IMG/VR virus record: IMGVR_UViG_3300008448_000135
Span: 1-50,036 of that record
Reading direction: 5' to 3' (one strand)
Source of the DNA: a virus
Length of the DNA stretch: 50,036 nt
A model generated the notes under the pieces. That model ran no database searches. It had not been told where the DNA came from and saw only the letters and a program-made list of their open reading frames with translations. This document shows, in pieces, positions 1 through 50,036 of this stretch (positions within the stretch are counted from its first letter, which is position 1; every line of letters begins with the position of its first letter). A program made the translations under genes and the position numbers.

Positions 1-1161
1 ACCATTGGCATCAGCGATCGGTATTCTGCCAGCCTGAGGAGTAAGTGATGCTGTACCACCTGTGACTACTGCCACGGCATTGTTGGCGGCTTGTTGGGCT
101 ACTGATGCGGAAGTACCTGCCTGTAGTGCGGAGTAGTCTGACTGAAGTCGTGATGCCTCTGATGCTGCTGCGCTTGCTGCTGCGTTTTGTTCGGAGATGA
201 GTGCGTTGTCTTCACTTGCTGATGCTGCCTGCTCTGATGCCAGGGCATTGATCGCACTGGTTGCTGCGGCTTGCTGAGATGCGAGTGCTGCCTGCTGTGA
301 TGCAAGAGCTGCATTCTTGGAAGTCAGTGCTTCACTTGCGGATTGGCTTGCATTGTTGGCCGAGGTAAGTGCCTCACTAGCCTTCGTTGTGGCTATTGTT
401 GCCTGTGTACTTGCCGTGCTTGCTGATTGATTAGCCTCATTGGCTTTTGTTGTAGCAATTCCTGCCTGCGTGATTGCATCTTGCTTGCTATTTCCTGCCG
501 CTTGTTCTGAGCCAAGTGCGTTGGATGCAGACTGACTTGCTTCGTTTGCCTTGGTAGTGGCAATGGTAGCCTTGTCGGTAGCAATTCCTGCCTGCGTGCT
601 GGCAGTTTGCGCTGATACTGCTGCTGCATTTTTGCTGGATAAGGCATCGGAAGCGGATTGGCTGGCTTCATTCGCCTTCGTTGTGGCTAGGTCTGCCTTT
701 TGAGTCGCTAAAGTTGCCTTGTCGGTAGCTATTACTGCCTGTGCGGTAGCTGTATTGGCAGATTGGAGCGCATTGGATTCCGAAGTTGAAGCTTGGTTTT
801 TTGAATCAAGTGCTTGGCTTGCTGATTGGCTGGCTTCATTTGCCTTAGTCGTAGCAATTCCTGCCTGTGTACTTGCCGTGCTTGCTGATTGATTAGCCTC
901 ATTGGCTTTTGTTGTAGCAATTCCTGCCTGCGTGCTGGCAGTTTGCGCTGATACTGCTGCTGCATTTTTGCTGGATAAGGCATCGGAAGCGGATGCTGCC
1001 GCTTGGCTTGCGGATACTGCTGCTCCATCCTCTGCGTTCTCAGCTCCGGTTTTAGCTGTTTCTGCCCGTGCTGCTGCGGATACTGCCGTGGATGCGGCAT
1101 CCTGCTCTATTGAAAGGGCAACAATAATTTCATTATTTTCAATGCTTAAATTCCAGCTCAT
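1..1161 (-). CDS. Tail fibre / coiled-coil stalk protein (C-terminus outside window)
   Basis: The frame opens with ATG at 1161 and stays open for 387 codons to the window edge, so the C-terminal part is missing. The protein starts MSWNLSIENNEIIV and then becomes an Ala/Ser/Thr/Asn/Gln-rich array of short degenerate heptad-like repeats of the type TTKANEASQSAS and ALSSKNAA. This is the classic composition of trimeric phage tail-fibre stalks. After about residue 370 the repeats give way to a Gly/Thr-rich segment (VVTGGTASLTPQAGRIP), probably the start of the distal head. The start codon overlaps the stop of the upstream gene by four bases (ATGA), implying translational coupling. Role by inference: host-attachment fibre. 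Long exact DNA repeats inside the gene show recent internal duplication or recombination. Confidence 0.85.
   Translation of the reverse strand, partial: MSWNLSIENNEIIVALSIEQDAASTAVSAAARAETAKTGAENAEDGAAVSASQAAASASDALSSKNAAAVSAQTASTQAGIATTKANEANQSASTASTQAGIATTKANEASQSASQALDSKNQASTSESNALQSANTATAQAVIATDKATLATQKADLATTKANEASQSASDALSSKNAAAVSAQTASTQAGIATDKATIATTKANEASQSASNALGSEQAAGNSKQDAITQAGIATTKANEANQSASTASTQATIATTKASEALTSANNASQSASEALTSKNAALASQQAALASQQAAATSAINALASEQAASASEDNALISEQNAAASAAASEASRLQSDYSALQAGTSASVAQQAANNAVAVVTGGTASLTPQAGRIPIADANG
400..472. repeat. 73-bp exact direct repeat within fibre gene (second copy 862-934)
   Basis: Positions 400-472 and 862-934 are identical. The 462-bp offset is a multiple of three, so the repeat keeps the fibre reading frame and encodes the same 24-residue stretch twice. 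It marks intragenic duplication or recombination of the stalk. Confidence 0.85.
578..658. repeat. 81-bp exact direct repeat within fibre gene (second copy 914-994)
   Basis: Positions 578-658 and 914-994 are identical. The offset is 336 bp, 112 codons, in frame. The second copy overlaps the second copy of the 73-bp repeat, so the stalk seems built by repeated unequal exchange. Confidence 0.85.
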
Positions 1162-1508
1162 GACGGTACTTTTGTTACAGTGTCGTAAATAGATATGTTA
1201 AAAGGAATCGGTGTAAGCACGATATCTCCAATTTTTAATTTGATGTCAGCAAACATATTTCGTACTCTCAACTCTGCCGTCTGCTCGTATGAAATTGAAA
1301 TTATAAGGCTAATTCCATTAATTGTTAATCCGTTTCCAATTGTAAGCTGTAAATCTGCCGGATAGTTAATGTCTTTTTTCAGCTTCAAATCCATTACGAT
1401 TTCATCATACATAGCCCATCCATTTGCCTTGTTAATTACAGTTTCCGCAGTTACTCCTCTGAGAATTGACCAAGAAACGGTATTTGCGTTTATACTAATG
1501 GCGTTCAT
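1158..1508 (-). CDS. Small tail-region protein of unknown function
   Basis: This 116-residue protein has no signal peptide or membrane segment. It is rich in alternating Ile/Leu/Val beta-strand-like stretches (SINANTVSWSIL, LTINGISLIISISYEQ), as expected of a small beta-rich virion protein. It lies between a probable receptor-binding protein upstream and the fibre downstream, and its TGA overlaps the fibre ATG. I do not recognise the family. A chaperone or base of the fibre is a contextual guess only. A strong intrinsic terminator hairpin lies 22 bases in front of the start, so its expression may be partly attenuated. Confidence 0.7.
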   Translation of the reverse strand: MNAISINANTVSWSILRGVTAETVINKANGWAMYDEIVMDLKLKKDINYPADLQLTIGNGLTINGISLIISISYEQTAELRVRNMFADIKLKIGDIVLTPIPFNISIYDTVTKVPS

Positions 1509-1526
1509 TTATTTATCGTTTTAAAT

Positions 1527-1564
1527 ACAAAAGGCCACTCCTCCTTGCTTGGAAAAGTGGCCTT
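1527..1564 (-). terminator. Intrinsic terminator after 1661-2521 gene, just before next start
   Basis: Arms AAGGCCACT (1531-1539) and AGTGGCCTT (1556-1564) are perfectly complementary with a 16-nt loop. On the minus strand the stem is followed by TTGTATTT. It sits 22 bases upstream of the start codon at 1508. Confidence 0.75.
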
Positions 1565-1660
1565 CATCAGGCTTTTTATGTGTTATCTGTCACTAATTTA
1601 TAATGCTAAGATATTAGATTAGAGAGGATTTGCAATACGTTAACCCTAAATGATTTGCCT

Positions 1661-2521
1661 TTAAATTGCACCAACTTTTAAAAGGTATTTTTCTACGGCT
1701 TGAACCAGTTTTTTTGAGTTAATCAAGTGGCTTCCGTGAAACTGAAACATGCACAATCCTGTGGTATTGATCTGCTGGGGCGTGCCGTTGGGCGTGCCTA
1801 GGTTGCTGACGTTTCTAGCAAGAGAATAAAAGTTAACATCAAAGTTTAGCCTCACTGTGTTTGGTGTGCCACCTGTCATGTCGATTTCGCCTTGGTAAAG
1901 CAATGTTCTTCCTGCAATAGTTCCGTTGTTGTTGTAGGATCCTCCACGCACTATTTCACGCATCCCTGCACCTGCGGTGTTGAAAAACTGGGCAGGGTTG
2001 GCACCCCAAGAATCATAGATTCGATTGGCAAGATCTCTGGCCAAGGTCATTTCTGCTGCACCTCCTCCACCTGCGGTAGTAGCATAGCCCAAGATTCGGT
2101 TGTTGTAATCGGAGGTGATGTATCCTCCAAATTTTGAATTTGGGCTGAAATAATCCTGCTGCTGCGAATAGTTGTTGTTGATATAATGGTTGCCACTAGT
2201 GGTACTTCCCCCTACTCCACGGAATGAAGTAAATCTAATTGTTCCGATTTCAGTGCCGTCATGTGTATTATTAGTCCAATCAAGTAGAGCCGCTTGCTTT
2301 GTGTGCGCAGCTCTAATGTAGACCGTAACAAACCTTTGGTGCAAGGAATATGTCTGAAGGCACAATCCTTGCGAAAGCTTAATGTCTTTTATCAGGGTGT
2401 CGTAATCTTGAATTTGAGACTCAGTTGGAGCAACAGACATTCTCAATACAGTATCTACTGTTTCTGGCTCGTACTTCATTCCGCACGTTCTGCATTCACT
2501 ATTGAAAAATCCATTAAACAT
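1661..2521 (-). CDS. Putative tail/receptor-binding protein
   Basis: The protein has 286 residues. Near the N-terminus there is a CRTCG (CxxC) pair, followed by a short helical part. A long Gly/Asn/Thr/Ser-rich beta region follows (TTSGNHYINNNYSQQQDY, TTAGGGGAAEMT, NLGTPNGTPQQINTTG) and a short C-terminal helix (KKLVQAVEKYLLKVGAI). Composition and position after a fibre-like protein suggest a virion surface protein, but I recognise no named family. Its start overlaps the end of the upstream gene by eight bases, so they are co-translated. A terminator follows at 1527-1564. Confidence 0.65.
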   Translation of the reverse strand: MFNGFFNSECRTCGMKYEPETVDTVLRMSVAPTESQIQDYDTLIKDIKLSQGLCLQTYSLHQRFVTVYIRAAHTKQAALLDWTNNTHDGTEIGTIRFTSFRGVGGSTTSGNHYINNNYSQQQDYFSPNSKFGGYITSDYNNRILGYATTAGGGGAAEMTLARDLANRIYDSWGANPAQFFNTAGAGMREIVRGGSYNNNGTIAGRTLLYQGEIDMTGGTPNTVRLNFDVNFYSLARNVSNLGTPNGTPQQINTTGLCMFQFHGSHLINSKKLVQAVEKYLLKVGAI

Positions 2522-3941
2522 TGAATCCGCAAGATTTTACCCCTAAGTATTCCTGACCTGTCCACATAATGGTGATGACGGTGATTTCATTTGCAGCGGC
2601 ACCTATAATAGGAGCTACACCTCCCTGCCACAGGACCGTTGGCCCAGTGGCATTCCAAGTCACTGTCTTTCCTCCCGTGCCATCCTGCCTAAAAATGAAC
2701 GTATAGGTGCAGGCGATGTTTGCCGGAAAGGAAGTGGAGAAATTGATTGTTAGATTGGACTGAAGCAGATAACGTCTGGTGTTATTCCCACCGGACATAT
2801 TGATGGTCAAGGTAGAAAGCGTGGAAACTGTGGTATTTCCAGCTACTTGGTAAAACATAAAATTAGCTCTCAATCCTCCATCAACTTCAAATACTGCCGT
2901 CTCATCGGAGAAGGTTGAATTTCCAACCAATACTCTTCCTGCCCGATGGATACCTTCTGGTGTTTCTGTCCATTTACTGCCTGTGCCGCCACTTTGCAAT
3001 ACTGTGCTGTCCCAAAAATCAATAGCTGTCGGAGTAGTCTGATATGGCCCTAAATTCACAAAATCTTGTATTCTTACTTCGCTGTTCTGGAATAAAATCC
3101 TGAATTGGATTCTGCCCCAATAGTGGTTTGATTTGTGGTAGATGGCAGCCCTGTTTCCTGCAATCTGAACGAGCCTAAATTCCCCGTCAACGCTTCCCGG
3201 ATAGGTAATAAATTTGATGGTGCCTGAATCAATGTTTTTGGCGGAGTCGCAAGTCCAGCTTACCTTGAGATTTCCCATACCTGTACCGTCTTCATTGACT
3301 TGATTGGTAGGCTCATGGTACGCTATATCCATGCTGTAATTATTGGAAACACTTAGGTCTCCTTCCCAAATTTTGGCATATTTTCCTGTTGTGTTGGCTG
3401 AAACAAGAGTGGAATAAAGATCGTTTGAAAAAGATCCCGTGTTTCCCACTGGGGTTGATGTTCCTTCTTCGTCCCAAATAATCTCTCCTGCCGTGACAGT
3501 GTTTGTGGTAGGTGTGGGACGTGTTGCATTAACTGCCTGTGTGCCTGTTTTTACTGCTGCTGTACCATTGTCAAAAAGCTCTACCAAATCCCATCTTAAA
3601 TTGCCAGCACTTGTTGCTCCTGAAAAAGTCAACGGGCTGTTAGTAAGTATTCTAAGTAATCCTGTTGTTGAATACCAAGAAGCATTGATTCTTCCTGATG
3701 TTGGTGAATCAATCAGGATTTGTGCTGAAATTAGTCTCCAGCTAGAATTTTGATTTTTGAGCAGATATCTTGCATCATTGTAGGCTCTGTTGCCTACCTG
3801 ATTGTTGCCCAGCTCATTTTCCAAGGGCACATCTTCTAAACGAATGCGCTCGCCTAAACCCAAGTGAATTGAATCCTGTGGTTCTCCGGTGACATTATGG
3901 CCTTCTCTTCCGTGCCTGTTTCGTTTGTTCTGCATGGTCAT
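2514..3941 (-). CDS. Tail fibre / tail spike-type protein
   Basis: The protein has 475 residues, with a charged N-terminus (MTMQNKRNRHGREGHN) and then long beta-rich sequence. The last about 110 residues resemble the C-terminal knob found on many phage fibres: a TYTFIFRQDGTGGKTVTWN segment followed by a Trp-Gly-Gly turn and a final beta hairpin ending GVKSCGFNV. The start (ATG 3941) shares one base with the stop of the 1060-residue tail protein (TAATG), indicating coupling. Role by inference: distal tail protein or receptor binding. No enzymatic motif is visible. Confidence 0.7.
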   Translation of the reverse strand: MTMQNKRNRHGREGHNVTGEPQDSIHLGLGERIRLEDVPLENELGNNQVGNRAYNDARYLLKNQNSSWRLISAQILIDSPTSGRINASWYSTTGLLRILTNSPLTFSGATSAGNLRWDLVELFDNGTAAVKTGTQAVNATRPTPTTNTVTAGEIIWDEEGTSTPVGNTGSFSNDLYSTLVSANTTGKYAKIWEGDLSVSNNYSMDIAYHEPTNQVNEDGTGMGNLKVSWTCDSAKNIDSGTIKFITYPGSVDGEFRLVQIAGNRAAIYHKSNHYWGRIQFRILFQNSEVRIQDFVNLGPYQTTPTAIDFWDSTVLQSGGTGSKWTETPEGIHRAGRVLVGNSTFSDETAVFEVDGGLRANFMFYQVAGNTTVSTLSTLTINMSGGNNTRRYLLQSNLTINFSTSFPANIACTYTFIFRQDGTGGKTVTWNATGPTVLWQGGVAPIIGAAANEITVITIMWTGQEYLGVKSCGFNV

Positions 3942-6900
3942 TAGGTCAAAAGGATACGGTAAGGAATAGCTGGTTTCACTAGAATAGTGATATCAAATGT
4001 GGTTGGATGAACCCGTACTGGTGCTTCAAAGGTGTAGCCTTCTTGGTCACGAAGCGTAACGTCAGGCTCCCTGGTAAATCCGTGTACGCTGGCTGGAAGT
4101 GTGAACAGTTCTTGGCTGACGTATCCCGGATGAACATAGAAGTATTTTCCAGTCGTTTCCGAGGGGTCAAAAATTGAAATACTTGTTTCTCCGTTGGCAA
4201 AAAGGTACTGTGCAGATGCGTTTATTCTTCGCCTTGTTTCAGCATACCTATATTCAATAAAAGCATCCAGCCCTTGTATTTCCCCGTTTTTGTGACGGTT
4301 GTTTCCGCTTAACAATAGTCGGTAAGCATACATACTTCCGTACTGATTGTATATCCTGTGGTCAAGCAATCCTTCGGATTTAATACTTTGATCGTACAGC
4401 GAGTACACTACGTTTGGCGCATCTCGATATCCAAATAGGCGAACACGGAGAGGATAATAGTCCGAGGCGTTTTCACGAATAGGTTGAAACAGTTTTAGTC
4501 TTAAATAGCTAGGATATAATCGTTTGTAAACATAAGGCTGTTTAAGCTGAATTACCCTTGTGACCAATTCCCATTGAACAGGGCTCAATTCATCTTTGTC
4601 CGAAAAATCTTTCATCACATTGTCAACCGTCAATCCATGAAGTTCCGGATAGTCGTAAAAGAAAAATTTAAACCGTTCAGTGGCTTTATACCATACCTTG
4701 TATTTGAGGTTATAGCAAAGCGAGTAGGTATAAAATGGATTGGAAAAGATCACTTCTTCGTAGTCCTTCGCCCGATGGTAGCCGATTCGAACTTGCTTGA
4801 GGTAATCCTCATAATCAGGATCGTTGGCGATTTCCTCGTCTATGCGTGTAGATTCTAGTCCTGCCAAGGCATAGATGTACTTGTTGTCGGTGGCAATAAT
4901 CAGGTTTTGAGCATTGGTGATGGCATACGGGTTGTTGATGCCGTTGAAGTTGCTCACCGGGGATATTCTTCCAAATGCTATTTCGGGATCTCCTGTCTGC
5001 TCCAATGCCCACACGGACTTATCGGTGAAGGCATACACGGGATATTGGCCTGCCTGACCTTCTGAGGTCGGGTTCAGGTTAATTCCAAATCCTAGCACGG
5101 TGTCGTTTTCCCTATTCCCTACCCGATAAGTAGTGATTTCAAACAAAAACGGGGTTCCGCTTTGGCTGGATTGGATTCGGTTGGGAATGTATTGCTGGAT
5201 TTGATTCAGTGCCAAATCTGGCTGAGTGACTAAAACCGTTGAATCCCCTATGGTATAGGTTGCTTCTAGGTTGCTCAGGTACACATAGGCGTAGTTGCTC
5301 TCAGGATGCGCTATTAGATTTTTGCTGAGTGCCAATTCAAATGTGGCTCCGTTTTGCACTACTAATTCGTACTTGATCGCCCGTCTGTCGGGATACCAAA
5401 TCAATTCAGGCAGTGTGACGGTTGTTTCAATGGCGGCAATGTCTCCGGTCAGGATTCTCTTGTAGGTCCCTGCTTCGGTCTTGATGGTGACAATGTGGTA
5501 GATTTTTGGTCCTGTTACCGTATTGTCTGCCAATAGGCTAACATTGGAAAAATTGAAAAACGGTGCTGAATTTCCTGCCGGAGAAATACGGAAGAAAATA
5601 GTCTCGTTTGCAGGGCTACCAACTGGACCAATGGTTACTCTAAGATCTATCCATGGGGATGATGCTGGAAACATTCCACCTGTACCGAAATTGGTTTCTG
5701 CGGTGTCTATTCCAAACACCAACTTGCCTGCAACAATAGCTGCCGAAAAGGTTGCATTTGGCAATGATGATCCTCCTCCAGGAGGGTTATTGCTCCCTGT
5801 GGCTGGGCTGGTTGCCTGAATGGTTACTGTTTTGAATTCACGTCCTGCCTTTGGGCTAAAGCTTCCATCGTATTCCCGTGAATTGATCTCGTAGGCATAA
5901 TTAGGATCATCTGGACTTCCTACCACATTTCCATCTGCATCGTAAAAAACATCTGTGAACGTAGCCAATCCGCTATCATAGGTCAGGTAGTCGGTGTACA
6001 CTCCTCCCGGCACGGTGCCTTGGATGGCATTGGTCGGGATTTTTGGCAAGGCAAAGTCCACGGAGCTTCCTCCAAGCAATAGACGTTTGTTGAATGTGTC
6101 AATCGCTCTGGCTGAATACTTGTGATGGGTGAAGTTGTCGATGTTCAGATTCCTTCCGGTCGGCCATGCATCTGACTTCTTTTCGATTAATAGGATGTTT
6201 GGATCGGTTGCTGTCGGCCACTCTGCGGTGGGTAGCTTGTCGATCCATGACCATCTGCCTACTTCAAAGAATGCCCCATCGTCTAAAGCATCCTGTTCAT
6301 CGTTTCTCGGGATGGTGCAAAACACGGAAATTCCTGATATCAGGCTTCTCCAAAATGGCTGATCGATCAATAAGGTTTCTGCTGCCGAATATCCATCCAG
6401 TACGAATCGTGGTTGTACGGATTCGTTGGTGGCTCCTGCATCCACTTTGACCAAAATAGGTGCGTTGTGCTTTACAAAGGTGCCTTCATACAGTCGGAAT
6501 GCCCATGTAGCCATAAACCACTGGTCGGTTCCTTCCTTCATTACTCCTTTGGTGTTCCCTGCTGCCACTTCGGGAGCTGGGATAACTTCACTGACGGTCG
6601 AAAATGTGATTTTGGCGATGTCAGGCCATCCTTGCGGAATGAATGCATCGTCAATCAGGTAGTATAGTAAATAAGGTTTTTTGTCTCTTGAGATGGAAAT
6701 GATAGTCACTTCATCCAAACGGGTACAAGACCAAGTATAGGTGCCTGTCTGAGGCAATGCCTGTGTTTTCACCACTGTCCAGGTCGTTGGCTCAATGATG
6801 TCAATGCACTTTCGGGAGTTGTTTTGACACAATACCAAAAGTCTTTTCAGGCTTCCGGTGGGGCTTTCTGCATATTCCCCAATGTAGTTTCTTACCTGCC

Positions 6901-7123
6901 AAAAAGCATCGGTGATGGAGGAGATCCCAAACGGGTAGGTAAAATTGACGTTAGATGCGTTTTTTAAAGAGTTGATCTTTTCAAACGGTGCCCAATACGG
7001 CTGTTCGAGTGATCCTTTAGGCTTGAGGTTGATAATGGAATCGCAAAGTCCGTCCACACTCTGGTCGTCCAGAAGTTGATTGTTCATCCCTCGGATTGGA
7101 ATAGTGACTTGCGTTCCTCTCAT
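3941..7123 (-). CDS. Large tail structural protein (tail nozzle/stabilisation type)
   Basis: The protein has 1060 residues, with no signal peptide and no membrane segments. It begins MRGTQVTIPIRGMNNQLLDD and contains many short beta-strand segments with aromatic and acidic turns (TTWTVVKTQALPQTGTYTW, YPVYAFTDKSVWALEQTGD), compatible with a beta-propeller or beta-sandwich build. The size and place directly after small connector genes and before fibre genes fit the tail-stabilisation or nozzle proteins of podoviruses (P22 gp10- or T7 gp12-like in position). That assignment rests mainly on context. Six bases separate it from the upstream gene. Confidence 0.6.
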   Translation of the reverse strand: MRGTQVTIPIRGMNNQLLDDQSVDGLCDSIINLKPKGSLEQPYWAPFEKINSLKNASNVNFTYPFGISSITDAFWQVRNYIGEYAESPTGSLKRLLVLCQNNSRKCIDIIEPTTWTVVKTQALPQTGTYTWSCTRLDEVTIISISRDKKPYLLYYLIDDAFIPQGWPDIAKITFSTVSEVIPAPEVAAGNTKGVMKEGTDQWFMATWAFRLYEGTFVKHNAPILVKVDAGATNESVQPRFVLDGYSAAETLLIDQPFWRSLISGISVFCTIPRNDEQDALDDGAFFEVGRWSWIDKLPTAEWPTATDPNILLIEKKSDAWPTGRNLNIDNFTHHKYSARAIDTFNKRLLLGGSSVDFALPKIPTNAIQGTVPGGVYTDYLTYDSGLATFTDVFYDADGNVVGSPDDPNYAYEINSREYDGSFSPKAGREFKTVTIQATSPATGSNNPPGGGSSLPNATFSAAIVAGKLVFGIDTAETNFGTGGMFPASSPWIDLRVTIGPVGSPANETIFFRISPAGNSAPFFNFSNVSLLADNTVTGPKIYHIVTIKTEAGTYKRILTGDIAAIETTVTLPELIWYPDRRAIKYELVVQNGATFELALSKNLIAHPESNYAYVYLSNLEATYTIGDSTVLVTQPDLALNQIQQYIPNRIQSSQSGTPFLFEITTYRVGNRENDTVLGFGINLNPTSEGQAGQYPVYAFTDKSVWALEQTGDPEIAFGRISPVSNFNGINNPYAITNAQNLIIATDNKYIYALAGLESTRIDEEIANDPDYEDYLKQVRIGYHRAKDYEEVIFSNPFYTYSLCYNLKYKVWYKATERFKFFFYDYPELHGLTVDNVMKDFSDKDELSPVQWELVTRVIQLKQPYVYKRLYPSYLRLKLFQPIRENASDYYPLRVRLFGYRDAPNVVYSLYDQSIKSEGLLDHRIYNQYGSMYAYRLLLSGNNRHKNGEIQGLDAFIEYRYAETRRRINASAQYLFANGETSISIFDPSETTGKYFYVHPGYVSQELFTLPASVHGFTREPDVTLRDQEGYTFEAPVRVHPTTFDITILVKPAIPYRILLT

Positions 7124-7129
7124 GCTGCA

Positions 7130-7720
7130 TTAAAATAATCGGTAAGGTTTCTTGGTGCGGATGGCCTTTTGGTTGGAAAGGCTGTTGTTTCTGAGCTTCA
7201 TGACCCAATCTTCAAAGGATCGGTATTTCATTGCCATGGAGTCAGTCAGTCGGTTGAGCTCGTACCATTTGAAAAGCACGTACTCAATGATGGCAGCTCT
7301 TATATAGGTTTGAATTACAGTGTATTTCAAAGGGCTTAAATCAAACATTTGCTCGACATTAAACTCTATTTCATCCATTTCATCTTTGCTTAGATATTCT
7401 CCGGTTTGTTTTTGGTTAACCGTCAAATCAAGAATATCTTTTGCATCGTTTGGATTGGTTTGCCCTGAACTATATGGATTTGAAATAGCCTCTAATCCCG
7501 TTTGGTTAGCGTTTGATATGTAATTGCATGAATCTGCAATAAGACTTGAAGCTTCCATTGCCCAAGGATGAATCAACCGATAATCGTCCGCACAAATGAT
7601 GATGCGCTGATTATCCTCGTTGTTGTTGATCATTCTGCTATGGTAGGCAGTCTGTTCCTCGCAGGAATTATAAATTTCCTGAAGGTCAACCCTGACGTTA
7701 TTTGAGGTGTCCAATGCCAT
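7130..7720 (-). CDS. Putative head-tail connector / tail tubular protein A-like
   Basis: The protein has 196 residues, mostly alpha-helical with a loop-rich middle. Near the C-terminus it has an aromatic helical segment (TYIRAAIIEYVLFKWYELNR) and a basic tail (IRTKKPYRLF). Helical proteins of this size between capsid and large tail genes are commonly the adaptor ring below the portal, so I infer that role from position. No diagnostic motif is visible. It is packed four bases after the upstream gene and six bases before the large tail gene. Confidence 0.55.
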   Translation of the reverse strand: MALDTSNNVRVDLQEIYNSCEEQTAYHSRMINNNEDNQRIIICADDYRLIHPWAMEASSLIADSCNYISNANQTGLEAISNPYSSGQTNPNDAKDILDLTVNQKQTGEYLSKDEMDEIEFNVEQMFDLSPLKYTVIQTYIRAAIIEYVLFKWYELNRLTDSMAMKYRSFEDWVMKLRNNSLSNQKAIRTKKPYRLF

Positions 7721-7724
7721 CTAC

Positions 7725-8789
7725 TTACTCCCCGATAAGTCCGTACTTGTTGCTGAAGTATCGCTGAACTTGCTGGAAGGCAATAGCTGCTCTTTCGGCC
7801 TGCTTCATAATAAGAAGTGTACGTCCAGCGCATTCCCATACCATTGCATCCACCAAATCCTCTGGCATGGAAGTAGGATCTACTTTTGGCACGTAGTGTA
7901 AGGCAGAAAGTGTTGGTACGGTCTTGCTGGTAAAGCATTCAATGGCAAGTCCAAGGTTTGGATAGGTTGGATTGATCTCTGCTGAGATGTAATCAGAAAA
8001 AGACACCAAAGCTGCTTTAGGCTTTAGCTCTGTTCCTCTGGTCCACTTGATTGATTTTTGCTCTCTGTACTTTGGATCTTCCTCCGGGATCAATTCGGAT
8101 ACAGGAAGTGCCCAAGTAGATAGCTTAATGTTAATGAATCTCAAAAAGTCGGTAGGGCATGGCACCAAGTAGGCGTTTGCCGTATTGCTTGCCACAAGTC
8201 GGATGCTTGGGTTAGAAGCCGATCCAACGGTAGTGCCTCCAGTGTATGTTTTGGTGAATCCACCTGCTCCATTATCAAGAATAATCACTTTCATGACTAG
8301 CACCTTGCCTGCTGGTGTGCTTGGAAAATCAAGTAGATCAGGGTTTGCGTTTGGATTTCCTGCGATGTATTCCAGTTCGTCCAAGTCGTTACCCACAATG
8401 ATATCACGTCTGTTTTGACCTGCTGCCGGATTGGAAGCCACGGTCACTGGCATTGGGTTTGCTCCGTATGGGTTGCCGTTAATGTTGTAATTGACATTAT
8501 TAATGCTGACCAAATTGTTGTTGGTCACATTGGTACCACCTACGGTAATCAATCCTGTAAATGCGGCAGGTGATTGTGGGAAATGTGTGGTTGCCTTTTT
8601 AATTACCTGCTTTACCTGAGTGACGGGAGCTTGTCTTAAAATGTGGTATCCGCTTTCTTTCAGCTCCTTTTCGATGTATGGAATAGGAGCTTCAATTAAT
8701 GCACCGGAAGGCACATTTTCACCTGGAGGCAGAATTTCATCTATCTTGGCGGCTACGAGCTGCACCAATTCACTTTCGGTATAAGCCAT
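7725..8789 (-). CDS. Virion structural protein, possibly head-completion/adaptor with inserted domain
   Basis: The protein has 354 residues. The ends look helical (ESELVQLVAAKIDEILPP; MVWECAGRTLLIMKQAERAA). The middle, about residues 75-200, is Gly/Asn/Thr/Pro-rich beta sequence (TVGGTNVTNNNLVSINN, GNPNANPDLLDFPSTPAGK). A helical adaptor carrying a beta insertion would look like this, but I do not recognise a family. It lies four genes after the capsid promoter in an uninterrupted head/tail block, with an 11-base gap to the upstream gene. Confidence 0.55.
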   Translation of the reverse strand: MAYTESELVQLVAAKIDEILPPGENVPSGALIEAPIPYIEKELKESGYHILRQAPVTQVKQVIKKATTHFPQSPAAFTGLITVGGTNVTNNNLVSINNVNYNINGNPYGANPMPVTVASNPAAGQNRRDIIVGNDLDELEYIAGNPNANPDLLDFPSTPAGKVLVMKVIILDNGAGGFTKTYTGGTTVGSASNPSIRLVASNTANAYLVPCPTDFLRFINIKLSTWALPVSELIPEEDPKYREQKSIKWTRGTELKPKAALVSFSDYISAEINPTYPNLGLAIECFTSKTVPTLSALHYVPKVDPTSMPEDLVDAMVWECAGRTLLIMKQAERAAIAFQQVQRYFSNKYGLIGE

Positions 8790-8800
8790 TGTGGATTAAA

Positions 8801-9307
8801 TTAAAGGTTGGGGAAAGAAAGATTTTTGCTTGCTGAAAAGGCAAAGACTTTATCTCGGGTGTTTACGTCACGTACTTTCAGCTCAGGAAACATATCTCTG
8901 AGAATGCTTGATGCTTCGTTGACGGTGGTTACGTCCTCGAATATTTGTGTTTCGCCTGCTTCTGGTTTATCTTCTTCCAATGCCGGAGCTTCTGCCACTA
9001 CGGGTTCGGCTACGGGAGCTGGTTCAACTGCCTTGACGGCTGGCACAACTTTTTCTACTACTTGCTCCTCTTGTGCTACTTCCTCAAATGAAGATCCTCC
9101 ATTGGCAAGGTTGCCGGGATATGCTCTCAAATACGCAAGCTTGTCTTCATCGCTTGTGTGGTAAAAAGCAGGGATAAATCCTTTGGCAGAATTCAGTCCT
9201 GAGTTGAAGTTGATGCTTTCATCACGGATGATGTTGCCTTCATCGTCTTTGACAACGAATGGAACAGAAAGGCTTTTGATATTGAATAAGGCTTGAAACT
9301 TTGGCAT
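8801..9307 (-). CDS. Small virion-associated protein with acidic Pro/Ala/Glu linker
   Basis: The protein has 168 residues in three parts. The first, about 1-75, is a compact beta-like part with Asn and aromatic residues. The second, about 76-120, is a Val/Ala/Pro/Glu linker (VEKVVPAVKAVEPAPVAEP). The third is a short C-terminal module (ASSILRDMFPELKVRDVNTRDK). Its place directly after the capsid gene suggests a head decoration or completion protein, by context only. The gene is preceded by a strong terminator hairpin lying between it and the capsid gene. Confidence 0.55.
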   Translation of the reverse strand: MPKFQALFNIKSLSVPFVVKDDEGNIIRDESINFNSGLNSAKGFIPAFYHTSDEDKLAYLRAYPGNLANGGSSFEEVAQEEQVVEKVVPAVKAVEPAPVAEPVVAEAPALEEDKPEAGETQIFEDVTTVNEASSILRDMFPELKVRDVNTRDKVFAFSASKNLSFPNL

Positions 9308-9332
9308 GGTCGTGTGTAGAAATAAGAGTTTG

Positions 9333-9363
9333 AAAAAAGGCAGGTCAGTGATAACCTGCCTTT
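9333..9363 (-). terminator. Intrinsic terminator between capsid gene and next gene
   Basis: Arms AAAGGCAGGT (9336-9345) and ACCTGCCTTT (9354-9363) pair over ten bases with an 8-nt loop. On the minus strand a run of six T follows. It lies between the capsid stop and the start at 9307, so it would keep capsid transcripts in excess over downstream tail transcripts. Confidence 0.85.
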
Positions 9364-9371
9364 AGTTAGGA

Positions 9372-10757
9372 TCAACCTACTTTCTTGATTCTTGCGTGAG
9401 TGTCCAAGTATCTTGTCTCCAAGCAGAAGATTTCTTCAATCAGCGTAGCGTTTACGTTGCTGATACCTGCTTCTCTCAACTTGAGTGGTCTTTGGCTCAA
9501 TGGCGCAAATACACGTCTTTTGATGTTGGTCATGTCCACTACCATACCATCGTCTTTGTGGCCTTGGTTGTCGAATAGCTTGTGATGCTTGAGGTATAGC
9601 AAACCAAAGGAGGTTTCTACCTTCATGATCTTCATACCCGGTACCAATTCTACTCTTTCTGCATCCAACTGCTTCTCTACTGCTGGAATCTTGAGGATGG
9701 TCGCCAATAGGTCTTTACCTGCAAACAATACTCTGTCCTCTGCACCGGAATTGTCGGCAAAGATGGTCTTAGTCCAATCGATCCAAGTGCTGTTGGTGAT
9801 ACCTCCTGCGGTTGTCCAATCCAACTGCTTCTCCAACTGGTGGAAAATACCTTCAGCGTAGTACACATATTCTTTCTCGTCCTCTGACCATACTTTAGCC
9901 TTCTGACCGAAGATGGAAGCTTTCTCCATTTCAGTTCTCATGTCGTACATTCTGATAAAGTTTTGGTCCTGTACGTTGAAGCCTGTTTTGGTGTCGATTT
10001 GCGAACGGATGTACCCTTCTTCTACTTGGCCCATGTGTCTCTGGCAGTAGTTGAATCTGTTGCCAGGAATCAAAGTCTTATTCTCTGCCTTGGCTCTCAA
10101 TTCACCGTAGGCTGTTGCAGCTCGGTAGATTACAGCATTGTTTGCAATAGATGGAACTACGTTGTTTACTGTATTAATAGCGGTCACTCTAAGCGTGTTG
10201 TTGCTGTTGATGCTATCCACTCTCAATGCCAATGGCTTACCCGCTACAAGTTGGCTTGGGATATAGATGGTTTCACCTTTTACCCAAAGGGAAGGATTTC
10301 CTACGGTAAGGTTTACAAACTTGTCAGACAAAGCAGATCCACCAGTAGCCGTAAATGCGGCAGAGACTTGATCTTCGTGTCCTCTGAATTCTACTTCTTC
10401 AAAGTTTACAATCAAGTCCTTAGCTTTCTCAGTAGATTCCATGCTTCGAAGCAAGGTGTCCAAAGAGAAGTCATCAGGCTTAATCATAGTTACTACCTGA
10501 GAAACATCCTCGTCAATGTGACCTGGATCTGTCGCACTTCTCGGACGTGCCGTGTCAGTGGTTTCTCTAGTGTTTGATGCAAGCACGGTTGTGACAGCTA
10601 ACACGCTGCCTGTGCCTGATCCACCAAGGCCCAAAAGGGCAGACATCGCATTAGCAGCATCCGGTGAGAACACGGATACCACCTGCAAAGCGCAAGTCGC
10701 AAGAAGAAACAGGCCAAAAGCCCCCTTCAATGCTTTGAAAATTGTTTGCTTTTTCAT
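9372..10757 (-). CDS. Major capsid protein with hydrophobic N-terminal leader
   Basis: The protein has 461 residues. The part after about residue 55 (VTTVLASNTRETTD onward) has the length, position after a scaffold-like gene and overall character of the SU10/DUF5309-type major capsid proteins. That family name is from memory and is not tested. The first 37 residues are unusual: MKKQ, a basic patch, a hydrophobic core (GAFGLFLLATCALQVVSVF) and SPDAANA, which looks like a Sec signal peptide with an A-x-A cleavage site. It could instead be a cleaved capsid pro-peptide or delta domain. An internal Met at residue 38 (position 10646) is an alternative start, but the leader frame is intact and begins 25 bases after the scaffold stop. 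A terminator follows. Confidence 0.75.
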   Translation of the reverse strand: MKKQTIFKALKGAFGLFLLATCALQVVSVFSPDAANAMSALLGLGGSGTGSVLAVTTVLASNTRETTDTARPRSATDPGHIDEDVSQVVTMIKPDDFSLDTLLRSMESTEKAKDLIVNFEEVEFRGHEDQVSAAFTATGGSALSDKFVNLTVGNPSLWVKGETIYIPSQLVAGKPLALRVDSINSNNTLRVTAINTVNNVVPSIANNAVIYRAATAYGELRAKAENKTLIPGNRFNYCQRHMGQVEEGYIRSQIDTKTGFNVQDQNFIRMYDMRTEMEKASIFGQKAKVWSEDEKEYVYYAEGIFHQLEKQLDWTTAGGITNSTWIDWTKTIFADNSGAEDRVLFAGKDLLATILKIPAVEKQLDAERVELVPGMKIMKVETSFGLLYLKHHKLFDNQGHKDDGMVVDMTNIKRRVFAPLSQRPLKLREAGISNVNATLIEEIFCLETRYLDTHARIKKVG

Positions 10758-10782
10758 TTGTGGTATTAGGTTTAGTTGGTTT

Positions 10783-11811
10783 TTACTTTTTAATAAGCTG
10801 GGTAAAGCTGGTCGGTGACTGCCTGATCAATCCTCCAAGCTTGGAAGGCTTTTTGGCTGTGTCATTCATAGGTGCCCGTCCTGCCAGTGCTGGGATTCCG
10901 TCTCCGTTTCGCTTTTGGCGTTCAATGACGATCTTCTCGTTTCTGCCTTTGATCTGTCCTTGGGTTTCTGCTTTCTGGACTTCGTTTTCGAACACTACTG
11001 CCTTTCGGAATAGGTCAAGTGCGTTTTCGGTAAGCACTCCGTCCATGGCGTTTTTCACAAAATCAGCCATGGCCTGCACGATCTTTTCTCCTGTCTTGTC
11101 GTCAAGGTTGTTTTTGGCCTTGTATTCCTCCAATACTTTTTCAGACTTGGTAGAATTGGCCTCAAACTGCTTTTGGATTTTTCTCTGCTCCTCAATCGCT
11201 CGCTTTCGCTCAAGCTTGGCCTGCACCAATGCTTCGGCATCTTCCTCGGATTCGGATTCGATGGTGAAGTCCTCCGGTCCAAATCCTGCCTTGATCAAGG
11301 CTACTCGGAGTGTGTCTCCTGTCGCTAGGCTGGAAATGATTCCACCGAACTCCGGCACTGCATCCAAGATTTCAATCAGCTTGGCTTCGTTCTGCCTGTA
11401 CTCGGTGATTGCCGTTTCCAATTCCTGCGTTTTGGCAGTGATGGTTTGGATATGCTCTTGGATGGCTTCTGGGCTTTCCAGCTTTTGGCCGTCTATTTCA
11501 ATGGCTATGGCTTGAGGCGTGTCCTCAACCTGTTCTTCTTCCTCCTCTTGTTCCTCCTGATCTGCTTGAAGTCGTTCTTCTTCTTCTCGCTTCAGTCTGG
11601 CTTCTTCCAGCTTGGCTTGGATGGAGTTGTTTCTTCCTAAAAGCTTTTCTGTAAGCTCGCTTGACAGGCTTGGCTCAGGGGCATCATCTACATTGTCATC
11701 GGCTGTGGCGTTCTCTGCCTGTGATTCGATCACTTCTGTGGTTTCTGCTGCTGAGGCTGATTCAGGTGCCGTTTTCTTGGCTTGAATCATTGCTGTCATT
11801 GAGTTCATCAT
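10783..11811 (-). CDS. Putative capsid scaffolding protein
   Basis: The protein has 342 residues and is highly charged. The N-terminal third is acidic and disordered, with runs of Glu (EEQEEEEEQVED). It is followed by long coiled-coil stretches (KTQELETAITEYRQNEAKL; RAIEEQRKIQKQFEANS) and a basic C-terminus (GGLIRQSPTSFTQLIKK). An acidic coiled-coil protein with a basic tail placed immediately before the major capsid gene is the usual profile of a scaffold, whose basic end contacts the coat. No protease motif is visible. Met codons at 11811 and 11808 are adjacent and either may be used. A promoter-like box and a hairpin terminator precede the gene. Confidence 0.7.
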   Translation of the reverse strand: MMNSMTAMIQAKKTAPESASAAETTEVIESQAENATADDNVDDAPEPSLSSELTEKLLGRNNSIQAKLEEARLKREEEERLQADQEEQEEEEEQVEDTPQAIAIEIDGQKLESPEAIQEHIQTITAKTQELETAITEYRQNEAKLIEILDAVPEFGGIISSLATGDTLRVALIKAGFGPEDFTIESESEEDAEALVQAKLERKRAIEEQRKIQKQFEANSTKSEKVLEEYKAKNNLDDKTGEKIVQAMADFVKNAMDGVLTENALDLFRKAVVFENEVQKAETQGQIKGRNEKIVIERQKRNGDGIPALAGRAPMNDTAKKPSKLGGLIRQSPTSFTQLIKK

Positions 11812-11828
11812 AACATTTTAGGTTTGGT

Positions 11829-11876
11829 AAAAAACAAAAAAGGTCAGCCCGGAGCAAAAATGCCCCAGGCTGACCT
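11829..11876 (-). terminator. Intrinsic terminator/attenuator in leader of head operon
   Basis: Arms AGGTCAGCC (11841-11849) and GGCTGACCT (11868-11876) form a perfect nine-pair stem. On the minus strand a T-rich run follows. It lies downstream of the promoter-like box at 11930-11937 and upstream of the scaffold start, so it can act as an attenuator of the head genes as well as a terminator for upstream transcripts. Confidence 0.8.
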
Positions 11877-11929
11877 ATGTGTTCGGCTTGTATTTGAGTA
11901 GGAAAGATTAGAATTAATTCCTACTCATG

Positions 11930-11937
11930 CAAAAATA
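11930..11937 (-). promoter_or_regulatory. Bacteroidota-type -7 promoter box before head genes
   Basis: On the minus strand this reads TATTTTTG, a perfect fit to the TAnnTTTG -7 consensus of Bacteroidota primary promoters. No clear TTTG -33 element is seen at the right distance. It lies in the only non-coding gap of this part of the late region, facing the scaffold and capsid genes. Confidence 0.45.
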
Positions 11938-11980
11938 TTACAATTTATTTTAGAACTATACTACTTTGAGTTAGTTTTTT

Positions 11981-12268
11981 TTACGAAAATCGTTTATCAT
12001 ACTCCTTTCGGACTACGGAATACACTCCTTCTTCTCCTTTTTCGGCAAAACTTCGCTTCAATTCCTTCTCGGTACTCTGCTTGATGAAGGTCGGCACTGG
12101 CAGTGAATAGGTTGCACTCGGGATGATCTTATCCGCTCCTGCCTGCTTGCCATATCCTGACAAGAGTAATTCCCATCCCATGATTGGCTCGGGAGTGAAT
12201 ATCTGCGTTTCGATTTCACCCATTCGGGATGCTATCTCCTTGAGTCGCTTGGCGTGTTTCTTTTTCAT
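11981..12268 (-). CDS. Small conserved-looking phage protein, unknown
   Basis: I place the start at the internal Met at 12268, giving 95 residues beginning MKKKHAKRLKEIASRMG. The frame is open further upstream to 12343, but the extra residues look random and overlap the upstream gene more. The N-terminus is basic and helical. The middle (GWELLLSGYGKQAGADKIIP) looks folded, and the C-terminus is charged (VRKEYDKRFS). I recognise no family. It is the last gene of a run of small minus-strand genes ahead of the head operon. Confidence 0.6.
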   Translation of the reverse strand: MKKKHAKRLKEIASRMGEIETQIFTPEPIMGWELLLSGYGKQAGADKIIPSATYSLPVPTFIKQSTEKELKRSFAEKGEEGVYSVVRKEYDKRFS

Positions 12269-12482
12269 ATTTGGATTTTGCTCTGTGTATGGCTGATTGA
12301 ATTTTTGGATGTATTTCAACACTGTAACCAAAAGGTGATTCATTCAATGCCTTATCAAGAAGCTGTTTAAATTTCTTCTTATTTGATTCTAAGTATCGTT
12401 CCAAGGCTTCAATACAAGATTTCTCCTTCCTACTCCAAGCTTCACGGGTATATCGTCTGCGGATTACTTTGGGGCGTTTCAT
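12216..12482 (-). CDS. Small basic protein, unknown
   Basis: The protein has 88 residues, very basic and mostly helical (MKRPKVIRRRYTREAWSRKE; LESNKKKFKQLLDKALNE). The strong positive charge suggests nucleic-acid binding, but there is no recognisable domain. It overlaps the next gene by about 53 bases if that gene starts at 12268, and overlaps the preceding small gene by 41 bases. The whole run is compact and probably one transcript. Confidence 0.55.
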   Translation of the reverse strand: MKRPKVIRRRYTREAWSRKEKSCIEALERYLESNKKKFKQLLDKALNESPFGYSVEIHPKIQSAIHRAKSKYEKETRQATQGDSIPNG

Positions 12483-12588
12483 GGTTTTTGGCTGATTTTA
12501 AAACTTCATCAACAAACTTACTTACTCGTTCTTTGATGTAGAATTCAGATGCGAATTTTTTGTTTCGATTGAAAAAGGGGCTAATCAT
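12442..12588 (-). CDS. Very small protein, unknown (48 aa)
   Basis: This reading frame of 48 codons starts at ATG 12588, whose last bases overlap the TGA of the preceding 40-codon frame (ATGA). The predicted product begins MISPFFNRNKKFASEFYIK and is helical and charged, ending NPQTIYP. The coupling overlap is the same device used elsewhere in this genome, which supports it as a real gene despite its size. Its function is unknown. Confidence 0.45.
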   Translation of the reverse strand: MISPFFNRNKKFASEFYIKERVSKFVDEVLKSAKNHETPQSNPQTIYP

Positions 12589-12707
12589 GTGCTTGTCCAG
12601 GTAAATGATTCAATCTGTTCATCCTCGGTACAATTCAAAAACCTAATTCTCCATCGAAGATCCCATCGGATCTTAATCCACTTTTTCGCTTTTGATCGTC
12701 CTAGCAT
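12585..12707 (-). CDS. Very small basic protein, unknown (40 aa)
   Basis: The start ATG at 12707 lies inside the end of the upstream gene, overlapping its TAG by seven bases. The 40-residue product (MLGRSKAKKWIKIRWDLRWR at its start) is rich in Trp, Arg and Lys in the first half and acidic in the second. It ends in TGA within an ATGA overlap with the next small frame. Support comes from the tight tiling of frames. No function can be assigned. Confidence 0.4.
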   Translation of the reverse strand: MLGRSKAKKWIKIRWDLRWRIRFLNCTEDEQIESFTWTST

Positions 12708-12979
12708 CGTTTGCCTTTATTGCCGATTTTCATTGCCTTCTTCATTCCGGTCTGCCTTGATGTAGGTGCCTTCCAGTTTGATTTGGTCGGAGCTGGTGTC
12801 GGTGCCTTGGCAGAAGTGGTTGGCTTAGGAGCATAGATCCCATTGTCTACCATCGTGGATGCTCTGCCTACATTGAGTTGCCTTTTGGCTGATTCGCCTT
12901 GCTTAGGCTGGATTGCCATTTTCTTGCCCTGCTTTGCATAAGTGGTTACCATGTCTGGCGGTGTGTTTCCTTTTTTCAT
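12701..12979 (-). CDS. Small basic, Pro/Thr/Ala-rich disordered protein
   Basis: The protein has 92 residues, highly basic and low in hydrophobics (TTSAKAPTPAPTKSNWKAP), ending KKAMKIGNKGKRC. It has no fold that I recognise. It resembles, in composition only, the 97-residue basic protein at 17258-17551 next to the portal. Such small basic proteins near head genes may be DNA-associated minor virion components. That is inference. Confidence 0.55.
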   Translation of the reverse strand: MKKGNTPPDMVTTYAKQGKKMAIQPKQGESAKRQLNVGRASTMVDNGIYAPKPTTSAKAPTPAPTKSNWKAPTSRQTGMKKAMKIGNKGKRC

Positions 12980-12990
12980 GGGAGTGGTGG

Positions 12991-13407
12991 TTATTGTAGA
13001 AACTTGATTTGAAACAGGATTTTAGTCCAAGGTCTTATTTGTATGATGTGTTGAATAAATAACTTTCGTTCTTCTTGTTTAATTTGATTTAGTAGCTCAA
13101 CTCTTTTCCTCTTCATTTCAATTTGATAGGCATCCCAAGTGCTTTCATTATAAAACCAAGGGAGTTCATAATCTAGAATTTCCTTTTTCTCAGGAGTGTC
13201 AGTAATCTTGTCCCAAGCTTTAGACTGAAATTCCTCCCACTTTTCATTGGGTATAATTGGAATCTTTGACCAAACCCATTTTCTAAGTGGAATCCAGAAT
13301 CGTAAGTAATACCTGAACTTTTCCCAATTAACGCTTACAAGTATTCGAATGAGCCTGTCTAGGGCAAGTAGAATATTGAATATCAATATGACGTGTAGAA
13401 TGGTCAT
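12991..13407 (-). CDS. Small membrane-anchored protein
   Basis: Starting at ATG 13407 gives 138 residues with an N-terminal hydrophobic segment (MTILHVILIFNILLALDRLI), then a Trp- and Lys-rich cytosolic-like domain (WEEFQSKAWDKITDTPEKKE) and a basic helical C-terminus. The start overlaps the upstream stop as ATGA, which decides it over the longer frame to 13488. The position between head genes and accessory genes and the single membrane anchor would suit a lysis or membrane accessory protein such as a holin or spanin, but no diagnostic motif is seen. Confidence 0.6.
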   Translation of the reverse strand: MTILHVILIFNILLALDRLIRILVSVNWEKFRYYLRFWIPLRKWVWSKIPIIPNEKWEEFQSKAWDKITDTPEKKEILDYELPWFYNESTWDAYQIEMKRKRVELLNQIKQEERKLFIQHIIQIRPWTKILFQIKFLQ

Positions 13408-13700
13408 GATTTTGGTTTTATAATAATTTGATTGCCTAGAATCATTCGATTGCCTATAATTAACCCAAAATCCTTTGGTCTCAACCATTCGATTTTATCA
13501 GTCTTGGCTTGAAACTCTCTTTCCTGCCTTTTTTCCATTTCTCGCATGGCTGCCCACCATAACTTGTAATGCGCTCCCTGACCGTGTTGCAAATGCTTCC
13601 TGCGTAATTCTTTCTCCTCGGCTTTCCACTTAGGGAAAAGCTTTTTTTTAATCCTTTCTAGGAGATACAGGTACAGTTTGCGTTGAAGCTTTCGGATCAT
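13404..13700 (-). CDS. Small basic helical protein, unknown
   Basis: The protein has 98 residues, strongly basic at the N-terminus (MIRKLQRKLYLYLLERIKKK), with a central helical Lys/Glu/Arg-rich part (AEEKELRRKHLQHG; MREMEKRQEREFQAK) and a more hydrophobic C-terminal strand region (LGNQIIIKPKS). No family is recognised. Its TGA is inside the ATGA overlap with the membrane-anchored gene that follows, so the two are probably co-translated. Confidence 0.55.
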   Translation of the reverse strand: MIRKLQRKLYLYLLERIKKKLFPKWKAEEKELRRKHLQHGQGAHYKLWWAAMREMEKRQEREFQAKTDKIEWLRPKDFGLIIGNRMILGNQIIIKPKS

Positions 13701-13711
13701 ATCAGGTCAGG

Positions 13712-13819
13712 TTAATGGGTGGTGTCTCGTTGGTTTTCCCGAATGGTAGGCGGTGGATTGTAGGTCAAGACCTCAATCAGGCATAGGCAGGATCGGATGA
13801 AGCGGATGAATTTTTCCAT
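13712..13819 (-). CDS. Very small protein, unknown (35 aa)
   Basis: This 35-codon frame starts at ATG 13819, preceded on the minus strand by GGAGGTAATCTGAT, a clear Shine-Dalgarno sequence at useful spacing. The product starts MEKFIRFIRSCLCLIEV, so it has a short amphipathic or hydrophobic N-terminus with two Cys, then a polar tail. It fills the gap between two other small genes. Its function is unknown. Confidence 0.4.
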   Translation of the reverse strand: MEKFIRFIRSCLCLIEVLTYNPPPTIRENQRDTTH

Positions 13820-13825
13820 ATCAGA

Positions 13826-14002
13826 TTACCTCCAGCTTGATACTTTATCCAATACATCTACATACACCAATACTGCTGCGGCAATTACCCCTGCGATGGC
13901 GATGATTTTTACCCATACATTCACCTTTTCATCCTCTGGACTTGGGTAGCCTTGACCTGGGTATTGGTCTAAGGTTTCGTGGTTTCGATCAAAATCTGTC
14001 AT
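13826..14002 (-). CDS. Small single-pass membrane protein (58 aa)
   Basis: The 58-codon frame starts at ATG 14002, overlapping the TGA of the upstream gene (ATGA), and stops at 13826. The start is preceded by the AACAGGACAA motif found before other starts in this genome. The product has a polar N-terminus (MTDFDRNHETLDQYPGQG), one transmembrane helix (VWVKIIAIAGVIAAAVLVYV) and a short tail. A holin-like or membrane-regulatory role is possible for such a protein, but nothing proves it. Confidence 0.6.
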   Translation of the reverse strand: MTDFDRNHETLDQYPGQGYPSPEDEKVNVWVKIIAIAGVIAAAVLVYVDVLDKVSSWR

Positions 14003-14403
14003 TTGTCCTGTTGTGTTTTGTTGGTATTGATTAGAAAAACTTTGTCCGAAAAGAGCTCTTTAATGCCGTCTGAGTTTCTGGTAAGCTGGAAGTGGGCGTA
14101 TTCCCGTTTCCCTCGCAGGATGTCGTCCATCATTACCAAGATTTCCCGTTGTTGTCCTTGGTTTAGTGATCCGATCTTCTGGTCATGGTCAAAGGCAAAA
14201 AGGGTGGTTTCGTAGGCATTAAGAAAGTCTTGGCATATTTTGGCCCGTCTGTCTGAAATCTTGCTTGACTTGGCTTTGGATATCAAGTCAGTCACATTCC
14301 GGAGCTGACCTACAAGTGACCGTATTTCGCCTACCACATACCCAGGATTGTAGTGTTCCTCGGTGGTAAATAGCCTTATGCGATCAGGGTCAACTTTTGC
14401 CAT
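13999..14403 (-). CDS. Helical protein of unknown function
   Basis: I take the start at ATG 14403 (MAKVDPDRIRLFTTEEHYNP), 134 residues. The longer frame upstream runs through the promoter-like intergenic region. The protein is mainly helical (VVGEIRSLVGQLRNVTDLIS; AKICQDFLNAYETTLFAFDH) with a charged end. No family is recognised. It is the first gene of a run of small minus-strand genes and is divergent from the VRR-NUC gene. The final codons contain the AACAGGACAA motif that serves the next gene. Confidence 0.6.
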   Translation of the reverse strand: MAKVDPDRIRLFTTEEHYNPGYVVGEIRSLVGQLRNVTDLISKAKSSKISDRRAKICQDFLNAYETTLFAFDHDQKIGSLNQGQQREILVMMDDILRGKREYAHFQLTRNSDGIKELFSDKVFLINTNKTQQDK

Positions 14404-14510
14404 TCTCTTTTCGTTACGTGAAAATAACACTTTGTGGTAAAATGTTACACAAAAGATAATTTTTATTACAAAAAAACTGTTTTGAATTACGGATTGTGTT
14501 ACATTTGGAT
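14404..14510. promoter_or_regulatory. Divergent AT-rich control region with near-palindromic repeats
   Basis: The region separates divergent genes starting at 14403 (minus) and 14511 (plus). TGTTACACAA at 14443-14452 and TTGTGTTACA at 14494-14503 are inverted repeats with one mismatch, a possible split operator. TACATTTG at 14500-14507 is a perfect TAnnTTTG box on the plus strand. It lies only three bases before ATG 14511, so that transcript would be leaderless unless a later start (14559, preceded by AAGGAGG) is used. Confidence 0.4.
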
Positions 14511-15125
14511 ATGGACAGGACAAATCCGTTTGAAAAGTATCTGAGCAAGGAGGATGTAATGCAGGCTGAAATCGCCCGTGTTTTGTCGTTGAAGTTCCCG
14601 GACTTGCTTTGGTGGCACACGGCCAACGAAGGCAAACGAACTCCTTATGAGCAGTATAAATTCAAGACACTAGGAGGTAAAAGCGGTGTGTCTGACTTTG
14701 TGATCTTGCAGGAGACCAACTTTTCAAAAGGCTTGATGCTGGAAATAAAGTGCGGAGCCAATGGATGCTCTGCCGATCAGGTGGATTTTCTGGTCAGGTC
14801 GGTACAGAATGGCTACACAGGTGCCGTAGTGTATGACTTCGCACCGGATGCACTGGACTTAATCACTGCCCATATCAACCAAGGAATAGGGATCCCCTCT
14901 GACGGGATTATTTTGGTCAAAAAAGGTGTTCGGTCGGTGATCGGTCTGGAAGATGCCAAAAAGGTACTATTGAAAAAGTCCAAGGCTGAAAAGCCTGAGA
15001 AAATAGCCAAGGAGTTATTTACAGCCAAGGCACTAGCCAAGTTTGGAAACAGCATTCCAAAAAGCGCATGGGCAAAGATTAATGAGCAAAAGAAGGAGAA
15101 AAAGTTGCAATCACCCAAAGGATAG
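14511..15125 (+). CDS. VRR-NUC domain nuclease
   Basis: The protein has 204 residues. The family pattern is clear: NPFEKYLSKED and a helical lead-in, HTANEGKR near residue 40, GGKSGVSDFVI near 60-70 with the catalytic Asp, LMLEIKCG near 80-88 with the Glu-x-Lys pair, then SADQVDFLVRSVQNGYTG with the conserved Gln. VRR-NUC proteins are PD-(D/E)xK nucleases found in phage recombination modules, often acting on branched DNA. The C-terminal 60 residues are a Lys-rich tail. The start is 14511; an in-frame ATG at 14559 has a better Shine-Dalgarno. It is the first plus-strand gene of the accessory island. Confidence 0.85.
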   Translation: MDRTNPFEKYLSKEDVMQAEIARVLSLKFPDLLWWHTANEGKRTPYEQYKFKTLGGKSGVSDFVILQETNFSKGLMLEIKCGANGCSADQVDFLVRSVQNGYTGAVVYDFAPDALDLITAHINQGIGIPSDGIILVKKGVRSVIGLEDAKKVLLKKSKAEKPEKIAKELFTAKALAKFGNSIPKSAWAKINEQKKEKKLQSPKG

Positions 15126-15179
15126 TAATTCTCATAGTTTGTTTGAATTCGGTCGCCAGTACCGTGTAGTGGCAAATTT

Positions 15180-15302
15180 ACTCAGGTGGCGGAATTGGTA
15201 GACGCTAAATAGTTAAGGTGGTCAAAGCCAGACAGCTTCTTGTGGCAAACTTGCGAAGCTTTTGATAAAACCACCATAAAGGTTCGAGTCCTTTCCTGAG
15301 TG
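15180..15302 (+). tRNA. tRNA-Leu-like gene with abnormal, enlarged anticodon domain
   Basis: The acceptor stem is perfect: ACTCAGG (15180-15186) with CCTGAGT (15295-15301). T8 is followed by a class II D-arm of leucine type (GGCGGAATTGGTAGACGC, 3-bp stem). The T-arm is canonical: AAAGG, TTCGAGT, CCTTT at 15278-15294. The 72 bases between D- and T-arms are far too many for a normal anticodon arm plus variable arm, and I find no 5-bp anticodon stem. A TTAA at 15213-15216 could be U33 plus UAA. The insert instead folds as a long bulged hairpin, GGTGGT (15217-15222) with ACCACC (15270-15275) and AGCTTC (15234-15239) with GAAGCT (15255-15260). No CCA is encoded. It may be an interrupted tRNA, a tRNA mimic or a decayed gene. 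Confidence 0.6.
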
Positions 15303-15371
15303 CGAATTAGTTTGGATTACATGAAGGGTTCGCTAGTGTCTTACAGTAGCAAATTTTTAAACAGGACAGCC

Positions 15372-15665
15372 ATGAAAAAGCAGTTAACCACACTTATTGT
15401 TTGCCTCCTGATAGGAGCTTCATCCTGCAATTCTACCAAGGATATGACCATCCCTGGGGAGCCTACCATCTGGATTGTGTCGGAGATCCACCAAGATAAG
15501 CGCATCCAAAACGGATTGGTAGGTTATAAGATCATCCCGGTAAATCACGGAAGTGTCAATGCCAAGCCTGTGTGGATTCTTGAGTTTTCAGGGAAATACC
15601 ATGTAGGCCAGCGATTGACCTTCGAACCCATATCCGCAGACAATGCTACTAGATTTCGGAAATAG
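15372..15665 (+). CDS. Small putative lipoprotein
   Basis: The start is ATG 15372, preceded by AACAGGAC, giving 97 residues. The N-terminus (MKKQLTTLIVCLLIGASSC) is a signal sequence ending in Cys. ASSC is a loose lipobox, so lipidation is likely but not certain. The rest is beta-rich (TIWIVSEIHQDKRIQNGLVG, KPVWILEFSGKYHVGQRL), compatible with a small periplasmic OB-like or beta-barrel fold. Surface lipoproteins on phages often alter superinfection. That role is a guess. Its 3' end overlaps the NinB-like gene by 23 bases. Confidence 0.65.
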   Translation: MKKQLTTLIVCLLIGASSCNSTKDMTIPGEPTIWIVSEIHQDKRIQNGLVGYKIIPVNHGSVNAKPVWILEFSGKYHVGQRLTFEPISADNATRFRK

Positions 15666-16059
15666 CTTTGATGTCTCAAAAGCTCGGGCGTACCTCGAAA
15701 AGCTCATAGAGAAGAAATGCAGGGCTGAAATCAAGCAGTCACGGGAAAAGCGAACGCTCAATCAGAATAGTTATTTGCACGTCTGCTTGGGCTATTTCTG
15801 CGCTGAAACGGGATACACCTTGGATGAATCAAAGGAGCTATTCAGCCATCAGTTGCCGGATCTCATGCGATACGAGAAAAACGGAGTAAGCTTTCGGAAG
15901 TCCACGGCCGAACTGGACACCAAGCAAATGACTGTTTTAATTGACAAAATCCGTGAGATGGCGATGGAGCAGCTAGGGATATACATTCCTACGTCTCAAG
16001 AATACCTGATCAACCAATTTCAAATCAATCGGGAATTGCAGTTGATGGGAGTGGGCTAA
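15643..16059 (+). CDS. NinB-like recombination protein (tentative)
   Basis: The protein has 138 residues. The segment KRTLNQNSYLHVCLGYF near residues 40-56, the later STAELDTKQM and the C-terminal LGIYIPTSQEYL match the general pattern of NinB/Orf-type phage recombination mediators (R-T-x-x-Q-N near the start of the domain; a helix and G-x-x-x-P near the end). These bind ssDNA or SSB and promote strand loading. The assignment is by pattern memory. The neighbouring VRR-NUC nuclease supports a recombination context. The TAA stop lies inside the first box of the attC-like element that follows. Confidence 0.55.
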   Translation: MLLDFGNSFDVSKARAYLEKLIEKKCRAEIKQSREKRTLNQNSYLHVCLGYFCAETGYTLDESKELFSHQLPDLMRYEKNGVSFRKSTAELDTKQMTVLIDKIREMAMEQLGIYIPTSQEYLINQFQINRELQLMGVG

Positions 16060-16148
16060 CGTTTGGGGCATATACGCTGCCCCGTAATTGATAAACTAAA
16101 GTTGAACAGCGTACTGTCCGCACGGGTAGCGTATATGCCTTGTTAGCG
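16055..16148 (+). repeat. attC-like recombination site 1 (integron cassette type)
   Basis: The outer boxes are GCTAAC (16055-16060) and GTTAGC (16142-16147). The inner perfect 12-bp arms are GGCATATACGCT (16067-16078) and AGCGTATATGCC (16128-16139), with further pairing CCCGT/ACGGG inside. The order R''-L''-loop-L'-R', with unpaired spacers between outer and inner boxes, is the architecture of integron attC sites. The crossover would be G^TT at 16142. The site separates the NinB-like gene from the 63-aa cassette gene. Confidence 0.65.
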
Positions 16149-16174
16149 GTTCGGTGCGGTAAATAAAAACGAAA

Positions 16175-16366
16175 ATGACAGTCAAAGAATTAAAAGAGAA
16201 AATTGCAAACCTTCCAGATAGCATGGATGTGTTCGTCGCTGAGCGAAAGACGGAGTTCACTTATGGACTTGTCAATAGTGCATTTGTCAAGAAAATAGAT
16301 TTTGTCGAAGAACCTGGCGGTGAAGTGTTGGCACAGGATAACGTTCTTGTTTTGGAAGAGGGATAG
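16175..16366 (+). CDS. Cassette-borne small acidic protein
   Basis: The protein has 63 residues, MTVKELKEKIANLPDSMDVF at its start, then a beta-rich acidic part ending NVLVLEEG. Similar short TVKEL-type proteins are common in Bacteroidota, but I know no function. The gene is bounded by two attC-like elements. The ten bases opening the cassette (GTTAGCGGTT, 16142-16151) are exactly complementary to the box that follows its stop codon (AACCGCTAAC, 16371-16380), as cassette biology predicts. It has no own promoter or terminator. Confidence 0.65.
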   Translation: MTVKELKEKIANLPDSMDVFVAERKTEFTYGLVNSAFVKKIDFVEEPGGEVLAQDNVLVLEEG

Positions 16367-16370
16367 CCCT

Positions 16371-16469
16371 AACCGCTAACGGTTGAGTGTATGAGTAGTG
16401 TGGCTTTACACATACTTTCAACTTACAAATAAACTTATTTAGCCACATTACTTATACACTTTGTTATGG
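16371..16469 (+). repeat. attC-like recombination site 2 (integron cassette type)
   Basis: The outer boxes are AACCGCTAAC (16371-16380) and GTTATGG (16463-16469). The inner arms are AGTGTATGAGTAGTGTGGCT (16386-16405) and AGCCACATTACTTATACACT (16441-16460), which pair over 20 positions with two G-T wobbles. The loop is AT-rich. The predicted crossover is G^TT at 16463. The arrangement matches attC sites, which are recombined as a folded single strand. Confidence 0.65.
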
Positions 16470-16624
16470 CACGTTTTAAAACTTATTATTACAAAAAATA
16501 CATAAATGCTGATTATTGGCACATAAGGTTTCAAACATACAGATTACAGCCAACGATTATTGAATATAAATTTGTATGGTGGAAACTTGGTTATAGGTAC
16601 TGCTTTTCTGTAAATGTGCCATAA
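16466..16624 (+). CDS. Cassette-borne small basic aromatic protein (52 aa)
   Basis: The frame of 52 codons starts at ATG 16466 inside the right box of attC-like site 2 and ends at TAA 16622-16624. The product (MARFKTYYYKKYINADYWHI at its start) is rich in Tyr, Trp, Lys and Arg. It is AT-rich compared with its neighbours. GTTATGGCAC at 16463-16472 and GTGCCATAAC at 16616-16625 are exact inverted repeats, so start and stop codons are embedded in the two cassette ends. No downstream inner stem like those of sites 1 and 2 is visible, so this cassette end seems truncated. Function unknown. Confidence 0.5.
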   Translation: MARFKTYYYKKYINADYWHIRFQTYRLQPTIIEYKFVWWKLGYRYCFSVNVP

Positions 16625-16662
16625 CTTGTTTATTTGCGAAGTTCCTTATACCAAAACGCTAA

Positions 16663-16929
16663 ATGGAATCAACTGAGCCTGTTTTTTCGAAGTGGATTAT
16701 TGACGGATTGCCAGGATTCGTGTTAGGTTCTGATCCAGAATTATACCGACTACCTTTTGCTACTTGGCCTAATCACTATGGCTTGCGTAGGATTAAAAAG
16801 CAATCCGGAAACCGATGGAAGCTGGATGGTGTCTGGTATAGCCAACGGCAACTGAAAAAGACCAAACGAATCAAAGTAAACCCAATCCCTGGAGTATTAA
16901 TCGAAGCTGAACCTGATTATCATTTCTGA
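16663..16929 (+). CDS. Small phage protein, unknown
   Basis: The protein has 88 residues, starting MESTEPVFSKWIIDGLPGFV. It contains aromatic and basic motifs (RLPFATWPNHYGLRRIKKQ, WKLDGVWYSQRQLKKTKRI) suggesting a compact beta-rich nucleic-acid-binding protein. This is by composition only. It follows the cassette region and precedes another small plus-strand gene. I do not recognise a named family. Confidence 0.6.
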   Translation: MESTEPVFSKWIIDGLPGFVLGSDPELYRLPFATWPNHYGLRRIKKQSGNRWKLDGVWYSQRQLKKTKRIKVNPIPGVLIEAEPDYHF

Positions 16930-16996
16930 TATGAGCCATAATCTGTTTAATTGGGATTGATTTTTGCAAAAATTGTATTGACTAAACCTACTACCC

Positions 16997-17203
16997 ATGG
17001 ACGAAGAAAGAAAACAAAAATTGATTGAAGCATTAAGAGCCGAAAAAGACGGTCTTGCTCAAAATAATGAGGATGTCGCAGAATACGATATCGCTATTGA
17101 ATTCCTGATGCTTGGATGTACGCTCTATCAACCGGACAAATGGAGGATAGTCAGTTTAATACAAACGGACTTCGATAAAATTTGCACCGATTACGGAGTC
17201 TGA
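16997..17203 (+). CDS. Small acidic helical protein, unknown
   Basis: The protein has 68 residues with a charged helical N-terminal half (MDEERKQKLIEALRAEKDGL) and a more hydrophobic second half (IEFLMLGCTLYQPDKWRIVS). There is no recognised domain. It is the last gene of the plus-strand accessory island and is followed directly by an intrinsic terminator that works in both directions. Confidence 0.6.
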   Translation: MDEERKQKLIEALRAEKDGLAQNNEDVAEYDIAIEFLMLGCTLYQPDKWRIVSLIQTDFDKICTDYGV

Positions 17204-17211
17204 TTTAAGCG

Positions 17212-17243
17212 AAAAACCCGATCAATGACCGGGTTTTATTTTT
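17212..17243 (+). terminator. Bidirectional intrinsic terminator between convergent genes
   Basis: AAAACCCG (17213-17220) pairs with CGGGTTTT (17230-17237), followed by ATTTTT on the plus strand and by a T-rich run on the minus strand. It closes the plus-strand island and also the minus-strand portal transcript ending at 17258. Confidence 0.85.
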
Positions 17244-17257
17244 GAATTTATTTCTGG

Positions 17258-17551
17258 TTATTTCTTTTTGGAATTGATTTTCAATCCTGTTGAAGGATAA
17301 TCATATCCCTTTGCCTTGGTACGGTATGGACTTCCATGTGAAAAATCCTTTTTTGGCTGATTTACTACAACTCCTGCTTTCTTGTTTTCGGCTCTTGCCA
17401 ATCCTTCCATTCCTTTTGTCAAGGAATTAAAGGCTTGTTTTCCTACTGGTGTGGTCGTATCTCTTGCCATCATGATCTTTAAAGATCCATCGATTTTCTT
17501 TTTGTTGTAAGCGGTGCTGTCTGATCCGCCTCCTCCTGTTTTTTTTTTCAT
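17258..17551 (-). CDS. Small basic protein next to portal
   Basis: The protein has 97 residues and is very basic, with a Gly-rich N-terminus (MKKKTGGGGSDSTAYNKKK), a short helical middle (QAFNSLTKGMEGLARAENKK) and a Lys-rich end (TGLKINSKKK). It directly follows the portal gene (21-base gap) and ends at a terminator. It may be a minor head protein or DNA-binding component. No family is recognised. Confidence 0.6.
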   Translation of the reverse strand: MKKKTGGGGSDSTAYNKKKIDGSLKIMMARDTTTPVGKQAFNSLTKGMEGLARAENKKAGVVVNQPKKDFSHGSPYRTKAKGYDYPSTGLKINSKKK

Positions 17552-17572
17552 GATATGATTTTTGTTTGGTGG

Positions 17573-19618
17573 TTAATTCAACTGCAATCCCGGCACCTTT
17601 CCTCCTTGTATTCCCAACTGAGATTCTAGCTGTGCCATGATCTCAGGGTTAGGCTGGGTAGGCATTCCCATTTGTGCCGCTTGCTCTTGGAGCATTGCCA
17701 TTTCCTGTTCTTTGCGCTCCAAGGTCTCCCGAAGCTTGTCTGCAAACGGCATGGAAGTAAGCTCGGTGAATATTTTCAGGTCGATCAACTGCTGATCCAA
17801 GAACTTCATCAACACATCGTCCTGAAGCTGTCTCATCACTGGCGTGTTGGTCGCACGGCTCATGCTGATCATTACATCCAAATCCCTTCCTTTGGCTGCC
17901 TCATACCACTGGATTCCCTTGTCAAAGTCTTTGCCTGCGATCTGGATATTCCTGTCCTCGGTGTAATACTGCTGAATGATCTTGACTGCCTTGTAGTCTC
18001 GTTCACTTCTTCGCTGGAAGAAGAATTCGAAATACACTCGGTTGTTGATCTGGCTATTGCTGGCCTGCATTTGGTACATACCCAATGGCGTGCCTGATCC
18101 TGCCTTTTGGCCTTGGATGGCTTGGGTTACTCCGGATATCTGTTCCAATAGGTTCATTTGCATCTGAAGGAGTTCAATGGCTCCGGTGTTGATGCTTTTG
18201 GCACTAAGTTCGGTCGGCTTGCTGTTCGGATTTTTTGGATCGTCATTATACACGATCACTCCGTCTGGCTTGGATAGCTCATCTGCGTAGTCCTCGGGTT
18301 CCCATCCGTCTGCAATAGCTGATTTTGGAAGCATCAAGGCTCCCTTGCTGGATGATCCTACGATCTTGTCCAGCATGGTCAATAGTCGGTTGATCTGGAT
18401 CTGCTGATCAAGGATATCATAAGCAAATCCCCAAATGTTGCCATCTACCAATGGATACAGGCCAATAGTGTACGGGCAATCTTCGTGCTCGTAAGGTGTC
18501 TCTCCGTGCATTAGGATTTCTCCTCCGTCTGTCAGGAACCAAAAGTGCCAAATGTCCTCGTATCGGATTTCGTATTCTAGCAATGGAATGTTTTCCGGTG
18601 GTACTCCTGCTGCCATAAATTGCTCATAGCGCATATCGTTGATGGCTTCCAGCTCCTCGGCTGATTTGGCTGACTGAAATGCACGTCCTTCCAATGGATC
18701 AAACACGATCATTACAGGCATATTGACCGTTTCCCATATTTCCACCACTCGGCACATATTTGGATCAAATGGTGTGTAGAAGTCCAGGTCATCCACAATG
18801 GAGCTGTCCTGATTGACGGTGGTGTAGGCTGTTCTTCTGTCCTTCCGCTTGTCAAATCCATACCAAGACTTAATTAACTGCCTGTCGGCCTCGTTTTTGG
18901 CGAATGTGGCTATTACTTTGTCAATGGGTACGTCATGGATCTCCCCGATAAAATCAATCTCTCCAAGTCGGATATCGGTCAATCCTGTGTTGAAAAACAT
19001 TCGGGCAGGGTGTACGGAATCGATCTTTACATCATCCATGTTCCTGTGCTTGTGCCATCCGTAGTAGGTTTTCCATCCAAATGCACCTGAAATCAAAAAC
19101 TCCTCAAACACGCTCAGGTCAAGCATATTGCATTTGTTGTTTTGCAAGGATGCTTCCAAGGTCTTTGACATCATCTCACTGAGCTGCTGATCTTCTCTGT
19201 TTCGTGCCACTACCACGGACTTGAAGTCGTTCTCAATGTATTGACCAAGCAGGTTTTTGACGTGCTGTCTGATCTGGTTTTGCTTGATCGGCACCATGTT
19301 TTGACTTCGAATGTAATCCTCCATGGTAATCGTGTCCCCGGTGTTTGGGTCAGTCATGGTGTCGTTCCAGTGCTTTCCGATGTAAAAATCACGGCACTTC
19401 TTCCTTCTCTCCCTGAAATCAAGTAGCTTCTCATAGTAGTAGAAAGCATTTTGGAGTTTGTCTTGGGCGATGGTTTTCATCCGTGAATCGTTGTAGATCA
19501 AAGTTGTTGACCGTTCGATTTGCTCGGTGGAAAGCCTTTTGTCCATGTACTGTGAAAAGTCATAATTTGACCTTGACAGTAAGTCATCCGGGTTGAAATC
19601 TACATTTTGCTTCTTCAT
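17573..19618 (-). CDS. Portal protein, P22-type
   Basis: The product has 681 residues from ATG 19618. The open frame extends to 19663, but that extension runs through a terminator hairpin, so the internal Met (MKKQNVDFNPDDLLSRS) is the likely start. The sequence has the P22-like portal layout: helical N-terminus with FRERRKKCRDFYIGKHWND, the conserved KQNQIRQHVKNLLGQY, a central beta/helical body (GAFGWKTYYGWHK, HPARMFFNTGLTD), a long pore helix region (QQIQINRLLTMLDKIVGSSS) and a Gln/Met-rich C-terminal helix (RKEQEMAMLQEQAAQMG). It forms the dodecameric DNA gate. A weak promoter-like box (TATCTTTA, minus strand) lies at 19712-19719. Confidence 0.85.
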   Translation of the reverse strand: MKKQNVDFNPDDLLSRSNYDFSQYMDKRLSTEQIERSTTLIYNDSRMKTIAQDKLQNAFYYYEKLLDFRERRKKCRDFYIGKHWNDTMTDPNTGDTITMEDYIRSQNMVPIKQNQIRQHVKNLLGQYIENDFKSVVVARNREDQQLSEMMSKTLEASLQNNKCNMLDLSVFEEFLISGAFGWKTYYGWHKHRNMDDVKIDSVHPARMFFNTGLTDIRLGEIDFIGEIHDVPIDKVIATFAKNEADRQLIKSWYGFDKRKDRRTAYTTVNQDSSIVDDLDFYTPFDPNMCRVVEIWETVNMPVMIVFDPLEGRAFQSAKSAEELEAINDMRYEQFMAAGVPPENIPLLEYEIRYEDIWHFWFLTDGGEILMHGETPYEHEDCPYTIGLYPLVDGNIWGFAYDILDQQIQINRLLTMLDKIVGSSSKGALMLPKSAIADGWEPEDYADELSKPDGVIVYNDDPKNPNSKPTELSAKSINTGAIELLQMQMNLLEQISGVTQAIQGQKAGSGTPLGMYQMQASNSQINNRVYFEFFFQRRSERDYKAVKIIQQYYTEDRNIQIAGKDFDKGIQWYEAAKGRDLDVMISMSRATNTPVMRQLQDDVLMKFLDQQLIDLKIFTELTSMPFADKLRETLERKEQEMAMLQEQAAQMGMPTQPNPEIMAQLESQLGIQGGKVPGLQLN

Positions 19619-19630
19619 GGGGTAGAATAG

Positions 19631-19670
19631 AAAAAGCCCATCATCCACGAACAACGTGAACAATGGGCTT
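19631..19670 (-). terminator. Intrinsic terminator immediately upstream of portal start
   Basis: AAGCCCAT (19634-19641) pairs with ATGGGCTT (19663-19670), with an additional inner CACG/CGTG pair. On the minus strand the stem is followed by TTTCTATTC. It lies about 15-50 bases before the portal ATG, in the position of an attenuator. Confidence 0.75.
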
Positions 19671-19800
19671 GACCTGGTATTTTGTAGCTCGGGATTTTCC
19701 CTTGCTTTGGGTAAAGATAAAGAATAAGGAAAAAATTCCTTTATTCCAATAGGATTTTCTTTAAATTAGTGTCTCAAAATCACTTATTTATCAGTCAATT

Positions 19801-20034
19801 ATGAGCAAGCTCCCATCAAAGGATCGAATCGGAGAAATGATCTCTTGGTCTTGGATGGCCTTTTTTTTCATTATGAGCTGGCTATGTTTGGGCATTATTG
19901 CTTACGGAGTGATTTTTCAATGGTTTTTCAGATTTGTGAATTTCGGTAATGGTTACCACCTGCCTATTTTCCTTGTGATGTGGTCCGCTTTTGGACTTAT
20001 CTATTTTTGGTCAAGAAAAAACCCTGAGCAATAA
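19801..20034 (+). CDS. Small two-TM membrane protein on opposite strand (moron-like)
   Basis: The protein has 77 residues. The N-terminus is basic (MSKLPSKDRIGEMISW), followed by a hydrophobic segment (WMAFFFIMSWLCLGIIAYGV), a short loop, a second hydrophobic segment (LPIFLVMWSAFGLIYFW) and a basic tail (SRKNPEQ). It is the only gene on the plus strand between giant gene and portal, with its own AT-rich upstream region and its own terminator overlapping its stop. This self-contained layout resembles phage moron genes, which often change the host surface or exclude other phages. The specific function is unknown. Confidence 0.7.
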   Translation: MSKLPSKDRIGEMISWSWMAFFFIMSWLCLGIIAYGVIFQWFFRFVNFGNGYHLPIFLVMWSAFGLIYFWSRKNPEQ

Positions 20035-20047
20035 ACTCAGGGATTTT
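20022..20047 (+). terminator. Bidirectional intrinsic terminator after the TM gene and giant gene
   Basis: CCCTGAG (20022-20028) pairs with CTCAGGG (20036-20042), followed by ATTTTT on the plus strand and by a run of T on the minus strand. The TAA of the membrane-protein gene lies inside the hairpin loop. It serves the giant gene that ends at 20074 as well. Confidence 0.85.
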
Positions 20048-20073
20048 TGGCGGTCAAATAGGTTAGTTGGTGG

Positions 20074-23000
20074 TTAATTAATTCCTAGTATCTGCTTTAG
20101 CGGATTTGGCCTGTTGGCAAACTTCTCCTCTCCAAATCGCTTGTTAAACTCTCGCATGATCTGTGTGCGCTGATTCATCAAATCTTCGATGTCGGCATCA
20201 AACGCCTCTGGATCGGTCTTTTTTAGCTCGTTGATGGTTTGATTCATTTGTGAAACGATCTTGTCATAGCCTTTGTATTCGTCCGCTAGGATGATCAATT
20301 TCTCGTTTTCCTTGAAGAACTGCTCTGCATCCTGATCCATGGCACCTTCCACCATCAATTCATACGCTTCCTTGGCGGCAATCGCTGCATCCCTGTTTTC
20401 GTAGAAGTTCTGTCTGGCCTCGAAGTCGGTGCCTGTTTTCTGAACGAATGATCGGATAAACGGAACGGATCTCAAGTAAGGATCATCGAATATCTGCTGT
20501 CCTTCAGCAACATTACCCAAGGTGGTAATCAAGTTCTTTCCGAACTGTACCGGACCACCGAAGTATTGCTCCACTCCGTATTCGATCCACTCTGGGTTAA
20601 GGTCTATTGCTCCCGGCACTACTTCATTTCCTCCTGTGGCTTCGTTAAGGAACGTAGTTGCATCCTTCAGGTATGGATTCACTCCCTCGAAATACATTTG
20701 GCTATCGGGTAGCTTGTATTGGTTGGCAGTGAAATTCTCGGGGTAGATCGGTCTGCCTGTAAAGTTTCTGTTGAATGCCAAATCCAATACAGGGGATACA
20801 ATAGATGGCGCAATGGTCTGTGCTGCCTGTTGAAATCCGTTTTGCTCGGAATTAAACTCTATGCCTCCAATCGGTGAAAACACGTTGGTCATGGCACTGA
20901 GCATTCCAATGGCTTCCTTACCTGGGTCTGACTTCCCGGTGATGATACGTCCAAGGGATTCCCCTGCTGAGAAGAAGATGTTCAAACCGTATGGAAGTGG
21001 GATCTTGATAAAGTCTCCGTCTCCTGTCGGGATGATCATATTGTTTCTTCTGACGTAATCAGGGATTTTCTCATAGAAGGTCTTTCCGTCCTCATCCTCC
21101 TCGTCAAAGAGTCCGTGAAGTGCGGATTGCATCATTCCTGTTGCCATGATCGCTCCTGCAAATCCCCATGCTTTCTTGCGTGTCTTTGGATTGACAAACG
21201 ATCTCAACAATCGCTCGGTACCTTGTACGGAAGCATTGAAGAAGATGAACACGGAGCCAATGGCTGCTGAATTACGTCCTTTTCGGTTGAAGTTTACAGT
21301 CAAGTCCTTGGCTTTGGATGCGGCCTGTTGCTTGGATACTCCCTGCTCTCTCAGTGTTTTGTAGTAGCTGAATCGCATTGCGTTTTCCAAGGTCTTGTTA
21401 TACACTTCCAATCCGTGCCCAAATGCCTGAATCGGCTTCAAGGTTTGAATTCCTCCTGCTCTCCAAAGGTTGGTCTTGTCTGCCTTGGCGATTTCTTTCT
21501 GCACCTGCTCAAAGATTTCACCTGCTGTTTTTAGGTCGGTGTACCCGGTCATTGCTCCTTCTTCCATGAATTCACGGAGTAGGTTGCCGTCTTTTCCTGC
21601 TGGGAATTGATCGTTGTTGAAGAATGCTGACAAGGTTTTCATGGACTTGCCCATTTTCTTCATGGTTTTGGCTGCTGTGCCAAAATCCTGATCTACCACC
21701 ATGTTGAACGTGCCGAACCCAAGGTCACGGATCAAGTTTCGGATACCGAATTCAGGGCTGTACTGTGTGTACATGGAGGATAGCCAACGGGTGTATTTTC
21801 TCAGCCAGTTCAGTCCTTCAGGTACTTGGTCCTGATTGATGTTTTTGAGTGTGGACACCAATCCTTTTTTGCTCTCCTTGTCGTCCTTGTAGTTGACATC
21901 CTTAAACTCAATGAATACTTTCTTTCCTTTGACCATTACCGGAAGCACTCCTGCAAGCTCTCCCTGCTGCTGTACTGATCGGTGTACGTTTGGATTGAAG
22001 GACTTCATGGCCTCACCATTGGCAAACTGTGCCTCGGTCGGCTTGATCATCGTCTCCATCCAAATATCATTGCCAAACTCGTCCTGCATCTTGGTGTTGA
22101 CGTAGTAGGCGTTTCGGATGAAGTATTCTCCCGGAGATACGTTTTCTTTCACAAATTCAAGCACTGACTGCTTCACTCGGTTGTTTTCGCCTCGCATGAT
22201 GGCCTCCTGAGCTGCGGTAGCCATGAACGGGATCGGATCTCCTGCCTCTGAGGTACGTCCTTTGGCACTCATTAGCATGGAATACACTCGTTCGTTAGTA
22301 GTCTCCATCCCGGACCAATCGGTCAATGGTACATAGTTTTTGTATCGGGTCAGAAGGTCTTTGTAAACGTCCTTGGTGATCATTCCTGCCTTGTATCGCT
22401 CTACGGTAGTGAAGGTGTTGATTTTATTCACTTGGTCACGTAGCTTTTTGGCAAGCTCGGGTGAAACAGCATCCTTGAATTTTTGGATTCGCTCTGCTGC
22501 TTCTTCATCGGTCATACCTGTCGGCCACTTAGGATCAATCTTAGCAAGCTTTTTCTCCCATTGAGCCTGAATTTTATCTTCCCACTCATTTGGAGTGTAC
22601 GTATCCTGCAAATCTTCATCTACTGCGTATTGATTACGCTTGCCCTCAAGGAATGCTTCCATTCCTGCCTCGTCCAATCCTTCCTTCTGGTAGAAATACT
22701 CTTTCCTCTCCCCATGGTGCATGGCCTTGAGGTAGTTGGAAATATCCTCGGAAGTTAGCTTGGTGGACTGCGCAATCTGCTGGGCAGTCTTGATCATTGG
22801 GTTCCAAAGGTCATTGGTAAACCTTCTGGACTTTTCCAATGCCTTGCTTGATGCTAGGTTTTCCTTGGTGTAGAAATCTGCCTTGTCAGATACGTTTCCA
22901 TCGGTCTTTCGCTGAATCAATCGCTTGGCTCGGATCATACGGTCTTGGAATCGCTCAATCACGTTGCGCTCCATCCAAGAAAGCTTGGCCTCCTTGTAGT

Positions 23001-26000
23001 TTTTATTGTTGATCGCTGAGAAGTCTGCTGGCGTGGATCCAACTTTCAACGCTCGGATATCCGGGTCGTTTCCATCAAAGTTTCCACTGTTTCCAGTAGC
23101 AGATTTGATTTGGGTTGGGGAGAAGGCTACAAATATTTTTTCATCTCCATTTTCCTCTTTATCAAGATTTTCAGCAATAATTCCATCATACTTTCCTGAT
23201 TGAATCTCTCTTAAAATTTGACTTCTCTGTTTGTCAATAGCGGTATTTGGTGAATACCATCCATCTCCTTTAATTCTTAATGGATTTTTGATTGACAAAT
23301 AAACAGGCATAACATTAGCCCCTGAAAGGCTTGAATAACCTTCTTTCTGAGCATTAAATGCGTATTCACTTGCTGTTGAACCATAAGGAATACCTTTTGA
23401 AAGGTTTGGTTCTGCTCCGCTTGTAAAGTAGAATCCAAGTACAGATTGATCAAAGTTGTCACCCATGTACTGCCTTGAAAATTCATTAAAATCATTTGCA
23501 GTCCCATGATACACCACCAAAGGCTTACCGTTTTCATCCACCACCTTTGAATCCCCGAACCATGCTTTGAAGGCTGGCGTTTGGGTTTGGTCGTTGGCTT
23601 GGCGCATGAACATTGGCAATCCCATCAATACTTGATCGGTCAATTCAGGAGTTACAGGGATGGAGTGTTGGAGTGATTCTTGTGCGTTTTTAGGTGATAC
23701 GGATTCAATTTCACCGTCCATTCCAATTTCAACCTGAAATCCTTTTCTGTCTGCTCTTTTTGCAAGTTCGGTTGAATTAATATCCCCATTTTCAAACGCC
23801 TCCATGTCATTAAGTAGTGACTGAGGCAATGTAGAAAGGGCTTTATTGCTTGTCAGCCTATCTTTTATAGCGATTCCAACTGGCTGAACCATTCCTTTCC
23901 CTACAATGCTTTCTGCCACACGGCCAACCATACCGATGTCACCTGTGGAAGGATCACCGTAGAAGGCTTTCATTCCGGTGCCTCCAATGGCTAAATCTTC
24001 ACCTTCAAACTTTGCTGATAAACCTGCCGAAATAACTTTTTGAGCCATTTCTTTACCAATCACTTCTTCTAGGTTTTTCCCGGTAAAGTCACCTACGTTA
24101 GTGCTTCCTCTTTGGTATATAATTTCACCTGTACTTGGATCAATTTTAAAGTTAAGCATCCCACCTTGCTTTAATGAAACATCAACAAGGGTAGATTCTG
24201 GACCATCCATAAAAGACATAGTGTCTTTTTGAATGTAATCAACATGCTTACTCAAATTATACCTTTCATTCTGCTGAGTTCCGGTAGTCCAGGCGATGCG
24301 ATCTGCACCTTGGGCAACGGCTTCTTTCATCGCTACTTTTAGACCAAGCTTTATCCAAGAGTTTGTGTCGGTTACGAATGGGGCTGATGGCGTTAAAGAT
24401 TGCTCTCTTTGAATTTGATCTTTAATTGATTCAACTCTTTTTGCTTCTGGTGTATTCCAAATTTCCGAAACACTAAGATTTACAAAATCAAGCTTATTGT
24501 ATTCTTTTTCGGCCTCAACAAGCTCTTCTTGAAGCTTAATTAATCTCTCCCTTTTGTTAAATCCAACACGTTTCCCCTTCTGTCCCCAATCGCTCTGTAC
24601 CTCCTCCAAGAATAGCACTTTGCTTCCGTCTACTGCGGTTCGGGTGTTCATTCTTAGGTGAACAAGGATGTTCGGCTCGGTAAAGTGTCCTGAAACAAAG
24701 TGCATAGATTTTTTCTCTGCATTTAGCTTTTCAAGTGCTAAAAGGATTGCGTGTGCAGCTCCTCCTGATTCTGTGAATTCATTTCCTTGCGGATCAAATA
24801 CAATGTATTTATCTCTCGCAGAATTATACTCATAATCATATCCTTTTGGAAGCTCTTTGATCTCACTCGGCAACGTCACCAACACTTCTTTGTAGTCAGT
24901 TTTGTCCCCTTCAAGCTGGTATTCGGAGAATTTGGTATTGTCTGTTGGCTGTAAATTAAATTGCTCTACTTGCGCTCCTGACTGAATTTCTCTTTTACCG
25001 TCTACAAATACATCGTAAACTATTTGAGTTGCAGAAAAAACAACTGGGTTGACTTCAATAAGCTGTGCTTTTGGAAAATTTGTTTTTGCCCACTTTTCCC
25101 AAATAGCAATATTCGGGTCAGTCTTAGGCTTAATTTTACCTAATACTACTTCCTGAATCTCCACCCGATTTTTCTTCATCCAATCCAACAACTCTTGCTT
25201 GGAAATTTGCTGATCTGGTTTTAGTCCGTCAAGGTATTGATACACTCCGGTCCACTGTGCTTCGTCCTTCTTGCCTACGATCTCCTTCCACTTGTTAGCG
25301 GATGCCTTGGGCTGCTTGAAGTCTAAAATTCGCTGTTCAATCGGAGAATAGAATCCATTGATGACTTGGGCGTTCTGATTTTCCTGAATCATAGTAGCCA
25401 TTGTCTGATCCACTCCCTGTCGTACTACTGGACGTCCCTGCGGACCTCTTACGATTCGCATGGAGTTACCCAGGATGTTTCGGATCTCAGAATCACTCAA
25501 TCCGAATTCAAATCCAATCTGTCGGAGGATCTGTCGGAGTTTAGCCACTACACGGTCGATCCACTTGTCAGACACGCCATCCTGAGCCAAGTGCGCTAGG
25601 TACTCGTCTGCTGCGATGATCTGTTCTTTCTCGGTAAGTTCTGAAACAGGCTTGCCAAAATATCGGTCCACAATGTCCGCAAGGAATGGATCATTCTTCT
25701 TCGCCTCAAATACCTGAGCCATGAGCTTGTTGTACTCGTCAACGTACTTTTTGCGGTCTCCCTTGGCTTTTCTCCGCAAGGTCTCTCTTACACCGTAGTG
25801 GCCTATGATCTCGTGTAGCAGGGCTTTTTCCACGCCTCCTTTTTCAGAAAAGTAAGAGTGCGTTGCGATTAATGCTACCTCTGGCTCCCCGGTGGAAGTG
25901 TTTCCGATAAACAAGGCTGGAATCTCTTGCAAATCTTCCTCTCTGTACTGATCTGCAATCTGCGGATAGGCTTCCATGACCTCCTGTGCGTTGTTGAAGG

Positions 26001-29000
26001 TGCGGATCTTCGGTGCGTTGTTCCAATCTTTGCTGAATTCAGTTGCTTTTTTGGATATCGCCTCAGCTCCTTTGGTCAATTTTTTACCTGAAGGCTGTAC
26101 CGATGCAAATACGGAGGATAGGGAAGTAGGCTGGCGCATAGCCATAATGTCTGAATCATCTTCAAATGAATCCTCAAACATCGGAGTGCGTACATCGTTG
26201 TCCTCCTGATTATCCTTTGCCATTTGCTCGTTCATTTCAGTAATTTCTACTGCAATTCGAGCCTGATCTTCTAAAGCCTTGTTGTATTTCTCCTCATCCT
26301 CCCACTTTTGATCAAGCACTTTTTTAGCCTGTTCAGTCTGACGGGTCATTTCTGCTTGAAATGCCTTAGCATCTTCAATTTTATCGCCTAGCTTTTCGGT
26401 ATAGTCTCTAATCGTTTTTGCTGCAAATGCCGATCCTGTACTTAGCTTGTTTTTCTCAGGATACCATTTCTTTCCGGTAGTTGGATCTGTGACAGCAATT
26501 TGGAACATTTTTATTTTGCTTCCGTCTGCTGCAACAAGGTCGAATACATAAAGCTCCCATGCTCCATTTGCTGCCGTAGCGTGTGGAGTAAATGTTTTCC
26601 ATCCTCTAACCAAGGATTCAATATCTCCTTCAGTGTATGGTTTTGCTTTAAGTAGTGCCTCGCCTGCTTCGGTGATTTTTTCAAACTCCTTTCCTCCAAC
26701 TTTCAGGTCGTAGTTTTCTACCACATTGGTTTGGTCAGCAATGGCCTTGTACTTTTCGTACTGCTGCTGTGCTTTTTCGCTGTTTAGCTTTCTTTGGGTG
26801 TTGTTTTCAATATCAAATTTGGCCTTGCCTTGTCTGCTAAAAAACGCCTCCCTGCTGGATTGCAGTTGATCCAGTAACTTATCGTTTTTGGCTTTTTCCT
26901 TGATTACAGGGTTTCCGGTTGCCGCAGCCATGAAATCCGAGAATGAAGCTCCGTTGTCCTCGTCTCCGTCTCCTTCATCCATTACACGGTCTGCTGTGGC
27001 TCCGTTTTTAACCTGATCAATAAAGCTCTGCTTGATGGCCAAAAGCTCAAATTTGTAAGCATCCAAGGATCGCTCCACGCCATACACCTTGATGTCTACC
27101 TCGTTATTGTAAAACTCCTCGGCTACTTTGTTGCCTTGTCTCAATCCACGTCCGTTTCGTTGTTCGTAGTCTGATGGCCTCCAAGGAATATCTACATGGT
27201 GCATGGATACAATTCTTTCCTGCACGTTTACACCTGTGCCCATGGTTTCGGTAGATCCAATCAATATTCTGACCTCGCCTTTGTTTACTCTAGGGAATAG
27301 CTTTTCTTTTTTTGTATCGGTTTGATGGTCTGCCATCATTTCGATTTGATTGGCAGGTATCCCGTATTCTTCCACAAGGATTCGCTTGATTTCCCGTTCC
27401 CCGTTAAATGAAGGGTTGTAGGAAGATGTTTTGCCTGAATCCATAAACACCAAGGATACCCCCTTGTGCTTGTCTGATTCCTTGTAGGCTTGTGCCACAT
27501 CTGTTGCTACCTGAGCAAGCTTGCTGTTTGGATCAAATGGAGCTTGTGGGTAGATCAATCTCAAATCAATCGATGCTTTAGTAGCCAAATCCGTTACTTT
27601 AAGCATTTTGGCTTTTTTGGCCGCATCGCTCATGTAGTCAAAATCAGGAATATTCAATACGGCACCATTTCCAGTGCTGGCGTAGTTGATTAGCTTTTTG
27701 TAAAACTTTTCGAGGTTTTTGCTTGGTTTGATCAACCTGAAATCTTCCTTGCCTCCTTTGATTCCAGGCTTAGGCAGTTTCAGGTTGCTGTCGTTTCTTA
27801 CGTCTGCAATGTCGGTGTAAAGCTTGGCAAGCTCCGGCACGTTAATAAATCTTCTGAATCGCTCTTTGGCTTTCAATGATCCAGACACGCCAAATTCAAG
27901 CTCGGATGATTTTTCAGCAAAGGTTTTGGCCCATGAATCAAATGTGGTCAATCCAAGCTCTGAAAGTCTGTTTGGCCGCAGGTACTTGAGAATCAAATAC
28001 AGTTCGGCCATGGTGTTTGAAATCGGGGTACCTGAAAGAAATGTAGTTCCTTTGTCCCCCTTATGCACGTTTTGCAAGTGGCGAACGGCCATCAACAAAT
28101 TGAAGGTCTTTTTTGCTCCTTCCTTGGTGCCAAGTCCTGCTACTTGTGTGTGGATTGTGGTATAGTTCAGGTTTTTAAAGGATTGGCTTTCATCTACCAT
28201 GATGTGATCAATGCCCAAGCTTCCAAAGTCCACAATCTCCTTATCCTTTCTTGAGTCGGATAGCTCTTTCAGTTTTGCATTAAGATTTTGGATTCTTGTT
28301 TCAAGTCCTTTAATCTCACGCTTTGACATTTGCTCCTTGGATCCTCGGAGTTCTTCCACGGTCAGGAGTAACAAATCAATTTCGTCCTGAATCACTCGCT
28401 CTGCGGTAGATGGATCGGGTTCGATCTGTCCAAAGTTGTCATGGGAAAGAATCACTACATCCCAATCATTCACTGAAATCTGAGAAAGCACCTTTTTTCT
28501 GCGCTGTGCGGAGAAATCCTTTTCTGTCGGTGCCAACACTTTGGCTGCTGGATAGGCTTTTTTGAATGCTTCAGCTATCTGAGGCACTGTTGATTTTTTG
28601 GCAATGATTAACGGTTTTTTAGCCACTCCAAGGCGTTTTAACTCCATGGCTCCTGAAATCATTACCAATGTTTTTCCAGCTCCTACAATGTGGTCAATTA
28701 CACCTCCATTGTTTTGAACAATCATATTGATCGCATCCTTTTGGTGGTCACGGAGTTTTACTCCGCTTAGTCCAGGGAATGACATAAACGATCCGTCAAA
28801 CTTGCGTTTTACAGTGCTATTAAACAGTCTGTTGTAAGTTGCTGCTATTTCTTTTCCAATCTGCGGCTTTTGTGATAACCAAAGTCCCCATTCCTTTTTG
28901 ATTTTCTCTACCACGGATATTGCTGCTGCTGTTTCCACTGGATTGAAAATCGTCTCGGAAGATCCATCAGGATATCGGACTACGTCATTGATACGTATGG

Positions 29001-32000
29001 TTTGATCTGAAAACGCTTTTTCAATCAAATCATTGGTGCTCATACGATTGGTGACGTACTCTCTATTGTAAACCTCTCTGCCTAGCTTGTAGGTGTCTGT
29101 TCCTTCCAAATACCTTACAGTTACATTTCCGTATCCAAGCAAGTCGCTCAGGAAGTCTCCATACACCTCGCTGTTTACGTATCTTGCCCCAAGAGGAACT
29201 TTGATCATTTCAATAGGCAACGGCTCTGGAAGAACTGCTTCCAACTCCTTTAAGTTGTCTGCAAATTTTGCATCGTCTTTTACCTGCTGGATTTTGTCGT
29301 AAATGTTTCCTGATAGGTATTGTGCTCTGCTTTCAAATGATCCGTCAGGCAGCTCAAATACAAGTCCTTTGCTTTGCTCAAACCAATCCTTGCCCAAAAG
29401 CTCCTGCATCCTTGCAGGATTGATTCTGTTAAACTCATTGAGTGAAATCAGAATCGCTTCCTGCGGTGTTTCAGCCTTGGTAATTAGCTTGATCGGGTTG
29501 ATTGTCCGCTTTTCAAAAATGTCTGCAAGACCTTTGAACTTCCCTTTTTCGTCCAGCATTTCCAGTGCAAGGACTTGGAAGGAGTCAATATCATCGGAGA
29601 ATACGTTTTTGTACTCGTTCAATCTTCCATGGTTGGAATTGAATCGCTTGTACTCAGATTTTAGTCGTTGACGGATTGGAGTCAATACCTCGTCAGACTT
29701 ACCGAATTTCTCCTCGTTGATCAGCTCATTGAGTGTTTGTCTGATTTTGATGAAATCACGGATTGGCTCTAAGTACTTTTTGAATACGTTGATTTCTTCT
29801 CCTTCAAATCCTCCCTGTTCATTGGAAGAAAGTGCTTGATAGAATTTGCCGTCTTTTTCAAAAATGTTTCCTGATCGGATTTTTTCTACTCCTGAGTAAG
29901 ATTGAATCGTCTTTACATCGTCCGCATTTTTGGTGTTTGCAGGCGTGTATTTTACTTCTTGTGCATCTTGAGCCAATGCCTGAACAATTCTTTCCCGTAG
30001 GTTTTTGGCTATGCTTTGAGTGCCTACAAGGTCGTTTCCGTTTACTGTGTACCCGGTTTCATCACTATACTGTCCACCTCCTTCAATAATTCCAAGGATG
30101 TTTTGTGGATTGTCAATGAAATACTGGTTTAGGTTAAATCGTGATCCATCCTTTGTCTGTGACTTGCTTGACACAAAATTGTGCTTCTGCTCAACTTGTT
30201 CTCCTGCCGTACGCTTTTGAAGGAAAATGATATCAGTTACCACCTTGGTTCCTGAAGCTCCTTGGAAGGCATTGTTTGGCAGTCTTACAGCTCCGATAAA
30301 CTTGGTGTTGTCAGCCATGAACCTTCTGATTGGCTCATTGCTAGGCGTATCCATTACAGCATTGGAAGTCAGGATAGAAATCAATCCACCCTCTTTTGCT
30401 GATTCAATCATTTTGACTACGAAGTACCCGTGAACGGTTTGCTGCGCCTGTCTGTAAACAGGTTGCTTTTTACCTTTCCAAGTCGGGTCGTAGATTTTCA
30501 CTTGACCAAACGGAATATTCGAAATGATCAAATCATACAGGTTTTCCTTGATGTTGGCATCTTGAAGTCCTGAATTGATCGTTTTTGATCCTGGGTACAG
30601 CCTTTTAAAAATCTGAGCTGTCATCCAATCCATTTCTACTGCATCCAGCATGGAGTTTTTGGCCATGCTTTCAGGCATAGATCCAAAGTAGTTACCAATA
30701 CCGGAAGAAGGATCAAGCACTTTTCCTGATTGGAATCCCATCATCTTAATTAGGTCATAATGGGCTCTGATCAACTCGGGCTCGGTGTAGTGTGCGGTAT
30801 TGATGGATCGCTTGATGGATTCATAAATACCTATTTTACCGTCAGGGTCAAGCTCTCTGGAAAGGTCAATTACCTTTTGAACTCGCTCCTTCATCGCTTC
30901 GGATGAAAATCGGATATACCTAGAGCTTGGGTCATAGGCCACCTCTGCAAGTCCTCCAAATCCTGAATAACCAAACAGGGTTTCCTTTTCCTGTGGAGTA
31001 ATTTCGGTTCTTCCCTCTTTAATGATGTCAGTTAAAAGCTCAAGTGCTTTGATGTTTTGATCAAAACGCTCGGCAGGACGGAAGGTGTTAGGATATTCAA
31101 ATCCTTCTGGTATTAAAAAGTTGTCTTTATTCTTTTTGCGCTGTTCGGCTTTTCGCTCTACTTCACTTGTAGGAGCTTCGCCAAATCCGTCTGTTTTGGT
31201 TGTTCCGGTTGATCCTCCGTCTCGTCCTCGATTATCTCCATCAACAACGGATTCGCCAGCTCCTCGGCTGTTATCAGGTCGTAGCCCATCCCCCGGAGTC
31301 TGTCCATCTCCTGATTCATTTGCTCCTGTTTCTCCAATAGGTAGTTTTGGAGTGTTCCCTTGGCTACCATCTCCCCGTACAGTTGGGGTTTGTGGTCCTT
31401 CATTGCTTGTTGTAGGCGTTTGGCGTACCTGCCCATCACCTCCCTGTCCTTGTTTATCATAGTAGTTTAGGTCTGCATTTGGATTGATTGCTCGTCCTTG
31501 GGAAAGCAAGTTAGGTATCCATGTTTTAAATACGAAATCTTTTGCATCTCGTTTGCCTCTGACATTCTTGATTTTACCATCTTCAACAAACTCTTGGTAC
31601 AATCCAATATTATGCTGGGTAAAATTCAATGGATACACTGCGCCATTGGCAGGAACCACCATCAAGTCAATACGAGGGTCGCTCATAAGATCCCCGTTTT
31701 GAAGGTAGTTTTGCTCCAAAATCAATTTGAATGCTCCCGTGTAGTCATAGCCCATGCCTTGAAGCATTTCTTCTTCGTAAGGCATTTGCTTCTCCACTGC
31801 AAAACGCATAAATGCATCCCCGAACTCACCGGATGTTTGATACCATCCCATTGGCTCGTTGGCAATATCTCCCAATAGGTTTTCAAGAGCCTTCATGTCC
31901 TCGGTTCTCTTGACTTTTACCTTTGGTTCTTCTTTCACCACTGGTTTTTTGGCATCCTCAATAGGGGCTTTTGGAGTAAGAACGTCCTTGATTCGATTGC

Positions 32001-35000
32001 TATCTGTCAAATCAGGGTTTTCTTTATCCAAATAGCCTTTTGCTTCCTGCTTGATTTTTTTAGCAAACTCACCAACGGTTATTTTGGTATCTGCCCATCT
32101 GTTTGCCCCTGTGTACTTGCTTGATTTTTGGACAATTCTGTACAGAACTCCTTCATCATTAGCGGTCATCATCCAAAGTCCGCTTCCTCTGGAAAGTCTT
32201 AATGGATCGGTAAATCCGCTTTGATCATCATAATCAGGCTCTACTTTAAATGAAATGTAAACTCCGTACTCGCTATTAGGTGCCCAAAGTGTAATATCTC
32301 CATCGCCTCCTGCTGGTGCTACATTAGTGCTTGCATAAATAGGGTTGCCTTTCTTGTCAGTGTCATGCTGCCATCCAAGTGCTTTTGCAAGTGCCTTAGA
32401 GTATTTCACCAAGTCCTTGTGAAATACTTTTGCGTGTTGTCTTGTCGGAATTTCATCCTGATCTGACAATTCACGGGCATTGTAATACCCGGCAAGCTTT
32501 AATTCCTCCTCAACATCGCTAAGAAGGCTGTCTACTTCTTCGAGCTGCTTGGCCGCTGATTCACGATCTTTAATAGACTTGACTTTTGCTCCTGAAGCTG
32601 CTGTTTTATCTTCAAGAGTCTTGAGATTCTGCTTTGGTTGTCCAGCTTCGTTTCCTGTGATTTCATTTCCGAATAGGTCTAGTTGTGGTGCTTTTGGTTT
32701 TTCAAAAAGGTTTGCTTGTTCAGATTTTTTAACAACACCTTTATTGTGTTGATCTTTAACAAATTGATTGAACTCACTTAGTTTTTGGGGGTTATTGTAT
32801 ACATCAAACTTTTTGATGGCTTCTTCAATCAATTCTCTTGAATACGGGTTTTTTAATCCTGAAAGTGATTCAGCTCTTTTTACAGCTTCCTCAAATGTTT
32901 CCCCGTAAATTGGAACCAATGAGCTTGGATCAAAAAATCCATCAGAAATACCTTTTTTTGCTTGTTCAGCTTTAGTATTTTTTTCCTTTATCTCTCTTTT
33001 TTGAGAATTGGTTAGATCACTGATAGGTCTTTCCTCAAATTCATATTTAATGAAATGACGGTTTGCATCTGTGTTCCAATTTGATTCTACTTTTGTGTCA
33101 AGATCAACCAAAACGGAAATACCTCCTGGAGTAAGCTTCTTGATTCTATACTTTGTACCTGAATAAACGCTTTGAACTTTATCACCTTGTTTGAATGAGC
33201 TTAGATTTTTAGGTTCTCCTTCAATTACTTGTTCTGATTCCCAAGGTCTTTTTGGTTTTTTATCTGCTTCTTTTACCTCCTCTACCAAAAATTCATCCAC
33301 TGGCTTTTGAGCAATGGCGTTTAGATCCTCGTTTTCAGGATTGCCCATCATCATCACTCTGGCACCGTATGCCGCACGGAATGAATCGTATTTCTGTCTT
33401 AATGCATCCGCTCCAAGGTTTTCTTTAGCCCATTGGATCATCTGCTCAAACTTTACCATTCCAAGCTCTGCGGACTTGGCAATGATCTTTCCTGCGATCT
33501 CGAAGTCTTGACCGGAAACACCTGAACGTAGCTGTCCACCTGAACCGAATTGGTTCCAAAGGTCTTTGAGCTCGTCATTGATCTTTTGCTCTTTCTCTGA
33601 AAGTTTTACAACACGGTCAGAAGGATTGCTTCCAACGCCCTTGTCTCCTCCGGTGACAATCCCTTCTCCCTGCTTAGGATCATTAGGATTTGATTTTTGT
33701 CCGTCCCTGCCAAGGTCATTTCCTGAGCCAACTTGGTTAGCTCCTCCCTTTTCTTTTGGCTGATTAACGCTAGGCTGATTTCCGCTTGGAGCTGCTGGAC
33801 TTGACGGAATCGGCTGATTTGATCCTTGTTCATTGATTTTGTTGGTTAAAATTCTACGAATTGCATCGAGTTCGTTTGGTTTAAATCCTCCTGGGAATAC
33901 AGTCCACCAATCAGGATCGTTGGTAAGGCTGTCTAAAGCGGTTTGATAGTCGATTCCATCACCGTCTTTCCAGTTCATTTCCAAGAACTCTACAATATCG
34001 GGGTTATTAGCAAGATATTCAGCGATTTGCTCGTCTGATTCCAAAAGCTGGCCTTGCTCGTTTTTAGTGACTGACTTTCCTTTTAAACTCTTAGTAATAG
34101 ATTCAGCATTGCGCTTGTTGATTCCCTTTCCTGTAAGTGCTTTGTACTTGTCAGATATGGCTTTGAGCTTAGGGTTTCCGCTTGGCTGTGCGATTTGGTC
34201 TGCGCTGTTGTAACGCATGATGAAATCCACCACGTCCTGCGGTGAAATGTAGTCGTCATTTCCTGCATAATCTTGGGATGCTTCCTGAGCAATCAGGTCA
34301 ATTTTCTTACCTGTTCCTTTCTTTGCTATCCAATTACCTGCAAGACCTTGTGAAAGGTTGTTTCTGTCTCCGAAACGGGCAAATGAATCAGGATTCACTT
34401 TACCAATATGCCTTGCAATAACAGCATCAATCGGATCTACTCCTTCTAGGTTTTGGACTTCTGCATCGTAAATCTGTGCAAGCTCGTCTGCGGTTTGAGC
34501 TTTGTCAACATCTTCGTATTGGGATGGAGTTAATACTTCTCCTCCCTGAACCACCCCTTTTTGTCCTTCTCTTTCTTTGGGGCTGTCTTTTTGGTCTTTG
34601 GCATCTTGGACATCTTTTTGTCCTGCTTGGCCTGTCGGTTGGGGTTGCTGTACTTCATTTTGTGGTTGTGGTTGGTTTATCGGAATTTCAATATTAGATC
34701 CTTCACCAATGGATTGCGTTGGTGCATTTTCAGGAGTAAGTAATCCCTCTGCTCCTTCGATTGGTGCTGCTGGTTGTGTTGGTACATTACCGGATTGAGT
34801 CGTGGTTGGTTGTGCATCTGGCAGGTTGTTTAGGAATCTCAGTGAAGCAGAAGGAAAATCAATGATATCGGCCAATTCTGCGCCTACTTCTCCTCCGTTT
34901 TTAGCCAAAAAGTCCTTCATCCAGGTAGTGCGTACCTCTCCCTGAAGTCCGATCGGTGCAAAATCGAACTTGGTTCCAAGCTTTTGTTCTACGAGCTTGG

Positions 35001-37119
35001 AAATATCTTGGTATTGCTGCGCTGTTTCTGGTGTTGCCTTTGGAAGCTTTCCTGTGTCTTGAACTTTTCCATCTACTTCTCCCAAATCCACCTGCTGACC
35101 TGTATTGAACAACTCCCTTAACTTTCCTGCGCCTTCCTCCGGTGTTGGTGTGGCCTCTGCTTCTGACTCGTTGGTAGGTTGTGGGGTTCTGAGTGATTCA
35201 AATGTGGCTATGTCAATAGTCTGGAAGTCTGCTCCATCGCCTTCATTCTCCAACTGAACCAATCCCGATTCCTGATCAAATCCTGTCACCACGTAGGTAC
35301 TGCCATCAATATTCACCTGCTCCCCTTTCTGAATCGGGTTTTGAGGGTTCACCAATGGAGTTTGTGGTTGTGGAATGGATGCCTGAACAAACTGATCCAA
35401 TGGAATCGTGTTGATCTCGGTCAATCCATCCTGTCTTATAACCTTTTTCTCGCCATCAGGACGAATGATCACGGCACTGCCATCAGGCATCATCTGAGTG
35501 ATGAAAACCTCCTGATCGTTGAATTTGGCCTGTGAAATCATCGGGATACCATCTGCTCCCGTGAAGCTGAACTGCTCAAACTGGCTTCTGGCCGATTGTT
35601 GTGCTTCCTGCTGTGCCTGCTGTGCTTCCTGTTGCTTGCGCTCTGCCAATAGCTGTTCGCCTTTGGCCTTGCCTTTCAGGATATCATTAAAGTCATTCAA
35701 TGGAAGCTCTACCACGGCACCTACCTGATCTTCGTTGATCTCGATGACCTTTCCATTTGGTCGGATGGCTTGGTACACGGCAGGCCCTTGGGTCATTCCC
35801 TCGGTTTTCTTGTCAGGGTTGGCCACGCCCATGATTTCCAAGGCTTCCCCGGTGGTTTTATCCTGTGCAATGACTACTTTTCCTGCTTTCTCCCTGCGCT
35901 GTCTGTTTTGGTACTGCTGGGCACCGTAGGACATTGGGCCGATTGCTCCACCCATCAATGCACCGCCTGCAACTGCTTTGGCTGCACGTTCTGCAAGTTG
36001 GGTAAATGTTGCTCTATCCTCTTTTTCCTTGTAAAGCCATGAAGAAAATTCCTGACCAAGTTCTGCCACTGCTTCAGTAGGTCCTTCGGTGGCTGCTCCT
36101 TCTCCTATCTCCCGAAGCACGTTTGTTACTTTCTGCTTTCGTGAAGCATTGCTGTTGGCAAACTGCTCCAACAACTCTGCGCCTTTTTTAGACTTAATTT
36201 CCGTGTTTCCAAAAATGAACTTGGACATTTTACCACGGAACTGCTTTGGAACGAATTTAGCCACTGGAATAGCCTCAGAAATTGTTTCTGCTGCTGTGGA
36301 TAGCATCATTGCTCCAAGCTTATCGTTTGGGTTTACTGGGAGACCTTTTTCGGCTACATAATCATCGTATTCCTTGGCTGCCATACCGGAAGCCATCAAA
36401 CCTAATGCGCCTGCATTAATTTGACCAAGGACCATCCCTGCTGCTGGGTTAAATGCTCCAACTCCTACGGCTGTTGCAATCCCTGCTGTCTGAGGGATCA
36501 TACTTCCGATAAAATATCCTGCTGATTCGGTATCTGCTTGCTCGTTTACCTTGTCTGCCTTAGCAAACTCCTGTTTGGCAAAATCTCTTAATCCAGGCAA
36601 TGCTGGCTGGCTTAATCCTTTTGCCTGTTTATCAAGTTCTTTTCGGTATTCATCCCCAAACTTGTCAAAACCTCTTTCGGGAGTTGATTTTGCAAGTGGA
36701 GATCCAGCATAAGAAAAAGGTAATGGAGCTGTTGCAGCCACACTTGGCAACATATCGGCATATTCTGCCAACCCTTGCGCCATTCCTCCCTTCATTTGCT
36801 TCCATCCTGCGCTTACACCATCAATAGCATCCTCCCAAAACGGCTTATCCACCTTTGGTTTTTGCACTGTGACCATCTTAGGAGCTGGCATCATCTGTGA
36901 CACCTGTTGTGCCGCCTCCTTACTTACCAATGGCACTGGGGAAACAGGCTTTTGATTCTTGGAAGGATCAAAATACTTGTATGCCGGATTAGTCGGTGCT
37001 TGTGTTGTGGCTGGTGCTTGCTGACTTCCTGTTGCCTGTTGGGCTTTTGCCTGATCTGCTTTGGCCTTTAATGCTCTTAGCTTTTCAATCGGGTTTGGAT
37101 TGGATGGGTTCTGCGCCAT
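20074..37119 (-). CDS. Giant polyvalent protein: methylase-helicase-zincin-ART, probably ejected with DNA
   Basis: One uninterrupted frame of 5681 codons. Visible order: Gly/Ala-rich hydrophobic patches near 200-265; low-complexity linkers near 765-865, 1095-1170 and 1885-1990; N6-adenine methylase-like domain about 2010-2300 with LDPSSGIGNYFG (near 2135) and SNIPFG (near 2200); SNF2/DEAD-like helicase about 2780-3420 with HIVGAGKT (2811), VDESQS (2975), LSGTPIS (3027) and QRNGRGLRQGN (3320); zincin-like HEIIGHYG (3769); phage giant-protein segment LEEVQSDWGQKGKR (4170); ART-like domain about 4517-4690 with VVYHGT, GFYFTS and VAFSPTQIKS; and a C-terminal region with YSPEFGIRNLIRDL (5114) like LPD-type domains. 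This is the pattern of phage polyvalent proteins, thought to enter the cell with DNA and counter host defences. It lies beside probable ejection proteins. Enzyme activity is inferred. Confidence 0.9.
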   Translation of the reverse strand: MAQNPSNPNPIEKLRALKAKADQAKAQQATGSQQAPATTQAPTNPAYKYFDPSKNQKPVSPVPLVSKEAAQQVSQMMPAPKMVTVQKPKVDKPFWEDAIDGVSAGWKQMKGGMAQGLAEYADMLPSVAATAPLPFSYAGSPLAKSTPERGFDKFGDEYRKELDKQAKGLSQPALPGLRDFAKQEFAKADKVNEQADTESAGYFIGSMIPQTAGIATAVGVGAFNPAAGMVLGQINAGALGLMASGMAAKEYDDYVAEKGLPVNPNDKLGAMMLSTAAETISEAIPVAKFVPKQFRGKMSKFIFGNTEIKSKKGAELLEQFANSNASRKQKVTNVLREIGEGAATEGPTEAVAELGQEFSSWLYKEKEDRATFTQLAERAAKAVAGGALMGGAIGPMSYGAQQYQNRQRREKAGKVVIAQDKTTGEALEIMGVANPDKKTEGMTQGPAVYQAIRPNGKVIEINEDQVGAVVELPLNDFNDILKGKAKGEQLLAERKQQEAQQAQQEAQQSARSQFEQFSFTGADGIPMISQAKFNDQEVFITQMMPDGSAVIIRPDGEKKVIRQDGLTEINTIPLDQFVQASIPQPQTPLVNPQNPIQKGEQVNIDGSTYVVTGFDQESGLVQLENEGDGADFQTIDIATFESLRTPQPTNESEAEATPTPEEGAGKLRELFNTGQQVDLGEVDGKVQDTGKLPKATPETAQQYQDISKLVEQKLGTKFDFAPIGLQGEVRTTWMKDFLAKNGGEVGAELADIIDFPSASLRFLNNLPDAQPTTTQSGNVPTQPAAPIEGAEGLLTPENAPTQSIGEGSNIEIPINQPQPQNEVQQPQPTGQAGQKDVQDAKDQKDSPKEREGQKGVVQGGEVLTPSQYEDVDKAQTADELAQIYDAEVQNLEGVDPIDAVIARHIGKVNPDSFARFGDRNNLSQGLAGNWIAKKGTGKKIDLIAQEASQDYAGNDDYISPQDVVDFIMRYNSADQIAQPSGNPKLKAISDKYKALTGKGINKRNAESITKSLKGKSVTKNEQGQLLESDEQIAEYLANNPDIVEFLEMNWKDGDGIDYQTALDSLTNDPDWWTVFPGGFKPNELDAIRRILTNKINEQGSNQPIPSSPAAPSGNQPSVNQPKEKGGANQVGSGNDLGRDGQKSNPNDPKQGEGIVTGGDKGVGSNPSDRVVKLSEKEQKINDELKDLWNQFGSGGQLRSGVSGQDFEIAGKIIAKSAELGMVKFEQMIQWAKENLGADALRQKYDSFRAAYGARVMMMGNPENEDLNAIAQKPVDEFLVEEVKEADKKPKRPWESEQVIEGEPKNLSSFKQGDKVQSVYSGTKYRIKKLTPGGISVLVDLDTKVESNWNTDANRHFIKYEFEERPISDLTNSQKREIKEKNTKAEQAKKGISDGFFDPSSLVPIYGETFEEAVKRAESLSGLKNPYSRELIEEAIKKFDVYNNPQKLSEFNQFVKDQHNKGVVKKSEQANLFEKPKAPQLDLFGNEITGNEAGQPKQNLKTLEDKTAASGAKVKSIKDRESAAKQLEEVDSLLSDVEEELKLAGYYNARELSDQDEIPTRQHAKVFHKDLVKYSKALAKALGWQHDTDKKGNPIYASTNVAPAGGDGDITLWAPNSEYGVYISFKVEPDYDDQSGFTDPLRLSRGSGLWMMTANDEGVLYRIVQKSSKYTGANRWADTKITVGEFAKKIKQEAKGYLDKENPDLTDSNRIKDVLTPKAPIEDAKKPVVKEEPKVKVKRTEDMKALENLLGDIANEPMGWYQTSGEFGDAFMRFAVEKQMPYEEEMLQGMGYDYTGAFKLILEQNYLQNGDLMSDPRIDLMVVPANGAVYPLNFTQHNIGLYQEFVEDGKIKNVRGKRDAKDFVFKTWIPNLLSQGRAINPNADLNYYDKQGQGGDGQVRQTPTTSNEGPQTPTVRGDGSQGNTPKLPIGETGANESGDGQTPGDGLRPDNSRGAGESVVDGDNRGRDGGSTGTTKTDGFGEAPTSEVERKAEQRKKNKDNFLIPEGFEYPNTFRPAERFDQNIKALELLTDIIKEGRTEITPQEKETLFGYSGFGGLAEVAYDPSSRYIRFSSEAMKERVQKVIDLSRELDPDGKIGIYESIKRSINTAHYTEPELIRAHYDLIKMMGFQSGKVLDPSSGIGNYFGSMPESMAKNSMLDAVEMDWMTAQIFKRLYPGSKTINSGLQDANIKENLYDLIISNIPFGQVKIYDPTWKGKKQPVYRQAQQTVHGYFVVKMIESAKEGGLISILTSNAVMDTPSNEPIRRFMADNTKFIGAVRLPNNAFQGASGTKVVTDIIFLQKRTAGEQVEQKHNFVSSKSQTKDGSRFNLNQYFIDNPQNILGIIEGGGQYSDETGYTVNGNDLVGTQSIAKNLRERIVQALAQDAQEVKYTPANTKNADDVKTIQSYSGVEKIRSGNIFEKDGKFYQALSSNEQGGFEGEEINVFKKYLEPIRDFIKIRQTLNELINEEKFGKSDEVLTPIRQRLKSEYKRFNSNHGRLNEYKNVFSDDIDSFQVLALEMLDEKGKFKGLADIFEKRTINPIKLITKAETPQEAILISLNEFNRINPARMQELLGKDWFEQSKGLVFELPDGSFESRAQYLSGNIYDKIQQVKDDAKFADNLKELEAVLPEPLPIEMIKVPLGARYVNSEVYGDFLSDLLGYGNVTVRYLEGTDTYKLGREVYNREYVTNRMSTNDLIEKAFSDQTIRINDVVRYPDGSSETIFNPVETAAAISVVEKIKKEWGLWLSQKPQIGKEIAATYNRLFNSTVKRKFDGSFMSFPGLSGVKLRDHQKDAINMIVQNNGGVIDHIVGAGKTLVMISGAMELKRLGVAKKPLIIAKKSTVPQIAEAFKKAYPAAKVLAPTEKDFSAQRRKKVLSQISVNDWDVVILSHDNFGQIEPDPSTAERVIQDEIDLLLLTVEELRGSKEQMSKREIKGLETRIQNLNAKLKELSDSRKDKEIVDFGSLGIDHIMVDESQSFKNLNYTTIHTQVAGLGTKEGAKKTFNLLMAVRHLQNVHKGDKGTTFLSGTPISNTMAELYLILKYLRPNRLSELGLTTFDSWAKTFAEKSSELEFGVSGSLKAKERFRRFINVPELAKLYTDIADVRNDSNLKLPKPGIKGGKEDFRLIKPSKNLEKFYKKLINYASTGNGAVLNIPDFDYMSDAAKKAKMLKVTDLATKASIDLRLIYPQAPFDPNSKLAQVATDVAQAYKESDKHKGVSLVFMDSGKTSSYNPSFNGEREIKRILVEEYGIPANQIEMMADHQTDTKKEKLFPRVNKGEVRILIGSTETMGTGVNVQERIVSMHHVDIPWRPSDYEQRNGRGLRQGNKVAEEFYNNEVDIKVYGVERSLDAYKFELLAIKQSFIDQVKNGATADRVMDEGDGDEDNGASFSDFMAAATGNPVIKEKAKNDKLLDQLQSSREAFFSRQGKAKFDIENNTQRKLNSEKAQQQYEKYKAIADQTNVVENYDLKVGGKEFEKITEAGEALLKAKPYTEGDIESLVRGWKTFTPHATAANGAWELYVFDLVAADGSKIKMFQIAVTDPTTGKKWYPEKNKLSTGSAFAAKTIRDYTEKLGDKIEDAKAFQAEMTRQTEQAKKVLDQKWEDEEKYNKALEDQARIAVEITEMNEQMAKDNQEDNDVRTPMFEDSFEDDSDIMAMRQPTSLSSVFASVQPSGKKLTKGAEAISKKATEFSKDWNNAPKIRTFNNAQEVMEAYPQIADQYREEDLQEIPALFIGNTSTGEPEVALIATHSYFSEKGGVEKALLHEIIGHYGVRETLRRKAKGDRKKYVDEYNKLMAQVFEAKKNDPFLADIVDRYFGKPVSELTEKEQIIAADEYLAHLAQDGVSDKWIDRVVAKLRQILRQIGFEFGLSDSEIRNILGNSMRIVRGPQGRPVVRQGVDQTMATMIQENQNAQVINGFYSPIEQRILDFKQPKASANKWKEIVGKKDEAQWTGVYQYLDGLKPDQQISKQELLDWMKKNRVEIQEVVLGKIKPKTDPNIAIWEKWAKTNFPKAQLIEVNPVVFSATQIVYDVFVDGKREIQSGAQVEQFNLQPTDNTKFSEYQLEGDKTDYKEVLVTLPSEIKELPKGYDYEYNSARDKYIVFDPQGNEFTESGGAAHAILLALEKLNAEKKSMHFVSGHFTEPNILVHLRMNTRTAVDGSKVLFLEEVQSDWGQKGKRVGFNKRERLIKLQEELVEAEKEYNKLDFVNLSVSEIWNTPEAKRVESIKDQIQREQSLTPSAPFVTDTNSWIKLGLKVAMKEAVAQGADRIAWTTGTQQNERYNLSKHVDYIQKDTMSFMDGPESTLVDVSLKQGGMLNFKIDPSTGEIIYQRGSTNVGDFTGKNLEEVIGKEMAQKVISAGLSAKFEGEDLAIGGTGMKAFYGDPSTGDIGMVGRVAESIVGKGMVQPVGIAIKDRLTSNKALSTLPQSLLNDMEAFENGDINSTELAKRADRKGFQVEIGMDGEIESVSPKNAQESLQHSIPVTPELTDQVLMGLPMFMRQANDQTQTPAFKAWFGDSKVVDENGKPLVVYHGTANDFNEFSRQYMGDNFDQSVLGFYFTSGAEPNLSKGIPYGSTASEYAFNAQKEGYSSLSGANVMPVYLSIKNPLRIKGDGWYSPNTAIDKQRSQILREIQSGKYDGIIAENLDKEENGDEKIFVAFSPTQIKSATGNSGNFDGNDPDIRALKVGSTPADFSAINNKNYKEAKLSWMERNVIERFQDRMIRAKRLIQRKTDGNVSDKADFYTKENLASSKALEKSRRFTNDLWNPMIKTAQQIAQSTKLTSEDISNYLKAMHHGERKEYFYQKEGLDEAGMEAFLEGKRNQYAVDEDLQDTYTPNEWEDKIQAQWEKKLAKIDPKWPTGMTDEEAAERIQKFKDAVSPELAKKLRDQVNKINTFTTVERYKAGMITKDVYKDLLTRYKNYVPLTDWSGMETTNERVYSMLMSAKGRTSEAGDPIPFMATAAQEAIMRGENNRVKQSVLEFVKENVSPGEYFIRNAYYVNTKMQDEFGNDIWMETMIKPTEAQFANGEAMKSFNPNVHRSVQQQGELAGVLPVMVKGKKVFIEFKDVNYKDDKESKKGLVSTLKNINQDQVPEGLNWLRKYTRWLSSMYTQYSPEFGIRNLIRDLGFGTFNMVVDQDFGTAAKTMKKMGKSMKTLSAFFNNDQFPAGKDGNLLREFMEEGAMTGYTDLKTAGEIFEQVQKEIAKADKTNLWRAGGIQTLKPIQAFGHGLEVYNKTLENAMRFSYYKTLREQGVSKQQAASKAKDLTVNFNRKGRNSAAIGSVFIFFNASVQGTERLLRSFVNPKTRKKAWGFAGAIMATGMMQSALHGLFDEEDEDGKTFYEKIPDYVRRNNMIIPTGDGDFIKIPLPYGLNIFFSAGESLGRIITGKSDPGKEAIGMLSAMTNVFSPIGGIEFNSEQNGFQQAAQTIAPSIVSPVLDLAFNRNFTGRPIYPENFTANQYKLPDSQMYFEGVNPYLKDATTFLNEATGGNEVVPGAIDLNPEWIEYGVEQYFGGPVQFGKNLITTLGNVAEGQQIFDDPYLRSVPFIRSFVQKTGTDFEARQNFYENRDAAIAAKEAYELMVEGAMDQDAEQFFKENEKLIILADEYKGYDKIVSQMNQTINELKKTDPEAFDADIEDLMNQRTQIMREFNKRFGEEKFANRPNPLKQILGIN
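31158..31460 (-). CDS. Candidate overprinted gene in +1 frame of giant-gene linker (100 aa)
   Basis: In the +1 frame of the giant gene, where the main frame encodes a Gly/Thr/Pro/Asp linker, ATG 31460 opens 100 codons. The product is a normal-looking helical protein (RYAKRLQQAMKDHKPQLYGE, then EKQEQMNQEMDRLRGMGYDL, then AEELANPLLMEIIED). The pattern LYxxMxxxGxLxxYLxE followed by xxxG...AEELA recalls small TnpV-like proteins that accompany polyvalent genes, from memory. Caution: polar linkers have few T at second codon positions, which depletes stops in this frame. The main frame could equally be the secondary one, reading through an older gene. Confidence 0.4.
   Translation of the reverse strand: MINKDREVMGRYAKRLQQAMKDHKPQLYGEMVAKGTLQNYLLEKQEQMNQEMDRLRGMGYDLITAEELANPLLMEIIEDETEDQPEQPKQTDLAKLLQVK
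33606..33833 (-). CDS. Candidate overprinted gene in +1 frame of giant-gene linker (75 aa)
   Basis: In the +1 frame of another linker (main frame rich in Asn/Gly/Pro/Gln), ATG 33833 opens 75 codons. The product is amphipathic helical with convincing spacing of Leu/Ile (RQVQQLQAEISLALISQKKR, KLAQEMTLAGTDKNQILMIL, SPEETRALEAILLTVL). No Shine-Dalgarno is visible before the ATG. It uses the same relative frame as the 100-codon candidate at 31158-31460. The compositional caveat stated there applies, so I treat it as possible, not proven. Confidence 0.35.
   Translation of the reverse strand: MNKDQISRFRQVQQLQAEISLALISQKKREELTKLAQEMTLAGTDKNQILMILSREKGLSPEETRALEAILLTVL
34530..34658 (-). CDS. Weak candidate overprinted frame, Lys-rich (42 aa)
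   Basis: This is a third +1-frame opening in a linker, ATG 34658 to TAA 34530. The product is almost only Lys, Pro and polar residues (MKYSNPNRQAKQDKKMSKMP at its start). Shifting the Lys/Asp/Gln-rich main frame by one base produces such composition automatically, so evidence is poor. A 36-codon frame lies just before it in the same frame (34677-34787). Confidence 0.15.
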   Translation of the reverse strand: MKYSNPNRQAKQDKKMSKMPKTKKTAPKKEKDKKGWFREEKY

Positions 37120-38526
37120 TTATTGATCTTGATCTTTGTTGGTGTTTTCTTCGATGAATTGTTCGATATAGGAATATGCCTGCTCCTCATCTTCTGCCTC
37201 GCCTGCATCAATCAGGTCTTGCATAAGCTGGTAGAAATCCTGCTCTGATAAATTGCCCTCGTATGCTTTTTGGAATCCACTTTTGATTCTGCCTTTGATT
37301 ATCGGATCGTCTTTAAGTGGAACATTGGTCACAATCCCTCTTTTAGGATCATATTGATTTCCCATAGGCGCCTGCGCTGCTGGCTGACCTGCTTGATCTC
37401 CTCCTTGCTCTGCGCCTCCTAGCTGTGCCATTTCCATATCCATCAGCTCGTTTGCTCCGGGATTGTAATTGCGGTAGTCGTCAATCATCGAATCATATCG
37501 CTTGTTGACGGCTTCTTTCTCGCTTGGTGTACGTGCGGTCTTGAGTGCTTCTGTTCTCTGCTGTTCAAGCTGTGACACTTTCAGGTCTCTGCCTTTCTGG
37601 ACCACATCCAAGGAGTATGGGAAATTCTTCCCTGACTTTGATCCTGAAGGCATACGGTTGTTCCAGTTGGTTCTTGCCTTGGTGTAGCTCAAATCCGCAT
37701 TGTACTTGGTCGCCATCTTTTGCAGGTATTCCCCGTAGGCGTTTTCGGAGTTTGGATCCACGCCTACCTTTTGCATTTCCTTGGCCTGATCTATCTCTGA
37801 TTTGGTCAATAGCTGATTCAATGCATCACTTGCTCGTTGTGCTGCAAGCTGTCTGGCGTTTTGGCCTTGAAGCTGAATCTGCTCCATTCGGTTTTCTGCA
37901 TCGATCTGCTGATCCACTTCACGATTTAAGGTCTGATTGTTGGCCGCTTCTACCTGAAAGGATCTGTTAACCCAATCCTGTAATCTATTTCGGTAGTCCT
38001 GATCCATGATCTGCATCTGGTTCATGTTCCATGGTGTCACCGAATCGGTGATTACAGGTGCATCTCCTCCCATTGCCATTCCTCCAAGTCCTGCCAAGGC
38101 TGAAAATCCTTTGCCGATGGCGTTGATCTTTGCTCGCTTTTGGAGTGTTGCCATACCTTCGGCATCTCTCTCAGGTCGTGCTTCAATCATTTCCATTAAT
38201 CGGTATCTGCTACTTGGTGCGCCAACCGTGCCGGACTGCTCGGGTTGTCCGGCTTGGGTTTGCGGTTGGGTTGTTTGGGTGGGCTGTGAGCCTACCGGAA
38301 CGGCTGGCTGCGAGGGATTTCTTTGAGCTCCTGGACCTACATAGTTTGGAAGCATCTGCGCCATAAAACCATTGCCTTGCATGGCTTGTGGTGCCATGGG
38401 CTGTGTTCCCGGTGCTGGTGCTTGACTTATTCCTACTTCCTGCTGTGGATACATGGATTTGTCCTTGCTGGTCTTGCCTAGCATCCGTGCGAAGAAGTTG
38501 TTTTTGGCGTTGGTTAACCCTGACAT
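37120..38526 (-). CDS. Putative internal virion / ejection protein
   Basis: The protein has 468 residues. The N-terminal 130 residues are disordered and Pro/Gln/Gly-rich (PAPGTQPMAPQAMQGNG, TQTTQPQTQAGQPEQSG). They are followed by a Gly-rich hydrophobic patch (GFSALAGLGGMAMGGDAP), then long Gln-rich coiled coils (NQTLNREVDQQIDAENRMEQ) and an acidic C-terminus (EQFIEENTNKDQDQ). This is typical of podovirus internal core proteins that are ejected. The gene abuts the giant gene with no spacer (stop ends at 37120, next ATG at 37119), implying coupled synthesis and perhaps co-packaging. Confidence 0.6.
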   Translation of the reverse strand: MSGLTNAKNNFFARMLGKTSKDKSMYPQQEVGISQAPAPGTQPMAPQAMQGNGFMAQMLPNYVGPGAQRNPSQPAVPVGSQPTQTTQPQTQAGQPEQSGTVGAPSSRYRLMEMIEARPERDAEGMATLQKRAKINAIGKGFSALAGLGGMAMGGDAPVITDSVTPWNMNQMQIMDQDYRNRLQDWVNRSFQVEAANNQTLNREVDQQIDAENRMEQIQLQGQNARQLAAQRASDALNQLLTKSEIDQAKEMQKVGVDPNSENAYGEYLQKMATKYNADLSYTKARTNWNNRMPSGSKSGKNFPYSLDVVQKGRDLKVSQLEQQRTEALKTARTPSEKEAVNKRYDSMIDDYRNYNPGANELMDMEMAQLGGAEQGGDQAGQPAAQAPMGNQYDPKRGIVTNVPLKDDPIIKGRIKSGFQKAYEGNLSEQDFYQLMQDLIDAGEAEDEEQAYSYIEQFIEENTNKDQDQ

Positions 38527-38532
38527 GGCTGA

Positions 38533-39051
38533 TTATTTAAACATGTTGTCAAACACTCCCACATTGGTCATGCCGTCCACGGCTCCCTGCGCTCCTGATA
38601 CGATGTTGTTGAGGCTGTTTTGCTTCATCTGTCTGTTCGCCATACCTGCCTGGAATAGCTGTGCCAATGCGCCTTGATAGTTCTGAAGGTTGCGCTGTCT
38701 GAATAGATCCTCGTTTCTGGACAATCCTGCATAGGCGTTCTGCTTTCCTGCCATTACACGCCCCATCATTGCGATACGTGCTTCATCGGTCATGCCGTTG
38801 ACGTTGGCAGTGGCATTGAGCTGATCCATCTGGCTGGATGCGTTCTGATCGATCTCTTTCATCAATCCCATGCCTTCGGCTGAATTAAGGTAGGATTGGT
38901 TCAATCTACCCTTGAGAATGTCAGTAAGCTGGGAAAATCCTGTTGCTGCTTTGCCCTCTTGAGCTGCGCTTCGCTTTCGGTCTGCCAAGTTTCCAAATAG
39001 CCCTAGTAAGGCTGGGGCTGCTTGTATTGCTAATCCTGCGAGTGGTCCCAT
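38533..39051 (-). CDS. Putative internal virion protein (T7 gp14/P22 gp7-like in character)
   Basis: The start is ATG 39051 (MGPLAGLAIQAAPALLGLFG), 172 residues. The frame extends upstream to 39141 but through a terminator hairpin. A short hydrophobic N-terminus is followed by helical Gln/Asn/Ala-rich sequence (LMKEIDQNASSQMDQLNATA; LARNEDLFRQRN-like helices; AGMANRQMKQNSLNNIV). Small proteins with a hydrophobic N-terminal helix and Gln-rich body are typical of ejection proteins that form the trans-envelope channel. Six bases separate it from the next internal-protein gene. Confidence 0.6.
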   Translation of the reverse strand: MGPLAGLAIQAAPALLGLFGNLADRKRSAAQEGKAATGFSQLTDILKGRLNQSYLNSAEGMGLMKEIDQNASSQMDQLNATANVNGMTDEARIAMMGRVMAGKQNAYAGLSRNEDLFRQRNLQNYQGALAQLFQAGMANRQMKQNSLNNIVSGAQGAVDGMTNVGVFDNMFK

Positions 39052-39075
39052 GGTGGTAGTGGTTAGGTGATAAGC

Positions 39076-39112
39076 AAAACGGCCTAACCCATTCAGAATG
39101 AGGTAGGCCGTT
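39076..39112 (-). terminator. Intrinsic terminator upstream of internal-protein operon
   Basis: AACGGCCTA (39078-39086) pairs with TAGGCCGTT (39104-39112), with CATT/AATG extending the stem inside. On the minus strand TTTTG follows. It is about 25-60 bases before the start at 39051. Confidence 0.75.
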
Positions 39113-39184
39113 CGGCTGTTATTTGAACCACAAAGTAACAATTTTTGCTAAAAACCTAACGCAAATTGTTGAAAAATAAATAGA

Positions 39185-39204
39185 ATGAGTTATTTTTAAC
39201 TCAT
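39185..39204. promoter_or_regulatory. Perfect palindromic operator-like element
   Basis: ATGAGTTA (39185-39192) and TAACTCAT (39197-39204) are perfect inverted repeats separated by TTTT, in a 117-base non-coding gap between two terminators. It lies where a promoter for the internal-protein and giant gene operon would be expected. It has no T-run, so an operator is more likely than a terminator. Confidence 0.4.
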
Positions 39205-39240
39205 GATAATACATTGGTTATTTTGGGTTACAGACTAATC

Positions 39241-39274
39241 AAAAACCCCTTGGATGTTTCAAGGGGTTTTTTTG
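39241..39274 (-). terminator. Bidirectional intrinsic terminator after terminase operon
   Basis: AACCCCTT (39244-39251) pairs with AAGGGGTT (39261-39268), with T-runs on both strands (TTTTTG on the minus, TTTTTTTG on the plus). The last codons and the TGA of the 70-aa gene form part of the stem. Confidence 0.85.
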
Positions 39275-39471
39275 TTCATGTAATCATCCCACTGTTTTTT
39301 GGCCTGCTCAATAGCATCATCCACACTTATTCCTGATCTGGCTTTAATTATGAAGCCTTGATCCATTACTTGCCACGTTCCTTTGGTTCCTGGATATGGG
39401 TAATGGTCTATGACAAAATCCCTGTCTTTGTAGGTGAATGTTCCTATCCCTTCTTGGAGTGTTTCTTTCAT
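39259..39471 (-). CDS. Small protein downstream of large terminase, unknown
   Basis: The protein has 70 residues. It begins MKETLQEGIGTFTYKDRDFV and has a beta-rich body with Tyr/Pro (IDHYPYPGTKGTWQVM) and a C-terminal helix (DDAIEQAKKQWDDYMNKK). There is no recognised domain. It follows the large terminase by 12 bases. Its final codons run into the terminator stem. Confidence 0.6.
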   Translation of the reverse strand: MKETLQEGIGTFTYKDRDFVIDHYPYPGTKGTWQVMDQGFIIKARSGISVDDAIEQAKKQWDDYMNKKTP

Positions 39472-39483
39472 GGGTTGTATGGT

Positions 39484-41469
39484 TTAGAAGCTCGCAATAT
39501 TGTTAGCCCTTTTTCGTCTTGTTGCTGGTTCGTTGGTGACTTCCTTCACGGGCGGCATATAGTGGATACATCCCCATGCTCCTAGCGCATCGGCTATTAC
39601 ATGGTCGTCATGTGCTCCTTCCACGGCTCCTGTCTTGCCGTTCCCTTTGTTCTCGAATGAATCTGCCTGATCCATGGATCTTACGTCATAGTTGATTATC
39701 GCATCGTCCCGGTAGGCTGCATTCAAGGCATTCAAGACCATCGGCTTAGTCTGAGCATTCATGTGGAATCCGTATAGCCTTGGTGCTCCTTCTCGGATCT
39801 GCTCTGGGTTATTACGGCAAAAGATGTTGTCGTAGTGTTCGATGATCTCGTCCACCAAGGTATAGAACTGATCTCCCTCGTCAAATGCGCTGGTGTCCTC
39901 CCTCATTTTGTTTATCTCAGGAATCATAAAGGCGTTGTCATAGGCAAGGCATAGCTGAACGGCTTTCCATGCGAGTAGGTCAAAGTCAATATGTCCTGCC
40001 CAACACGCTGCCAATTCAGGCGGACCACCATCCATCATAAAGAGTCGATCCCATACCTTGATCACCGAATCATCGGATTTCAGGCTTCTTCCTCCAATAT
40101 CCACGGTCACGCAGTAGCGGTTTTGGTACTTGACATCATCGTACTTCTCCGGCATTGTCCATACGGATAGGTTTCCATCGTTGGCCTGCTCTATCCTGAC
40201 ATTATCCATCGCCTCGGGGCCTTTGTTGGAATCCCCGTAGATATCCCCACGGAATTTTGGTGGCTTGACAAACCGTCTGGCTCTCTGGATCACTGACATC
40301 GGGAAGAATCGCTGTCCTGAGCTCTGGAAGGCTTCCACGTCATCTGATGGGTATTCGGATGCCATGATTACACGATCTCCTTTGTATTCGCCCAATTTCA
40401 TGCGGTACCAATTAATTCCTTCCAAGGTTGCGCCAAGATCCCACAAGTATTTTTCATACTCGTCCATAGTGCTGATCAACTTGGTTTTCTCCTCCTCTGA
40501 AGAAAAAGGGAATTGATACATCTCGATTTCCCACCATGAAACGAATACCGGACAATACACTCCTGTGCGCTTTGCCTCTGTCCAGGATTGATGAAAGAAG
40601 TTTCCCACGCCTTTGGCAGTAGATTCCATCACGATCATTGTCATAGGCTTGATCTCAATGGTGCCAAGGATAGACTGAATCAAATCCTCTGGCTTTTTTC
40701 CGTCTGTTTTCCTCCAAAGACCTACTTCGGACAAGTGCGCCAAGGCCAAGTCCTCCGATCGGATGGAGTCTGGTGTTTCCATCGATCCCACCGTGATCTT
40801 ATTGGATCGCTCGGGGATTATTTTGATGTTGGTTGTTCCTTCAAATGGTTTCAGTGTCAATGCCTCGTAAGGATAGGCATTTACTGCCTTCTTGAGCATT
40901 GCCCTAATGTTGGTGGCTGCTTGTTTTAGGTGAGCTGCGATCAGGCTATTCCAGTTCGTTTTGTGCCGTGTCTGTATCCATAGCATGAATATCTGAGTCA
41001 GGGTAGATCCACCCCATTGACGTGCCTTTAGCAGGATCACACGAATAGGCTTATTCTCATTCATCATTCGCATGAGCTCCTTGAGAAGCTTTCTTTGCCC
41101 GTTGTTGAGCTTGAATGGAATATCGTTCCCTCCTTGCTTGTTTTTGATCTTTATGCCTGTGAATGCCCAAAATTCGAAGTCATAATCCAATCGCTTCTCG
41201 TTGATGGCGTTCAGGTATGGTTCAAGCTGGATTCCCTGCTTAGTGGTGTGTTCTTCGATGCTTCGCAGTTTGCTTGCCTGGTATGCTTTGATTTCTTCCA
41301 CTTCCTGCATCCGTACAGGAAGCATTAAAGCTGTTTTCTGGTGCTTGTAAAAAAATACAGGGAATCGGTCCAGTGGTGAACCGATTCCCATGATTGGATC
41401 GTACTCGGAAAACATGGCTTGGTTTCTCCGGTTGTTCTCTTGGATGATATGCTGAACTTCTTTGGTCAC
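39484..41469 (-). CDS. terL: Terminase large subunit
   Basis: The protein has 661 residues. The ATPase half has a deviant Walker A of the KARQWGGST type at about 148-156, as in many P22-like terminases, and a Walker B/catalytic carboxylate region ALAHLSEVGLW near 240-250. The RNase H-like nuclease half has VTVDIGG near 454 (first Asp), DDSVIKVW, and the late DDHVIADALG near 620 that supplies the last metal ligands. The protein pumps DNA into proheads through the portal and cuts the concatemer. It is in one transcript with the small terminase, though two genes intervene. A C-terminal basic tail (TRRKRANNIASF) is present. Confidence 0.9.
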   Translation of the reverse strand: MTKEVQHIIQENNRRNQAMFSEYDPIMGIGSPLDRFPVFFYKHQKTALMLPVRMQEVEEIKAYQASKLRSIEEHTTKQGIQLEPYLNAINEKRLDYDFEFWAFTGIKIKNKQGGNDIPFKLNNGQRKLLKELMRMMNENKPIRVILLKARQWGGSTLTQIFMLWIQTRHKTNWNSLIAAHLKQAATNIRAMLKKAVNAYPYEALTLKPFEGTTNIKIIPERSNKITVGSMETPDSIRSEDLALAHLSEVGLWRKTDGKKPEDLIQSILGTIEIKPMTMIVMESTAKGVGNFFHQSWTEAKRTGVYCPVFVSWWEIEMYQFPFSSEEEKTKLISTMDEYEKYLWDLGATLEGINWYRMKLGEYKGDRVIMASEYPSDDVEAFQSSGQRFFPMSVIQRARRFVKPPKFRGDIYGDSNKGPEAMDNVRIEQANDGNLSVWTMPEKYDDVKYQNRYCVTVDIGGRSLKSDDSVIKVWDRLFMMDGGPPELAACWAGHIDFDLLAWKAVQLCLAYDNAFMIPEINKMREDTSAFDEGDQFYTLVDEIIEHYDNIFCRNNPEQIREGAPRLYGFHMNAQTKPMVLNALNAAYRDDAIINYDVRSMDQADSFENKGNGKTGAVEGAHDDHVIADALGAWGCIHYMPPVKEVTNEPATRRKRANNIASF

Positions 41470-41486
41470 TCAATATCAAATCATTG

Positions 41487-42020
41487 CTATACAGAAAATA
41501 CTTTTTTCAAGCCAAATGCTTGAAGCATAGATTTTGGCCTTTTAGATTCTTGGTAAGCCTCTTTGTCAATCAGAAATATGTAACCAAAGTCCTCTTGATG
41601 AGTAAGTTTTATTGGTACAAATTCAGATACAGGGTTGATTGGGCCATATTTTATTTCTAAATGTTCCAATACTTTTTTTACCATGTCTTTATGGCTGGCG
41701 AAATAGCTGTTTAATGAATTAGTCAAAGACTTACCTGATTCACTACTGTCAATTGCAATAAATAAGCTTGAAGGATCGATTGAATCCATACCCAAATCAA
41801 TTGTAGTGTGGTTTTTAAAATCAAACCATGACCCAAAATTGATCTTGTAAATTGATGTTGTTTCGTCATATCTAAGCTGGATATGGTTTTTTGGTACATT
41901 TTTTCGAGTGAATTGCTTTTCCTCTGCTTGCCTAAAGGTTTCTTCCACAAGCTTTGAAATTCCACCTACATGATCAAATATGCTGGTTAATTGAATTTTT
42001 TTTTCTGCTTCTTTCTTCAT
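41487..42020 (-). CDS. Unknown protein between terminase genes
   Basis: The protein has 177 residues. It has a charged N-terminus (MKKEAEKKIQLTSIFDHVGG), a central beta segment (IYKINFGSWFDFKNHTTIDL), a Ser-rich helical part and a hydrophobic beta stretch (EDFGYIFLIDKEAY). No family is recognised. The start is preceded by AACAGGACAAA, the recurrent initiation motif of this genome. It lies 17 bases before the large terminase gene and so is probably co-transcribed with it. Confidence 0.6.
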   Translation of the reverse strand: MKKEAEKKIQLTSIFDHVGGISKLVEETFRQAEEKQFTRKNVPKNHIQLRYDETTSIYKINFGSWFDFKNHTTIDLGMDSIDPSSLFIAIDSSESGKSLTNSLNSYFASHKDMVKKVLEHLEIKYGPINPVSEFVPIKLTHQEDFGYIFLIDKEAYQESKRPKSMLQAFGLKKVFSV

Positions 42021-42040
42021 TTTGTCCTGTTTTTTATGGT

Positions 42041-42439
42041 TTATTTAAGTGCATCAACAATAGCGCAGAAAAGCGCATCCTTTTTCTTCTGAAACTCAGG
42101 CAACTGATCAAAAGGAACAATGCAGGGATGTGTTTTCTTTTCCGCATCCTTAACTGGACCATAGACCCAACCATCTTTGATTTTGTCTGCCATCCAAGCA
42201 TTATGCTGGGCATCATGTCCTGCATCTGGATTATTTAGCCTGAATTCAACTCCTGCAATAGCAGAATCTCGCTGCCATTGTTCAGCATCTTGCCAATGTT
42301 TCTGAGAATCATCCCCATTTGCCTGGCACCATACCCGGTTTGCTTCATGGCAGGATTTAGCGATCCATGCTGCTTTATGGGATTTTCCCAATTCATCCCA
42401 TTCCTCTTGGGTTCCTGTGAAATTTACGTGACCTGTCAT
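42041..42439 (-). CDS. RyR-domain protein
   Basis: The protein has 132 residues. The pattern of the RyR (ryanodine receptor repeat) domain as found in phages and bacteria is clear: IAKSCHEANRVWCQANGDD, then EQWQRDSAIAGVEF, then NAWMADKIKDGWVYGPVKD, then KKTHPCIVPFDQLPEFQK, then DALFCAIVDAL. The domain fills the protein. The function of phage RyR proteins is not established. A ligand-sensing role, possibly of a nucleotide, is often suggested. The start is preceded by AACAGGATAA. Its position between small and large terminase genes is unusual for an early-type protein. Confidence 0.8.
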   Translation of the reverse strand: MTGHVNFTGTQEEWDELGKSHKAAWIAKSCHEANRVWCQANGDDSQKHWQDAEQWQRDSAIAGVEFRLNNPDAGHDAQHNAWMADKIKDGWVYGPVKDAEKKTHPCIVPFDQLPEFQKKKDALFCAIVDALK

Positions 42440-42514
42440 TTTTTTATCCTGTTTTTTATTGTTAAAATTAAATTACACTGATTAAATCTTGGTTTTAGTC
42501 CGATCAATTCTTGA

Positions 42515-43066
42515 CTATTTCCCTCCAATGTGGTTGTTGATCTGCTGAAAGTGGTAATTGACCTGCTGGGGCTGTTGGGGCTGGTCTGGTGCCTTTTTAT
42601 TGATGATACCCAGGTATTCCGATACCACGGCCAGTGCCTTGATTTTAGGGCTGTAATTGAATGATACAGTCTTTTCCACCTGATCCACCTCTATTCCCTC
42701 AATGGTCAGGGTCTTAAAGTTCTTGCTCTCCTGATAACCTAAAGGAATAGGCGAATCCTTAGTAATGTCCTGTCCTGGACGTGATAGGGCTAATTCTGCC
42801 CATTCTTGGAGCACTCGGTCAACGGTGGCACCCATGGCTTCGAGTACCGGAGCGGTGCGGTCGGTCAGGTACTTCTGAACGCTAAGTTTTGCTAATGTCT
42901 GAGCAGCAATAGGATTTGCCGTCCTCTCGCTATACCCTGCCCTAATAGCTGCCTGAGTTCCATTCCTATTGCATTCCCCAAGATAATAGTTACAGAATAG
43001 CAATTCCTTTTCGGTGAGCCTGATGGTCTCTCCTGATCGAAGTGCTATCTCTTGGTACTTGGCCAT
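42515..43066 (-). CDS. terS: Terminase small subunit
   Basis: I place the start at ATG 43066 (MAKYQEIALRSGETIRLTEK), 183 residues. The upstream extension of the frame to 43108 is unlikely. The Terminase_2-type signature is evident: LTEKELLFCNYYLGECNRNG, then TQAAIRAGYSERTANPIAAQ, a helix-turn-helix that recognises the packaging site, followed by KLSVQKYL and helical oligomerisation sequence. The C-terminus is Gln/Pro-rich and ends NNHIGGK. It is the first gene of the late minus-strand operon, facing the regulatory region at 43067-43219. Confidence 0.85.
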   Translation of the reverse strand: MAKYQEIALRSGETIRLTEKELLFCNYYLGECNRNGTQAAIRAGYSERTANPIAAQTLAKLSVQKYLTDRTAPVLEAMGATVDRVLQEWAELALSRPGQDITKDSPIPLGYQESKNFKTLTIEGIEVDQVEKTVSFNYSPKIKALAVVSEYLGIINKKAPDQPQQPQQVNYHFQQINNHIGGK

Positions 43067-43110
43067 ATCAAACGAATTAGTAACCGAAATTAAAAAAAAG
43101 TGACACAATT

Positions 43111-43163
43111 TGTTAAAAATATAACATAATTGTTTGCAGTTATAACATATTGTTATAATTTAG
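43111..43163. promoter_or_regulatory. Divergent promoter with operator-like inverted repeats
   Basis: TTATAACA (43140-43147) and TGTTATAA (43151-43158) are perfect inverted repeats around TAT. Weaker TGTTA/TAACA half-sites recur at 43111, 43122, 43130 and 43143. On the plus strand TTTG at 43133-43136 and TAATTTAG at 43156-43163 are spaced like the -33 and -7 boxes of Bacteroidota, so the palindrome lies inside the promoter, as expected of a repressor site. The XRE-type protein at 43860 is the obvious candidate repressor. Confidence 0.6.
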
Positions 43164-43219
43164 CATCAACAACAAGGACAAACCCGAGGGATAGCGGATA
43201 AACTAAACAAGCAGGACAA

Positions 43220-43462
43220 ATGGTAACTAACCTATCACGGCAAATTGAATCTATCGAAGAGGCAAAAGCATTTTTAGCCGAATTGATTGAAAACAAAGAG
43301 GTGTATCATCCTGAAGATGATGCACATGACATCGAATGGTTTTTGGCAGGGGAAAACCCAACGTCAGAAGAATGTGATCAGCTCAATCGGTTGATGGCTA
43401 AAACATTTGAGTTTGAAGGATTTGATCCTTGTGGGTATGTAATTGATAATGAAGGATTCTAA
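43220..43462 (+). CDS. Small acidic protein, unknown
   Basis: The protein has 80 residues and is strongly acidic (SIEEAKAFLAELIENKEVYH, then DDAHDIEWFLAGENPTSEEC). It has one Cys-Gly near the C-terminus and ends IDNEGF. The charge would suit a DNA-mimic or an anti-host-factor protein, but no family is recognised. It is the first gene of the plus-strand operon behind the operator region, and its start is preceded by AGCAGGACAA. Confidence 0.65.
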   Translation: MVTNLSRQIESIEEAKAFLAELIENKEVYHPEDDAHDIEWFLAGENPTSEECDQLNRLMAKTFEFEGFDPCGYVIDNEGF

Positions 43463-43463
43463 T

Positions 43464-43682
43464 ATGAAAAAGGTATTCATCATTCTTGGGGCTTGTGCTG
43501 TATGGTTATGCAGCATGGCCCAACTGAATTACGAGCAGGCTTGTGATAAGGCATCCAAGGCTGGATCTGATATGGAGATTCTTGAGGTGATGGAATCCCA
43601 CGGGTATGTATTGGAAGATACATTTCAGGAAATTGGACCTGACGATAAGATCAACGCACTGTTTATCCTATTAGGCGAATGA
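43464..43682 (+). CDS. Small secreted/periplasmic protein
   Basis: The start at ATG 43464 directly follows the TAA of the upstream gene. The product has 72 residues, with a signal peptide (MKKVFIILGACAVWLCSMAQ) cleaved probably after SMA, then an acidic helical domain (YEQACDKASKAGSDMEILEV; YVLEDTFQEIGPDDKINALF). It shares a coupled ATGA overlap with the next gene. Role unknown. A membrane-stress or superinfection-exclusion protein would be a typical guess for a secreted gene expressed with the repressor. Confidence 0.6.
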   Translation: MKKVFIILGACAVWLCSMAQLNYEQACDKASKAGSDMEILEVMESHGYVLEDTFQEIGPDDKINALFILLGE

Positions 43683-43873
43683 AGGCTGAATTAAGCAATT
43701 TGGATCGCTTGGCACTTGAGAAAGCTCTTAAAGATACTCCTACGCTGAAGGTGGGAGTATCGGTGCCAAAAAGCATGAATCTAGGGTTTTCTGACCTTCC
43801 ATTATTCAATGAGTCAAAGGATCAGCTATCGTTGTTTGAAGGCAAGAAAGGAGGCAAGGATGGTGGTCATTAA
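43679..43873 (+). CDS. Small protein upstream of the regulator
   Basis: The protein has 64 residues (MKAELSNLDRLALEKALKDT at its start) with a C-terminal stretch LFEGKKGGKDGGH that is Lys/Gly-rich. The ATG overlaps the upstream TGA by four bases, and its own 3' end overlaps the regulator start by 14 bases. No domain is recognised. The coupled position suggests a partner or antagonist of the XRE protein. Confidence 0.55.
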   Translation: MKAELSNLDRLALEKALKDTPTLKVGVSVPKSMNLGFSDLPLFNESKDQLSLFEGKKGGKDGGH

Positions 43874-44078
43874 GACGGGTGATTTGGGTAAGCTGGCAGG
43901 CACGATTGCCAATCGGAGAAAGGCTCTAGGAATGTCTCAGGAGGAACTGGCTGAGAAGTCAGGAATCAATCAGGCAACTGTAAGCTACATCGAATCAGGA
44001 AAGCGGATCCCTACATTGATCAACATGGTTTCGGTGCTCAGTGCGCTGGATATGGTGCTGAAGATAGAAACTACCTAA
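43860..44078 (+). CDS. XRE/HipB-type helix-turn-helix regulator
   Basis: Start ATG 43860 is preceded by AAAGGAGG six bases upstream, which decides it over the longer frame from 43809. The product has 72 residues: a short N-terminus, then an HTH covering RRKALGMSQEELAEKSGINQ and ATVSYIESGKRIPTL, and a C-terminal helix/strand (MVSVLSALDMVLKIE). The small size and overall plan resemble HipB-type antitoxin/repressor domains. No HipA-like partner is adjacent. It probably binds the inverted repeats at 43140-43158 and controls the divergent operons. An intrinsic terminator follows. Confidence 0.8.
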   Translation: MVVIKTGDLGKLAGTIANRRKALGMSQEELAEKSGINQATVSYIESGKRIPTLINMVSVLSALDMVLKIETT

Positions 44079-44081
44079 AAG

Positions 44082-44110
44082 AAAAACCCGGCTTAGTTCC
44101 GGGTTTTTTT
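44082..44110 (+). terminator. Bidirectional intrinsic terminator after the regulator gene
   Basis: AACCCGG (44085-44091) pairs with CCGGGTT (44099-44105), with TTTTTTT after the plus-strand stem and TTTTTC after the minus-strand stem. It closes the regulator operon and the early minus-strand operon ending at 44121. Confidence 0.85.
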
Positions 44111-44120
44111 ATGTGATTAA

Positions 44121-44624
44121 TTATGGTAAAAGCTTGATTTTTGTGTCAATTAAGGATATATCTCCCATATCATCAATGTCATTGATTAGCTTTTCAAGCT
44201 TTGAATCTGAGGCAACCATAATTCTAACTTCAAGAGTATCAACCATGGTTTGAAGATCACGAATTTGTTTTTCGATTTTTATGATTTCCAACTCAGATTC
44301 TTCAATCATTTTCCTGTATTCTTCAGGAACAATGAAAAATTCATTGAATGAAAAACAAACATTACCACGATTAGCATTCCCCCATGAATTACCCAGCCAA
44401 TCTTCCCTATTATTTTTCTCCATTCCGGCTTTAAGGGCCTTTTCCAAGATTATTTTTTTCAGCTCCTCTTTGTCTTTGATGTCGAAATCATTGGAAAGAA
44501 CCTTATGAAGCATATAAACATTTATGTTTGCACGTTCTGGCTTTGACTGTCTAAGGTGTTCGATTTGCCTTTTGGCTACCTCAGTCATTTTTTCTACTAG
44601 AAATTTCCTCTGTGTTGCGTTCAT
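44121..44624 (-). CDS. Coiled-coil protein, unknown
   Basis: The protein has 167 residues. A basic N-terminal helical domain (MNATQRKFLVEKMTEVAKRQ) is followed by a middle with a Trp-Gly-Asn motif (NREDWLGNSWGNANRGN) and a C-terminal coiled coil (ELEIIKIEKQIRDLQTMVDT). No family is recognised. It is the last gene of the early minus-strand run and is preceded by AACAGGACTAA before its ATG. A role as a host-interaction or DNA-associated protein would be guesswork. Confidence 0.6.
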   Translation of the reverse strand: MNATQRKFLVEKMTEVAKRQIEHLRQSKPERANINVYMLHKVLSNDFDIKDKEELKKIILEKALKAGMEKNNREDWLGNSWGNANRGNVCFSFNEFFIVPEEYRKMIEESELEIIKIEKQIRDLQTMVDTLEVRIMVASDSKLEKLINDIDDMGDISLIDTKIKLLP

Positions 44625-44628
44625 TTTT

Positions 44629-44886
44629 TTAGTCCTGTTGTTCTAATTCAAACTCGTTTTCGGTTACTTTCTCCGGTGTCTCATGTAACGGTCGGAATCT
44701 CCAAGCTCCAAAGCAGACGTAAGGCTCGCATCCTGTCATATCGATTTCCTCTAGGACTAATCCTTGTCCTCCTTGGATAGCCATATTCAAGACCTTGACC
44801 ACGGTGTATTCTTGGTCTTTCTTGATCCACTTGGAGGAGGGGAAGTCGTTGGGCTTATGATCGGAGTTGATGCAGATTACTTTCAT
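44629..44886 (-). CDS. Small early protein, unknown (85 aa)
   Basis: The protein has 85 residues: MKVICINSDHKPNDFPSSKW at its start, then a beta segment (YTVVKVLNMAIQGGQGLVLE), then CFGAWRFRPLHETPEKVTEN. The short beta-rich fold resembles SH3- or PUA-like modules only in outline. Proteins of this kind are common in Bacteroidota phages. The ATG overlaps the stop of the upstream membrane-protein gene (ATGA), so translation is coupled. Confidence 0.6.
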   Translation of the reverse strand: MKVICINSDHKPNDFPSSKWIKKDQEYTVVKVLNMAIQGGQGLVLEEIDMTGCEPYVCFGAWRFRPLHETPEKVTENEFELEQQD

Positions 44887-45062
44887 TTACCGATTATTTT
44901 TTTTTCAATAAAAACCATCGCCCAAACTCCTGCTACTGAAATACAAAATATAAATCTTGAATTTTCTGACCAACAAGAAGGATTGATCTCCCAAGAATAA
45001 AAAGCCCACATCAAGTACAATACAATGACTGAGGCTATCCAAGTAATTAGAATGTTTTTCAC
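44883..45062 (-). CDS. Small membrane protein with GTG start (59 aa)
   Basis: The frame of 59 codons runs from GTG 45062 to TGA 44883. The start overlaps the upstream TGA as GTGA and the stop overlaps the next ATG as ATGA, so both junctions are translationally coupled. The product has two hydrophobic segments (MKNILITWIASVIVLYLMWA and SRFIFCISVAGVWAMVFIE) and a short Lys-rich end. The reading is therefore strongly supported in spite of the small size and non-ATG start. Function unknown; a two-pass inner-membrane protein is the most that can be said. Confidence 0.65.
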   Translation of the reverse strand: MKNILITWIASVIVLYLMWAFYSWEINPSCWSENSRFIFCISVAGVWAMVFIEKKIIGK

Positions 45063-45301
45063 GGCTTCAAATTTTTAACTCCAAAATCCTCTATGTAAAG
45101 CAATACCCGGTGTGAATCTCCTACGATCTCCTGACCGTTGGCGATTTTCTCTTGGAATAGGCCGTAAAGATGAAGCAGGTAGCTATCGGGTACCTCCTCC
45201 ATGGTTTTGCCTTGGTACTTGCCAAATGGCATAGGATCCGTGTCTCGCAGCTTGGATGTGACCTGCTGCCTCTTTTGGAGTCTATTGTGTTTGGTTGTCA
45301 T
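45059..45301 (-). CDS. DUF3820-like protein
   Basis: The protein has 80 residues. The core MPFGKYQGKTMEEVPDSYLL is the signature of the DUF3820 family (MPFGKYKGK..l.eiP..YLLwL), preceded by a basic N-terminus. The family occurs in phages and bacterial genomes; its function is not established. The start is preceded by AACAGGACA directly before ATG. It is coupled at its 3' end to the GTG-start membrane protein gene. Confidence 0.75.
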   Translation of the reverse strand: MTTKHNRLQKRQQVTSKLRDTDPMPFGKYQGKTMEEVPDSYLLHLYGLFQEKIANGQEIVGDSHRVLLYIEDFGVKNLKP

Positions 45302-45308
45302 TGTCCTG

Positions 45309-45644
45309 TTACGATTTAAGTTGATTGATATCCCAACGGTGATTTGATTTAGCCTTGATCTGCTTTTGCATACGGCTCAGGAAAGTCAGGTTTTGCTCAT
45401 TGCAGGCTGCCTTGTGACCGTAGTACACTCCTTCAGCAAGATTGATAGCATTGGATCGGCAGGTTGCGAAATTATTGAGATCAGTCATGATTTCATTTCC
45501 GTCAAAGGTGACGTTCCACCACCATTGATTTGATCCTATCTGCTCAACACGAAGTCGATAATTACCTATTGCAGCAAAGAAATCTTCCTCGTCCTCATTG
45601 CATATCCAGGGGATTAGGTTGTTCTTCTTCCAAATTCTAGCCAT
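45309..45644 (-). CDS. Early protein, unknown (111 aa)
   Basis: The protein has 111 residues. It has an N-terminal basic and aromatic part (MARIWKKNNLIPWICNEDEE), a Trp-rich beta segment (RVEQIGSNQWWWNVTFDG), a helix with Cys (CRSNAINLAEGVYYGHKAAC), and a Lys/Gln-rich end. I do not recognise a family. The ATG at 45644 is preceded by AAGGAGG seven bases upstream, which is also the coding sequence for the end of the upstream gene, with which it overlaps by eight bases. Confidence 0.65.
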   Translation of the reverse strand: MARIWKKNNLIPWICNEDEEDFFAAIGNYRLRVEQIGSNQWWWNVTFDGNEIMTDLNNFATCRSNAINLAEGVYYGHKAACNEQNLTFLSRMQKQIKAKSNHRWDINQLKS

Positions 45645-46203
45645 AATAAACCTCCTTCCAGCATAGAATTTGCCCTTGAAACGGTTTTGGGTACTTGAAC
45701 CAATTCAAAAAGTCTTGGAGGGATAATCCATCGTTTTTGCATACCGTGGGAAGGATTGATTTTTCAATTTCTACATCTGTTCGATGCCAATACTTTGTTC
45801 CAATATCTACCCACATCGTATCAGGATCAACAATGTCATGGTGAATACAAAATGGAATTACCTGCTTCATTTCCAACTCTGGCGCAAAAATGATTTGTGG
45901 GGAGTTGTAAGGAGTACCGGACCAAACTCTAAGGGATGCCTTGTCTCCTGCTTTCCAGCGATTGCCGGAACGGATGGTGTGAAGTTTTTCATTGGTGGTA
46001 TCGTCACCCATACCCAATCCAAAGTAAAATCCAATCACATCAACCTTTTTAGGATTATTTAGCTCTTGAAGTAGAGAAAGATATTCTCCTGAGTGATAAT
46101 CGTATCCTAAAGCATTAAGGACTTGTTCTACAAAAAGGGTATTTTGTCCTGCTTTCGGGTGTCCTTTCGGGAATTGACGGGAGAATGTGATAACCTTAGC
46201 CAT
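45637..46203 (-). CDS. PUA/ASCH-like domain protein (tentative)
   Basis: The protein has 188 residues. Recognisable features are the N-terminal MAKVITFSRQFPKGHPKAGQ, a central KLHTIRSGNRWKAGDKASLR, VWSGTPYNSPQIIFAPELEM, and near the C-terminus KNDGLSLQDFLNWFKYPKPF. A combination of KLHTIRxGNRWxxGD and a beta-barrel pattern is typical of ASCH/PUA-like RNA- or modified-nucleotide-binding proteins found in Bacteroidota phages. The assignment is from memory. The ATG at 46203 is preceded by AAAGGAGGTATCAA. Role in infection unknown. Confidence 0.6.
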   Translation of the reverse strand: MAKVITFSRQFPKGHPKAGQNTLFVEQVLNALGYDYHSGEYLSLLQELNNPKKVDVIGFYFGLGMGDDTTNEKLHTIRSGNRWKAGDKASLRVWSGTPYNSPQIIFAPELEMKQVIPFCIHHDIVDPDTMWVDIGTKYWHRTDVEIEKSILPTVCKNDGLSLQDFLNWFKYPKPFQGQILCWKEVYYG

Positions 46204-46405
46204 TTGATACCTCCTTTCCCTCCAAAATCCCTTGCAGCTCTTGGATCAAATTCCGGATATCGGTTTGGTCCAGTTCGATTTGTGTTTCCTGCCCGTCATG
46301 GTCAATGATCAGGCAGCATTCCACTTCCAGCCTGACATTGGACTCAAGAATGAGCCCTTTGTGGTCGTTCCATGGCAACGGTTCCACGATTGTTTTTCTT
46401 TTCAT
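46196..46405 (-). CDS. Small acidic protein, unknown
   Basis: The protein has 69 residues, beginning MKRKTIVEPLPWNDHKGLIL and then beta/alpha sequence (VRLEVECCLIIDHDGQETQI; LDQTDIRNLIQELQGILEGK). It contains a Cys-Cys pair. No domain is recognised. The ATG is preceded by AACAGGACAAAA. The 3' end overlaps the start of the ASCH-like gene by eight bases. Confidence 0.6.
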   Translation of the reverse strand: MKRKTIVEPLPWNDHKGLILESNVRLEVECCLIIDHDGQETQIELDQTDIRNLIQELQGILEGKEVSNG

Positions 46406-46454
46406 TTTTTTGTCCTGTTGTGTTTAAAAATTGGTATTCTGGTAATCATTTAGA

Positions 46455-46706
46455 TTAGACAATCATTGCTCTGATGGTCGAATCAATGTCTGTGCTGGTG
46501 GTTTTGTTGACCACGTTGGCGATAATCGTCTTGATTTCGTCCTCTGCCATGCCTGGGTGGTAAAACCTGTCGATGGCCGTGTGTAAATCATTGATAACTG
46601 CCTGATTTTTAACACTTGAAGCACTTACACTTGCCTTACGAAGCAACTCTGAATTTTGATCCAAAAATTCCAGAATCATTCCATTAGCCCTTCCTTGATC
46701 ATTCAT
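46455..46706 (-). CDS. Small acidic helical protein, unknown
   Basis: The protein has 83 residues: MNDQGRANGMILEFLDQNSE at its start, then helical sequence (VSASSVKNQAVINDLHTAID; MAEDEIKTIIANVVNKTTST). It has no recognised domain. It is the first gene of the operon driven from the 46707-46803 gap, which has operator-like repeats. The absence of a Shine-Dalgarno before this ATG contrasts with the later genes of the operon. Confidence 0.6.
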   Translation of the reverse strand: MNDQGRANGMILEFLDQNSELLRKASVSASSVKNQAVINDLHTAIDRFYHPGMAEDEIKTIIANVVNKTTSTDIDSTIRAMIV

Positions 46707-46760
46707 AATTTGTTTTTATGTTGTTTTGATGAAAAATTGTTTGTGAAAAATTTTACGTAA

Positions 46761-46796
46761 TAACATAATTTGTTCGTTCTAAACCAAATCGTTTAG
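46761..46796. promoter_or_regulatory. Operator-like repeats in AT-rich gap upstream of early operon
   Basis: The 11-mer ATAACATAATT at 46761-46771 also occurs at 43121-43131 in the divergent control region near the regulator gene. Immediately beside it, CTAAAC (46780-46785) and GTTTAG (46792-46797) form an inverted repeat around CAAATC. The gap precedes the operon starting at 46706. Shared motifs suggest joint control of both operons. Confidence 0.4.
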
Positions 46797-46803
46797 ATAA
46801 TTT

Positions 46804-47484
46804 TTACAAATTATTTTGATTTTCGGCTTTTAGTTTGGATTTGAGGTACTTGATCTTGTATTCGTGATACATTTCTTCGTCTTTTTTCATTGATTCATAG
46901 CCGATTCCCTCCTTTAGCGCATCAAGTACAGGCTTGCCTTCCATTTTTGTTTCGATCAATAGCCTTGCTTCCTGATCCTGTTGGAATCCTTGCACTTTCT
47001 GTTGCTGGTGAAGCTGCTCCCTGTATTCGGCTTTCTGCTCCAAGTAGGCTTCGATCCACTTGAAGATCGTTTGTCCGTCCAATCGGTTGTAAAGCTCTCC
47101 GTATCTGCCTGTCTTGGCGTTCTTGAACACCAAGGTGAAGTCCTGCAAGGTTTCTGCTGGGTATTTCTCCAAAATCAGGTAGGCGGTTTCCAAGGCTTGA
47201 TCCTCCCGGATGTTGTTCCCAAGGTTGAAAAACGCTGCTGTCTGCATGATCTGGTAGGCAATCACGGTGGCTAGGTCGTCTTTGCCGTACTTAGCCTCCA
47301 AGGATCTCAAAATCGGGGCAGTCAGGCTGTCCTTGATCGTGATGGAATTGGATAGCTTGATGATTTCGATCCTGTCATTACGCAGGGTTGAAGCCATGAG
47401 CTCTTGCACGAAGTCTCTGGAATAGGTCTGATGGGTTGTCGGTAGTTGATGTAACTGCTGGCTTTTTTCTGGTAATGATTTCAT
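46804..47484 (-). CDS. Replication accessory / helicase-loader-like protein (tentative)
   Basis: The protein has 226 residues. The pattern SRDFVQELMASTLRNDRIEI near residues 22-41, then a helical body with AETLQDFTLVFKNAKTGRYG and ELYNRLDGQTIFKWIEAYLE, is that of a family found next to initiator genes in Bacteroidota phages, which I associate with DUF6633 or helicase-loader-type proteins from memory. The C-terminus is Gln/Lys/Glu-rich (KSKLKAENQNNL). It overlaps the 3' end of the initiator gene by about 107 bases. An internal Met (47397) would reduce that overlap to about 20 bases. Confidence 0.5.
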   Translation of the reverse strand: MKSLPEKSQQLHQLPTTHQTYSRDFVQELMASTLRNDRIEIIKLSNSITIKDSLTAPILRSLEAKYGKDDLATVIAYQIMQTAAFFNLGNNIREDQALETAYLILEKYPAETLQDFTLVFKNAKTGRYGELYNRLDGQTIFKWIEAYLEQKAEYREQLHQQQKVQGFQQDQEARLLIETKMEGKPVLDALKEGIGYESMKKDEEMYHEYKIKYLKSKLKAENQNNL

Positions 47485-48295
47485 CGTTCCAAGATTTGTT
47501 GTTGAGGAATGTTGCTGGATCTTTCCGGTATTGCTTGTCGGGTTGAGCTTGGATATACCTTGGTAGGTAGTCCATGATTTCTTCCTTTTCCGATTGCTTG
47601 AGCTTCACCCATTTTTTCTGGACCTTTTCCTTATCCCCTCGCTTCTTGTCGTACAGATCCCAAAAATCTTCGAAGGTCGGCCAAACTTCCACTTGAGTTT
47701 CTACTATTTCAATAGTTGGCGATGTCTGAAAAGAAGGGTCTTGCTCTGCTTTCATTGCTGCGATTTTCAAATCAGGATTTGATTGAAAATTTCCATCTAC
47801 CAAAAGCCCGTCAGGGCTGGCTGAATTTGCAGGTGTTGTTATTGGTTTATTGGTTAATTGGTTTATTTGTTCTTGGTTTATTTGTTTATCTATACTATCA
47901 ATGCTTTGTACTGTGCTTTGTATAGTGCTTTCACTTTGCTTTGTCGTGTGCTTCAACAATGCTTTATCAAGTGCTTTGTCATTTGCTTTATCAAATGCCT
48001 TGTCAAAATATGATAGAGCAATGATGTTTGAGCTGTATTGATTTTTGGAGTTTTGAACCATTTCAATGAAGCCCCAATCGATCAAATCTGTAAGAGTTGC
48101 CTTGTAAGTATTGTATGATTTTATACCTATTGCTTCCATTGCCATGGATGATGGAAGGCCAAACTTTTTCTTCCACCCTAATCGATTGCAATGCTCAATA
48201 GCGAAGAAGTAAAGCGCACAATGATTTGGTTTGATCTTCTCAGGGTGTTCGAAGGAGAAGTCAAACCACATTCTTGATAAGTTGTATGAGTTCAT
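47378..48295 (-). CDS. Replication initiator (lambda O-like in layout)
   Basis: The protein has 305 residues. The N-terminal part, about 1-95 (ALYFFAIEHCNRLGWKKKFG; GLPSSMAMEAIGIKSYNTYK), is a winged-helix-like domain. The middle, about 96-190, is low-complexity with repeats of DKAFDKANDKALDKALLK type. The C-terminal domain (FEDFWDLYDKKRGDKEKVQK; then LKQSEKEEIMDYLPRYIQAQ and PDKQYRKDPATFLNNKSW) resembles the replication proteins of Bacteroidota phages that interact with helicase or loader. The middle is encoded by nine tandem 11/12-bp DNA repeats, so origin and protein linker coincide, as in lambda O. It is placed between SSB and the loader-like gene. Confidence 0.6.
   Translation of the reverse strand: MNSYNLSRMWFDFSFEHPEKIKPNHCALYFFAIEHCNRLGWKKKFGLPSSMAMEAIGIKSYNTYKATLTDLIDWGFIEMVQNSKNQYSSNIIALSYFDKAFDKANDKALDKALLKHTTKQSESTIQSTVQSIDSIDKQINQEQINQLTNKPITTPANSASPDGLLVDGNFQSNPDLKIAAMKAEQDPSFQTSPTIEIVETQVEVWPTFEDFWDLYDKKRGDKEKVQKKWVKLKQSEKEEIMDYLPRYIQAQPDKQYRKDPATFLNNKSWNDEIITRKKPAVTSTTDNPSDLFQRLRARAHGFNPA
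47838..48004. repeat. Candidate replication origin: nine iterons plus AT-rich stretch inside initiator gene
   Basis: Copies of TGCTTTGTC or close variants begin at 47902, 47914, 47926, 47937, 47949, 47960, 47972, 47984 and 47996, spaced 12, 12, 11, 12, 11, 12, 12 and 12 bases. Two spacings of 11 break the codon register, so the repeat is selected as DNA, not as peptide. The neighbouring 47838-47899 is AT-rich, with repeated GGTTTAT and TTTATTTGT motifs, suitable as an unwinding element. The arrangement of iterons beside an AT-rich region within an initiator gene matches lambda ori/O in plan. Confidence 0.6.
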
Positions 48296-48312
48296 TTGGC
48301 TTTTTAAAGGGT

Positions 48313-48340
48313 TAAAAAACTCCCCTTGTTAAAAGGGGAG
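48313..48340 (-). terminator. Intrinsic terminator formed by SSB 3' codons
   Basis: CTCCCCTT (48320-48327) pairs with AAGGGGAG (48333-48340). On the minus strand TTTTTT follows. The stem contains the codons for the SSB acidic tip (Leu-Pro-Phe), and its loop contains the TAA stop. Confidence 0.8.
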
Positions 48341-48787
48341 GTCATCGTCTGCTTGTTCTTGAAATACCGGATCTGGTCCGTTTCCTGAGCTTTGGTTGGG
48401 CGGTGCTCCGTAGGGTTCACGGTTGTCATAGGTGGTCTCCTGTGCTGCTTCCGTTGGCTTTCCTCCCAGCATGGTGAAGCTGGATACCCGGACTTTGTGT
48501 CGTTGGAATTTATGGCCTTCCTTCTCCCATTTCTCTGTCTTGAGCTTGCCTTCTACATACAGAAGCGATCCTTTAGTCAGATACTTTTCAGCGATTTCAG
48601 CCTGATTCCCCCACATTTCTAGCGTATGCCATTCGGTGTTTTCTACTTGGTTTCCCTGCCTGTCAGTGTATTTTTCGGAGGTGGCCAAGCTCACGTTGAC
48701 CACCTTTGTTTCTACTCCTGGAATATGCCTTACTTCAGGATCTTGCCCGATCCTTCCGATCAGAATGATTTTGTTTACTGATGCCAT
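48329..48787 (-). CDS. ssb: Single-stranded DNA-binding protein
   Basis: The protein has 152 residues. The OB fold occupies about 1-110: MASVNKIILIGRIGQDPEVR, then VNVSLATSEKYTDRQGNQVE, TEWHTLEMWGNQAEIAEKYL, KGSLLYVEGKLKTEKWEKEG and VRVSSFTMLGG. The C-terminal 40 residues are flexible and end DDDLPF, the classical protein-interaction tip that recruits recombination and replication partners. The TAA of the upstream secreted-protein gene shares one base with this ATG (TAATG). A terminator overlaps the last codons. In phage replication the protein coats single strands generated by the initiator and helicase encoded downstream. Confidence 0.95.
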   Translation of the reverse strand: MASVNKIILIGRIGQDPEVRHIPGVETKVVNVSLATSEKYTDRQGNQVENTEWHTLEMWGNQAEIAEKYLTKGSLLYVEGKLKTEKWEKEGHKFQRHKVRVSSFTMLGGKPTEAAQETTYDNREPYGAPPNQSSGNGPDPVFQEQADDDLPF

Positions 48788-49197
48788 TATTTCACGATGA
48801 TTTCGGATACCTTGACTTCGATTGCTTTCTTCAGGTCCTCGTCCGATTGGTTGAGGTCAAGAGATACCGTTCGGTAGTATTTCCCTGACTTGTCCGGTAC
48901 TACCTTGATGGTATCCATGCCTAGCCTGGTGGCTGCGGTAATGTATCCCTGTGGATCTTTCAGGAGTGAAATGGTATCCCCGATCTTGACGTAATACACT
49001 GGCCCTTTCTGCGCTGTTGGGATTAAGTGATCCCGATGTATGACATAAGGAAAATTCCCTGTCTCTACGTGCGGTGTGATTGATCTGGAAGGCTGTTCCA
49101 AGATTCTGTCCTTCAGGTGAAATTCGATAGCCTGAACTGTGATTGTGCCCGTGATTGATACGAATAGCACTGCGAGTAATCCGATTAGGTGTTTCAT
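48787..49197 (-). CDS. Secreted protein with beta-rich domain, unknown
   Basis: The protein has 136 residues. A signal peptide is visible (MKHLIGLLAVLFVSITGTIT, cleavage probably after VQA), followed by beta-rich sequence (FPYVIHRDHLIPTAQKGPVY; YVKIGDTISLLKDPQGYITA) and an acidic, Ser-rich end (DLNQSDEDLKKAIEVKVSEI). No family is recognised. It starts with an ATG overlapped by the TGA of the preceding frame if that gene is read in its shifted frame. It ends one base into the SSB start. Secreted phage proteins in early operons are uncommon. Confidence 0.65.
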   Translation of the reverse strand: MKHLIGLLAVLFVSITGTITVQAIEFHLKDRILEQPSRSITPHVETGNFPYVIHRDHLIPTAQKGPVYYVKIGDTISLLKDPQGYITAATRLGMDTIKVVPDKSGKYYRTVSLDLNQSDEDLKKAIEVKVSEIIVK

Positions 49198-49441
49198 AAT
49201 TGGTTGTATTTAAAGTGGTTGATTTGTTGTTTTTCTTGACGTTTCGCCTCACTTCTGAGGGCTTTTTACCCAGTATCCTGAGTTCCTTGTTACTTGGCCG
49301 ATAGCCCTTGAATCTGTGCTGTTTTTGCAACCATCCGTTGTATCGGAGAGCATCCCCTTTGGGGCCTTGTTCCCTGAACTGTGCCTCTGCATCAAAAATG
49401 ATTGCCGATAAAAAGAGTAGGATAAAAATCAGGTTACGCAT
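49194..49441 (-). CDS. Small secreted protein, probably frameshifted near its C-terminus
   Basis: The start is ATG 49441, preceded by AAGGAGGTGACC, the best Shine-Dalgarno in the window. The signal peptide is MRNLIFILLFLSAIIFDAEA, then QFREQGPKGDALRYNGWLQK and a basic middle. In the first frame the reading continues to 48857, overlapping the next gene by 340 bases with unconvincing sequence. A shift of one base back near AAAAAG gives a natural end (KKALRSEAKRQEKQQINHFK, NQL) and a TGA at 49194 that overlaps the next ATG (ATGA). So either an indel or a programmed -1 shift. About 82 residues in that reading. Confidence 0.5.
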
Positions 49442-50036
49442 TGGTCACCTCCTTCCTTGATTTTTTGGCTTTTACTACTGCCGCATAAATGATTGCGTTT
49501 TGCTCCGCTTCTTCAGCTTGAAACTTGAACCTTGCTTTAATACTTTCAATGAATTCATCCCTGATAAAAAGGAATTCATCCCAAGACTTGAATTTTTTTA
49601 CTTTATCCCCTTCAAATTCAACCATGTCAAATGATACTTCCATTGAGGTTAAATCAAACTGGAAATTTTCTCCGTTTTGTAGGTCTGTCGGGAATCTATT
49701 TGCAGCCACCAAATCATCAATCATCATGGTGTGAATTGGGTCTGTAAATAGTTCCTTGTAATGAATACTTATTACCCCATGGCTTGATATAGTTGCATTA
49801 TTGAAAAATGGGTCACTTTGATTCTCAATACTTTCTACAATTCCTTTAGGAAGAAATGGTTGTTTAAGTTGTAGCTCCCTGATTTCCTCCTTGGCGTTAT
49901 CGTATAGGGATTGGAGTTCTCGAAAATCATTGCCATGCTCTTTCATGAGTTGGTTAAGATTTTCAATCTCAGTTACCCTTTGTCTGTCCTTCTCGGAGTA
50001 TTTTTTATTCAGGTGTATGACTTCTTGATATCTCAA
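49434..50036 (-). CDS. Unknown protein, N-terminus outside window
   Basis: The frame is open to the window edge, so the true start may lie beyond 50036; 200 codons are visible. An N-terminal coiled coil (EIENLNQLMKEHGNDFRELQ; NAKEEIRELQLKQPF) is followed by a more globular part (ISSHGVISIHYKELFTDPIH; MMIDDLVAANRFPTDLQNGE) and a helical basic C-terminus (AKKSRKEVTNA). No family is recognised. The 3' end overlaps the Shine-Dalgarno and start of the next gene by eight bases. Confidence 0.6.
   Translation of the reverse strand: MRYQEVIHLNKKYSEKDRQRVTEIENLNQLMKEHGNDFRELQSLYDNAKEEIRELQLKQPFLPKGIVESIENQSDPFFNNATISSHGVISIHYKELFTDPIHTMMIDDLVAANRFPTDLQNGENFQFDLTSMEVSFDMVEFEGDKVKKFKSWDEFLFIRDEFIESIKARFKFQAEEAEQNAIIYAAVVKAKKSRKEVTNA

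Follow-up and report, generated by a model that had tools for sequence, protein, structure and literature searches.

Two integron-like cassettes in a tailed phage genome without a recombinase gene probably belong to a G.T site class served by XerA-like recombinases

The sedentary chromosomal integrons that encode IntI (TIGR02249) are among the known systems closest to the locus reported here, with which they share AAC/GTT boxes, asymmetric spacers, a foldable bottom strand and boxes that match across each cassette. They differ in two features that are both absent here, namely the extrahelical bases of the IntI attC and the insertion of IntI, which reportedly contacts these bases. Integrons are stated to need the insertion in order to function (PMC8138268), and complete integrons have been found to be nearly absent from Bacteroidetes (PMC9024848). 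In a sample of 297 Bacteroidota genomes, IntI was detected above its curated cut-off in 84, many of them with bulged attC arrays adjoining (L061-L080), which is more than that study reported from complete genomes. Clusters of phage-borne attC-like sites without an integrase, like those described here, are already known from the work of Qi et al. (2023; PMC9892861), where two attC were reported in the phage P12002L, one of which proved usable by IntI1 in E. coli, on its bottom strand. That study differs from the present one in that few sites were counted, their directions were taken from HattCI ("divergent"), and they were not linked to a XerA-like recombinase, to a G.T class or to inverted open reading frames (ORFs). 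A third point of comparison is provided by the XerA-like recombinases (NCBIfam NF040815, "site-specific tyrosine recombinase/integron integrase"), the best-scoring family for the recombinases found beside arrays in this study; nothing in the family name refers to a site class of its own or to an array of cassettes, and no member is encoded in the DNA analysed here.

The stretch analysed (hereafter the window) comprises 50,036 nucleotides, positions 1 to 50,036 of the IMG/VR record IMGVR_UViG_3300008448_000135, and represents a tailed phage of Bacteroidota whose portal protein shares about 33% identity with those of Bacteroides phages, a distant kinship. Near one third of its length lies what is, with a probability of roughly three in four, a pair of integron-like cassettes forming an orphan array, whose sites belong to a G.T class served by a XerA-like recombinase. 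This reading draws on the sites themselves, their class, the gain and loss of whole units in related phages, the link to a recombinase and the inversion of the ORFs. As listed in Table 1, the cassettes are placed at the end of a NinB-like gene without damage to it, the first AAC box sharing bases with its stop codon (TAA, 16057-16059). Portal, terminase, SSB and replication genes were found elsewhere in the window, away from the cassettes. Searches of IMG/VR with the NinB-like protein, the portal and ORF2 gave no close relatives, and blastn against annotated phages gave no relative of the window phage; consequently, no empty site is known for this locus, and no empty relative was found. Two other features of the window can be mentioned: a tRNA-Leu-like sequence at 15182-15302 on the + strand (GGCGGAATTGGTAGACGC ... 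GGTTCGAGTC) has matching acceptor arms and is called by neither ARAGORN nor Rfam, and a single open reading frame of 5,681 aa (20074-37119, - strand) takes up a third of the record.

Table 1. Features of the cassette locus, in window positions, and the putative partner site of the related Freya phages. R1 is the covariance model described in the text; its E-values for the window sites are rough.
Feature	Positions	Strand	Basis
NinB-like gene	15643..16059	+	phrog_72 NinB, E=1.8e-20
Recombination site 1, attC-like	16050..16152	+ = folding strand	R1 30.7 bits, E=3.7e-5 (rough); stem
Cassette 1, AAC-to-AAC unit, 320 bp	16058..16377	+	predicted from the exact units seen in Freya
Box GTTAGCGGTT	16142..16151	+	exact complement of 16371-16380
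ORF1, 63 aa, MTVKELKEKIANLPDSMDVF...	16175..16366	+	homologs in phage contigs, two also beside such sites
Recombination site 2, attC-like	16370..16473	+ = folding strand	R1 52.8 bits, E=1.6e-10 (rough)
Box AACCGCTAAC, cassette 1 end	16371..16380	+	exact complement of 16142-16151
Cassette 2, AAC-to-AAC unit, 245 bp	16378..16622	+	predicted from the exact units seen in Freya
ORF2, 52 aa	16466..16624	+	no homolog found in search
Box GTGCCATAAC, right boundary	16616..16625	+	exact complement of 16463-16472
Right-hand landing sequence AACTTGTTTATTTGCG	16623..16640	+	inferred from the boundaries
Putative site paired with the Freya integrase, AACACCCCTATAAC			

Each of the two sites, which lie in tandem, has a foldable inner stem enclosed by paired AAC/GTT boxes. 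In site 1, AAC is at 16058-16060 and GTT at 16142-16144, with an inner stem of 15 Watson-Crick pairs and one G.T and spacers of 6 and 2 nt; in site 2, AAC is at 16378-16380 and GTT at 16463-16465, with 18 Watson-Crick pairs, two G.T and spacers of 5 and 2. The stem of site 2 is free of bulges and that of site 1 has a single one, located deep, after 16 pairs, neither showing the extrahelical bases expected of an IntI attC in its L box arm. DNA folding gave z-scores of -3.4 to -4.9, with none of 200 dinucleotide shuffles folding as well on either strand, and a scanner for the arrangement YAAC-spacer-stem-spacer-GTTR found only these two sites in 50 kb and none in ten Markov shuffles. A search of Rfam gave no match. 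Two attC-like elements had been proposed at this place in an earlier note made from the sequence alone, with coordinates that agree with those found here. The note had also called attention to exact box complementarity across each cassette, a hallmark of cassettes, and this is confirmed for both 10-base pairs, formed by GTTAGCGGTT with AACCGCTAAC across cassette 1 and by GTTATGGCAC (16463-16472) with GTGCCATAAC across cassette 2. Beyond GTT, the boxes agree at 9/11 and 10/11 bases. Excision of both cassettes is predicted to leave GGGCTAA^CTTGTTTATTTGCG as the empty site.

Homologs of ORF1 led to phage contigs with similar elements, and comparison with these and with chromosomal elements places the window sites in a class distinct from the IntI attC, characterised by a stem without extrahelical bases and by a nearly invariant G.T pair. 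A covariance model (R1) was built from 62 phage and chromosomal elements, the window being excluded. In the alignment 95.5% of the cells are paired and 355 are compensatory (score 0.746, as opposed to 0.175 when shuffled); as the elements were chosen for having stems, the paired percentage alone proves little, and it is the compensatory changes and the fixed G.T that carry weight. The AAC/GTT pairs are invariant, and at one position of the stem 61 of the 62 elements have G.T; both window sites align a G.T pair to this model position. Both sites are scored by the model, that of site 1 modestly, and the window boxes are without the TTGC/GTAG extension common in the class, where spacers of 5-6 and 1-3 nt are found. 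A pattern scan for one site subfamily returned no match, with a gap range that was probably too narrow. Matching of boxes across ORFs is a property of the class as a whole, averaging 8.3/11 in chromosomes (at most 5.1 in permutations) and 6.3/11 in phages (at most 4.8 in 2000 permutations), the latter mean being lowered by a few intervals that skip undetected sites.

These comparisons bear on the foremost alternative, namely that the window holds ordinary IntI cassettes (CALIN) derived from a chromosomal integron and mobilised by the IntI of a host. Such an origin would account for the anatomy of boxes and hairpins, would be in keeping with the frequency of IntI in the sampled Bacteroidota genomes, and finds a precedent in the P12002L site that works with IntI1 (PMC9892861), a site that may not be among the elements aligned here. 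It is nonetheless unlikely, considering that extrahelical bases are lacking in 82 of 89 elements of the class, compared with a mean of 2.7 bulges on one arm in an IntI attC set that had been selected for bulges. The two kinds of site are also separated by their profiles, with R1 matching nowhere in attC-rich IntI loci that total 394 kb. Conversely, a profile of 31 Bacteroidota IntI attC, which gave 28 matches in IntI loci and was confined to IntI sites, scored neither window site; this profile is sequence-only, given that RNAalifold assigned no structure to the IntI attC alignment, and constitutes a weaker test than R1.

The orientation of the ORFs further separates the phage arrays from IntI cassettes. 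At the window sites the + strand is the folding, or bottom, strand. In its spacers (5-6 nt, then 2 nt) the window agrees with Bacteroidota IntI attC arrays read on the bottom strand. These arrays were examined with a gap-tolerant scan, their attC being bulged, and under this polarity 26 of 33 IntI cassettes carry the ORF on the expected top strand. On the folding strand of 55 phage elements, under symmetric scoring, G.T was counted 91 times and A.C 9 times (p=3e-18, an optimistic value for related sequences), and the location of crossovers in the left AAC box of related phages is consistent with the same assignment. Read on the - strand, both window cassettes are complete with their own site, while reading on the + strand leaves the second without one. 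The window units are those of the bottom-strand reading, with the cut at AA^C on the + strand. Both window ORFs are coded on the folding strand rather than on the top strand of the site, and are therefore opposite to the usual cassette direction. The same arrangement was found in 33 of 36 phage intervals, in contrast to chromosomal arrays, where 22 of 25 intervals have the ORF on the top strand, and the two sets can be compared because one model aligns both. Relative to IntI cassettes, phage ORFs are inverted (Fisher p=1.4e-9), which again argues against an IntI origin. Longest ORFs stood in for annotation on metagenome contigs in these counts; for P12002L/S, Freya and Danklef, the strands match those of the deposited genes. 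The description of the window elements as integron-type cassettes in the earlier note accordingly holds for attC-like sites without an integrase, and is wrong or incomplete as regards polarity, the ORFs being inverted, and class, the sites not being IntI attC. Arrays are located downstream of the recombinase gene in chromosomes and upstream of it in phages, so that the ORFs follow the direction of that gene in both. This points to a phage-adapted cassette pool, with genes following phage transcription.

The enzyme of this class is probably the XerA-like recombinase that adjoins arrays in the Polaribacter phages Freya and in three IMG/VR contigs (L096, L098 and L100). The Freya enzyme, of 271 aa, has PF00589 and PF13495 domains and scores 146 bits to NF040815, compared with 96 to TIGR02249, where the cut-off is 265. 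Scores to NF040815 range from 146 to 184 in phages and from 160 to 232 in chromosomes, the cut-off of 220 being straddled by the chromosomal members. The IMG/VR relatives of the Freya enzyme (36-39% identity) have three to four elements of one polarity directly upstream of the gene in the three contigs named; of the others, L099 is a near copy of L098 and L097 ends at the contig end. A short AAC-TATAATATAT-like stretch before the recombinase gene in three of these relatives is a candidate attI, as is AACACCC..ATAAC in the same position in Freya and in Ingeline, a phage with the recombinase in which R1 found no match. A homolog of the recombinase (E<1e-40) was found in 49 of 148 sampled Bacteroidota genomes, and elements occur within 1.5 kb in 15 of 30 chromosomal recombinase loci. 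Twenty larger chromosomal loci held 48 elements, where shuffles gave 1 and IntI loci 4, and the recombinase is present in 16 of 28 genomes with R1 matches compared with 33 of 120 others (p=0.004); several chromosomal matches lie 1-8 kb from the recombinase and some far from any. An alignment of 19 proteins has revealed that the XerA-like recombinases do not possess the insertion of about 37 residues found in IntI. In a tree of 66 rows, 29 IntI form one clade with 100/100 support that includes no phage or XerA-like row; one IntI row outside it (L057) is probably in the wrong frame. The missing insertion and the missing extrahelical bases would go together, a coincidence that makes mechanical sense.

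Exact gain and loss of units has been observed in the Freya phages. Over 44.8 kb, Freya_2 and Freya_10 share 99.99% identity; a single block of 4,100 bp sets them apart, the sequence being TTTACAACACCCC in Freya_2 and TTTACAACGTATTTG ... TTGTTGCTAACACCCC in Freya_10. Exact string comparison resolved AAC-to-AAC units of 902, 2891, 307 and 472 bp: Freya_2 is empty, Freya_5 carries [902], Freya_6 [902][472], Freya_8 [2891][307], Freya_9 [902][2891] and Freya_10 [902][2891][307]. All junctions fall within the shared AAC, as predicted for a folded strand cut at AA^C. Precise presence or absence of cassettes at the AAC/GTT box, which the earlier note had made a test of its reading, is seen in these related phages and favours that reading, though it is not seen at the window's own locus. 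The array adjoins the recombinase gene. Nearest to this gene are the cassettes that Freya_6 and Freya_10 have in addition, as is the case for new cassettes beside the attI of an integron. In the paper describing the isolation of these phages the recombinase gene is taken solely as a sign of temperate life, and the words "integron" and "cassette" are absent (PMC8776804). Annotated cargo of phage cassettes includes DNA methyltransferases and many small genes. In the Danklef phages (Danklef_1, L086:11361-11492) a partial integrase of the Freya type is split by a reversed ORF and the array is kept. Another contig (IMGVR_UViG_3300037245_001420, L004:3500-5249) has a repeated hairpin unit of a third type, about 480 bp long, with arms of 30 nt and a complement of 25 nt spanning the ORF; it includes an ORF1 homolog, goes unscored by R1 and is possibly another cassette class.

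In the proposed mechanism, each cassette would pair a small ORF with a site of which the + strand, when single-stranded, folds into a hairpin between AAC/GTT boxes. A tyrosine recombinase would cut the folded strand at AA^C and the cut strand would be joined to a second site of this kind or to one resembling attI, moving whole units in or out. No PF00589 match at E<=10 was detected in the window record, which bears out the earlier statement that an integron integrase is absent, and the window phage would depend in trans on the enzyme of its host or of a co-infecting phage. Its array, two cassettes of the class placed where ninB ends in a genome lacking a recombinase, is an orphan, as those of P12002L and P12002S also appear to be. 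That neither a recombinase in the record nor an empty-site relative was found counts against the reading, under which the window's own cassettes would be mobile.

The Polaribacter phages P12002L and P12002S carry many such elements, oriented with the genes with few exceptions, and the P12002L sites belong to the class of the window according to R1 and the alignment. These two phages differ by about 1 kb of cassettes (L081:39516-39709, L082:38941-40622), with the junction inside a stem arm and not in a box; they were considered as an empty and filled pair and, in view of this junction, not counted as site-specific. Ordinary recombination between like sites thus reshapes arrays as well. That observation, together with the two cassettes and missing recombinase of the window record, would suit an array that was once mobile and is now frozen, its members being relics without a working enzyme that are kept or decaying as ordinary genes, a history rendered quite improbable by the intact state of both stems and both 10-bp box pairs, which decay would erode. 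Hairpins acting in mRNA processing, stability or termination, with G.U reflecting RNA folding, would explain why phage sites fold on the mRNA strand and why G.T is strongly preferred to A.C on it, but were rejected as hardly credible, as chromosomal genes lie on the opposite strand (22/25), box matching across ORFs and exact loss of units at AAC would be unexpected, and Rfam gave no match. A MITE was also rejected, the neighbouring sites differing in stem sequence with pairing kept.

Taken more broadly than the orphan array of the window, the data make it fairly likely that Bacteroidota chromosomes and their phages share a second integron system, with a XerA-like integrase devoid of the IntI insertion, an invariant G.T in place of extrahelical bases and a separate pool of inverted phage cassettes, of which the window phage is an integrase-less member. 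Phage attC clusters were known before (Qi et al., 2023); the pairing of this recombinase with its site class and the inverted phage cassettes are apparently new, and no description of them was found in the open-access literature, though one may exist elsewhere. The integron-like gene-swapping system, with its own site type and recombinase, is apparently undescribed. If true, a system without both the insertion and the extrahelical bases would constitute another way of choosing the folded strand, and some arrays regarded as lacking an integrase would become complete integrons with an unrecognised one. With phage isolates on a single host differing from each other by whole cassettes, the capture of cassettes can be tested directly in culture, and phages would be equipped, if this holds, with a gene-exchange platform of their own.
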